The translations under genes were made by a program, and so were the position numbers. The notes beneath the pieces were generated by a model that ran no database searches, was not told where the DNA came from, and saw only the letters and a list, made by a program, of their open reading frames with translations. Shown piece by piece: positions 1 through 43,740 of a DNA stretch of 43,740 nt. Where the stretch lies: the IMG/VR virus record IMGVR_UViG_3300009436_002091, positions 1-43,740 of that record; one strand, written 5' to 3'. Source of the DNA: a virus. Each line of letters opens with the position of its first letter. Position 1 is the first letter of the stretch.

Positions 1-84
1 ACTCTGGTGTGTCAATCAATATGTACGTGTGCTTCTATACGAGAGCTTTTTCCACAGCGGTATTTTTAATCTGGCCCGCCAACC

Positions 85-519
85 TTAGGTGTTGGAATGT
101 TTTGCCTGTAAATGCTCTTTAAGAATCTTTGATCCGCCAACTCTAACATTAATGATTCCGTTGTAGTAATCATCTGTTTCGAGTACTCTGCGTTCAAACT
201 GCTCTCGTGCCTCTAAGTAACTTGCTATGCCTCTGCTAGGACAAATGTGTAAAATTTCTCTTATGAAATTTTCTTCGCCTAACTCTAAAACGTCTGCATT
301 AAGTCTATCACTGGAACCATAATAATCTCTCCAATCACTTTCTTTAGTGCTACGTCTTTTGTTTTTCTTGCCTTTGAGTGGTTTCTTTGTTACTTTAAAT
401 TTTGCTAGTTTTTTGCCTACGTACATCATGCCATTGACTTTATTTGTTATCAAGTATACAAATGCTTCACAGCCTTCTGGCAGTTCGTCTATTATATTAC
501 TTTGATAAGTCCATTGCAT
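85..519 (-). CDS. GIY-YIG nuclease-like protein
   Basis: This looks like a small GIY-YIG-fold protein, a family that includes homing endonucleases and DNA-repair nucleases that cut DNA with a metal ion. Counting from the start chosen here (144 aa), the GIY half is VYL at 21-23 and the YIG half is YVG at 33-35, about ten residues later. An Arg at 87, a Glu at 103 in YLEAREQ and an Asn at 120 fit the remaining conserved positions. A Lys/Arg-rich stretch (about 36-58) could bind nucleic acid. An in-frame ATG at 567 would add 16 basic residues but overlap the upstream gene by 41 nt; the ATG at 519 leaves a 7-nt gap, although neither start has a strong ribosome binding site. It is the last gene of the gp47-gp46-hem operon visible here. 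Similar proteins are common in marine T4-like phages as free-standing genes; whether this one is mobile or a housekeeping nuclease is not shown. Confidence 0.68.
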   Translation of the reverse strand: MQWTYQSNIIDELPEGCEAFVYLITNKVNGMMYVGKKLAKFKVTKKPLKGKKNKRRSTKESDWRDYYGSSDRLNADVLELGEENFIREILHICPSRGIASYLEAREQFERRVLETDDYYNGIINVRVGGSKILKEHLQAKHSNT

Positions 520-526
520 TACATAC

Positions 527-739
527 TTATTTTGTCTTGCCTTTTTCCGCCGCCTTCTTGGCTGCATACGTTGCGTGTATCTCTTCTTGCCTTAATTTTG
601 CTAATGTTCTAATCTCTCGTAACCATCTGCGACTTGCAGCGTGTGTACGGTGACTTCGTCTTGCCTCAAAGTTTTCATTTGCCTTAAAATATTCTAAGTA
701 TGCCTTAGTTAATCTATCGTGTACATCATCTTCAATCAT
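527..739 (-). CDS. Small basic helical phage protein, unknown function
   Basis: A 70-residue protein rich in Arg, Lys, Glu and Ala, with no Cys and no membrane segment. It is probably almost wholly helical: acidic N-terminus, an Arg/His-rich middle (about residues 27-41) and a Lys-rich tail. I do not recognise a named family, though small charged proteins of this style occur in marine T4-like phages. The start ATG overlaps the end of hemC by 8 nt (ATGATTGA), with a GAGG about 10 nt upstream inside hemC, so it is probably translated by coupling to hemC. The gene continues the early operon and is followed 7 nt later by the GIY-YIG gene. DNA or RNA binding would fit the charge pattern but is only a guess. 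Confidence 0.6.
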   Translation of the reverse strand: MIEDDVHDRLTKAYLEYFKANENFEARRSHRTHAASRRWLREIRTLAKLRQEEIHATYAAKKAAEKGKTK

Positions 740-1472
740 AATACACAGCCTCTAACTTTATAGGATTATCTCCTGTTGCGTATGCTGCTACTTTTGTATG
801 GCAATCTCCGCCTATACCTTTTAGTAATGCTCTTTCTAGCTTTGCTTGTCTATATGTTAAGTCGTGATTTGCTTTGCTAACAATGTTATTAGTTTCAATG
901 TCGGTTTTGCGTGTTTGCAATGCAATTATACCTTGTCCTACAGCTGGCACAATTGGCAATCTAGTATATTCTCTATCAATACCAAGTGCTTGAAGTCCGG
1001 CTTGTGCTAATATTATAGCATCATATTCGCCGTTGTCAAGTTTTTCTAGTCTAGTATCTATATTTCCTCTAATAGGCTTAACAATAACATTTAAATTAGA
1101 ATATAATTCTTGTATTTGTGCTGTCCGCCTTGGACTACTGGTTCCTAACACAAATCCATCAAACACATTGCCTAATAATACATCGTGTGGGCTATTACGT
1201 TCTAGTACAGCAGCTATTTTTAAGTCTGGGTGCTCTATATCACCCGGCATGTCTTTTAAACTGTGTATGGCAACGTCAATAAGTCCTTGTGCTAGTGCAT
1301 ATTCAATAGCACTACAAAATACACCCTTACCGCCTATCTCATGTATAGGCGTATCAGGAAATAAGTCGCCGTCTGTCTTTATTATTTCTATTTCGCCTTG
1401 GCCCATTGCTGCAATTGCTTTATTAGCATATGCTAGTGCAAGTTTACTTCCTCGTACACCTACTTTAATCAT
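732..1472 (-). CDS. hemC: Porphobilinogen deaminase (hydroxymethylbilane synthase), C-terminally shortened
   Basis: HemC joins four porphobilinogens into hydroxymethylbilane, the third step from aminolevulinate toward heme. Counting from the ATG at 1472 (246 aa), motifs appear in family order: RGSKLAL near the N-terminus, GGKG, HSLKDMP at 70-76 with the catalytic Asp at 74, GTSSPRR with Arg115-Arg116, RGNIDTR from 135, PAVGQG at 176-181, and GGDC with the dipyrromethane-anchoring Cys at 224. Bacterial HemC is about 310 aa with roughly 70 residues after this Cys; here only 22 follow, so most of domain 3 is missing. The ATG at 1472 overlaps the hemF stop as ATGA and has GAGGTGG just upstream; a GTG two codons earlier is less likely. 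The stop overlaps the next gene by 8 nt. Enzyme identity is secure; activity of the shortened form is not. Confidence 0.93.
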   Translation of the reverse strand: MIKVGVRGSKLALAYANKAIAAMGQGEIEIIKTDGDLFPDTPIHEIGGKGVFCSAIEYALAQGLIDVAIHSLKDMPGDIEHPDLKIAAVLERNSPHDVLLGNVFDGFVLGTSSPRRTAQIQELYSNLNVIVKPIRGNIDTRLEKLDNGEYDAIILAQAGLQALGIDREYTRLPIVPAVGQGIIALQTRKTDIETNNIVSKANHDLTYRQAKLERALLKGIGGDCHTKVAAYATGDNPIKLEAVYYD

Positions 1473-2254
1473 GTCCACCTCACAGTTGGGGGTAAACTCA
1501 TTAATATAGCATCCATATTACCTCCGGTCTTAAACCCAAAGCGTGTTCCACGGTCATAAAGTAAGTTAAATTCTACATAACGTCCGCGTTTAATTTGTAA
1601 AGTATCTCTTTCGGCGCGAGTATAGTCCATGTTTAATGTAGGAGTAACAATACTTTTAATTAAATCGTTAAATGTTCGTCCTACGTCCTTGACAAAGTCA
1701 AAATTCATATCTTTTGGGTCATGGTATTCAAAGAATATGCCTCCTACTCCCCTAGTTTCCTCGCGATGCGGCAAGTAAAAGTATTCATCACATGCTTTAC
1801 TAAACTTAGGATAGTACTCAGGGCTATAATAGTCACATATGTTTTGAATTTTTGTATGATATGATTCCTTATCAAACGGCATACACGGTGTTACGTCCAT
1901 TCCGCCACCAAACCATTCTTTTGTACTTGTTTTTAAGTAGCGAGTATTAAAATGCATAGCAGGAGCATGTGGGTTCCACGGATGTAGCACAACACTAATG
2001 CCTGTAGCACTATATCTATTGTGTTCTTCTGTACCTGGTATCTCTTTAGCAAACTTAGGATCAAACTCTGAAGTAATTTTACTAAAGTTAACAGTTCCTT
2101 TTTCAAAAACATCACCGTAGATTGTTTTGTGTGACTGTGTCCAGCCTTCTTTAACTGGAGAGTTGTGAGTTGTCATCTCACAGTCTAAATCCTCAATAGT
2201 ATTACATATTTCTTCTTGTAGATTTTTAAACCATTGACTATAATTGTCGAACAT
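1469..2254 (-). CDS. hemF: Oxygen-dependent coproporphyrinogen III oxidase, C-terminally shortened
   Basis: HemF oxidatively decarboxylates coproporphyrinogen III to protoporphyrinogen IX using O2. The 261-aa protein shows the family core clearly: GTVNFSK near 53-59, HPWNPHAPAMH with His91 and His101, WFGGGMDVTP at 114-123, a His at 133, DEYFYLPHREETRG with His163, RGRYVEFNLLYDRGTRFG at about 223-240 and KTGG. The spacing of His91/101 and His133/163 matches the conserved histidines of the E. coli enzyme. Bacterial HemF is normally near 300 aa and runs about 30 residues past the MSxPPxVRW motif; this one stops one residue after it. Its ATG overlaps the hemE stop as TAATG, and its own stop overlaps the hemC start as ATGA, so it is the middle of a translationally coupled trio. 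The need for O2 fits an aerobic surface-water host. Confidence 0.95.
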   Translation of the reverse strand: MFDNYSQWFKNLQEEICNTIEDLDCEMTTHNSPVKEGWTQSHKTIYGDVFEKGTVNFSKITSEFDPKFAKEIPGTEEHNRYSATGISVVLHPWNPHAPAMHFNTRYLKTSTKEWFGGGMDVTPCMPFDKESYHTKIQNICDYYSPEYYPKFSKACDEYFYLPHREETRGVGGIFFEYHDPKDMNFDFVKDVGRTFNDLIKSIVTPTLNMDYTRAERDTLQIKRGRYVEFNLLYDRGTRFGFKTGGNMDAILMSLPPTVRWT

Positions 2255-3234
2255 TAACTAAACTTCTTTCTAACAGTATCAACAAAGTACTTTACATGTT
2301 CAGTCGGAGTAGTTTTTGTAATACCGTGTCCTAAACCACATATCCAACCAGTAGTATCAGTATTACTTACTGTGTCTAGCCATTTATCTAATTCATAGTG
2401 AAATAATTTTGTGTCTAATAACAAATGAGCTTCGTTGAAGTTGCCTTGTACAAACCCATTATTATAAGTTTTTAGTGTTTTCTTTAAATCTACAGTACTG
2501 TCTATACCAATTCCTGCCCATTTCATCTTTTTTACTTTAGCTAAACTAGTAGACGGAAGTCCTCGAGCATAATATCCAACATCGCCAATATTAGTAATAG
2601 ATTCTAACATTGGTAGATATGTATTTTCGTAATAATTTTTACTAATATTGCTCAATCCACTATCGAGTATCATAACAGCTTCAGCACCAGCTGCTTTTTG
2701 AGCTCTAATGCTATCTTTTAGCAATGGAATAATTACCTTTCCGAGATACATTGTTTTAAATTCGTTGCTTGCTTTATTAGCACCTAGTGCATAGTTAAGT
2801 AAACTCCACGGACCTCCGACAAAGCCGATTAAACTTTTATTAATCGGAAGTGCTTCTCTTGTTGCTTCAACAGCATTGCTTTGGAATTGAATATGTTTTA
2901 ATGCTTTATGAACATCTGTATATTGTTCCCAGTTGTCTTCGCTAAGATGTATTTGAAACTTGGGACCTGGATCAAACTTTAACGGAAGACCTAATCCTTC
3001 TAGGTGCCAAAGTATGTCACTAAACAAAATAGATATATCAAAGTCAAATTCATCAATTGGCAACATTGCAACATCCGATGCAATTTTAGGAAGTTTACAC
3101 ATTTGTTCAAATGTAAACTTCTCTTTCATTTTCATGTACCCTGATTGATATCTTCCTGCTTGTCTCATCATCCATATTGGTGGGCAATCTTGTTGTACAC
3201 GGTTTACAGCATTTTCAAATTTTTTATTTGTCAT
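2254..3234 (-). CDS. hemE: Uroporphyrinogen III decarboxylase
   Basis: HemE removes four acetate carboxyls from uroporphyrinogen III to give coproporphyrinogen III, committing the precursor to heme or chlorophyll rather than siroheme or B12. The 326-aa protein carries WMMRQAGRY at 21-29 (substrate-binding Arg24 and Arg28), ILFSDIL with the central Asp73, GFVGGPWSLLNY with Tyr148, AVMILDSGLS with Ser192, and GLGHGI with His303, the positions matched in human UROD by R37, R41, D86, Y164, S219 and H339. The length is close to the normal 340-360, so unlike its two neighbours it looks complete. It starts with an ATG that overlaps the gp46 stop (ATGA) and ends overlapping the hemF start (TAATG), so it is read directly behind the recombination nuclease genes. 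No frameshift or lost key residue is visible. Confidence 0.95.
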   Translation of the reverse strand: MTNKKFENAVNRVQQDCPPIWMMRQAGRYQSGYMKMKEKFTFEQMCKLPKIASDVAMLPIDEFDFDISILFSDILWHLEGLGLPLKFDPGPKFQIHLSEDNWEQYTDVHKALKHIQFQSNAVEATREALPINKSLIGFVGGPWSLLNYALGANKASNEFKTMYLGKVIIPLLKDSIRAQKAAGAEAVMILDSGLSNISKNYYENTYLPMLESITNIGDVGYYARGLPSTSLAKVKKMKWAGIGIDSTVDLKKTLKTYNNGFVQGNFNEAHLLLDTKLFHYELDKWLDTVSNTDTTGWICGLGHGITKTTPTEHVKYFVDTVRKKFS

Positions 3235-5003
3235 TCAAATATCTCAATATCATTTTCATAGCTTGTAAATCCATTTTCTTTGATAACTTTCATAACGTGG
3301 TTAACTCTGCCTATTAGTTCGTCCTTGTGTGAGATAAGATAAACGTTCTTGTCGCCTTCTCTGCCCATCTTTTTAAGGACACTTAGTGAATTTTCAACAC
3401 CTGCAGTATCCATGCCACTGTCGATAAGCTCATCAATAAACAATAAGTTAATCTTCTGATATAAACTTTCCCAAACGTCGCGGAATGCAAAGCTCATACC
3501 TAATATAAGTCTATTACGTTCACCTCTTGACAAGTTATCAAAGTCTAAGTCTTGTCCTAGCTGTGTAATTTCAACAGCAAGATCGTTTTGGAACACAACT
3601 TGATGCGGTAATCCTAGTTTGTCAAGATAGTATGTAAGTCTATTGTTTAGATATGCTAAGTTTTGATCAATAATCTTCTTGCGAATAAAGCTATCTTTGT
3701 TAGTAAGTAGTTTTAGCAAGAAGTCTTGATGCTCTTTATAGTCGGTTAACTCATTAACTGTACTCCAGTTAATTTCTTGCATTGCACTATTGTTTAATTC
3801 GTCAATTTGTGCTTGGTAAGGGTCGATGTCGTCTATCTTTTGTGCAAGTGCCTTGGTTAAGCTATCAACATTCTGTCTATGGTCGTATGCTTCTTTAGCA
3901 CTTTCGTAGAATGTAGTAGGCTTACCGTTGATATCACCAATGTCTTCAAGACCTTTAACAACATCGTTTACTTTAACAGTAATTTCTTCTTGATAAGCAA
4001 CAGCATCAGCAAGTTCTTTAGTTTTGCGCTCTGCAATCTCTGCTTTTTTGTCTGCATGTAGCTCTTGTCCACATGTATAGCACGTTGCGTCATCTAAATC
4101 TACGATATCTTTAGTAGCTTTATCTACAGACTTTCCAGCACGTACTAGTGCTGGTTCTAATGTGCTTAATTCCTTTTTAAGAGCCAAAATAGAATTATTA
4201 TGTTGTGTCCAATTTGATAATTGATCATGAAATTCTAATTCTCTATCAATATCTAAATGTTCTAGTTCTGTAATGCCTAACTGCAATTTATTACAGTCTT
4301 GCTCCTTTTTAGAAAGCCAAGCACGTTGTGTTCTGCTTAAACTATCAATAGTAGAACTAATTTTTTCATTCGCAGATTGAATGGCATTAATTTTTAATGT
4401 TTCTTCAGTAATTGCATCTTTAGTTTGCTTTGTCTGATCTTTAAGTGCTTCTGCTTTTTCACTAAGAATAGTAATACCAAGTAGCTGTTCGATAATAGCA
4501 CGTTGATCATTCTGCCTCATAGATAAAAACGGTTCAGTGTATGTGTTTAGTGCAACAATATGCTTAAACATATCGTGAGACATATCGAGTAAGCCATCAA
4601 TGTCTTTTTGTGTTTGTCTACTATCACCTTGTGACTCGTCTATAAGTTCTTGTTCTTGATCATTAACGTAAAACCTAAGTACGTTAGGAGAACGTCCACG
4701 TTCGATCCTATAATCTACATTGTTCTTTTCGAAATGCAGTGTAACTAACATGCCTTTGCTGTTAGTTTTGTTAATCAAATTGTTTGCTCTAATATTCGTA
4801 AGTGCTTTACCATACAGTGCATATGATAGTGCATTGATAATAGTAGTTTTACCGGTACCATTACGAGATCCTGTATCGTCGCCTCCTTGATCTAAGTTTT
4901 CACCTAAAACAAGTGTCAATTGCTCTTTATTAAAGTCAACGGCCTGAGTTTGATTGCCTACACTCATGAAGTTTTTAACGGTTAAGTCTTTAATTTGTAT
5001 CAT
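3231..5003 (-). CDS. gp46: Recombination endonuclease subunit gp46 (Rad50/SbcC-like ATPase)
   Basis: This is the SMC-type ATPase partner of gp47; in T4 the pair resects DNA ends for recombination-dependent replication and host DNA breakdown. The 590-aa protein has the expected layout: Walker A GSRNGTGKTT at 45-54 (Lys52), long coiled-coil arms, a zinc-hook CYTC with Cys308 and Cys311 near the middle, the ABC signature LSRGE at 491-495, and Walker B LLFIDE at 520-525 followed by a D-loop (SGMD). T4 gp46 is 560 aa, so the length is normal. The start overlaps the gp47 stop as ATGA and the stop overlaps hemE the same way. It is therefore co-transcribed from the promoter at 6042-6070 and likely made early. 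The gene order 47-46 is the usual one; what follows it (hemE, hemF, hemC) is not. Confidence 0.95.
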   Translation of the reverse strand: MIQIKDLTVKNFMSVGNQTQAVDFNKEQLTLVLGENLDQGGDDTGSRNGTGKTTIINALSYALYGKALTNIRANNLINKTNSKGMLVTLHFEKNNVDYRIERGRSPNVLRFYVNDQEQELIDESQGDSRQTQKDIDGLLDMSHDMFKHIVALNTYTEPFLSMRQNDQRAIIEQLLGITILSEKAEALKDQTKQTKDAITEETLKINAIQSANEKISSTIDSLSRTQRAWLSKKEQDCNKLQLGITELEHLDIDRELEFHDQLSNWTQHNNSILALKKELSTLEPALVRAGKSVDKATKDIVDLDDATCYTCGQELHADKKAEIAERKTKELADAVAYQEEITVKVNDVVKGLEDIGDINGKPTTFYESAKEAYDHRQNVDSLTKALAQKIDDIDPYQAQIDELNNSAMQEINWSTVNELTDYKEHQDFLLKLLTNKDSFIRKKIIDQNLAYLNNRLTYYLDKLGLPHQVVFQNDLAVEITQLGQDLDFDNLSRGERNRLILGMSFAFRDVWESLYQKINLLFIDELIDSGMDTAGVENSLSVLKKMGREGDKNVYLISHKDELIGRVNHVMKVIKENGFTSYENDIEIFE

Positions 5004-6010
5004 AGTTCGTTATAAATGTCCATTAATGTTTTTTTATTGAAATTGTCTGAGTCGATTGCACTAATTTCACCAGCAACGATTTGATCAACACTTTCAAATT
5101 GTTGAATATCTAGTTGTGTGCTAATTTCTTCTAGTGACTTCTGAGGAATTAAACTAATTTCACGACAGTTGTAAGTGTTAATAAATGTCTCTTTAATAAA
5201 ACTAGCTTCTTCGTAACTAATAGGCAAGTCTAAATTAACACGCAAATACATATTAGGTTTAATAAGTGTATCTGCTTCATCAATTAACTGACTTAGTTTA
5301 ACTGTACGATATTTGGGACACTCTGACCAGTTAAGATATACTGGCTCAGCATCGTTTTCACGATCTAATATCATCATACCGCGATCATCGTCCCACGCAT
5401 CTGCATAGTTGTGCGGAAATGCATTACCTAAGTAATGTACTACACCTTGTTGCTGACGTTTGTGGAAGTGTCCACTAAAAACATATTTTTGATTAGCAAA
5501 GTCTTCTGCTCTGAGCTCTCCGTGGTCGGGCATTTGTACCATAGCGTTCATATAGAAGCTAGGCAACTCAAAATGCCCAAATATGTATTTGCTTTCTATC
5601 TTTTTGAGCCTCTTCCATTCTTCACCTACTAACCACGGAACAAGAGTCACATCATCGACTGTAGTTATTTCATCAACAAACGTAATGCCAGGAATGTATT
5701 TTGCAAATCCTGTACTATTAACATCACGTTTATCTTTGTAATACAAATCGTGGTTACCATCAAAGAAGAAGAACTGTTCAAATGATTCTCCTAGTTTCTT
5801 CATACAACGTAGTGTTGCATCCATTGTAGTTAAGTTTAGGCTATTTCTGTTATGATGCCAGTCGCCACAAAAAATACCAGTTTCACAACCGTTATCTTTT
5901 GCTTGTTCTATGTACCAATCAATAAAGTCTTCACAATCTTGATTATGAACTTTTGAATTGCCTTTTAATCCAAAATGTATGTCTGTAAAAACAGCAGCTT
6001 TTTTAAACAA
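5000..6010 (-). CDS. gp47: Recombination endonuclease subunit gp47 (Mre11/SbcD-like nuclease), TTG start
   Basis: This is the metallophosphoesterase nuclease subunit that works with gp46. The 336-aa protein has all the phosphoesterase blocks: DIHFG at 10-14, CGDWHH at 48-53, DGNHD at 84-88, GHF with His146, and SGHFHK with His181 and His183, which together hold the two metal ions. The C-terminal third (about 230-336) is the usual less conserved ATPase-contact region. The start is a TTG at 6008-6010. An in-frame stop lies five codons upstream and no ATG or GTG lies between it and the first motif, so no better start exists. A GAGG sits 10 nt before it, a slightly long spacing that with TTG may lower translation. 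Its promoter lies at 6042-6070, just beyond the end of the gp55 gene. Confidence 0.95.
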   Translation of the reverse strand: MFKKAAVFTDIHFGLKGNSKVHNQDCEDFIDWYIEQAKDNGCETGIFCGDWHHNRNSLNLTTMDATLRCMKKLGESFEQFFFFDGNHDLYYKDKRDVNSTGFAKYIPGITFVDEITTVDDVTLVPWLVGEEWKRLKKIESKYIFGHFELPSFYMNAMVQMPDHGELRAEDFANQKYVFSGHFHKRQQQGVVHYLGNAFPHNYADAWDDDRGMMILDRENDAEPVYLNWSECPKYRTVKLSQLIDEADTLIKPNMYLRVNLDLPISYEEASFIKETFINTYNCREISLIPQKSLEEISTQLDIQQFESVDQIVAGEISAIDSDNFNKKTLMDIYNEL

Positions 6011-6041
6011 GTTAGTATATCCTCAGTTAATACGCTATTAT

Positions 6042-6070
6042 ATTATACACGGAAGTGTACAAAAAGTCAA
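6042..6070 (-). promoter_or_regulatory. Sigma70-type promoter for the gp47-gp46-hemEFC operon
   Basis: On the minus strand a -35 box TTGACT (6065-6070) and a -10 box TATAAT (6042-6047) are separated by exactly 17 nt. That is one mismatch from the bacterial housekeeping consensus. It lies about 30 nt upstream of the gp47 TTG start, and its -35 begins only 2 nt from the gp55 stop codon. The -35 box is followed by TTTT, exactly as in the gp55 promoter at 6928-6956. Host RNA polymerase should use it directly, so the operon including the hem genes is probably early. Confidence 0.85.
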
Positions 6071-6071
6071 C

Positions 6072-6902
6072 CTATGTTTTGTTGTTTAATTTTTCTCTAC
6101 GCTGCTGTGCTTCCCATTCACCCATATTTTGTCTTGTAAAGCTAGGATTCATGTCATTCATTTCAAGAATATCATCACGAATGTTTTGAGCACGTTTTTC
6201 AATATTGATTACTCTTACAAAGCTATTAGTAACTGCCGCAGTGTAGTATGCAAATGGGTTATCTGATTTAGATTCGTCAAACTGTAGTCCAATTTGTGCA
6301 AGTTGTAGTATTGCCTGTCCACGCATTTCGTCATTGTATGTGTATCCACGTACATTGCCTCTTGTTGCATATCTATCACACAATTTCATCCACATCATAG
6401 CAAGTTTGTTAGTTGCTTTGCCGTCACGTAATGCAAACCCGCCATTTTCCATACCACCAGTCCAATGTGATTTACCTACACACATTAGTTCGTCGTGTTC
6501 GTTAAAGCGATAATGCTGAAACGGTGGAAAGTTTAATTTAACTTTGTGATCCGCAATTGTTTTGGGTGTCTTTTTTCTTCCAGGTTCGTCTGGAATGTGA
6601 TCAAACGTCATAATACGAAATACTAGGTCTGTTTTTAATACTTTCCTGTAATCAACTTCGCATTCTGCAAGTTTAACTTTTTCTCCTGCAAGTTTACGTG
6701 CATCAAAGTCTATGTGCTGTAGCCGTTTCGCCTGGGCTCTTTTTGCCTCGGCAATAGTTCTAATATTAATTTTATCAATACTAGGTAAAATAAGATCAAA
6801 TCTATGATCGTTATCAGATACAAAGCTACAAAACGTAGTTTTTGATTTATGTATTTCTTTAAGTATATCTTTATTGTTTAAATAATTTATTTTTCTAGCC
6901 AT
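6072..6902 (-). CDS. gp55: Late-transcription sigma factor, gp55-like
   Basis: gp55 is the T4-family sigma factor that directs host core RNA polymerase to TATAAATA late promoters. Counting from the ATG at 6902 (276 aa), the start MARKINYLNNKDIL resembles the T4 N-terminus with its YVNNKELL. The C-terminal half has the diagnostic block: a helix ending in FDESKSDNPFAYYT, then NSFVRVINIEKR (T4 has NPHAYIT and NAFVQRIKKER). T4 gp55 is 185 aa; the extra length is mainly an inserted middle segment (about residues 50-160) that I do not recognise. The ATG at 6902 has GGAG 6 nt upstream; a longer frame back to 6941 would put coding sequence over the -10 box and is rejected. The gene has its own early promoter, and late promoters it could serve appear throughout the structural genes to the right. 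Confidence 0.88.
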   Translation of the reverse strand: MARKINYLNNKDILKEIHKSKTTFCSFVSDNDHRFDLILPSIDKINIRTIAEAKRAQAKRLQHIDFDARKLAGEKVKLAECEVDYRKVLKTDLVFRIMTFDHIPDEPGRKKTPKTIADHKVKLNFPPFQHYRFNEHDELMCVGKSHWTGGMENGGFALRDGKATNKLAMMWMKLCDRYATRGNVRGYTYNDEMRGQAILQLAQIGLQFDESKSDNPFAYYTAAVTNSFVRVINIEKRAQNIRDDILEMNDMNPSFTRQNMGEWEAQQRREKLNNKT

Positions 6903-6927
6903 TAAGATCTCCGGTTGTCTTACTACT

Positions 6928-6956
6928 ATTATAATATACATACATTAAAAAGTCAA
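6928..6956 (-). promoter_or_regulatory. Sigma70-type promoter for the gp55 gene
   Basis: On the minus strand TTGACT (6951-6956) and TATAAT (6928-6933) are 17 nt apart, and the -10 lies about 25 nt before the ATG at 6902. The first ten bases, TTGACTTTTT, are identical to those of the gp47 promoter. The -35 box overlaps the candidate rightward late promoter at 6956-6963, so early and late polymerase could compete for this spot. Confidence 0.85.
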
Positions 6957-6963
6957 CTAAATA
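6956..6963 (+). promoter_or_regulatory. Candidate late promoter before the tail-tube cap gene
   Basis: ACTAAATA matches the T4 late consensus TATAAATA at six of eight positions and lies 20 nt before the ATG at 6984, a distance like that of the better late sites in this window. It is the first rightward promoter-like element at the divergent switch. The match is weak, so the call rests partly on position. Confidence 0.4.
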
Positions 6964-6983
6964 ACATATAGAGGAGAAAAATA

Positions 6984-7865
6984 ATGGTAGGATTTTTAGG
7001 TAATGCACTTTCTAATGTAAATTCAGCGGCTGCTTCAGCAGCTTCGCAAGCTCGTAACGCTGCTTCTCCCCAAGCGGCTGTTTCAAGTTTACTAGGCAGC
7101 GCAGCACAATTTGGCGAAGGATTAATAGGCCAAGCAGGTAATGCTATAAAAGGCATTGCTGACGATGTATTTAGCGCCAGCGGATTTATGAGTTTGTTAC
7201 GTGGCGGAGGATTGCCGAAGTTTGGAATGCCAGGCGGCGCAGGGTTTGCAAACGTTAGTTGGAAAGGCACTGATAATGATGATTGGCGTGTTAGACTTTC
7301 TTTACCGCCAGGCATGGGATTAGAACCTGAGTTACAATTTGCACTTGATAGAACTAGCGGAATGATTTTTCCGTATACTCCATCTATTATTATGTCTCAT
7401 AGCGCCAATTATGGCCAAGTTAAGCCGACACATAGTAACTATCCTTTTCCTATATATCAAAGTAGTCAACCTGATAACATTCAAGTTAGTGGCGATTTTG
7501 TAATTGAGAGCGAAGAGGAAGGGATTTACTGGGTTGCAATGGTACACTATTTAAGAAGTGTTACAAAAATGTCCTACGGAAATTCAAGCAATCAAGGTTC
7601 ACCACCGCCAGTAGTACAACTTAACGGATACGGTGATTTTGTTTTTAAAAATGTACCTGTAGTAGTTCAAACATTTACTTGTGAACTACCGGCAGACGTA
7701 GATTATATTTACGTACCAAAATTAGACACATGGGCACCAACTAGATGTAACGTAGCTGTTGTACTAATGCCAACATACAGTAGACGAGCAGTGCAGCAAT
7801 TTAGTTTAGATAAGTTCACAAGCGGCGGCTATGCAAAAAGTGATAATGATGCGGGGTTCATCTAA
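6984..7865 (+). CDS. Baseplate tail-tube cap-like protein (gp48/gp54 type)
   Basis: This 293-aa virion protein resembles the marine T4-like tail-tube cap/initiator proteins that sit between baseplate hub and tail tube. The first 75 or so residues are Ala/Gly/Ser-rich and probably flexible or helical. From about residue 95 there is a folded beta-rich domain beginning WRVRLSLPP, with IFPYTPSI, a THSNYPFP segment, a YLRSVTKM helix and a SPPPVV turn. These are features I associate with that family from cyanophage homologues, not with T4 gp48 or gp54 by direct similarity, so the choice between the two T4 names is open. GAGGAG lies 7 nt before the ATG. It is the first gene of the rightward structural block and abuts gp53 with no gap, as expected for a baseplate-core operon. 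Confidence 0.62.
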   Translation: MVGFLGNALSNVNSAAASAASQARNAASPQAAVSSLLGSAAQFGEGLIGQAGNAIKGIADDVFSASGFMSLLRGGGLPKFGMPGGAGFANVSWKGTDNDDWRVRLSLPPGMGLEPELQFALDRTSGMIFPYTPSIIMSHSANYGQVKPTHSNYPFPIYQSSQPDNIQVSGDFVIESEEEGIYWVAMVHYLRSVTKMSYGNSSNQGSPPPVVQLNGYGDFVFKNVPVVVQTFTCELPADVDYIYVPKLDTWAPTRCNVAVVLMPTYSRRAVQQFSLDKFTSGGYAKSDNDAGFI

Positions 7866-8168
7866 ATGGCAGCATATAGCGGAACAAGTCCTTGGTTTAA
7901 TACTCCTACAAAAGAAGGACAATATCTTGATATTTTAAAAATACGTCCTATTCCTGCAGAATCTGATGATGTATTATATACAGTGCAACCTCAATATAAT
8001 CATAGACCTGATTTACTAGCATTTGATTTATACGGAAATAAAGATCTATGGTGGGTATTTGCCCAGCGTAATATGGAAATAATTAAAGACCCTATATTTG
8101 ACTTAGAACCAGGTGTTGAAATATATGTACCAAAAGGCGATGCGTTAACAAGAATATTAGGAATTTAA
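7866..8168 (+). CDS. gp53: Baseplate wedge protein gp53, short form
   Basis: gp53 joins wedge sectors around the hub in the T4 baseplate and has a LysM-like fold in its C-terminal part. This protein is only 100 aa (T4 gp53 is about 196). It has the recognisable core: PDLLAFDLYGN at about 53-63, LWWVFAQRN, then IIKDPIFDLEPG and IYVPKG near the C-terminus. The D-P-I-x-D/x-L-x-P-G to YVP pattern is the LysM-like strand-helix-helix-strand end. It begins immediately after the preceding stop and is followed one base later by the next ATG, so translation is probably coupled. The family assignment is good; the short length suggests a minimal form or that another protein covers the missing half. Confidence 0.8.
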   Translation: MAAYSGTSPWFNTPTKEGQYLDILKIRPIPAESDDVLYTVQPQYNHRPDLLAFDLYGNKDLWWVFAQRNMEIIKDPIFDLEPGVEIYVPKGDALTRILGI

Positions 8169-8169
8169 T

Positions 8170-10920
8170 ATGAGCGATATCCTTCCACAAAACTTTGCAG
8201 CAAGATTAAAGTCAGCAGGTAAAGAATTTTCTGATACTATTGATGCAACATTGCCTCAAGACTTAAAAGGCATGGCTAAGAAGTTTACTCAAAGTGCAAA
8301 CATTGATATCAATGGCGCATTTGATTCTGTTACTGGTCCTCTTCAAGCACTTGAAGGCGCAACTGTTGATCTTTCAAAAAGTTTAAATGGGTTAACAGGT
8401 CCTGGCATCGGAAACAGTCTTATGGGCAATATTGCTAATAATGTTACTTCGAGTTTAATGGGAAAATTGCAAGGCGGAATCGGAGGATTTTTAAGTACTT
8501 CTTTTGGTGGCGGATTTGGTAGTATATTCGGTGGTGCCGGTAAACTAGCAAACCCCTTAGAACAGTTTGCTAGCTTTAATTATATTTTTACTTTAGGTTG
8601 TTTAAGTGAAGACGAACTAGCATTTCCTGATCAAACATATAGACGTAGGGATCCAGGCATTGTGATTCTTAGAAGCGGCGGCGGCCCAACTCCGGGTAGT
8701 GCAACACTACATGAAGCTGCAGGCAAAGTTGAATATTTTATAGATGATGTTAATATTGAAACAATTGTCGCTGGTAATGATGGTTCTCGTTCTACAAATG
8801 CTACAAGTATAGATTTTAAAGTTATTGAACCGTATAGTATGGGATTATTCCTTCAAGCATTACAAGTATCTGCATTAAGAGCAGGTTATCCTAGTTATAT
8901 CGAAGCACCTTATCTGCTTAGTGTAGAATTTAAAGGTTACGATGATGCAGGCAATTATAATCATGCTAGTAATTTGCGTAGAATGTTTCCATTAAAATTT
9001 GTAAACATTACTTTTGCTGTAACTGAAAGCGGCAGTGAATATAATGTTCAAGCAATACCTTACCAAGAACTTGCACTAACTGACGAAACACAAACAGTTA
9101 ATACTGATGTAGTATTTTCAGGCGCAACTGTTTCGGAAATGTTACAAACAGGTGCTAGTAGTCTTACTCGTGTGTTAAATGATAGAGAAGTTGCAGATGA
9201 AAAAGCTAAAAAAGTTGAAAAAGGAAATCAATATATTATAATGTTCCCAAATACTTCTTCATCAGCCGAAGAAGCACAACAATTTCAGCAGGGACAAGAA
9301 ACGCAAAATGATGACACTGCTACAACACGAGAATTTACCGACGACGAATTAAAGAAATATTATGTGTCACAAACTGGCGATACTAACGGCAAAGTTCCAG
9401 CTGATTATAAAGAAGAAATAAAAAATGCAGCCGGCATTTCAGTTAAGCGATCTACTATCGGAGAAAATATTAGAGAGTATGCTGAAAATCTGTCAAATAT
9501 GAACGAAATAGGAAAAGCTAAAATTACTAAAAGTAATTTAGATGCCGGCAAGCGCCCTATGGTAGAACCAACAACTGCTGAAAGCGAAGAAGTTAAAGGC
9601 AAAATGGATCGATGTAAAATTCAGTTATCGGGTGATGTACGATCTGCTACATTTACGTCAGGTAAAAGAATACAAGACATGATCGAAGAAGTTATTATTG
9701 CTAGTGATTTTGGTAGAGGTATTATAGATAAAAAGCCTGACGGCAATGGCATGGTAGAATGGTTTAGAATTGAAGTACAAACATATAATGCAGATAGCTC
9801 AATTAAAACTGTGTCAAAAACTGGAGTACCTGCAAGAGTGTATGTTTATCGAGTTATACCGTATCTAGTACACCTTAGTAAATTCCAATCAGCAAGTGAT
9901 GCAAGCCCTGGAATAGATGCACTAAAAACACAGGCAGCTAAAGAATACAATTATATATACACTGGTAAAAATAAAGATATTATAGATTTTGATATTAAGT
10001 TTGATCATGCATTTTTTACTTCAATAGCAGGCGATTTAGGGCAAGCTAGTGCAGACAGTAAAAATGCTGTAAAAAATGAAGTTACATCGTCAGGTGAAAA
10101 AGCTGTAACTGGTACCAAAGAAGGCAATCAAGGTCAAATGATTGAAGGCAGAACAAAACGTAAAGTAAGTTCGGAAACAAGTCAAACTACACTTGGCGGT
10201 TTACACCCGGAATCACAAGTAGCTCGAGACTTTAATGAAGCATTAGTAAATAGTCCAGTTGATTTAGTTGCAGTTGATTTAACAATATTAGGTGATCCGT
10301 ATTATATTGCTGATAGCGGAATGGGCAACTATAATGCATTACAAGTTCCGGGAGTATTAAATATTACTTCAGACGGATCTATGAACTATCAAAATGGCGA
10401 AGTAGATATTGAAATTAATTTTAGAACTCCTTTAGACTATGGCCCAAGCGGATACATGGATTTTCCAGGCGGAGGCACTGCTCCTGTAGGAGAATTTAGT
10501 GGACTATATCAAGTACTATTTTGTGCTAACAGTTTTAGTGGCGGAAACTTTACACAAACGCTACAAACTATACGCAGAGCAAAACAAGACGATAGCAACC
10601 TTGCTACAGCAGACAGCGCAGTTGTTAATACCGACGGTGACGGAAAACAGATAACAGACACTCCAGCAAACAAAACAGGAAGTAGTACAAAAGGACCAGA
10701 TGACGGATCTCGTCCTAAGTCTAAACCTAAACCAATAGACGGTGGCATTGCAGTAGGTACTACAGCCGGCGGACCAAGTAAGTTACGACAACGACAAAAT
10801 GCTAAACAAGGTATAGGCAGTTTAGATAACGCAGCTAATGCTAATAGAGGCGCCGCTGCTCCACCAGCTCCTCCGGTATCTCGAGCTCCACCGCAAACTA
10901 GAAGACAAGGACCTCAATAA
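8170..10920 (+). CDS. Large baseplate hub-like virion protein
   Basis: This 916-aa protein lies between gp53 and the gp5 spike, the place expected for the hub. The first 130 residues are Gly/Ser/Leu-rich and amphipathic. Residues about 135-330 form a beta-rich domain with hydrophobic strand patterns (YSMGLFLQALQ, YLLSVEFKGYDD). A charged, low-complexity linker (about 335-480) and a second beta-rich part (about 490-820) follow. Near 690-790 come VDLTILGDPYYI and then LYQVLFCANSFSGGNFTQTL, a type of segment common in hub proteins of contractile tails (gp27/gpD-like). The last 80 residues are Lys/Pro/Arg-rich and probably disordered. The stop overlaps the gp5 ATG as TAATG. A hub role is inferred from position and these patterns, not from clear similarity to T4 gp27. 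Confidence 0.6.
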   Translation: MSDILPQNFAARLKSAGKEFSDTIDATLPQDLKGMAKKFTQSANIDINGAFDSVTGPLQALEGATVDLSKSLNGLTGPGIGNSLMGNIANNVTSSLMGKLQGGIGGFLSTSFGGGFGSIFGGAGKLANPLEQFASFNYIFTLGCLSEDELAFPDQTYRRRDPGIVILRSGGGPTPGSATLHEAAGKVEYFIDDVNIETIVAGNDGSRSTNATSIDFKVIEPYSMGLFLQALQVSALRAGYPSYIEAPYLLSVEFKGYDDAGNYNHASNLRRMFPLKFVNITFAVTESGSEYNVQAIPYQELALTDETQTVNTDVVFSGATVSEMLQTGASSLTRVLNDREVADEKAKKVEKGNQYIIMFPNTSSSAEEAQQFQQGQETQNDDTATTREFTDDELKKYYVSQTGDTNGKVPADYKEEIKNAAGISVKRSTIGENIREYAENLSNMNEIGKAKITKSNLDAGKRPMVEPTTAESEEVKGKMDRCKIQLSGDVRSATFTSGKRIQDMIEEVIIASDFGRGIIDKKPDGNGMVEWFRIEVQTYNADSSIKTVSKTGVPARVYVYRVIPYLVHLSKFQSASDASPGIDALKTQAAKEYNYIYTGKNKDIIDFDIKFDHAFFTSIAGDLGQASADSKNAVKNEVTSSGEKAVTGTKEGNQGQMIEGRTKRKVSSETSQTTLGGLHPESQVARDFNEALVNSPVDLVAVDLTILGDPYYIADSGMGNYNALQVPGVLNITSDGSMNYQNGEVDIEINFRTPLDYGPSGYMDFPGGGTAPVGEFSGLYQVLFCANSFSGGNFTQTLQTIRRAKQDDSNLATADSAVVNTDGDGKQITDTPANKTGSSTKGPDDGSRPKSKPKPIDGGIAVGTTAGGPSKLRQRQNAKQGIGSLDNAANANRGAAAPPAPPVSRAPPQTRRQGPQ

Positions 10921-12566
10921 TGGCAGGACAAGACACTAGAACTCCAGGAAATAAAACCTTTGAAGGACCAGGTCCGTTTGTAGCAGTTGTACGTGGACAT
11001 CTTGATGCAGAATATATGGGAACGCTACAAGTTGAATTGCTAAAAACATCTCAAGCAGGTAACATGACTGATGACACAGGACAAATGGTTACTGTAAGCT
11101 ACCTAAGTCCTTTTTACGGCGTTACGCCTTATAGTGGAACAAGTGATAATGACGGGTTTGACCACAGTCAAAAAAGTTACGGAATGTGGATGGTTCCGCC
11201 AGACATTGGATCTCAAGTATTAGTTATTTTTGCTGAAGGCAACAAAAGTCGCGGATTTTGGATAGGTTGTATCCAAGAATCATTTATGAATTTTATGGTA
11301 CCCGGAAACGCAAGTACGCAATATAACAAAGATGACCAAACTAAGATTTTACCAGTTGGAGAGTACAATAAGCGTAATGAAGAAGGTGTTGGCAACGATC
11401 CTACACAATTTTTAAAACCAGTTAACACTGACGCAGTAGCACAGCTCACAGCAGCAGGATTACTTCAAGATCAAGTACGGGGAACTACTACTTCAAGTGC
11501 AAGACGAGAAGTGCCCAGTATGGTATTCGGGTTAAGTACGCCAGGACCACTCGACAGAAGGCCAGGAAAGCCCAAAGTAAAAATAGGTGCAGAAAATGCA
11601 CAAACAGAAATCCCAGCATCTAGACTAACTGGATCAAGTTTTGTGATGGACGATGGCGACCCTAGCATGTTTAGAAAAGGACCAGCAGCCACAACTCCTA
11701 GCGAATATGCAACTATAGCAGACGGCGGCGACCCAACACTTCCTATGAACGAATTAGTAAGGCTTAAGACACGTACTGGCCACCAAATACTTTTACATAA
11801 TTCTGAAGATTTAATTTATATTGCCCACGGCAGTGGAAAAAGTTATATTGAAATGACAGCAAGTGGAAAAATTGATATCTATGCAGCAGATAGTATTAGT
11901 GTACATTCGGAACAAGATTTAAATTTTAAAGCTGATCGACACATTAACTTAGAAGCTGGCGAAAATGTTAATATAAAATCAGGTAATAGAATATCAGTAG
12001 AGTCTTCTACTAATTTTCAACTTAAAGCTGGAGCAGACGGACTTATAACTTGTGCAGGAACAATGAATCTTGCAAGTACAGAACATAGAGAAACAGCTGG
12101 AACAATACATATGAATAGCGGAGGTGCTGTTGCAGCAACATCAGGAGCAACACCAAGTATTACTAGAGTACCGGGACCAGGATCTGGACTAGAAAAAGAA
12201 AATAAAAATCCTGCAGAACATACTGCAATAAAACAGAATAATTCGTTAGCATCAAATTCTCCTGCAACTGAAACAGAAGATAAAGCAGTTACCCAACAAG
12301 ATACATTTGCAAAATGTCCTCCAATTACTCCAGCTGCAAGCGGTAATCCTAATGAAGACAGAGCTAATGAAGAAGCAGCGGCTAAGAAAGCAAAAGTTAC
12401 AAACACTAAAAGTAGAACTAGTGGAGATGAACTTAGCAGTCTTGATGAAATAGCAGAATTTAATAACCAAGACCTAGGTGGCGGCGACTATTCAGTTGAT
12501 GATAAAAAAGTTAAAGGATCAGCTACAGTTACACAAACTACATCAAGGTCTAGCGGTCCACGTTAA
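10920..12566 (+). CDS. gp5: Baseplate spike protein gp5-like, no recognisable lysozyme domain
   Basis: gp5 is the central membrane-piercing spike. Residues about 15-125 form the OB-fold: FVAVVRGHLD, YMGTLQVELL, then GMWMVPPDIGSQVLVIFAEGN and GFWIGCIQ. Residues about 275-400 are a run of short strands typical of the triple-stranded beta-helix (GHQILLHN, IDIYAADSISVHS, INLEAGENVNIKS). T4 gp5 (575 aa) has a lysozyme between these parts; here residues about 130-270 are a Pro/Thr/Ser-rich linker without a lysozyme catalytic pattern. The final 150 residues are Asn/Ser/Lys-rich and low-complexity, longer than in T4. The ATG overlaps the hub stop, implying coupled synthesis of hub and spike. Identity as spike is good; peptidoglycan cutting must come from elsewhere in the genome if it is needed. 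Confidence 0.82.
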   Translation: MAGQDTRTPGNKTFEGPGPFVAVVRGHLDAEYMGTLQVELLKTSQAGNMTDDTGQMVTVSYLSPFYGVTPYSGTSDNDGFDHSQKSYGMWMVPPDIGSQVLVIFAEGNKSRGFWIGCIQESFMNFMVPGNASTQYNKDDQTKILPVGEYNKRNEEGVGNDPTQFLKPVNTDAVAQLTAAGLLQDQVRGTTTSSARREVPSMVFGLSTPGPLDRRPGKPKVKIGAENAQTEIPASRLTGSSFVMDDGDPSMFRKGPAATTPSEYATIADGGDPTLPMNELVRLKTRTGHQILLHNSEDLIYIAHGSGKSYIEMTASGKIDIYAADSISVHSEQDLNFKADRHINLEAGENVNIKSGNRISVESSTNFQLKAGADGLITCAGTMNLASTEHRETAGTIHMNSGGAVAATSGATPSITRVPGPGSGLEKENKNPAEHTAIKQNNSLASNSPATETEDKAVTQQDTFAKCPPITPAASGNPNEDRANEEAAAKKAKVTNTKSRTSGDELSSLDEIAEFNNQDLGGGDYSVDDKKVKGSATVTQTTSRSSGPR

Positions 12567-12586
12567 AATAATAAGGTAAATATAGT

Positions 12587-13036
12587 ATGAGCACTTTAGA
12601 GAAAAAACTTTATAAAGAAATTACTGTTAGCGGCAATACTCGTCCTGACTACGGAATAGGTGAAAAAACTTATAAAGGCTTTAGTACAGTTAATCCTGAT
12701 AATATAGGATTTCAGCTTTATGATATACAATTAATTAAACAGGACATTATCAATCATTTTCATATTCGTCAAGGAGAACTTTTAAGCAATCCCGAGTTTG
12801 GTACAATTATTTGGGACATATTGTTTGAGCCGTTAACTGAACAACTCAAACAACTTATTGCTGAAAATGTAACAACTATTATTAACCATGATCCAAGGGT
12901 CGGAGTTACTGAAGTTATAGTTGATCAATACGAAAGTGGCTTACAAGTTGAAGTAACATTGGTGTTTTTACCGTATAATATTGCAGAAAACTTGAAATTA
13001 ACGTTTGATCAAAACAACGGATTTTTAGCCAACTAA
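12587..13036 (+). CDS. gp25: Baseplate wedge subunit gp25 (GPW/gp25 family)
   Basis: gp25 is a small wedge protein at the inner baseplate that nucleates the sheath and is related to type VI secretion TssE. The 149-aa sequence has the family signature: a lead-in helix DIQLIKQDIINHF, then RQGELLSNPEFGTIIWDILFEPL (about 61-83). An amphipathic helix and beta strands follow, with VTEVIVDQYESG and LQVEVTLVFLPYN. T4 gp25 is 132 aa, so the length is slightly long, mainly from about 25 extra N-terminal residues. The upstream gap is 20 nt with only a weak AAGG before the ATG. It is followed by gp6, the usual T4-like neighbour, after a 60-nt gap holding a hairpin and a late promoter. Confidence 0.9.
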   Translation: MSTLEKKLYKEITVSGNTRPDYGIGEKTYKGFSTVNPDNIGFQLYDIQLIKQDIINHFHIRQGELLSNPEFGTIIWDILFEPLTEQLKQLIAENVTTIINHDPRVGVTEVIVDQYESGLQVEVTLVFLPYNIAENLKLTFDQNNGFLAN

Positions 13037-13048
13037 TTATATACGCGG

Positions 13049-13066
13049 TTTATTCATTTGAATAAA
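13049..13066 (+). repeat. Short inverted repeat overlapping a late promoter
   Basis: TTTATTC (13049-13055) and GAATAAA (13060-13066) form a perfect 7-bp stem with a 4-base loop. It lies between gp25 and gp6, and its right arm forms most of the late promoter at 13061-13068. There is no T-run after it, so it does not look like an intrinsic terminator. Confidence 0.5.
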
Positions 13067-13068
13067 TA
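13061..13068 (+). promoter_or_regulatory. Candidate late promoter for gp6 and the giant gene
   Basis: AATAAATA matches TATAAATA at seven of eight positions and is followed by CAC. It ends 28 nt before the gp6 ATG at 13097, leaving room for a leader carrying the AAGGA ribosome site (13081-13085). Confidence 0.65.
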
Positions 13069-13096
13069 CACTATAAGTTAAAGGAAAAGCAATCCC

Positions 13097-16000
13097 ATGT
13101 CAAGCACCGACAGACAAAATAGATTATTAGTAGCAGAAGATTGGAAACGTATCTATCAAAGTTATAGAAACGCCGATTTTAAATCATACGATTTCGACAA
13201 TTTACGTCGAACTATGATAAATTACATTCGTCAAAATTATCCAGAGGATTTTAATGACTATATTGAAAGTTCAGAATATCTTGCACTTATTGACCTTATT
13301 GCTTTTCTTGGTCAAAACATTGCATTCCGTACTGACTTAAACGCTAGAGAAAACTTTTTAGAAACAGCAGAACGTAGAGAATCAGTTTTACGTCTTGCTC
13401 GTACACTATCGTACAATCCGAAGCGTAATCAAGCATCTAACGGATTGCTTAAAATTGAATCAGTTAACACTACTGAAAATGTAAGAGATTCAAATAACTT
13501 AAACTTAGTAAACCAAACTGTTATTTGGAATGATCCAAGTAACCCAAATTGGCAAGAACAGTTTACGAAGATATTAAATTCCGCACTCCCAGTTAATGCT
13601 AATATTGGCCGTCCTGCTAAAAGAGACACAGTAGCCGGAGTACCAACAGAGCAATATAGACTAAGCAGTGCAAACACTGATGTTCCTGTATATGCATTTA
13701 ATAAAACTATTAACGGTTCGACTAGTAAGTTTGAGATTGTTAGTACTGATGTAGTAGCAGGCGAAATTAAAGAAGAAGCACCATTTCCAGGAAACAACTT
13801 TGCATTTTTATATAGAGATGACGGCAAAGGTCCTGCAAGTTCTAATAGTGGCTACTTCTGTCACTTTAGACAAGGTGGAATGGACCAAGGACAATTTACT
13901 GTTGACAACCCAAGCACTAATCAAGTAGTTGCAATTGATGCAACTAACATTAATGATTCAGATGTATGGTTATATAAAATTGACAACTATGGATTAGAAG
14001 AAGAACTATGGTCAAAAGTTGATGCTGTTGAAGGCAACAATATAATTTATAATAGTTTAAGTAAAAGTGTTAGAAATATTTATAGTGTATTAACACGGGC
14101 AAATGATAGAATTAGTTTAATATTTTCAGACGGTACATTTGGCAACTTACCACAAGGTAATTTTAAGGTATATTATAGAACAAGTAAAAATCAACGCTTA
14201 GTTATTGATCCAAGTGACATGCGTGGTGTTAGTGTTAAAATACCTTACATTAGTAAGACTGGTAAAGTAGAACAGCTTACAATGGTATTCCAACTAAAAT
14301 ATACTGTTGATAATGCAAGCACAAGTGAATCAAGTTCAAGCATTAAACGTAATGCTCCTGCAACGTATTATACTCAAAATCGAATGATTACAGCAGAGGA
14401 CTATCAAATTGCTCCACTAAGTGTTAGCCAAGAAATTATTAAAGTAAAAAGTGTTAATAGAACAGCAAGCGGAATTAGTCGTTATTTAGACTTAGTTGAT
14501 GCAACTGGAAAGTATTCTAAAACTAACCTGTTTGGCATTGACGGAATTATTACTAAAGAGTTTTTAACTCCTAAATCAAAATTTAGTTTTGTTACTAAAA
14601 CTGATATTGAAGGAGCAATTGCAAATATAATAGAACCTGTTCTTGCTGATAAAAAAGTTAGAAATTATTATTATAATAGTTTTCCTAAAACACTTGTAGG
14701 TGACCTTGGCGTTACTTGGACTAGTCAAACAATTGACACTAATCAAAACACTGGTTACTTTACTAACTTAGCAGGTATTAAATCACAGTTAGGATCATTT
14801 ACAGCAAGCACACTGAAGCTACTAAAACCAGGAACACTTATAAAATTTGAACCACCTGTTGGAAAATACTTCCAAAGTAATAACGACAATGCTCTTACTA
14901 CTAATAGCGGAGTGTCGGGTGCAGTTGCATACAAATGGGTTAAAATAGTAAACGTTGACGGTGACGGTACTGTAACAAATGCAGACGGTACTGGCCCTGT
15001 AATGCTTAATGACACAATTCCAGCAGGATCTAGAATTGTTCAATTGATACCTCGCATAGCAACTGAATTACAACCAGCAGTATCATTACAATTAATTGAT
15101 CAAGTATTTGCGTATAACAGCTTTGGGTTACGTTTTGATGTTAGCCTAGGCGAATGGCGCCTAATTTCAACAAATAATTTAAATGTTAATAGTCCGTTTA
15201 GTATAGGTAAAACTGGCGATACAACTAATCAACAGCTAGATGCAAGTTGGTTAGTGCTATTTGAAACAAACGGCGAAACATATACTATTACATATAGAGG
15301 AAGCAGATACGTATTTGAAAGCGCACAGGAAATAAGATTCTTCTTTGATAGTTCAGATAAGATTTATAATAATAGAACTGGAAAAATTATTAAGGATAAA
15401 ATTTCAGTATTAAGCATTAATAAACAACCTGATTCTGTAACGCCGTTTACAACTGACTTTGATTGGGAAATTATTGAAGAATATAGAGATCTTGAAGGAT
15501 ATGTAGATAGTAGCAAAGTTCAAGTTAGCTTCTTTGACGAAGACGATGACGGTGTAGTTGACAATCCGGAAATATTTGATGCAATTGTTAACGAAGATAC
15601 AAATCCATTAACAAAGTATGTATTCCAGTTAAAGACGACTACTATTGACGGAGTTGAAGAATTTTATTATATTGATACATTGGAACCTACAGAACTTGGA
15701 AAATATACATTTACTTCGGGTACAGGAAGTATTCAAGTAGTTGCTACTAAAGATGGGTTATCGAGTACTAGCAGTTATGATGACGGACAAGTGTTTTATT
15801 TTATAAAAGAAGATTTATTTCAAGTTTTAGATAAAACATCAGGCAACACAATTACTTCGCAAAGTTACCGTTCTAAAATTGGCCGTGATAAACTTAAATT
15901 CCATTATGTACATGCAGCAGATGCAAACTCTAGAATAGATCCTAGTGTAAGTAATATTGTTGATGTGTATATGTTAACAAAATCTTATGATGATGATTTT

Positions 16001-16582
16001 AGACTTTATCTTGACGGTACTACAGAAACAAAACCGCTTTCACCTAGTTCAGATCAGTTATATTTAAACTACGGACAGAAGTTGAATCAAATTAAATCAA
16101 TTAGTGACGAGGTTATATATCACCCTGTTAAATACAAGATGTTATTTGGCCCAGCTGCGGATGCAGACCTACAAGCTAAATTTAAAATTGTAAAAAATCC
16201 TGATATTGTAATTAATGATAACGAAGTTAAAACAAGAGTCATAGCTGCAATTAATGAATTTTTTGCACTTGAAAATTGGGAGTTTGGAGAGTCGTTTTAC
16301 TTTACAGAACTAAGCACATATGTAATGCAAAAACTATCACCGACTGTGGTAACATTTGTAATAGTTCCAAATCAAACAACTAGTACGTTTGGCAGTATGT
16401 TTGAAATAAGATCTGAATCAGACGAAATATTCATAAGCAGTGCAACGGTTGCTGATATTGAATTAATTGACAGTGTAACAGCTACAAGACTACGTTCATC
16501 GGGATCAATAGTTACTGATGCAACAACAGCAAATACGGGATTAACAAGCAGTGGATTATCTACAACCGGAGGGACTTACTAA
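13097..16582 (+). CDS. gp6: Baseplate wedge subunit gp6
   Basis: gp6 forms the dimeric ring linking the baseplate wedges around the hub. The N-terminal 130 residues are a clear family match: WKRIYQSYRNADF, LRRTMINYIRQNYPEDFNDYIESSEYLALIDL with its central stretch at about 37-65, FRTDLNARENFLETA and RLARTLSYNP. A middle region contains QNRMITAEDYQIAPL (about 430-444), matching the gp6/gpJ-type core. The C-terminal fifth holds RVIAAINEFFALENWEFGESFYFTELSTYV (about 1045-1075, read in parts), typical of the wedge J-like end. The 1161-aa length is well above T4 gp6 (660), the extra being mostly beta-rich segments at about 480-950. The ribosome site AAGGA lies 11 nt upstream. The stop is 2 nt before the giant gene start. 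Confidence 0.9.
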   Translation: MSSTDRQNRLLVAEDWKRIYQSYRNADFKSYDFDNLRRTMINYIRQNYPEDFNDYIESSEYLALIDLIAFLGQNIAFRTDLNARENFLETAERRESVLRLARTLSYNPKRNQASNGLLKIESVNTTENVRDSNNLNLVNQTVIWNDPSNPNWQEQFTKILNSALPVNANIGRPAKRDTVAGVPTEQYRLSSANTDVPVYAFNKTINGSTSKFEIVSTDVVAGEIKEEAPFPGNNFAFLYRDDGKGPASSNSGYFCHFRQGGMDQGQFTVDNPSTNQVVAIDATNINDSDVWLYKIDNYGLEEELWSKVDAVEGNNIIYNSLSKSVRNIYSVLTRANDRISLIFSDGTFGNLPQGNFKVYYRTSKNQRLVIDPSDMRGVSVKIPYISKTGKVEQLTMVFQLKYTVDNASTSESSSSIKRNAPATYYTQNRMITAEDYQIAPLSVSQEIIKVKSVNRTASGISRYLDLVDATGKYSKTNLFGIDGIITKEFLTPKSKFSFVTKTDIEGAIANIIEPVLADKKVRNYYYNSFPKTLVGDLGVTWTSQTIDTNQNTGYFTNLAGIKSQLGSFTASTLKLLKPGTLIKFEPPVGKYFQSNNDNALTTNSGVSGAVAYKWVKIVNVDGDGTVTNADGTGPVMLNDTIPAGSRIVQLIPRIATELQPAVSLQLIDQVFAYNSFGLRFDVSLGEWRLISTNNLNVNSPFSIGKTGDTTNQQLDASWLVLFETNGETYTITYRGSRYVFESAQEIRFFFDSSDKIYNNRTGKIIKDKISVLSINKQPDSVTPFTTDFDWEIIEEYRDLEGYVDSSKVQVSFFDEDDDGVVDNPEIFDAIVNEDTNPLTKYVFQLKTTTIDGVEEFYYIDTLEPTELGKYTFTSGTGSIQVVATKDGLSSTSSYDDGQVFYFIKEDLFQVLDKTSGNTITSQSYRSKIGRDKLKFHYVHAADANSRIDPSVSNIVDVYMLTKSYDDDFRLYLDGTTETKPLSPSSDQLYLNYGQKLNQIKSISDEVIYHPVKYKMLFGPAADADLQAKFKIVKNPDIVINDNEVKTRVIAAINEFFALENWEFGESFYFTELSTYVMQKLSPTVVTFVIVPNQTTSTFGSMFEIRSESDEIFISSATVADIELIDSVTATRLRSSGSIVTDATTANTGLTSSGLSTTGGTY

Positions 16583-16584
16583 GC

Positions 16585-19500
16585 ATGTCTTATGATAATG
16601 ATCAAAATGAACAAGCGTTACCGCAAGGTTCAGATGGCAAACGTAAAACTGAATCACTTCTTCCTAGATTCTTTAGAACTACTCCGAATAAAAAGTTTTT
16701 AAATAGCACACTAGATCAATTAATACAACCAGGTGTTGTTGAAAAACTTAATGGATATGTTGGTCGTGAAACTGCAAAAGCATTTACTGCTACTGATAAC
16801 TATATTGGTGATGTTTCTGACGATAGGTTTAACTATCAACTTGAGCCAGCATCAATTATTAAAGACAACTTGGGCAATGTTACGTTTTATAAAGACTACA
16901 ATGACTTTACAAACCAATTAAACAATTTTAATAAATCAAACAATAATTATAGTGTAGTTAACCAACAAGAACAGTATGCTTGGAACCCTAGTATTGATTG
17001 GGATAAATTTAGCAATTTCCGCGAGTACTATTGGTTACCATTAGGACCACAAATAATTGGCATTGCTGGTAACACAGTTGATGTTGAAAGTACATATACT
17101 GTGCGTACTGCTGATAATGCAGATAATCAAGCATATGTGTTTTCACCAGATGGGCTAACACAAAATCCTACAATAACTTTGTATAGAGGGTTAACGTATA
17201 AATTTGACATTGATACTCCAGAGTTACCATTTACAATTAAAACTAAAAAGACATTAGAAGCAGGGTTTGATTTAGATAGTTCGAGTATAATTGTACTTGA
17301 AGGAGTAAGTGTACAAGGCTTAGAAAAAGGTGTTAGTACTTTACAATTGGGTACAGACACTCCGGACATATTATATTATACAGCATCAAATGATCTAGAA
17401 GCAAGCGGCACTATTGTTGTTAAAGACATCAGTGAAGCAACATTTATTGATGTTGAAAAAGAAGTAGTTGGAAAACGTTTTTATAAAAGCGGCAACAGTG
17501 TTGAATTATCAAATGGTATGAAAATAGAATTTACTGGTGAAGTAATTCCTGCAACTTATGCTGAAGGTACTTTTTACGTTGAAGGCGTAGGCGACAAAAT
17601 TAAACTTATACCAGAAACAAGTTTAAACGTCCCAACAGCATTTACTACTGATATCGAAAATAAGTTTGACACTAACGGCTTTGATAGAATGCCTTATAGT
17701 GTAGCAATTGGATATCCTGAAGACAAAGATTATATTGTAATTAATCGTTCAAGTATTGACGGTAACTTATGGAGTCGTTATAATAGATGGTTCCATAGAA
17801 GTGTTATAGAAGCGTCAGCAAAAGCAAACAATCAAGAAATTGAAGTAGATCAGTTACAACGTGCTAAAAGACCTATTATTGAGTTTGAAGCAAATTTAAA
17901 ATTAAATAATTTTGGCACAGTTGCTAAAACTGATATTGATTTAGTTGATAACTTTACAAAAGATGCATTTAGCACTATCGAAGGCTCAACAGGTTATAAC
18001 ATTGACGGTATTGATATTGCCGACGGCATGCGTATTATGTTTACAGCTGATACTGATAAGTTAGTAGCTGGAAGAATTTTTAAAGTTAATTTTATTAATT
18101 TTGCAAACGGCGGAGCAACTAATAGACAAATTACATTAATTCCAGAATCTGATTCAATTCCACAGACTAATGAAGTTGTATTAGTACAAAACGGTACTAC
18201 GTTTAAAGGTAGAATGTTTTATTATACAGGTTCTAAATGGGAATTAACACAAGCTAAGACATCACCTAACGAATGTCCATTGTTTGACATATTTGATTCA
18301 AATGGCGAATCATATTCTAATATAGAAACATATCCTTCGACAACGTTTACTGGAACTAAACTTTATAGTTATAAAGCAGGCACAGGCGCAGTTGATACTG
18401 AATTAGGCATGCCGCTATCATATAGAAGTATTAGTAATGTCGGCGATATTATGTTTTGTTTTGATTTGTTAAATGATAAGTTTACTTACACTTCGGGCAA
18501 TGATGTTTTTACTAAAAACACAGATATTGGATTTTTAAGAAAATACACAACACTAACTGAATATGAAAATATAACAGGGTGGAAAAAAGTTAATACTCCT
18601 AGCGAACAGTTAGTAATTAGACAATATGTATTTGATAATACTACTGCTGGCTTTACACTTGATATGTATGATAACAGTGGACTATTAACTGACCTTTGGT
18701 CACGTGTGTACTTAAACAATGTGTTGCAATTTAAAGATGCTGATTATACTATTACTAATGATGTTAATAATAATGCAGTAATAACATTTATTAAAACATT
18801 AAAATTAAATGATGTTGTAATTGTTAAAACACGTTCAGCAACTACTAAAAATGCAAATGGTTATTATGAAATACCTGCATCGTTAGAACGCAATCCATTA
18901 AATGATAATTTAACAGAATTTACACTTGGTGAAGTTAACGATCACGTTGCTACAATAGTTGAGCAGCATGACGAATTTAACGGCATATATCCGGGTAAAA
19001 GCAATTTACGAGATATCGGAAACGTAACTACATACGGACGTAGATTTTTACAACATAGTTCTCCAATGAATCTTGCAATGTACCATATGTTAGACAATGA
19101 TGCAAATATTATAAAAAGTTTAAAATTTGCAATGAATCGTTACTCTACATTTAAGCGTTTATTTTTAACACTTTCAGAAGAGCTTGAATTAGTTGGAACT
19201 GCTAAAAATCAAGTAGATACAATAATAGCAACTATTAATAAAGATAAGTCATCTACTGATCCGTTTTATTTTAGTGACATGGTTCCTGTAGGTGCAACTA
19301 GAAAATTAACTTCAGTTGTAATTGATGCAGATGAAACGTTTTATCCTATATCAACTACATTCTCATTAAGTACGCCGTCTAGATTAGCAGTTGAAGTTTA
19401 CCTAAATGATGTGCAATTAGTACATGGCAAAGATTATACATTTAATACTGACGGATATGTATTAGTAACTGCTACAAAACAGGCAGATGACATAATTGAA

Positions 19501-22500
19501 ATATTTGAATACGAAACTACTAACGGTAGTTATGTTCCGCCGACTCCAAGTAAGCTAGGACTTTTTCCTGCGTATGAACCTATAAAATTCTTAGACAATA
19601 CTTACCAAACACCAAGAAATATTATTCAAGGTCACGACGGAAGTAAAATAGTAGCATTTGACGATTACAGAGATGACTTATTAATTGAACTTGAAAGACG
19701 AATTTATAATAATATAAAAGTAGCATACGATGCTACGTTATTAGATATTCACGATTTAGTTGGCGGCGATGTTAGAAAAACTGGCATTGCCAAAACTGAT
19801 ATTGATAGAGTTATGTTGTCAGACTTTTTGAAATGGTCAAAGTTAATTGATCAAGATTATACTTTGCATAACTTCTTTGATAGAGCAAATTCGTTTACCT
19901 TCAACTACCGCGGTAGTACTAACGCAGCAAACACTTTACTACCGGGTTTTTGGAGAGAAATATATCAACAAGCATATGATACAGATCGTCCGCATACTCA
20001 TCCTTGGGAGATGTTAGGTCTTAGTGTCATGCCTACATGGTGGGAATCACAATACGGCCCAGCGCCTTACACTAAAGAAAATTTATTACTTTGGCAGGAC
20101 CTTGAAGCAGGTATTTTAAGACAGCCAGGTGCAAAATATAAAATATTCAAAAATTATAAGCGTCCGGGATTAACTAATCATATTCCTGCAGATAGTGAAG
20201 GCAATTTAATAGCGCCTTTAGAATCAGGCTATATTAATTCTTTTGACAATCAGCTATTAGATGAAAGTTTTGTATTTGGTGACGGCGCACCAATTGAAGC
20301 AGCATGGCGTTCAAGTAGTCAATATCCATTTAGTCTTATTATTGCATTTGCAGTTAATAAGCCGCATAAGTTATTTGCTACAGGATTTGATAGAATCAAT
20401 CAAGTAAGAAATTCATCTAATGAATTAGTATATAAACCGACTAGTACTAGAATTAAATTAAAAGATATTGTATTTCCAAATACTTATAAAGATGCTACTC
20501 AGGTATACACTAGTGGACTTATAAATTATGTTGCAAATTATATGGCATCTGACGTTACATCGTCTTATACAAATTATAAATCAAACATTAAAACAATTCA
20601 AAATCAGTTAGGATATAAGCTAGCTGGGTTTACTGATAAAGATAAATTTAAATTATTATTAGATAGTCGTACTCCGTTAAATGAAGGTAACGTATTTGTA
20701 CCAGAGGAAAACTATAAAGTATTTTTAAATACAAGCACACCTATTAAAACAGTGTCTTATAGTGGTGTTATTATTGAACGTAGAAGTGACGGATATGTAA
20801 TTAAAGGTTATGATACAGAACTTGCATCATTCAAATATTATGCAGCAATATTTAGACAATCAGATCCAAATATTAACATAGGCGGAGTTAGTGAAAGTTA
20901 TCTAGTTTGGGATACTAACAAACAATATGTAGCTGGTCAAAATATTGAATTTTCTGGGGCGTATTATAGAGTAAAGGCTAACTTTACAAGTACAACAACT
21001 TTTGATGATACTAATCTTGCTAAAATGGCAGCATTGCCGTTAATAGGCGGAAGAGAAGCTACAGTTAAAAAAACATTTAACAAAAATATTACACTTGAAG
21101 CAAGTTATGGACAAATATTTGTTACTATACAAGACGTAGTTGACTTTTTATTAGGCTACGGAGAATACTTACAAGATCAAGGATTTGTGTTTGACTATTA
21201 TGAAGGCGAAGCGTCGACTGTTTTAAACTGGCGTCATAGTGTAAACGAATTCTTATTCTGGACAACACAAAACTGGGGCGAAGGTAGTGTACTTACACTA
21301 AGTCCGGCAGCTACGCAATTGAAGTTTAACTCGACTTATTCAGTAGTAGATAATATCTTTGATGAGTTTTATGGGTACACTTTACTTCAGTCTGACGGAA
21401 CTGCACTAGTACAAGATTTTACTACACTAGGACGCAGCACTAACGAATTTACAATTAGACCAAGAAATACTGCTGATGGAATATTTTCAGTAAAACTTCC
21501 GCTTGTACAAAAAGAACATGTTGTTTTAATTGATAATAAAACTGTATTTGGTGATATTATATATGATGCACAGCCAGGTTACAGACAAGAAAGAATTAAA
21601 GTTCTAGGATATGTTACACAAGACTGGGACGGTAGTTTAAATGTTCCTGGCTTTATATACGACGAAGCTAAAATTACAATTTGGAGTAGTTGGACTGATT
21701 ACGATATTGGAAGTATTGTAAAATACAAAGAGTTTTATTACAGTGCTGCTACAAAGTTAACTGGCACAGAAGTTTTTGATACTACTAGTTGGAATCGTTT
21801 ATCTGAAAAACCAGAAGCTGGGCTATATGCAAACTTTGAATATAAAACTAATCAGTTTGCAGATTTTTATGACTTAGATTCAGATAACTTTGATGTTGAG
21901 CAACAAAAAATGGCACAGCATTTAATTGGTTATCAAAAGCGTACATATCTTGAAAACATTGTTAACGATGACGTAAGCCAATATAAGTTTTATCAAGGAA
22001 TGATACAAGACAAGGGTACTAAAAATGCATTAACAAAATTATTTGATGTATTAGGTAGTGCCGATAAAGACAGCCTACAGTTTTATGAAGAATGGGCTAT
22101 TAAAAATGGCCAGTACGGTGCAAGTGAAGGCTTTACTGAGTTTGAATTATTACTAGACGAAAGTAAATTTAGATTAACACCTCAGCCTATTGATTTAGTT
22201 AATAGTAGTACCGGTTTAGAAACTGATTTAGTTTATAGAATACTTCCATACGAAGTATATCAGAAAACACCTAATTACGATCATAAGCCTTTTCCAGAAA
22301 AATATGTGAATACTAGTTATGTAAAAAATGCAGGTTATGTAAATCCTACTGATGTACGTGGCATTGCAACTGAGTATAGTAATATTGCTGATTTTTCTTT
22401 TAATGATATTAGAAGAAATGATTATGTTTGGGTAGGTAACGACAATCTTGATTGGAATGTTTATAAACATATTGATACTAATTATGAAGCCGAAGCAGTA

Positions 22501-25500
22501 TTAGAAATAGAAGGATCAACAAACTTTAAGGTAGTGCTTACTAATAACGTTACTGATATTGCAGTTAACGATGTAATTGGTATACATAGTTTTAGCAATT
22601 ACATTAACGATTCAACTGTTGATTCTGATGAAGTATTTGATTTAGAAGGATTCTTTGTTGTATCTGCTATAGATAAAAATACAATTACACTTATTAGTGA
22701 AGAAGCACAAGACGAAATTCCACTCTGTACTGGTTCTATAACAAAATTTACTAGTGTACGATCAACTAATATAGATTCTGCAAATACCATAGTACAAAAC
22801 GACCTAGTATTTAATGACTACCTTTGGGTAGATAATATTACTGGCGACAACGAATGGTCGGTACTTAAAAATGATAACTTATTTGCAGAAACATTCCGTA
22901 CATTAAAACCTTCAGCTAATGTTGATGATTCTTTTGGCGAAGCATTAAGTGTTGATGATAGAAATACAACAATGATTGTAGGAGCACCTGATCAAGGCGA
23001 CGGTAAAGTATATGTTTATTCTCGAGCAACTGATTCATTAAATTTTGTACAAACACAAGTTATTGATCCGTTAAAAGTGAGTGATAACAATCAGCGGTTT
23101 GGCACCGCGGTTGCAATTAGTCCAGACGGTGCCTATGTAATTGTAGGATCACCTAATGCTTCGAATGTAAAAACAAAATATGCTCCGGGCGGATTTGTTT
23201 CTGGTACTGATTATACTAAAGGAGCTATTGTTGCTAAAGATCAACAACTTTGGAAAGCAGTAGTTGATATCGAAGGCGCAGAAGCTGCTATTGAATTTAA
23301 CAGTTTCAATTCGATTACTCAAATAGTTGATTCGTTAGATATAGAAAATATTTCAACAGCAACAGTTCCTACAATGGTTGTAGGTAACTATGCAATTAAT
23401 CCAATATCAGGATTGTTAGCATTTGCAAATAATCCAGTAGACCACATGTTAATTAGAGCACCGCTAGAACAATTTGACGGTAGTGGGCTTAATGATCAAA
23501 TTAAACTTAATTGGAATCAAATAACATACTCTAATCAGGACTTAGCTGCACTTGCTGAACGTTCACCATTTAACGGATCGTTTGCTACTATTGATGCAGC
23601 ATTTGTAGAACAGACACATACTATACAACATAAAATTGAAATAGTTTTGTATATTAATTCTTCTACTAACTTACCTCAAGTTAACGATAAATTACAAACA
23701 GAAACAGCATTTGGCACAGTTGTTTATCGTTATGTAGAAGGTAACGAAGTAATAATTTACTTGTCAGCAGTTAACGGTACTTTTTCTAATAGTGATAGTA
23801 TTTTCCGTAGTGACGGTGACTTTATTGGTGAATATGTTAAACAAAATCAAACTGATAGTGTAGATGCAACTCAAAGACTAGGCGGATATTGGTTTATTGA
23901 TACACCAACTTACACACCAACAATTAATTCTGAAAATACAGACGAAGGCAGAGGTTTAGTATTTTATGATGTTATTACTGATAGTACAGACACAAATAGA
24001 AAGTATACTAACTCATTAGATTACAATGCACTAACTATTGATAGCCAAAATACATTTAATGCATACATTGAAAAATTAAGTTATCAAGGCCTACCTGGTG
24101 CTTATGGAAGCAACACTCCATTTTTAAGTAATAAGTTTGTAGTTAGAGCACCTAAAGTAATTAGTGATGCTTATTCAACTGGCAATATAAATTTATATGT
24201 TAATCAATTACCACAGTATGGTACTGGAATAATTAGAGATTTAACAACTATTGGATTAACATCTACTGATACAAACAAATTACAGACAATTGTTGATGTT
24301 TGGGATGGTAAAATTAACTTTAACTACATTGACAAAGATGCCGCTGGTAATTTCTTTGAACCAAAAATAGGTCAAACTGTTAAAGATATACAATCTGGTG
24401 CTACTGCGGTAGTTACATTTTATCAACGCTTTGGTAATAATGCAACAGTGTATGTAGATACTGTAACAGGTACTTGGTCACAAGGTGACTTATATGGACA
24501 AAATGCTCAAATAGGATTCTTAGCAATTCCGGGTGATCCTAGTCCAACATATCAAAGTGATAGAAATATTGGACAAGTTCAGTACGTTAGTTTAGGGTTA
24601 CCGGCCGAAGGTATTGGTAAGCTATTAGTATTTGAAACATTGTCAGATGTTCCAGTAACAGCAACTTCTCAATTACTAGATATTGAATATTGGTTGTATA
24701 GCAGTGGCACAGTTCAAGGTATTCCGAGACCAGCAAGTGTTCCGTCATCAACTAATAACAACTGGACACAAGTATATCAAATTGCTGCTGAAGTATCCGG
24801 AACTGTACCAAGTGTTGACTCGCAAAACGAAGGATTATATTCTATATATACAAGATCTGCTCCAGGCAGATATGATTTGCAAGCAAGTTATACTGTTCCT
24901 GAAAAAGCAGCTGGTCAAAAATTAGGTAGTAGTATAAAAATTACAAAGCATAACAATCTTTATAGAGCCTTTATACATGCTGCTGAAAATTCAACAATTT
25001 CTAGTCCTGGTAGAATTTACTTTATTAAAAAGGGTGTAGAAAACAACATATCCTTTGATTGGGATTATGCAAAGAACAAGAAATTTAAAGGTACATTTAG
25101 TGAAGGTACTACATATTTCACAGATGATATTGTTTATGTTGACATTACTCAGGGTACATTGTATGTAGCAAAGACTAATATTGCACCAGGTGCGTTTAAT
25201 CTAACTGATTGGACTTCAACTGACGACTTAGTTGATTATGTTGGATTTATTCCTAACTCAACTGGCCTTAGTGTTAGAAATGATAGCACAGTTGGAGAAA
25301 CAGTACTTGATCAAGAAGATCTTGCAACGTTTGGCACACAGTTTGATGTATCTAACTCAGGCGAAGTATTAATTACTAATGCTATATATGATGGCGATCC
25401 TAACAAAGTAGTAATTTACAGAAGCAACAACGGACATTTTGAAAGATCACAAGAAATTTTAGCACCAGATTCTACATCAGGCTTTGCTCAGTCAATAGCA

Positions 25501-28500
25501 ATATCATTAGACGGCATGTTAATTGCAATTAGTGCGCCATATAATGATGATTATAAAGCAGATCAGGGAATTGTTTACATATACAAACAAGTTGATGGTG
25601 CATTTGTATTATCGCAATCACTAGCAAGTCCTAGCAATGAAAGAGCTGAAATGTTTGGCTGGAAAGTTGACTTTGATGGCAACAAACTATTTGCATCTGG
25701 TAGAAATACTGATTCTGCATCTAGAACTTACTTTGATGGACAGGCAACTGTATTTGACAAAGGGTTTACTGGATTTCAAACTGTGAATCAAGATGCAGGC
25801 GTTGTATATGTTTACGAAAAAATAGAAAATGAATTATTATTTGCACAAAAAATAGAACTCACTGATGCTGACGTTAATGACTTTGGCCAGCGTATTCTAG
25901 CTAAAGGCAATCATTTATATTCTCCATTGCCTAAGAAAAACACAAATGGTATAATTGGCAGTGTACTAGACTTTGCACTTACTGATAAAACTAAGCCAAT
26001 GTGGGCCACGCATAGAAAATCAAAACCTACAGTAGATATTAACAAAATTAAGAAACTATTCCTTTACAATACTAAGGAAAATGAGTTATTATCGTATATT
26101 GATTATATTGATCCATTACAAGGTAAAGTTGCAGGAGTTGCAGAACAAGAATTAACATTTAAAACTTATTATGATCCAGCACTTTATGATACATCAACAA
26201 TAGCTAATACAATTATTGATGTAACTAATAGTTGGGGCAAAGAACATGTTGGCGAAGTATGGTGGAATTTAACTAATGCTAAATTTTATAATCCATATCA
26301 AGGTGATGTAATTTATAGTACTCAAAATTGGTCAAAAGTATTTGACGGTAATTCTATTGATGTATATGAATGGGTAGAATCACCAGTAATACCTAGTGAA
26401 TGGGACGCTCAAGCAGATACAGAAAATGGCTTTGCAAAAGGATATAGCGGAACTAGTATATACGGCGATACTACTTATAGTACTAAGCGCAAATACGATA
26501 GTGTAGCAGGTTCTTTTACTACAACTTATTACTTCTGGGTAATGAATAAAAAGACAATACCAGAAGTTGAATTTAGAAATATTAGTATTACTGATGTTGC
26601 AGGTTATATTGCTGATCCAGTTGCTAAAGGTTATACTTTTGCTGGATTAATTAGTCCTTCGCAGTTTGTTTTATACAATGCTGAAAAGTTTATTAAAGGT
26701 ACTGACGTTGCCCTAAGCGCACAATTTTGGACTATTGAAAATCAAGACCAAAATATTCATAATCAGTATCAAATTATATCCGAAGGTCTTGAAACAAGTC
26801 AACCTAATGCAGACATTATTAAGAAATGGTATGACAGTTTAATTGGATATGATCAACAATTCCGTATTGTTCCAGATCCAACATTAAGTACTAAACAAAA
26901 ATACGGTGCTCTTAACTCGCCAAGACAAAGTTGGTTTGTAAATCGTGCTGAAGCGTTAAAGCAAGTTGTTGAAAGAACTAACCTTATACTTAAAGAAAAC
27001 TTAATAGTTGATGATAAAATATTTACTAGGTTGTTTAATAACGATCCTGCTCCTACAGCAGTATCAAAACTATGGGACGTAGAAATTGACACAATAGACG
27101 ATTTAGCCTTTGTAGGTGTTGCAAGTGCAACACAAGCAGTACTAAGTCCTGTAGTTATAGACGGAAAAATTGCAAGCGTTAATATTGTTAATCCTGGTAA
27201 AGGATACAGAGTAGCACCTACAGTAACTATAACTGATAATGGTAAAGGAGCAGTACTACAAACTGCAATTGATTCAAAAGGCAAAATTACTTCTGTTAGT
27301 GTTATACAAGCAGGCACTCAATATACTACTACTCCTATATTAACAGTAAGACGATTTACAGTATTAATTAAAGCTGATAGCACAGTACAAGGCAAATGGG
27401 CATTGTATGAAAGAATTAGTGAATCTAAGTCTTGGAATAGAACACAAAGTCAGGGTTACAACGTAAGACTATATTGGGATTATGAAGATTGGTATGCAAC
27501 AGATTACAGTGCGCTAACTGATATTGATTATCTTATTGATAATAGTTATGAGCTAACTGCATTAGATAATACAATTGGCGATGTAGTAAAAATATCTACA
27601 ATTGGCACAGGTGGCTGGTTATTGCTACAAAAAATAGCAAGTGTAGATACTGAAGATTACACAGTTAACTATAAAACTATTGGTAGACAAGATGGTACAA
27701 TACAATTTAAATCTACATTGTATAATACGGCATTATCAAATACTGGATTTGACACAATTAGTTTCGACACAAAAATCTACGACAGCGAGCCAGTAATTGA
27801 ACTTAGAACTATATTAGAATCAATACAAAATGATTTGTTTATTGATGATTTATTAGTTAAATTTAATGCTCTATTCTTTGCAAGTTTAAGATACACATTT
27901 AGTGAACAACCTTATATTGATTGGGCATTTAAGAGTAGCTTTATTAAAGCTAAACATAATGCAGGAACACTAAGAGAAGATATTACATTTAACAATGATA
28001 ATCTTCCAAGTTATGAATCTTATATCAAAGAAGTAAAACCGTTTGCTACTAAAATTAGAGAATATTTAAGTGCATACGAATCACTTGATAATACAAATAC
28101 AGTAACAACTGATTTTGATTTACCTCCTGCATATAATGCTGTTGAGGGGAAAATTATCCCCCAAGACGTTAAAGTACAAGACGGAGTATTAATTGGATCT
28201 AATACTAATCTTGAAACATATCCTAATAAAAATTGGGCAGACAATAGTAGCTACGAAATTGTAAAAGTTGTAGTAGTTAATCCTGGCAAAGGTTATAGAA
28301 GTGCTCCTGTATTAACAGTAAGCGGCACAGGCGGAGCAGTGCTAAAAGCAACTATCGGTACTGATGGCAAAGTGTCTAACGTACAAGTTGTTAATCCAGG
28401 GTCTGGTTATTATACTATGCCTACAATATCTGAATTAAACAACATTACAGATGACGGCGAAGCAGCAACATATAGTTTACAATTAGGTAATGGACCTGTT

Positions 28501-31446
28501 AGAGGGTTAAAGTCTACAGTTAGATTTGATAGAACTACAGGCACTTATGTTTATACACAGTTAGATCAAACAGAAACTTATGTCGGAACTGGCACTAAAT
28601 ATGAATATGATTTAAAATGGCCAATGGACTTAGCTAAGTCAACTGTTCAGGCATTTGTTAGTGGACAAGAATTATTAAGTAGTGAATATACATTTACAAA
28701 TAAGTTAGATACTACAAAGGGATATGATCGACATTATGGCCAAGTGTCATTTACTACTGCACCTGCAAACACATATTCAGTACAAATTAAATATAAGAAG
28801 TCTTCGGCATTAATGCAGGCTCAAGATAGAATTAATAGCTATTACACTCCTACTTCAGGAATGCCGGGCAAAGATCTAAATCAGCTTATGACTGGATTAG
28901 ACTACGGCGGAGTTGAAGTTAAGAGCTTTGAGTTCGGCACAGGGCAAGGTTGGGATTCAGATGAATGGTATAACGATACTTGGGATAGTTATGACACAAC
29001 ATTTGAAGATGAGATATTTGAATTAGACGGTTCAACTATAAGCCTTGAACTTGCTGAACCATTAGCAACCGCAACAGTATACAATGTTTACTTAAACGGT
29101 GTGAGAGTTGATGATGCAAACTTCGGCACAGCAGATCCTGTAACTAATCCAAATGCACTATGTCAAAGTATTACAGGTGACGGAACTACAAAAATTATAT
29201 TCCTTGACAATGATGGACTTGATCTTGTAAACGCAGCTAACGACATAATTATTATTAGAAAATCAACTAGTGACGGAACTTACTTACCAGATCCAAATAG
29301 TTATGATAGTGTAATAACAGGCGGAGCATTAAATTACTCAACTGCAACTGGTATTAGTGCAGCAGAAATTATCTTAGACGGCGATGGATTTGTAACTCAA
29401 ACCACAAGTGCAGGACCAGAAGAATTAATTCCAGGACAACTACTTGACACCTTTGATATTAAAGTATATGAAAGGCCGCAAAACGGCAGCAGTCAAATTA
29501 CTTCAAGAAATTACACAGGTGATGGCACAACTACAACTTTCGACTTAGGTGTTGCTCCGTTACGTGCAACTGGCGTATTTGTAAAAGTAGGATTTGATAT
29601 TATTGATTCTAATAATTACACTATTAATTACGTTAATAAAACTGTAACATTTAATACCGCACCTGTAATAGCAGCAAAAGTAAATTTATTAGTATTAGGC
29701 GTAAGTGGTACAGAAATATTAGATGTTGATCACTTTGTTGCAGATGGAAGTACAAGTAAGTTTTTGACAAATGTAAGATTTGAAGATAACCTACAGTATT
29801 TTATTACTTTAGATGGTGAAAAATTAACTAATGTAATTGAAAAAAGTGATGATACATACGACTTTTCTAATAACGTTGTAATATCATTAGCAACGCCACC
29901 GGAGGCAGGTAGTATAATAAACTTTGCGTTCTTTAAAGGCGAAACACAAAACTTTAGTGAAGTATCGATTGATACATTTACAGCAGACGGTGCAGCAACA
30001 TCGTTTACTTTAAATCAAACTCCATTTAATAATACGCCAGAAGCGTGGTTTACTATTGTTAAAGTTAACAACAAAATACTTAATGCAGGTTACAATCGTA
30101 GATTTGTAACAACAGCAGCAAAGCGTGAATATCAATTAGAAGAATTCCAAATACCACCAGGCGCAGTTAACAGTAAGCAAATTATTGTATGTTTAAACGA
30201 TAAACAATTGTCTTATAATACAGAATGGACATTTACTGGATCTAGAAAAGCTAGTGGCGGAAGTCTTGTTAGATTAAAAGCAAAAGTTAAGCAGCAAGAT
30301 GGTGACGTTTTAAATGTTTATCTTCTTAATGATGGCGAATATAGATATGGGTATTTTAATGCAGATGAAGATTTTGTTTCAACTCCAGGTACACTATATT
30401 TAGATACTGCTCCTGCTGAAAATGCTACTGTATCAGTGTATCAATTTAGTAATCATGACTCGCAAGGATTTGACAGACAACAATATGATATAGTTGATAG
30501 AATTTCACTTACTGTTGGCTCTACTGACTGGTACCAATACAATCATCTAACTGCTGGACTAATTGAATTAGCAAAGCCAGCACTAGATGCTCAGTATGTA
30601 TGGATAACACTAAATGGAGAGTTGTTAATTCCTAGTGTACATTATAACGTAACTGATAATAAACGTTATGTTAATATTAATATAGATATTGCACCAAATG
30701 ATGTAATTGAATTATTACATTTTGCAGATCCAGTATCAGGTAGTAAATATGGGTGGAGTCAGTTTAAAGATATGCTTAACAGAACGCATTATAAGCGTTT
30801 AGATGACAGAGATGGTATAATGTTAGCTGCTGACTTAAACTGGTACGATCAAAGTATTGTTGTAACTGATGGCACTACACTTCCGGCACCAACTGCTACT
30901 AGCAGCGTTCCGGGAATATTGTTTATTAACGGCGAGCGTATTGAGTACTTTGTAAGAAATGGAAACGTATTAAGTCAATTACGTAGAGGTACTTTAGGTA
31001 CTGGAGTTAAAGACATTTACTTAACTGGAGAAAATGTTTATAATCAAGGACCAGGGTCGTCTATGCCATACAAAGATGAAACAATTACTTCGCAGTTTAC
31101 AGCAGACGGCGTTGCAGCAACATATACTTTAGACTTTACACCTACTAGTGTAAATGAATTTGAAGTATTTGTTGCAGGCAGACGTTTGCGTAAAAATGCA
31201 ATAAGTAGTTACAACTTTGCAACATTAGTTGCACAAGATAGCCCAGAGGGTGATGTAACATTACCAGCAGAATTTAGTGTAGTTGGCTCTACATTAACAT
31301 TAACAGAAACACCAAGCGCAAATATTAAGGTAACAGTTGTTAGACGTACAGGAATAATATGGACAGATGCAGGAACACGACTAAGTCAGTCGGAAACAGA
31401 CATCAGTAAATTCTTACGTGCAGCAACAGTTGACCTGCCGCGATAA
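16585..31446 (+). CDS. Giant 4953-aa baseplate/tail structural protein (gp7 position)
   Basis: A single uninterrupted frame of 14.9 kb encodes a protein of roughly 540 kDa, in the place of T4 gp7 (1032 aa) directly after gp6. The N-terminal 150 residues (LLPRFFRTTPNKKF at 25-38) look like a conserved head. Near 1795-1822 the sequence YKFYQGMIQDKGTKNALTKL resembles the T4 gp7 segment with STKGIEASYKFLF. Two FG-GAP blocks (F2117 and F2172; then F2916, F2967, F3024, F3100) suggest a split beta-propeller. NPGKGY beta modules start at 3536 and 3899. From about 4200 onward D-G-centred beta modules repeat (4199, 4313, 4387, 4468, 4841). No signal peptide, membrane segment or long coiled coil is seen, so it is not a tape measure. 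GGAGGG lies 10 nt before the ATG. Wedge/fibre-anchor function is inferred; the frame itself is secure. Confidence 0.82.
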   Translation: MSYDNDQNEQALPQGSDGKRKTESLLPRFFRTTPNKKFLNSTLDQLIQPGVVEKLNGYVGRETAKAFTATDNYIGDVSDDRFNYQLEPASIIKDNLGNVTFYKDYNDFTNQLNNFNKSNNNYSVVNQQEQYAWNPSIDWDKFSNFREYYWLPLGPQIIGIAGNTVDVESTYTVRTADNADNQAYVFSPDGLTQNPTITLYRGLTYKFDIDTPELPFTIKTKKTLEAGFDLDSSSIIVLEGVSVQGLEKGVSTLQLGTDTPDILYYTASNDLEASGTIVVKDISEATFIDVEKEVVGKRFYKSGNSVELSNGMKIEFTGEVIPATYAEGTFYVEGVGDKIKLIPETSLNVPTAFTTDIENKFDTNGFDRMPYSVAIGYPEDKDYIVINRSSIDGNLWSRYNRWFHRSVIEASAKANNQEIEVDQLQRAKRPIIEFEANLKLNNFGTVAKTDIDLVDNFTKDAFSTIEGSTGYNIDGIDIADGMRIMFTADTDKLVAGRIFKVNFINFANGGATNRQITLIPESDSIPQTNEVVLVQNGTTFKGRMFYYTGSKWELTQAKTSPNECPLFDIFDSNGESYSNIETYPSTTFTGTKLYSYKAGTGAVDTELGMPLSYRSISNVGDIMFCFDLLNDKFTYTSGNDVFTKNTDIGFLRKYTTLTEYENITGWKKVNTPSEQLVIRQYVFDNTTAGFTLDMYDNSGLLTDLWSRVYLNNVLQFKDADYTITNDVNNNAVITFIKTLKLNDVVIVKTRSATTKNANGYYEIPASLERNPLNDNLTEFTLGEVNDHVATIVEQHDEFNGIYPGKSNLRDIGNVTTYGRRFLQHSSPMNLAMYHMLDNDANIIKSLKFAMNRYSTFKRLFLTLSEELELVGTAKNQVDTIIATINKDKSSTDPFYFSDMVPVGATRKLTSVVIDADETFYPISTTFSLSTPSRLAVEVYLNDVQLVHGKDYTFNTDGYVLVTATKQADDIIEIFEYETTNGSYVPPTPSKLGLFPAYEPIKFLDNTYQTPRNIIQGHDGSKIVAFDDYRDDLLIELERRIYNNIKVAYDATLLDIHDLVGGDVRKTGIAKTDIDRVMLSDFLKWSKLIDQDYTLHNFFDRANSFTFNYRGSTNAANTLLPGFWREIYQQAYDTDRPHTHPWEMLGLSVMPTWWESQYGPAPYTKENLLLWQDLEAGILRQPGAKYKIFKNYKRPGLTNHIPADSEGNLIAPLESGYINSFDNQLLDESFVFGDGAPIEAAWRSSSQYPFSLIIAFAVNKPHKLFATGFDRINQVRNSSNELVYKPTSTRIKLKDIVFPNTYKDATQVYTSGLINYVANYMASDVTSSYTNYKSNIKTIQNQLGYKLAGFTDKDKFKLLLDSRTPLNEGNVFVPEENYKVFLNTSTPIKTVSYSGVIIERRSDGYVIKGYDTELASFKYYAAIFRQSDPNINIGGVSESYLVWDTNKQYVAGQNIEFSGAYYRVKANFTSTTTFDDTNLAKMAALPLIGGREATVKKTFNKNITLEASYGQIFVTIQDVVDFLLGYGEYLQDQGFVFDYYEGEASTVLNWRHSVNEFLFWTTQNWGEGSVLTLSPAATQLKFNSTYSVVDNIFDEFYGYTLLQSDGTALVQDFTTLGRSTNEFTIRPRNTADGIFSVKLPLVQKEHVVLIDNKTVFGDIIYDAQPGYRQERIKVLGYVTQDWDGSLNVPGFIYDEAKITIWSSWTDYDIGSIVKYKEFYYSAATKLTGTEVFDTTSWNRLSEKPEAGLYANFEYKTNQFADFYDLDSDNFDVEQQKMAQHLIGYQKRTYLENIVNDDVSQYKFYQGMIQDKGTKNALTKLFDVLGSADKDSLQFYEEWAIKNGQYGASEGFTEFELLLDESKFRLTPQPIDLVNSSTGLETDLVYRILPYEVYQKTPNYDHKPFPEKYVNTSYVKNAGYVNPTDVRGIATEYSNIADFSFNDIRRNDYVWVGNDNLDWNVYKHIDTNYEAEAVLEIEGSTNFKVVLTNNVTDIAVNDVIGIHSFSNYINDSTVDSDEVFDLEGFFVVSAIDKNTITLISEEAQDEIPLCTGSITKFTSVRSTNIDSANTIVQNDLVFNDYLWVDNITGDNEWSVLKNDNLFAETFRTLKPSANVDDSFGEALSVDDRNTTMIVGAPDQGDGKVYVYSRATDSLNFVQTQVIDPLKVSDNNQRFGTAVAISPDGAYVIVGSPNASNVKTKYAPGGFVSGTDYTKGAIVAKDQQLWKAVVDIEGAEAAIEFNSFNSITQIVDSLDIENISTATVPTMVVGNYAINPISGLLAFANNPVDHMLIRAPLEQFDGSGLNDQIKLNWNQITYSNQDLAALAERSPFNGSFATIDAAFVEQTHTIQHKIEIVLYINSSTNLPQVNDKLQTETAFGTVVYRYVEGNEVIIYLSAVNGTFSNSDSIFRSDGDFIGEYVKQNQTDSVDATQRLGGYWFIDTPTYTPTINSENTDEGRGLVFYDVITDSTDTNRKYTNSLDYNALTIDSQNTFNAYIEKLSYQGLPGAYGSNTPFLSNKFVVRAPKVISDAYSTGNINLYVNQLPQYGTGIIRDLTTIGLTSTDTNKLQTIVDVWDGKINFNYIDKDAAGNFFEPKIGQTVKDIQSGATAVVTFYQRFGNNATVYVDTVTGTWSQGDLYGQNAQIGFLAIPGDPSPTYQSDRNIGQVQYVSLGLPAEGIGKLLVFETLSDVPVTATSQLLDIEYWLYSSGTVQGIPRPASVPSSTNNNWTQVYQIAAEVSGTVPSVDSQNEGLYSIYTRSAPGRYDLQASYTVPEKAAGQKLGSSIKITKHNNLYRAFIHAAENSTISSPGRIYFIKKGVENNISFDWDYAKNKKFKGTFSEGTTYFTDDIVYVDITQGTLYVAKTNIAPGAFNLTDWTSTDDLVDYVGFIPNSTGLSVRNDSTVGETVLDQEDLATFGTQFDVSNSGEVLITNAIYDGDPNKVVIYRSNNGHFERSQEILAPDSTSGFAQSIAISLDGMLIAISAPYNDDYKADQGIVYIYKQVDGAFVLSQSLASPSNERAEMFGWKVDFDGNKLFASGRNTDSASRTYFDGQATVFDKGFTGFQTVNQDAGVVYVYEKIENELLFAQKIELTDADVNDFGQRILAKGNHLYSPLPKKNTNGIIGSVLDFALTDKTKPMWATHRKSKPTVDINKIKKLFLYNTKENELLSYIDYIDPLQGKVAGVAEQELTFKTYYDPALYDTSTIANTIIDVTNSWGKEHVGEVWWNLTNAKFYNPYQGDVIYSTQNWSKVFDGNSIDVYEWVESPVIPSEWDAQADTENGFAKGYSGTSIYGDTTYSTKRKYDSVAGSFTTTYYFWVMNKKTIPEVEFRNISITDVAGYIADPVAKGYTFAGLISPSQFVLYNAEKFIKGTDVALSAQFWTIENQDQNIHNQYQIISEGLETSQPNADIIKKWYDSLIGYDQQFRIVPDPTLSTKQKYGALNSPRQSWFVNRAEALKQVVERTNLILKENLIVDDKIFTRLFNNDPAPTAVSKLWDVEIDTIDDLAFVGVASATQAVLSPVVIDGKIASVNIVNPGKGYRVAPTVTITDNGKGAVLQTAIDSKGKITSVSVIQAGTQYTTTPILTVRRFTVLIKADSTVQGKWALYERISESKSWNRTQSQGYNVRLYWDYEDWYATDYSALTDIDYLIDNSYELTALDNTIGDVVKISTIGTGGWLLLQKIASVDTEDYTVNYKTIGRQDGTIQFKSTLYNTALSNTGFDTISFDTKIYDSEPVIELRTILESIQNDLFIDDLLVKFNALFFASLRYTFSEQPYIDWAFKSSFIKAKHNAGTLREDITFNNDNLPSYESYIKEVKPFATKIREYLSAYESLDNTNTVTTDFDLPPAYNAVEGKIIPQDVKVQDGVLIGSNTNLETYPNKNWADNSSYEIVKVVVVNPGKGYRSAPVLTVSGTGGAVLKATIGTDGKVSNVQVVNPGSGYYTMPTISELNNITDDGEAATYSLQLGNGPVRGLKSTVRFDRTTGTYVYTQLDQTETYVGTGTKYEYDLKWPMDLAKSTVQAFVSGQELLSSEYTFTNKLDTTKGYDRHYGQVSFTTAPANTYSVQIKYKKSSALMQAQDRINSYYTPTSGMPGKDLNQLMTGLDYGGVEVKSFEFGTGQGWDSDEWYNDTWDSYDTTFEDEIFELDGSTISLELAEPLATATVYNVYLNGVRVDDANFGTADPVTNPNALCQSITGDGTTKIIFLDNDGLDLVNAANDIIIIRKSTSDGTYLPDPNSYDSVITGGALNYSTATGISAAEIILDGDGFVTQTTSAGPEELIPGQLLDTFDIKVYERPQNGSSQITSRNYTGDGTTTTFDLGVAPLRATGVFVKVGFDIIDSNNYTINYVNKTVTFNTAPVIAAKVNLLVLGVSGTEILDVDHFVADGSTSKFLTNVRFEDNLQYFITLDGEKLTNVIEKSDDTYDFSNNVVISLATPPEAGSIINFAFFKGETQNFSEVSIDTFTADGAATSFTLNQTPFNNTPEAWFTIVKVNNKILNAGYNRRFVTTAAKREYQLEEFQIPPGAVNSKQIIVCLNDKQLSYNTEWTFTGSRKASGGSLVRLKAKVKQQDGDVLNVYLLNDGEYRYGYFNADEDFVSTPGTLYLDTAPAENATVSVYQFSNHDSQGFDRQQYDIVDRISLTVGSTDWYQYNHLTAGLIELAKPALDAQYVWITLNGELLIPSVHYNVTDNKRYVNINIDIAPNDVIELLHFADPVSGSKYGWSQFKDMLNRTHYKRLDDRDGIMLAADLNWYDQSIVVTDGTTLPAPTATSSVPGILFINGERIEYFVRNGNVLSQLRRGTLGTGVKDIYLTGENVYNQGPGSSMPYKDETITSQFTADGVAATYTLDFTPTSVNEFEVFVAGRRLRKNAISSYNFATLVAQDSPEGDVTLPAEFSVVGSTLTLTETPSANIKVTVVRRTGIIWTDAGTRLSQSETDISKFLRAATVDLPR
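22933..23160 (+). other. FG-GAP-like propeller segment 1 within the giant protein
   Basis: Two blade-like repeats are visible: FGEALSV at residue 2117 leading to MIVGAPDQGDGKVYVY, and FGTAVAISPDGAYVIVGSP at 2172. The spacing of 55 residues is normal for FG-GAP (integrin-type) propeller blades. The D-x-G-x-G-like loop in the first could bind calcium. The block breaks off after the second blade. Confidence 0.7.
25330..25930 (+). other. FG-GAP-like propeller segment 2 within the giant protein
   Basis: Four further blade starts are seen at F2916 (FGTQFDVS), F2967 (FAQSIAISLDG followed by IAISAPYNDD and GIVYIY), F3024 (FGWKVDFDG, then GVVYVY) and F3100 (FGQRILAKG). Spacings are 51, 57 and 76 residues. 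With segment 1 this gives six detectable blades, close to the seven of a complete propeller. Confidence 0.7.
27190..28430 (+). repeat. Tandemly related NPGKGY beta modules in the giant protein
   Basis: A module beginning VNPGKGYR-APT/VLTV, followed by a G-x-A-V-L-x-A/T-I strand, K-I/V-x-S/N-V and a second partial copy, occurs at residue 3536 and again at 3899. A degenerate half-copy (VNPGSGYYTMP) begins at 3937. The two full copies are about 363 residues apart. They look like duplicated beta-prism or fibre-shaft units. Confidence 0.65.
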
Positions 31447-31449
31447 ATA
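31442..31449 (+). promoter_or_regulatory. Candidate late promoter before the 204-aa structural gene
   Basis: GATAAATA matches TATAAATA at seven of eight positions. It overlaps the last codons and TAA stop of the giant gene and ends 23 nt before the ATG at 31473. It is followed by CAT, similar to the sites at 13061 and 36103. It would let the fibre genes be transcribed without the 15-kb giant gene. Confidence 0.62.
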
Positions 31450-31472
31450 CATTAAGCAGGATGGTATAAACT

Positions 31473-32087
31473 ATGACAGATAAATTAAATGAACAAAGTG
31501 GTGTGTTACTTCAAGGACACATTAAAATACACAATCCAGAAACTGGGGAAGTTATTGTAGACAAACGCAACGCTATTCATTATGAAAATATGAGTATTAG
31601 TCTTGCAGAAAGTTTAGGCAATGCTGGGACAGGCTGGATTTACCAAATGGGATTTGGTAATGGCGGAACAAGTGTTGACCCGACAGGGATTATTACATAC
31701 TTAACGCCAAACAGCACAGGAACTAATGCTAGTTTATATAATGAAACATTTACAAAAGTTGTAGATGATCGTAGTGTAAACAACTTAGATCCAGCACGTA
31801 ATAAGATTGAAACACGTCACGTAAGTGGTACTAACTATACTGATATTTTAGTAACATGTTTGCTAGATTACAGTGAACCAAACGGTCAAGATGCTTTTGA
31901 TACTGCAACAAATTCAGAAAGTTTATACGTATTTGACGAATTAGGTTTACGAGCATACAGTGCAGACGGAACAGGCAGATTATTAACTCACGTTGTTTTC
32001 CATCCTGTACAAAAATCATTAAACAGATTAATCCAAATTGATTATACTGTTAGAGTACAAAGTTTAACAGGATTTAACGAGGGATAA
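31473..32087 (+). CDS. Conserved structural protein, probably baseplate- or fibre-associated
   Basis: A 204-aa protein between the giant gene and the fibre genes. The N-terminus reads GHIKIHNPETGEVIVDKRNAIHYENMSISLAESLG, followed by IYQMGFGNGGTSVDPTG (about 56-72) and a beta-rich second half with LYVFDELGLRAYS and LLTHVVFHPVQKSLN. I recall this pattern from virion proteins next to fibre genes in marine T4-like phages but know no T4 counterpart by sequence; T4 gp8 to gp11 occupy the comparable map position. It has no signal peptide, Cys cluster or coiled coil. It is preceded by a late promoter overlapping the giant gene stop, and followed 3 nt later by the collar-fibre gene, so it is expressed late with the fibres. 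Confidence 0.55.
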   Translation: MTDKLNEQSGVLLQGHIKIHNPETGEVIVDKRNAIHYENMSISLAESLGNAGTGWIYQMGFGNGGTSVDPTGIITYLTPNSTGTNASLYNETFTKVVDDRSVNNLDPARNKIETRHVSGTNYTDILVTCLLDYSEPNGQDAFDTATNSESLYVFDELGLRAYSADGTGRLLTHVVFHPVQKSLNRLIQIDYTVRVQSLTGFNEG

Positions 32088-32090
32088 TAA

Positions 32091-34196
32091 ATGGCATATA
32101 CAATACAATATACTGATAGTGCTGATAAAGATCCGATCGTAGTTGAAGATCAAACAATCAACACTGTTACTAGTATAAAATTACCAGGCAGAAATAGTAC
32201 AGGATACGGCGCAGCAATTGCTGAAGACTTGTTACACTTACTAGAACATTTTGCAGGCCCAACAGAGCCTTCCAATGCTAGTGAAGGGCAACTTTGGTAC
32301 AACAATACTACATCGCAGTTATTAATTTATGACGGCACTGTTTGGGTTTCAGCAAGTGGACTTAAAAAGAGTTCAACTGAACCTGAAGCTTCGTCTGCAT
32401 TAATCGGCGACTTATGGGCCGATACTGATAATCAACAATTGTATATGTTCACCGGTTCTACTTGGATCTTAGTTGGACCAAGTTTTAGTGCTGGTTTAAC
32501 AACTGGAGCACAACCTAATACTATTACTGGCCAAGATAATATAGATTACACTGTTATTGAAATACAGGTAAGTGCAAATATCGTTGCTATAGTTGCATTT
32601 GACACATTTACACCAAAGTCAACAATTAACGGATTTAGTGGTGTACAAATACGTCCAGGTATAAACTTAGCAAACAGAGATACAGATGCAGACGGAATTA
32701 ACAATGTTAAGTTCTACGGTATTGCAGAAAAGTCAGAAAATTTAATTGTTAACAATCTAGCAATTCCTGCTGCTAACTTTTTAAGAAGCGATGTAGAATC
32801 AACAACTACTTTTCCATTAAACGTTCAAAACAATAGCGGCATTGCATATGGTATTAATGCAGAACTTAATATTGGTATTGAAGGTAGTGCAGGCGTTATA
32901 CAGCATAACATTGCTGGCTCAAACATTGATGTAAGAGTAAGAAACGCAGGAAATAGTAGAACAGTACTTAGAGTTGACAGTAACTTACGAGTAGGTATTA
33001 ATAACGAAGCACCAGATGAAGCACTAGACGTAACTGGCAACTTTTTATCAAGTGGTACAATTACTACAAACGACACTACACAAAGCACAACTATTAGTAA
33101 CGGCGCAGCAGTTATAAAAGGCGGCCTAGGTGTTGCTAAAACAATTAATGTTGGAGATTCAATAGTTGTACAAAAAGGTATAACTTTAGGTAATAACGAT
33201 TTAGTAGTTGATACAGCAGAAAGTGATTTAATATTACCAGACTTGAATAACACAAGAAATATTGGTAGAAGTGACAATCGTTTCCGTAAAATTTATGCAA
33301 CTACGTTTATTGGTACATTAGAAGGTACAGTAAGCGGTAGTGTTACTGGTAGTGCTGGTAGTGCTGACAAACTTACTTCGTCATCTACGTTTAGATATCA
33401 AGGTGATGTAGAAACAGTAGAACAAGTATTTGACGGACAGACAGGCGGCGGAACAAAGACATTTAACCTTACACTAAAGAATACATTAATTAGTGCAAAG
33501 CCAGCAGTATCTAACAGTTTATCAAGCGATGAATTTATAGTAAACAGAACTAGCGGGGTTGATCAAGGCTTAAAGAAAATATCTAGAGCTACGATATTTA
33601 ATAATATTTCAGGGCTAACACCAGTAGGTAGTATTATGCCATATGCTGGACTTATTGAGCCAACTGGATGGAAGTTCTGTAATGGACAAGAACTAAGCCA
33701 AGGTATATATGCACAATTATTTGCATTAGTTGCGCTTTCATATGGACCAACGCCTACTTCGGGCTTCTTTGCTGTTCCAGACTTAAGAGGCAGATTTGCA
33801 TTAGGTAACCTAAACATGGGAGGCTCTACACCAAGTGTAGACACACCAGATACTAGAAACAGAGGATCAAACGCAGGCGTAGTAGGAGCAGTTGATGGAT
33901 CAGATGGTGTTACTATTGGTACAGATAATTTACCAGAACACGATCATGATTTAAAATCTCCGACAGGGCAGCAATTTTATGCTCATAGAGAAGTTGACGG
34001 TAGAGGAGATCTTCCAGATGGAACATCAGGATCTAGTTTACAAACAGGTGCAGAAAATTTATCACAGAGACTATCTAACAGCGGCGGAGTTGTAATTCCT
34101 GCAGATGCTACATATAGTACTGTTGGAGCAGAAATGAATATAATGAATCCATTCCAAACTATTAATTATATTATCTATACAGGAGTAGTAGGATGA
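32091..34196 (+). CDS. Tail fibre protein with gp12-type collar domain
   Basis: A 701-aa fibre-type protein. Residues 1-130 are the N-terminal module shared with the next two genes: IKLPGRNSTGYG, LLEHFAGPTEPSNASEGQLWY, IYDGTVW and GDLWADT. A beta-rich shaft follows, with sequence like that of phage fibre shafts near 310-430. The C-terminal 190 residues are a phage tail-collar domain: GSIMPYAG, PTGWKFCNGQELS, VPDLRGRFALG, NLPEHDHD and a closing MNIMNPFQTINYIIYTG. The H-D-H pattern matches the metal-binding receptor tip of T4 gp12. It probably binds the host surface as a short fibre. The last 4 nt overlap the next gene (ATGA), and it starts 3 nt after its neighbour. Confidence 0.82.
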   Translation: MAYTIQYTDSADKDPIVVEDQTINTVTSIKLPGRNSTGYGAAIAEDLLHLLEHFAGPTEPSNASEGQLWYNNTTSQLLIYDGTVWVSASGLKKSSTEPEASSALIGDLWADTDNQQLYMFTGSTWILVGPSFSAGLTTGAQPNTITGQDNIDYTVIEIQVSANIVAIVAFDTFTPKSTINGFSGVQIRPGINLANRDTDADGINNVKFYGIAEKSENLIVNNLAIPAANFLRSDVESTTTFPLNVQNNSGIAYGINAELNIGIEGSAGVIQHNIAGSNIDVRVRNAGNSRTVLRVDSNLRVGINNEAPDEALDVTGNFLSSGTITTNDTTQSTTISNGAAVIKGGLGVAKTINVGDSIVVQKGITLGNNDLVVDTAESDLILPDLNNTRNIGRSDNRFRKIYATTFIGTLEGTVSGSVTGSAGSADKLTSSSTFRYQGDVETVEQVFDGQTGGGTKTFNLTLKNTLISAKPAVSNSLSSDEFIVNRTSGVDQGLKKISRATIFNNISGLTPVGSIMPYAGLIEPTGWKFCNGQELSQGIYAQLFALVALSYGPTPTSGFFAVPDLRGRFALGNLNMGGSTPSVDTPDTRNRGSNAGVVGAVDGSDGVTIGTDNLPEHDHDLKSPTGQQFYAHREVDGRGDLPDGTSGSSLQTGAENLSQRLSNSGGVVIPADATYSTVGAEMNIMNPFQTINYIIYTGVVG

Positions 34197-36097
34197 GCTA
34201 TAAAATAAACAAAACTAATGGCGCATTGCTAGTAGAGCTAACTGATGGTATAATTGATATAACATCTACTGATATTACTTTAGTAGGTAAAAATTACAAA
34301 GGATTTGGAGAAGCATTTAACGAAAACTTTGTTAAAATTATTGAAAATTTTGCAGCAACTAGTGCGCCAAGCAATCCGTTAACTGGGCAGCTTTGGTTTG
34401 ACACTAGTGAAAATAGATTAAAGATTTATGACGGAGTTAGTTTTAAAACATCTGGCTCACCGGCAGTAAGTGCTACACAGCCAAACAATTTAGTAGCAGG
34501 TGATCTTTGGATTGATAATGAAGAAAATAAATTATACTTCTTTGACGGCACTGATATAGTACTTGTTGGCCCAGAGTATACTGCAACACAAGGAAAAACA
34601 GGACTTGAAGCAGTTACAATGGTTGATACTAGTAACCAAATTAGAACTGTACTAGCTATGTATATAGGCGGAGTACTTGCTGGAATATACAGTAGATTTG
34701 AATTTACTCCTGCGACAGATTATGTTATACTTCCTTATGTTGCTGGCAGAATTATAAAAGTTGGATTTAATCCAAGTGTAGTTGCAGATTTTAAATGGAA
34801 CGGAACAGCAGCCGCAGCTGAAGCATTAACCGATGCTTCTGGATCATCTTTTACAACAGCAGACTTTGTAAGAACTAATGAACGAGACGAATCAAATGCT
34901 TTAGTAGATCAAGTTATGGATGCTGGATTATTTGTTAAGGGCGACCAAGGATTAACTGTTGGATACGGTGATACTGAATATGCTGCATTAAAAACAATCG
35001 ACAGTGGTACTACAACAGCTTTAGAATTAAAGCAATTGAATTATGACTTTGCTATTAGAGTACCGCAAGGAAACGATTTTATAGAAGCATTTACACTTGA
35101 TACAAGTACTCAACGAATAGGTATATATCAATCTGCACCAACCGCAGCATTAGATGTAACAGGTGATGGTAAATTTACAGGTAACCTTACTATCGGCGGC
35201 AACATGACAATTCAAGGTACAACAACGTCTATTGATGTGCAAACATTTAGAGTTCAAGATCCTAATATTGAATTAGGATTATTAGATGATAGTACTGAAG
35301 GCGATGATACTAATGCTAATGGCGGCGGTATAACACTACGTTCAAGTAACGGTAGTAAAGATATTAGTTGGGTGCAATCAACAGGTAATTGGACATTTAA
35401 TCAAAATGTAGACTTAATTCAAGGCAAAGAATTTAGGATTCAAAATACACAAGTACTTTCTAAAATAAAACTAGGTGATTCGGTAGCAACTGCTAACGGC
35501 CTAACTAGCATAGGTACATTAGGTACATTAAGTGTTACTGGCAATACAGCAGTAGGAAGTCTTAGTTCACCAAATGCACTTACTATAACTTCAAATGGAC
35601 CTATCGATGTTAATAACCAAAGAATTTCAACTTTAGCAACACCTTCTGTTTCGGCAGATGCTGCTAACAAAGGTTATGTTGACGATCAATTAGCAAGTAG
35701 TACAATTCCGTTGACACTAGATATTACAGGGTTTACTACTCCAAATGCAGCAGGAGTTAGTGCAGGTCCAATTACTGATGTTGCAGCAGTTTTACAAAGT
35801 ATAAGTCCGGCAGCGACTAAATTAAACGGAACAATTGCTAATATTCACTGTACAAGTTATGCTAACTCTGCGGTTACAGGTATTAACGTAACAGTGTCAA
35901 CTGATAATTCAGGAGTATTGCAAAAGTCTACTATTGCAGTTGATGCAGCAGGAACACAAAACGAATCAGTAATACAAGACATTGCAGCAGCAAACACTGC
36001 ATCAGGTATTGTAAATCTATCTCCAAATAGATACACAATGATATTCACAGTATCGGGTTCAGTATGGACCCATACTTCTACAGCTAGTTATCCGTAA
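34193..36097 (+). CDS. Fibre-like structural protein, paralogue 2
   Basis: A 634-aa protein whose first 130 residues repeat the module of the preceding gene: ITLVGKNYKGFGEAFNENFVKIIENFA, GQLWFDTSENRLKIYDG, GDLWIDNEENKLYFFDG and VLVGPEY. A second shared stretch (about 145-165) has the pattern LAMYIGGVLAGIYS. A shaft-like middle includes GDGKFTGNLTIGGNMTIQGTTTS and a trimer-like segment near 350-410. The C-terminal 150 residues (ending WTHTSTASYP) differ from those of both neighbours and lack a collar domain. AGGAG lies 7 nt before the ATG, which overlaps the upstream stop. A fibre or fibre-anchor role is inferred from the shared N-module and position; the tip function is unknown. Confidence 0.65.
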   Translation: MSYKINKTNGALLVELTDGIIDITSTDITLVGKNYKGFGEAFNENFVKIIENFAATSAPSNPLTGQLWFDTSENRLKIYDGVSFKTSGSPAVSATQPNNLVAGDLWIDNEENKLYFFDGTDIVLVGPEYTATQGKTGLEAVTMVDTSNQIRTVLAMYIGGVLAGIYSRFEFTPATDYVILPYVAGRIIKVGFNPSVVADFKWNGTAAAAEALTDASGSSFTTADFVRTNERDESNALVDQVMDAGLFVKGDQGLTVGYGDTEYAALKTIDSGTTTALELKQLNYDFAIRVPQGNDFIEAFTLDTSTQRIGIYQSAPTAALDVTGDGKFTGNLTIGGNMTIQGTTTSIDVQTFRVQDPNIELGLLDDSTEGDDTNANGGGITLRSSNGSKDISWVQSTGNWTFNQNVDLIQGKEFRIQNTQVLSKIKLGDSVATANGLTSIGTLGTLSVTGNTAVGSLSSPNALTITSNGPIDVNNQRISTLATPSVSADAANKGYVDDQLASSTIPLTLDITGFTTPNAAGVSAGPITDVAAVLQSISPAATKLNGTIANIHCTSYANSAVTGINVTVSTDNSGVLQKSTIAVDAAGTQNESVIQDIAAANTASGIVNLSPNRYTMIFTVSGSVWTHTSTASYP

Positions 36098-36102
36098 CTT
36101 GC

Positions 36103-36110
36103 GATAAATA
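36103..36110 (+). promoter_or_regulatory. Candidate late promoter before fibre paralogue 3
   Basis: GATAAATA, seven of eight to the T4 late consensus, followed by CTA. It starts 5 nt after the stop of the preceding gene and ends 25 nt before the ATG at 36136. It shares its flank GCGATAAATAC almost exactly with the site at 31442 (CGATAAATAC). Confidence 0.65.
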
Positions 36111-36135
36111 CTAGCAACAAGGGGTTATTTAAAAT

Positions 36136-37641
36136 ATGGCGTATACAATTAACAAATATAACACTGATCAATTAACTATTGTACAAGACGGTACGTTAGA
36201 TCAGACAACAGACATTAAGCTAGTTGGTAAGAACTATGCAGGTTATGGTGAAATACAAAACGAAAATTTTGTATTCTTACTTGAAAACTTTGCTGGTGCT
36301 AATCAACCACCAAGAGCAGTACAAGGACAAATTTGGTTTGATAATGCAAACAGCAAACTAAAATTTAACGATGGTACTAAATGGCGCACAACAGGCGGCG
36401 CAGAAATTAGTGCTACTGCTCCTGCAGGATTAGCAACTGGTGATTTTTGGTGGGATACTACTAACGAGCAACTATATTCATATAATGGCGCAGACTTTGT
36501 ATTAATTGGCCCACAAGATGCTGGATCAGGTATTACACAGATGCAAAGTAAGTCAGTTAGAGACACTAGCTTAGTATCTAGAAGCGTTATTGCAGCTACA
36601 GTTAATGACGAAGTAGTATTTATAATTAGCCCAATACAGTTTACAATTGATAGCGGAGATGCTGAAAATACAATTTCAGGATTTGATGTTATACAATCTG
36701 GCGTAACCCTTAAAAATACACTTAGCGCATCTGGTGGCGTTACTAGTGGAACACAAAGATTCTACGGTACTGCAACTAACAGTGAAAAACTTAACGGACT
36801 ATCAGCAAGTAACTATGTTACTGCTACACCAGGATCGCCTAGTGTGTTTACTGAAATTACAAACTTTCAAACTGATGCAGGTATTGCAATTGGTGCAGGA
36901 TTAGATTTAAAAATCTTTATTGAAAATGATAATCAAGGTGTTATTAGTAATGCCCAAGGCGACGAAATACGTTTTCGTGCTAAACAAGCCGGTGGATTGC
37001 TTAAAAACATTGTAACAATGAAACCTGGTATACTAAAGCCAGGCATGAATGCAGCTAATACAGCAGTTGAAACAGTATCACTTGGTGATGCTGATAACTT
37101 ATTTTCAGCAGTACACGCTACTAACATTTATGGTACTTCAGAAAAAGCAAGTGCTCTTTTAGTAGGCGGTACAGCAAGAGTTGGCGCAGTTAACACTATT
37201 GGCACAGGTAGTAGTAATACTGTTGCAGTGCGTGATGGCGCAGGTAACTTAAATGCAGTATTATTCCAAGGTACTGCAACAAGCGCACGTTATGCTGACC
37301 TTGCAGAAAAATACACAACAGCAGAAGAACTTCCAGCAGGAACAGCAGTTGCAGTAGGCGGCGAAGCAGAAGTGCAGCCAGCAAGTGCAAGCAATCACTG
37401 TATTGGTGTTGTTTCAACTGATCCAGCATATATGATGAATAGTGATATTGACGGACAATATATTGGTCTTAAAGGACGTCTTCCAGTAAGAGTATCTGGA
37501 GTTGTTAAAAAAGGCCAAGCAGTATACGCTTTAGAAAATGGCGTGTGTACAACACTAGCAACAACTGCTCTAGTTGGCGTTGCACTTGAGTCAAGTGACG
37601 ATGCAAACGAAAAACTAATCGAGTGCGTATTAAAAGTATAA
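36136..37641 (+). CDS. Fibre-like structural protein, paralogue 3
   Basis: A 501-aa protein with the same N-terminal module as the two upstream genes: IKLVGKNYAGYGEIQNENFVFLLENFAG, GQIWFDNANSKLKFNDG, GDFWWDTTNEQLYSYNG and FVLIGPQ. The shaft is shorter (about 160-395). The C-terminal 110 residues begin ARYADLAEKYTTAEELPAGTAV and continue with GVVSTDPAYMMN, GLKGRLPVRVSG and VKKGQAVYAL. This C-terminal domain type is found at the ends of many phage fibre proteins; its exact role is not known to me. A GGGG-containing ribosome site lies about 11 nt upstream, and a late promoter lies between this gene and the previous one. With its two paralogues it forms a family with a common base and exchanged ends. 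Confidence 0.66.
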   Translation: MAYTINKYNTDQLTIVQDGTLDQTTDIKLVGKNYAGYGEIQNENFVFLLENFAGANQPPRAVQGQIWFDNANSKLKFNDGTKWRTTGGAEISATAPAGLATGDFWWDTTNEQLYSYNGADFVLIGPQDAGSGITQMQSKSVRDTSLVSRSVIAATVNDEVVFIISPIQFTIDSGDAENTISGFDVIQSGVTLKNTLSASGGVTSGTQRFYGTATNSEKLNGLSASNYVTATPGSPSVFTEITNFQTDAGIAIGAGLDLKIFIENDNQGVISNAQGDEIRFRAKQAGGLLKNIVTMKPGILKPGMNAANTAVETVSLGDADNLFSAVHATNIYGTSEKASALLVGGTARVGAVNTIGTGSSNTVAVRDGAGNLNAVLFQGTATSARYADLAEKYTTAEELPAGTAVAVGGEAEVQPASASNHCIGVVSTDPAYMMNSDIDGQYIGLKGRLPVRVSGVVKKGQAVYALENGVCTTLATTALVGVALESSDDANEKLIECVLKV

Positions 37642-37644
37642 ATA
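37637..37644 (+). promoter_or_regulatory. Late promoter, perfect TATAAATA
   Basis: An exact match to the T4 late promoter TATAAATA. It overlaps the TAA stop of the preceding fibre gene and ends 26 nt before the ATG at 37671, with AAAGAGGA as ribosome site in between. It is the strongest late-promoter match in the window. Confidence 0.75.
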
Positions 37645-37670
37645 TACGTAGTTAATAAAGAGGATAAATT

Positions 37671-38588
37671 ATGGCAGTTAATGTAGGTCAATCGATCGGT
37701 GAAGCAGAATATACAACCTTAAGAACGGGTATTAATCTTGTTATGGGTACACCAACAGGAACAGGCACTGCGGCAGCGGGCTATAATTTAGCAACGTCGG
37801 CAGCAGCTAGAGGACCAGCAGATAAAATACAAGCTGCTGACTGGAATGCACTTAAAGCAGATACTGATAAAGCATATGTACACCAAACAGGTAACGCCAT
37901 TAGTCCTGCACTAGCTACTGTTAATACTGACAGTTCGATTACAAAGGTAATACACGATGCGCTCGAAACTGCAATCAACTTTGTTAAGACTGACGGGCAG
38001 CGATTTAATTTAGCTGCTGGACAATCTACTACAACATCTGCACGTTCTAAAGGTAAAACTAACTGGAACGGAACACAAATACATGATGTTACATTTACTT
38101 GGGCAAGTTCAAACGCAGCAAAAGCATTTTTTAATGCAGGCGGACGTCTAAGAATTGCTACTACGTTGTCCTATTCAGGGTCAGAGGCAAAAACTTTAGA
38201 CTGGCAAACAATGGTAGCTGACACTTCTGTTATTGCTATTAATTATGTTAGTGCATTTAAAGAAAGCGGCACTGGCGGTACTATTAGTGCTAACGATGGT
38301 TACTATGATATTAATGGCACTGAAAGAGAATTATATACTCGAGGTGGCGCAAGTCCTTACTCAGAAAACAACTATAGAGTTCTAGCAAGATCGATTACTA
38401 ACGGTCTTCGTATCCGTGTACTGTATGAAGATAATGATGCAGGCGATCAAACTGGTACAGGCGCAGCAGTTGACGAAAATGTACAAGGTACTTTAACTAG
38501 TGCATTATCGTATGTACGTGCTACAGGCACAAATGTAGAAGTTACAGCACCGACTATTTCAACTGGCGACACAAATACTTTCACATAA
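37671..38588 (+). CDS. Fibre/virion structural protein of marine T4-like phages
   Basis: A 305-aa protein with an N-terminal region reading EYTTLRTGINLVMGTPTGTGTAAAGYN and then QAADWNALKADTDKAYVHQTG (about 56-76). The pattern of a short helix, G-T-G loop and W-N-x-L-x-x-D helix ending H-Q-T-G is one I associate with cyanophage and pelagiphage virion proteins. The C-terminal two thirds is a beta-sandwich-like region: KTNWNGTQIHDVTFTW, AKAFFNAGGRLRIAT, and a Gly/Thr-rich end. No catalytic motif is visible. It is the last virion gene before the sigma70 promoter of the next module, and has a perfect late promoter and a good ribosome site. Adsorption or particle-surface roles are plausible but unproven. 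Confidence 0.58.
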   Translation: MAVNVGQSIGEAEYTTLRTGINLVMGTPTGTGTAAAGYNLATSAAARGPADKIQAADWNALKADTDKAYVHQTGNAISPALATVNTDSSITKVIHDALETAINFVKTDGQRFNLAAGQSTTTSARSKGKTNWNGTQIHDVTFTWASSNAAKAFFNAGGRLRIATTLSYSGSEAKTLDWQTMVADTSVIAINYVSAFKESGTGGTISANDGYYDINGTERELYTRGGASPYSENNYRVLARSITNGLRIRVLYEDNDAGDQTGTGAAVDENVQGTLTSALSYVRATGTNVEVTAPTISTGDTNTFT

Positions 38589-38591
38589 CAC

Positions 38592-38620
38592 TTGACATCT
38601 AGCAGGTTTTAGTATATACT
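38592..38620 (+). promoter_or_regulatory. Sigma70-type promoter for the glycosyltransferase/radical SAM module
   Basis: TTGACA (38592-38597) and TATACT (38615-38620) are 17 nt apart, lying 4 nt after the stop of the last structural gene and about 26 nt before the ATG at 38646. The -35 is a perfect consensus. The -10 lies inside the first GTATATAC palindrome. The following genes should therefore be transcribed by host polymerase without late sigma factor. Confidence 0.8.
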
Positions 38621-38634
38621 ATAACAGTATATAC
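38611..38634 (+). repeat. Two GTATATAC palindromes overlapping the -10 region
   Basis: The self-complementary octamer GTATATAC occurs at 38612-38619 and 38627-38634, 15 bp from centre to centre. The first covers the -10 box; the second lies in the start-site/leader region just before AAGGAG. As DNA they could be paired operator half-sites. As RNA the two copies can pair to form an 8-bp stem with a 7-base loop, immediately 5' of the ribosome site. Confidence 0.55.
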
Positions 38635-38645
38635 AAGGAGCCATA

Positions 38646-38993
38646 ATGGACGAACGACTAGAAAAAGCATTGGAGTTTTCTAACTTCTTAGAAACTCAAA
38701 ATAATCAAAAAAGTATTTTCCTAAAACAGTATTACGATAATTTAGTTCATTATGTAGATGGACATAAGATATCTGTAACCACTGATCTAATCAGTTTCTG
38801 TCAAAGTATGCTTGCATTAGAACAAGACGAAACTATATTGTTAGATGATAATAATACTCCGTTTAATGTGACGTTGTTGAAAGACTTTACAAGAGAAATA
38901 CTCGGAGTATATACTTTTGCGTCTCGAAAGTACGCATATGACTATGCAAAGATTAAAAAGAACAGAAGCGTTGAAGGGTTAACTAATCTATGA
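38646..38993 (+). CDS. Conserved small phage protein, unknown function
   Basis: A 115-aa, mostly helical, charged protein beginning MDERLEKALEFSNFLETQNNQK (quoted in part: MDERLEKALEFSNFLETQ). It has a short beta-like middle (HKISVTTD) and a stretch ILLDDNNTPFNVTLLKDF at about 76-93. I believe proteins with the MDERLEKALEFSN start recur in marine T4-like phages, but I know no function. AAGGAG is 5 nt before the ATG, the best ribosome site of the module, so it may be the most strongly made protein of the set. It is first in a coupled operon, its stop overlapping the first glycosyltransferase start (ATGA). Confidence 0.6.
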   Translation: MDERLEKALEFSNFLETQNNQKSIFLKQYYDNLVHYVDGHKISVTTDLISFCQSMLALEQDETILLDDNNTPFNVTLLKDFTREILGVYTFASRKYAYDYAKIKKNRSVEGLTNL

Positions 38994-39841
38994 ATAATGG
39001 CGTAGTGTTATTTGCATTTAATAACGGGCGTATTGATTATATTAAGCAAGCAATTTATTGTGCAAAGCGTATAAAAGAGTATTTAAAACTTCCTGTACAA
39101 CTTATTACTAATGATAAAGAATATATTGAAAGTAATTTTACTTTTTATAAAAAATATATTGATGAAGTTACACATTGTGATGCACCGGTATCGTCTACTA
39201 AAACATTTCACAACGGCATTTATGCAAACAAAGGTAAGATTAAGTGGATTAATTCAGCAAGGGATTCTGCATACGAATTATCTATATTTGAAAAAACATT
39301 AGTAATAGACACTGACCTATTAATTAGTAATGATAAATTATTAACGTGCTTTGACACGCCCGAAGACTTTATGATTGCTAAAGATTATCATATGGTCAAT
39401 ACACAAAAGCATTACCCTAGTCTTGATAGAATTAGCGACAAGTCGATACCTATGTACTGGGCAACTATTTTATACTTTACTAAAAGTAATACAGCAAGAA
39501 CAGTATTTGACACAGTGCAGCACATTAAAGAAAATTATAGCTATTACAGATTAACATATGATATTGTTGAAACAAAATTTAGAAATGATTTTGCTTTTAG
39601 TATTGCAGTACACATGATGCGTGGCTTTGTTGAAGATAGTAATTGGCCAATGTCAGTTCCGTCTGATATGTGGGTATCGATTGATAAAGACGTATTAGTA
39701 GATATAAAAGATAACAGCATACAGTTATTAACACAGCGTGACTATGATTATCTAGCAGTTAAATTAACAGACGCTACAACACACATAATGAATAAATTTA
39801 GTTTAGATAAATTTATCGATACGGAGTTTGCTAATGAGTAA
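38990..39841 (+). CDS. Glycosyltransferase-like protein, type A copy 1
   Basis: A 283-aa protein with a GT-A-like layout: a first strand VVLFAFNNGRIDYIKQAIYCAKRI (residues 5-28, read in parts), PVQLITND at about 35-42, and a strand leading to LVIDTDLLI with a D-T-D motif at 107-109, the usual nucleotide-sugar/metal site. Later it has MYWATILYFTKS, a feature consistent with the acceptor-side sheet of small glycosyltransferases. The next gene is a clear paralogue. The start overlaps the 115-aa gene as ATGA. No signal or membrane segment is present, so it acts in the cytoplasm. The substrate is unknown; surface sugars, DNA bases or a virion protein are all possible. Confidence 0.62.
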   Translation: MNNGVVLFAFNNGRIDYIKQAIYCAKRIKEYLKLPVQLITNDKEYIESNFTFYKKYIDEVTHCDAPVSSTKTFHNGIYANKGKIKWINSARDSAYELSIFEKTLVIDTDLLISNDKLLTCFDTPEDFMIAKDYHMVNTQKHYPSLDRISDKSIPMYWATILYFTKSNTARTVFDTVQHIKENYSYYRLTYDIVETKFRNDFAFSIAVHMMRGFVEDSNWPMSVPSDMWVSIDKDVLVDIKDNSIQLLTQRDYDYLAVKLTDATTHIMNKFSLDKFIDTEFANE

Positions 39842-40658
39842 TGGTATATGTCTTGTTGCACAAAATAATTCAACAACAGATTATATTAGACAAGCATATG
39901 CGCTTGCATTAAGTGTGCTTGCAAAAAGTCCACGAACAAATATAAGTTTAATTACTAACGACGAAGTACCAGCTACGTATAAGTCTGTATTTGATAAGAT
40001 TATATCTATACCCTGGGGCGACCTAGCTGAAAAAAGTGAATGGAAAATAGATAACCGTTGGAAAGTATATTATGTAACACCTTATGAAAATACATTAGTA
40101 TTTGATGTTGATATGCTAGTACTAGATAATATTAGTTCTACTTGGCAAAGTTTTAGAAATAATCATTCTTTATTGTTTACTAAAAATGTTACTACATATA
40201 GAAATGAATTAGTGACATCGCGATATTACAGGAAAACTTTTGATGCAAATAATTTACCTGATGTATATTCAGGAATGTATCAATTTACTAAGTGTGAAGA
40301 AACTGCAAACTTTTATAAGTTATTAGATATTATTATGCAAAACTGGCAAGTATTTTATGAAAAATATACTCCTAACAGTTTGCAAAAATGGTGTAGTGTT
40401 GATGTAAGTATTGCAATTGCTTTAAAGATATTAGATATGCATGGTTATTGTTTAGATAAAAGTCCAATGTCATTTACTCATATGAAGACTCATATACAAA
40501 ATGTAAAACAACCGCAGTCTAAATGGACAGACATGCTACCTGTAGATTATAACGATGGCATTTATATTAACGGCTACAAACAATCCGGCGTGTTACATTA
40601 TGTTGAAGACGAATTTTTAACAAACGACATGTTAGCCTGGTTAGAGGAAAAAGTATAA
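39834..40658 (+). CDS. Glycosyltransferase-like protein, type A copy 2
   Basis: A 274-aa paralogue of the preceding protein: ICLVAQNNSTTDYIRQAYALAL at the N-terminus, NISLITNDEVP at about 36-46, and LVFDVDMLVLDN with a D-V-D motif at 91-93. Further shared pieces are YSGMYQFTK in the middle and a C-terminal helix rich in acidic residues. The ATG at 39834 overlaps the previous stop by 8 nt (ATGAGTAA) and has GGAG 7 nt upstream; an in-frame TTG at 39828 is too close to the ribosome site. Divergence from copy 1 is considerable outside the motifs, so the two probably act on different donors or acceptors. The stop overlaps the next ATG as TAATG. Confidence 0.64.
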   Translation: MSNGICLVAQNNSTTDYIRQAYALALSVLAKSPRTNISLITNDEVPATYKSVFDKIISIPWGDLAEKSEWKIDNRWKVYYVTPYENTLVFDVDMLVLDNISSTWQSFRNNHSLLFTKNVTTYRNELVTSRYYRKTFDANNLPDVYSGMYQFTKCEETANFYKLLDIIMQNWQVFYEKYTPNSLQKWCSVDVSIAIALKILDMHGYCLDKSPMSFTHMKTHIQNVKQPQSKWTDMLPVDYNDGIYINGYKQSGVLHYVEDEFLTNDMLAWLEEKV

Positions 40659-41191
40659 TGTTTTATATACACTATGACGAAAACGGTAATATAAATTCAG
40701 TTGCTAATCATAATGATACTGAATTGTGGATAGAAACTACACAAGAAATATTTGATGATTTTTCTTTTGGACGTAAGCACTTTCATGAATATATAATGGT
40801 TGAAGATATTCGAGTAAAAGGAAAAATGCATCTTGTATCTACAACTTATATTGAAGAAGGTAATACAGCACACACTACTGGCCCTATAATTCGTGCCGAT
40901 AGATTAGACTCTGGCATTCAGCTTATACAGAATAATGAATCGTGGACTGTAAATAACTTCATAGACGATGAAACATGTACTAGCCTATCTATCGGCGATA
41001 ACCATATTAAGGAATACTATATTGTAGATGCAACTAATAGGTTTATATTATTTGATAAATTTACTTTAGATTTAAAAGATTTCATACACACTGACAGCAT
41101 TGAAATACAAGGATGTTCGTCAACTAAGAATGTGTCTGTTGTCACTCGTAGTAGTCATATACCACATGTACATACAGTAGGAAAACTATAA
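40658..41191 (+). CDS. Unknown protein within the glycosyltransferase module
   Basis: A 177-aa protein I do not recognise. It starts MFYIHYDENGNINSVANHND, has a beta-rich composition with many Asp, Ile and Thr, and contains WTVNNFIDDETCTSLSIGDNH (about 95-115, in parts). The end is Ser/Val/His-rich (VVTRSSHIPHVHTVGKL). No signal peptide, membrane segment, coiled coil or cofactor motif is visible. Start and stop both overlap neighbours as TAATG, so it is made in fixed proportion with the glycosyltransferases. It could be a chaperone, a modified substrate or a sugar-processing protein; nothing in the sequence decides. Confidence 0.55.
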   Translation: MFYIHYDENGNINSVANHNDTELWIETTQEIFDDFSFGRKHFHEYIMVEDIRVKGKMHLVSTTYIEEGNTAHTTGPIIRADRLDSGIQLIQNNESWTVNNFIDDETCTSLSIGDNHIKEYYIVDATNRFILFDKFTLDLKDFIHTDSIEIQGCSSTKNVSVVTRSSHIPHVHTVGKL

Positions 41192-42084
41192 TGAAAATAA
41201 TCGATCAAGACATAATATTTTTAAGTTATGACGAACCAAACGCTGAAGAAAACTATGCAGACTTATTAACCAAAGTGCCTTGGGCAAAACGTGTACACGG
41301 AGTTGAAGGCAGTGATGCTGCACATAAAGCCTGTGCTAGATTAAGTGAAACTGAAAACTTTGTTACTATTGACGGCGACACTATTATTGATCCTAAGTTT
41401 TTAGAAGTAGAATTAGATTTAGAAAAACTAAATGCAACTCCAGAGTATCAGTTTAGTTGGGCAGGTAAGATCGACGTTAACGGATTAATGTACGGCAACG
41501 GCAGTATTAAAATGTGGACTAGAGACTTTGTAAAAAATATGAGGACACACGAAAATACAGACGGATCAGACGAAACTAATATTGAATTTTGTTACTTTGA
41601 CAACTACTTACAACTTAATGAAAATTATAGTACAAGTATTATAAGTTCAACGCCGCAACAAGCGTGGCGAGCAGGATTTCGTGAAGGTGTAAAAATGTCT
41701 TTAAATAGAGGCAAGCCTATTGAAGACTTAAAATCAGTATGGTGGCAAAATTATAATAGACTATTAATATGGACTATGATTGGTTCGGATGTTAATAACG
41801 GCATATGGTCTATACTTGGTGCTCGTGAAGGTGTCTTTAAAACAATGTGTACAGATTGGGATCATGTACAAGTACGTGACTTTACATATCTAAATAGTTT
41901 ATGGAACGAAAAACAACAAATTGAAACAACTGATGAAGATATATTAGAAGCAGTTGAAGTATTAGGAGACCATTTAATTTCAGAATTAGGATTGCCGATT
42001 GCCCAACGCCCGTTAGATATACAACAAAGCAAGTTCTTTAAAACAATATATGTTCCTAACCTAAGAAATGTAAAACTTAAATGA
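41191..42084 (+). CDS. Glycosyltransferase-like protein, type B copy 1
   Basis: A 297-aa protein with IIFLSYDEPNAEENYADLL at the N-terminus, PWAKRVHGVEG at about 30-40, and FVTIDGDTIID with a D-G-D at 61-63. Then come GLMYGNGSIKMWT and a long C-terminal helical part with VWWQNYNRLLIWTMIGSDV. The order of strand, basic loop, D-x-D and Y-G-N-G is consistent with a GT-A fold, though I assign it with less certainty than the type A pair. The partial gene at 43433 is a clear paralogue, sharing S-Y-x-E, AKRxHGV and YGNG. The stop overlaps the radical SAM start as ATGA, which links the two functions. Substrate unknown. Confidence 0.58.
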   Translation: MKIIDQDIIFLSYDEPNAEENYADLLTKVPWAKRVHGVEGSDAAHKACARLSETENFVTIDGDTIIDPKFLEVELDLEKLNATPEYQFSWAGKIDVNGLMYGNGSIKMWTRDFVKNMRTHENTDGSDETNIEFCYFDNYLQLNENYSTSIISSTPQQAWRAGFREGVKMSLNRGKPIEDLKSVWWQNYNRLLIWTMIGSDVNNGIWSILGAREGVFKTMCTDWDHVQVRDFTYLNSLWNEKQQIETTDEDILEAVEVLGDHLISELGLPIAQRPLDIQQSKFFKTIYVPNLRNVKLK

Positions 42085-43433
42085 CCGCTGATAGATTTCA
42101 AGTAGACAATCAAGAAACAAAAGACTTTTTAAATAATGTAGGTTGTGGATTTTGTCTAGCTAAATGGACACAAGTAACTATACATTTAGCATCTGGGCTT
42201 ACGCACAGTTGTCATCATGTTGGCGCACACAAAATACCTTTAGAAGAACTAAAAGACAATCCTTCTGCATTGCATAACACTAAACAAAAAAAGATGCGTA
42301 GAAAAGAAATGTTAGATGGTAAGCGTCCAGACGAGTGTGATTACTGTTGGCGTATTGAAGATAACACAAATGAGTTTAGTGACAGGATACTTAAAAGTGC
42401 ATCTAATTGGAGTCAAATAGACAAAGACGTAATTGCAACATCAACAGGTGACGAAGACATTTATCCTAGAGCAGTTGAAGTTAGCTTTAGTAACGTGTGT
42501 AATTTTAAGTGTGCATACTGTGGCCCGGCATTTAGTAGCAAGTGGACTGAAGAAATTAAAGCAGAGGGCCCGTATAAACTTCATCAGAAGCCGTATAATG
42601 CTATTAAGACACACGAAGTTCCTATTCCTGAACGTGATGAAAATCCTTATATTGAAGCATTTTGGAAATGGTTTCCGGACGCAGTTACTCATATGCATAC
42701 ATTCCGTATTACGGGCGGTGAGCCATTACTAAGTAAGCATACATTTAAAGTTATGGATTATTTACTAGAAAATCCACAACCTAAATTAAACTTTGCAATT
42801 AATACAAACGGATGTCCGCCTGATGCCTTATGGGATAAGTTTTTACAAAAAGTAAAGCTATTAGAAGATACTAATTCTGTAGGCAGGTTTACTATATTTG
42901 TAAGTGCTGAAAGCACAGGTGCGCAAGCTGAGTATAGTCGTGACGGCATGGACTGGGATTTATTCACAACCAATGTTGAAAGTTTACTTGCTAATACTAA
43001 TGAAGTTATAGTTTCGTTTATGAGTGCATTTAATATTTTAAGTTTACCTACACTTTCTAATTATATTAGGTATGTACGAAAATTAAAGCGTACATATAGA
43101 CATAGTCGACGTATAAAAATTGATTTTGCATATGTAAGACATCCTGAGTTTTTAGATATTAAAATAGCATCAAAAGAACTAATTGAAAAATATTTAACGC
43201 CGGCTATCAAGTATATGCAGATGGGAGAATACGATGATTGGGAAACTAAAAAATTAGTAAGAATCTATGAAGACTGCGAATCTCGTTTTAATAATCTTTT
43301 AAGTGAAAGTGTTGCAACAGACAAGTATAGATTTTATCAGTTTACAAAACAATACGATGCTCGCAGAGGTAAAAACTTTACTGAAGTGTTTCCTGAATTT
43401 AAAGATTTTTTAAAAGAGTATGAGGACAAGTAA
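42081..43433 (+). CDS. Radical SAM protein, twitch type, with N-terminal cysteine cluster
   Basis: A 450-aa radical SAM enzyme. The 4Fe-4S motif CNFKCAYC lies at 140-147 (Cys140, 144, 147), and the SAM-binding RITGGEPLL has its GGE at 212-214. Before this, Cys22 and Cys25, Cys44, and Cys86 and Cys89 in DECDYCW look like the ligands of an auxiliary cluster in an N-terminal SPASM/twitch-type region, as in the twitch-domain radical SAM proteins of marine phages and bacteria. The C-terminal 200 residues are helical and charged. Such enzymes generate a 5'-deoxyadenosyl radical to modify peptides, sugars or other substrates; the target here is unknown. It lies between two paralogous glycosyltransferase-like genes with ATGA and TAATG junctions, so a joint pathway is likely. 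Confidence 0.86.
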   Translation: MTADRFQVDNQETKDFLNNVGCGFCLAKWTQVTIHLASGLTHSCHHVGAHKIPLEELKDNPSALHNTKQKKMRRKEMLDGKRPDECDYCWRIEDNTNEFSDRILKSASNWSQIDKDVIATSTGDEDIYPRAVEVSFSNVCNFKCAYCGPAFSSKWTEEIKAEGPYKLHQKPYNAIKTHEVPIPERDENPYIEAFWKWFPDAVTHMHTFRITGGEPLLSKHTFKVMDYLLENPQPKLNFAINTNGCPPDALWDKFLQKVKLLEDTNSVGRFTIFVSAESTGAQAEYSRDGMDWDLFTTNVESLLANTNEVIVSFMSAFNILSLPTLSNYIRYVRKLKRTYRHSRRIKIDFAYVRHPEFLDIKIASKELIEKYLTPAIKYMQMGEYDDWETKKLVRIYEDCESRFNNLLSESVATDKYRFYQFTKQYDARRGKNFTEVFPEFKDFLKEYEDK

Positions 43434-43740
43434 TGTATGATATTATTTTTATAAGTTATAATGAAGCGCAAGCTGATGATAGTTGGAAAACTCTTAAAGA
43501 TAGATTTCCTTATGCTAAACGTATACACGGTGTAAAAGGTATTCACCAAGCACATATAGAAGCAGCAAAGGTTGCTGTTACTGATATGTTATGGATTGTT
43601 GATGCTGATGCTATTGTACTCGATAGTTTTGATTTTAGTTATATTCCAGATATTACTAATCAAGACACTGTTCATGTGTATACAAGTATAAATCCTATTA
43701 ATGGATTAGAATACGGCAATGGCGGAGTGAAGTTATTTCC
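43433..43740 (+). CDS. Glycosyltransferase-like protein, type B copy 2 (cut by window end)
   Basis: An open frame begins at an ATG overlapping the radical SAM stop (TAATG) and runs off the window after 102 codons. It starts MYDIIFISYNEAQADDSW, has PYAKRIHGVKG at about 26-36, WIVDADAIVLD with a D-A-D at 57-59, and GLEYGNGGVKLF at 91-102. Each of these blocks matches the protein at 41191-42084 in order and spacing, so it is a paralogue. The GT-A-type call rests on the same evidence. The 3' end is outside the window and the total length cannot be stated. Confidence 0.7.
   Translation, partial: MYDIIFISYNEAQADDSWKTLKDRFPYAKRIHGVKGIHQAHIEAAKVAVTDMLWIVDADAIVLDSFDFSYIPDITNQDTVHVYTSINPINGLEYGNGGVKLF

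Follow-up and report, generated by a model that had tools for sequence, protein, structure and literature searches.

Conserved block of predicted glycosyltransferase genes and an adjoining radical SAM slot behind the tail fiber genes of an uncultured phage

The end of the window, i.e., the whole 43,740-nucleotide stretch analyzed here (IMG/VR record IMGVR_UViG_3300009436_002091), carries a locus whose probable function is to build a decorated sugar while the phage infects its host. The source is an uncultured jumbo-type phage of the T4 superclade, from a mostly marine group, and its block of transferase genes appears to form the constant front part of a tailoring island that otherwise varies. 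We propose that the locus combines a glycan-assembly core with exchangeable tailoring enzymes, acting most likely on the host envelope. This reading as a whole is tentative and falls a little short of an even chance. Among its parts, glycosyl transfer by the transferases is very probable, action of the radical SAM enzyme (rSAM) on the same product is an evenly balanced call, and the host envelope is a target that we favor with somewhat more doubt than confidence.

Seven tightly overlapping genes occupy positions 38646-43740, all on the plus strand, and the last one ends at the contig end. The initial annotation described them correctly as overlapping open reading frames that include two paralog pairs, which are the families GTA and GTB; the overlaps are 1, 4 or 8 nt. 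They close a gene series consisting of gp6, a 4953-amino-acid structural protein, w15, the fibers and the block. The loci of relatives were fetched with independent anchors, either s115 or a tail fiber gene, and the order s115-GTA1-GTA2-u177-GTB was kept behind the fibers in all 105 untruncated relatives, which is far above chance. The s115, GTA1, GTA2 and u177 proteins co-evolve (r 0.81-0.92), and the mean identity of the block genes other than u177 is 0.45-0.61. Terminators within the block showed no excess over shuffled sequences. The cultured phages searched contained no match to the block, those of the collection had none to the GT genes, and a literature search found no paper describing a s115-GTA-GTA-u177-GTB block.

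GTA1 (38990..39841, 283 aa) is a predicted GT8/glycogenin-like GT-A glycosyltransferase, and GTA2 (39828..40658) is its paralog, 276 aa long if read from a TTG codon; the likelier start, an ATG at 39834, gives the 8-nt overlap reported initially. The conserved residues are D107xD109, R198, D200, D234, H265 and K269 in GTA1 and D93xD95, D192 and H257 in GTA2, so that both have the DxD metal motif. Their likeness to glycogenin and GT8 enzymes consists of this motif, a late His/Lys pair in GTA1 and a weak profile match. However, that match, to glycogenin(-1), was the only one in a GTA1 profile search of PDB families and had an E-value of just 0.066, no Pfam family (GT8 included) reached its cut-off with the GTA or GTB proteins, and the C-terminal HxxGxxKPW motif of GT8 is incomplete: GTA1 has H265-xxx-K269 (HIMNK), lacking the G and the PW, and GTA2 retains the His.

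No gene of the block is more conserved than GTB1 (41191..42084, 297 aa), which encodes a predicted GT-A-fold transferase. Its short paralog GTB2 (43433..43740) is cut by the contig end to 102 aa and is complete, with 221 aa, in a sister contig (L002). A DxD is conserved in both (D61xD63 in GTB1 and D57xD59 in GTB2). Foldseek matched the structure model of GTB1 (pLDDT 89, pTM 0.88) to glycosyltransferases and nucleotidyltransferases, with E-values of about 1e-4 to 1e-3, a probability of 0.96-1.00 and a TM of 0.27-0.38 of the query, and the 16 PDB matches at E<=0.001 all belong to the nucleotide-diphospho-sugar transferase superfamily; these TM-scores are low, and nucleotidyltransferases have the fold too. 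Both families carry the DxD motif and seem to have the GT-A fold. Therefore, the division into types A and B made in the initial annotation holds as two families, and its "type B" is not to be taken as the GT-B fold.

The fold and profile matches are to protein, polysaccharide or nucleotide transferases and not to the T4 DNA glucosyltransferases, which speaks against glycosylation of phage DNA as a protection from restriction, one of the targets considered at first. Going by T4, DNA glycosyltransferases would need an early/middle-type promoter, and the predicted promoter of the block is of this type. Nonetheless, the genes are located in the fiber region, and a thymidylate-synthase/dCMP-hydroxymethylase family match was found in none of seven viral relatives of 126-268 kb, some possibly fragments. 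A DNA target is thus disfavored and seems to us very improbable.

The two remaining block proteins have no catalytic signature. The first, s115 (38646..38993, 115 aa), stands at the head of the block in all relatives examined. Searches placed it in no family of Pfam or NCBIfam and in none of PHROG consistently, and gave neither a solved relative nor a match in cultured phages; its identification as a known phage protein was rejected, its PHROG matches being scattered and at chance level. The second, u177 (40658..41191, 177 aa), evolves fast, with a mean identity of 0.25 among relatives. An enzymatic role was rejected for u177, since conservation is limited to G10 and L131 and its structure model (pLDDT 88) matches no fold in the PDB; the model does match three phage proteins of unknown function. 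Neither protein looks like a precursor peptide. In about 9 of 154 relatives, u177 has at least 400 aa and carries a CBM5/12-like insert. This insert does little to prove that u177 belongs to the virion, because apart from one GTA2 gene it occurs only in the u177 family, with Pfam E-values of 0.009-0.03.

Between the two GTB genes lies the gene of an N-twitch radical SAM enzyme (42081..43433, 450 aa; PF04055, NF033640). It is a full-length match to N_Twi_rSAM (NF033640), covering 394 of 398 positions at 321.3 bits (cut-off 170) and with all cluster-binding cysteines. C140xxxC144xxC147, GGEP at 212-215 and cysteines 25, 44, 86 and 89 are conserved, the seven cysteines in at least 97% of 78 slot sequences. 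Of 68 distinct loci, 53 have the subtype found in the window and 15 lack it. The rSAM tree is polyphyletic, several separate clades occupy the slot, and a sister phage (L239) with 79% identical DNA over 13 kb begins to diverge near the slot and has a different rSAM. The seven genes were therefore rejected as a single unit, because the rSAM is exchanged between relatives. When neighborhoods were compared for scattering or independent variation, the core was never scattered and the rSAM varied independently of it. Thus, the one pathway that the initial annotation had suggested for all the genes is plausible for the GT core, and the rSAM is swappable cargo in a slot behind a fixed block.

Other cassettes behind the block include a UDP-sugar dehydrogenase, a DegT aminotransferase, a carbamoyltransferase, a nitroreductase and further rSAMs; in a Pfam search of 20 cassette representatives, about half received no convincing name. 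Some relatives have 8-11 N-twitch rSAM copies, the maximum of 11 coming from one viral record, mostly within about 20 kb. The nearest cellular kin of the rSAM are from Bdellovibrionota and do not sit in such a block. In one examined locus, the rSAM lies beside a carbamoyltransferase, an ABC-2 exporter and GT4s, and relatives of these neighbors were found in 13-21 of 73 bacterial loci; PqqD and a SPASM rSAM likewise lie near the rSAM relative in one examined locus. The multiple rSAMs and the PqqD neighborhood, together with the presence of the SunS/ThuS peptide S-glycosyltransferases among the GTB1 fold matches, could point to an island that makes a secreted or intracellular natural product, antibiotic- or cofactor-like, which the transferases glycosylate. 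We consider this improbable: no precursor peptide, RRE/PqqD domain (Pfam matches included), protease or exporter was recognized in the block, and the transferases are its invariant part, not the rSAM. The small peptide first suggested as a substrate is likewise unsupported, in view of the missing PqqD/RRE-type partner and the nature of s115 and u177.

Upstream of the block are three tail-fiber-type genes (701, 634 and 501 aa; 32091..37641, plus strand) with PHROG tail/virion matches and w305 (37671..38588, plus strand), an S/T-rich presumed fiber or adhesin. Late boxes precede the third tail fiber gene (GATAAATA, 36103-36110) and w305 (TATAAATA, 37637-37644), and the T4-type late box ATAAATA was found at the third tail fiber gene in 137 of 144 relatives. 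At the block there is a sigma-70-type promoter, TTGACA-17-TATACT (38592..38620, plus strand, 11/12 match), 25 nt upstream of the first start codon, which ranks best of 57 candidates in the 31-43.7 kb region; of the other sites in the window, two more reach 11/12, one at the start of gp55 and one at that of the SbcD gene. A site of the same class (at least 10/12 matching positions) is found at the block in 97 of 145 distinct relatives, or 98 under a looser hexamer rule, versus 3.9 expected, and at the neighboring fiber gene in 1 of 144. As predicted from these sites, the block has its own promoter, distinct from the late box of the structural genes, in this window and in two thirds of the relatives, and late co-expression with the fibers was rejected as a general rule. 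Early expression is not universal, since 36 of the 145 relatives lack a sigma-70 site at the block and have a TAAATA box of the late type there.

The fiber neighborhood bears on a close rival to the host-envelope reading, namely that the sugar, modified by the rSAM in some phages, is put on fiber or adhesin proteins (w305 or u177) and alters adsorption or stability of the virion. The block never leaves its position behind the fiber genes, w305 co-evolves with GTA1 (r 0.85) and u177 (r 0.87) as tightly as with other fibers, although physical linkage by itself can raise co-evolution, and s115 and u177 would be two phage-specific non-enzymatic partners. The CBM5/12-like inserts of the long u177 forms, the late-type boxes in a minority of relatives and the presence of a transferase involved in PBCV-1 capsid glycosylation among the best GTB1 fold matches point in the same direction. 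On the other hand, two thirds of the relatives and the window have the sigma-70-type promoter at the block, and in Paride, a cultured relative with the same chassis, the site holds fibers but no enzymes annotated as being of this kind. Virion decoration is possible but on balance doubtful.

If the host envelope is the target, the transferases would put together a short glycan inside the host cytoplasm, starting in early or middle infection in the case of the window phage, and u177 and s115 would serve as a scaffold or bind the acceptor. Cassette enzymes, the rSAM among them, would modify a sugar or the finished glycan by dehydrogenation, epimerization, deoxygenation or C-C chemistry, and the resulting phage-specific decoration of the envelope may mask receptors from competing phages. 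Against this reading, the block proteins include no recognizable trans-membrane protein, flippase or lipid-carrier transferase, none of them exceeds a hydropathy of 1.6 in any 19-residue window (maximum 1.39), and the membrane flippase and membrane GT required for Gtr-type O-antigen modification were not found in the block. In addition, the transferases are conserved across divergent phages, a better fit to a phage-encoded acceptor than to variable host glycans.

Related arrangements are known. Two published cases are precedents for the host-envelope reading, one being a group of marine jumbo phages of which 76% have LPS genes (PMC9123017) and the other the pelagimyophage cluster described next. 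Radical SAM enzymes have been listed among the unexplained auxiliary genes of marine phages (PMC7150976; PMC7029224). The host recognition cluster of pelagimyophages and cyanomyophages is likewise a large variable island in the structural region beside the tail fibers; its glycosyltransferases are mostly GT8, two genomes differ in radical SAM cassettes, and in pelagimyophages it was read as a means of altering the host O-chain (PMC7029224). The window has the same layout of tail fibers, GTs and an rSAM cassette behind a giant structural gene. The right border of that cluster, gp14 (PF11649), was dropped as a border of the island, as it matched in none of 8 records and the controls were also without a match. 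While the published cluster is a hypervariable region, the group of the window phage has a core of five invariant genes with a promoter of their own, and a defined slot at which exchange takes place. A cultured Sinorhizobium phage, Phosso (PV764938), has a homologous chassis (gp6, giant structural protein, a w15 homolog 52-57% identical, and fiber) with a cupin and four rSAM genes directly behind the fiber, at the same site and after a terminator-like hairpin recognized by eye. Agrobacterium phage Atu_ph07 has corresponding unannotated genes on the same chassis and site. Unlike the window, Phosso is without any block gene, and its rSAMs do not match the rSAM profile of the block.

These observations assign phage radical SAM genes to a definite location: they occupy an exchange slot that follows a fixed block of sugar-transferase genes, with its own promoter, at the receptor-binding locus. 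It is conceivable, if doubtful, that the invariant transferase core and the phage-only s115 and u177 accept interchangeable rSAM tailors, and that sister phages would then show chemically different, radical-modified glycans, on the host or the virion, which would amount to a chemical identity that can be exchanged and is tied to the adhesin gene. To our knowledge, no reaction has been assigned to the N_Twi_rSAM family, and the phage operon is therefore a route to one. An auxiliary gene of unknown use becomes a testable question, which acceptor and which sugar, and Phosso, a cultured phage whose rSAM cassette occupies the corresponding site, makes the locus accessible.

The window, a 43,740-base IMG/VR virus record, is a fragment of a T4-superclade myophage. 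It carries SbcC/SbcD (gp46/47-like), the late sigma factor gp55, baseplate genes and gp6, followed by a gene for a 4953-aa structural protein and then by w15 and fibre-type genes. Among cultured phages, the chassis is best matched by jumbo phages, namely Sinorhizobium phage Phosso, Agrobacterium phage Atu_ph07 and PA5oct-like Pseudomonas phages. Parts of the 4953-aa product (one gene, 16585-31446) resemble annotated virion structural and chitin-binding jumbo-phage proteins, and the fibre protein at 36136-37641 has a C-terminal match to a Peptidase_G2-like autoproteolytic chaperone. The seven overlapping genes described in the initial annotation match the ORFs exactly, with overlaps of 1, 4 or 8 nt, and the seventh, the transferase gene GTB2, is truncated by the contig end. 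A sister contig (L002/L238), 88% identical in DNA up to that point, continues with a full GTB2 (221 aa), an SGNH-like protein and an unnamed 289-aa protein, and further on with a SPASM-like fragment, another radical SAM protein (rSAM) and a DegT aminotransferase, names assigned by eye or via family representatives.

The first two neighbourhood scans used the rSAM and the transferase GTB1 as anchors, and both type A transferases (GTA1, GTA2), GTB1 and an rSAM were present in 117/117 loci. Because this linkage could reflect ascertainment by those anchors, the scan was repeated with the 115-aa protein s115 and the third fibre gene, TF3. In all 105 untruncated loci s115 was followed by GTA1, GTA2, the 177-aa protein u177 and a GTB (best 80 loci of each scan, flanks of up to 10 kb, some contigs in more than one set). 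The proposal that the genes form a single pathway unit is plausible for this core, which occupies 38646-42084 on the plus strand, and fails for the rSAM, which varies independently. Identity matrices of s115, GTA1, GTA2 and u177 correlate with one another at 0.81-0.92 and with that of w305, the adjoining S/T-rich presumed fibre protein (37671-38588), at 0.74-0.87; GTB1 (0.41-0.60) and the rSAM (0.42-0.69) have histories of their own. All are raw values, with no correction for shared ancestry or linkage.

The rSAM (42081-43433) scores 321 bits against N_Twi_rSAM (NF033640; cut-off 170) and conserves the CxxxCxxC motif, GGEP and four N-terminal cysteines, as expected of a full family member. It is also the variable part of the locus. 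Of 68 distinct loci, 53 have a strong match to its type at most 7 genes away; in the remaining 15 there is instead an rSAM of another subtype, a fusion of GTB1 and GTB2 (535-890 aa) or some other gene content. A second sister contig, L239, matches the window at 79% identity across 28653-41894; past 41894, from near the GTB1 end, its rSAM (529 aa) is a different one and the other genes differ too. In two further loci (L083, L084) GTB1 is 82-83% identical to that of the window and the rSAM only 41-44%. The tree distributes the slot occupants over several distinct clades, some adjoining Bdellovibrionota sequences, a picture with which the identity matrices agree. Large viral relatives have 2 to 11 N-twitch rSAM matches each and exactly two GTB genes. 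The record with eleven (L294, contig G003) holds most of them within ~20 kb (142860-161671); other large relatives have 8-9.

Between w305 and s115 lies TTGACA-17-TATACT (38592-38620), which scored highest among the region's 57 promoter-like sites. At a threshold of at least 10 of 12, such a site occurred in 97 of 145 distinct upstream regions of the block (3.9 expected) and in 1 of 144 at TF3, while the late box ATAAATA occurred in 3/145 (7.0 expected) and 137/144, respectively. When the -35 hexamer was matched less strictly, 92 block regions had sigma-70 sites only, 36 the late-type TAAATA only, 6 both and 11 neither. Sites of the same class stand at the starts of the gp55 and SbcD genes, on the minus strand. 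On these grounds the block is most likely a separate transcription unit, of early/middle type in this window.

GTA1 retains a DxD and a C-terminal His/Lys pair and shows a glycogenin likeness by profile search (E 0.066), short of the full GT8 motif. Every Foldseek match of the GTB1 model (pLDDT 89, pTM 0.88) at E<=0.001, 16 in total, belongs to the nucleotide-sugar transferase superfamily; among them are the PBCV-1 capsid glycosyltransferase, SunS, TarP and WrtF, and also nucleotidyltransferases. The u177 model is confident (pLDDT 88) and had no counterpart in the PDB; three functionally unassigned phage proteins have the same fold. In its long variants (434-447 aa; L315, L295, L388, L169) u177 carries a repeated CBM5/12-like insert, restricted to this family except for the GTA2 gene of L300.

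Glycan assembly is the best reading of the locus, given its four intact-looking transferases, its rSAM and the abundance in the cassettes of enzymes that tailor sugars (UDP-sugar dehydrogenase, DegT aminotransferase, carbamoyltransferase). The evidence on the acceptor is divided. We lean, tentatively, to the host envelope, for which the class of promoter and earlier publications (PMC7029224, PMC9123017) speak; a virion acceptor, for which co-evolution with w305, the conserved transferases and the phage-specific partners argue, is a close rival, somewhat less likely. Of the other targets considered initially, phage DNA is unlikely and a small peptide finds no support within the block.

No relative of s115 was found outside this phage group, and GTA1, GTB1 and s115 were absent from every cultured phage in the searched collection; the rSAM matches there, in jumbo Vibrio phages, reach no more than 21-24% identity. 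Nearly all of the nearest cellular rSAMs, which mostly share 36-46% identity with it, come from Bdellovibrionota MAGs and lie outside any such block. One of these loci has GT4 transferases, a carbamoyltransferase and PqqD beside the rSAM, together with a SPASM rSAM and an ABC-2 exporter; relatives of these neighbours were present in 5-25 of 73 loci. In these MAGs (L162-L237) the N_Twi_rSAM genes have multiplied, with several per genome and tandem copies, and they interleave with the phage slot rSAMs in the tree, which suggests gene exchange or a host link. The full block is also found on contigs of 153 kb and 335 kb (L169, L170), presumably phage, that were binned as a Neomarinimicrobiota MAG, which may point to a host or reflect mis-binning.

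At the same site, directly behind the fibre, cultured Phosso has a cupin and four rSAMs (L397:16508-24775) following a terminator-like hairpin; these rSAMs fall outside the subtype of the block. Atu_ph07 has unannotated genes in the same layout, and Paride has no such genes annotated at the corresponding site. The location of the block corresponds to the pelagimyophage host recognition cluster, whose variable content was noted to include glycosyltransferases and cassettes of rSAM genes (PMC7029224). What is new with respect to that cluster is an invariant core with its own promoter and an exchange slot.
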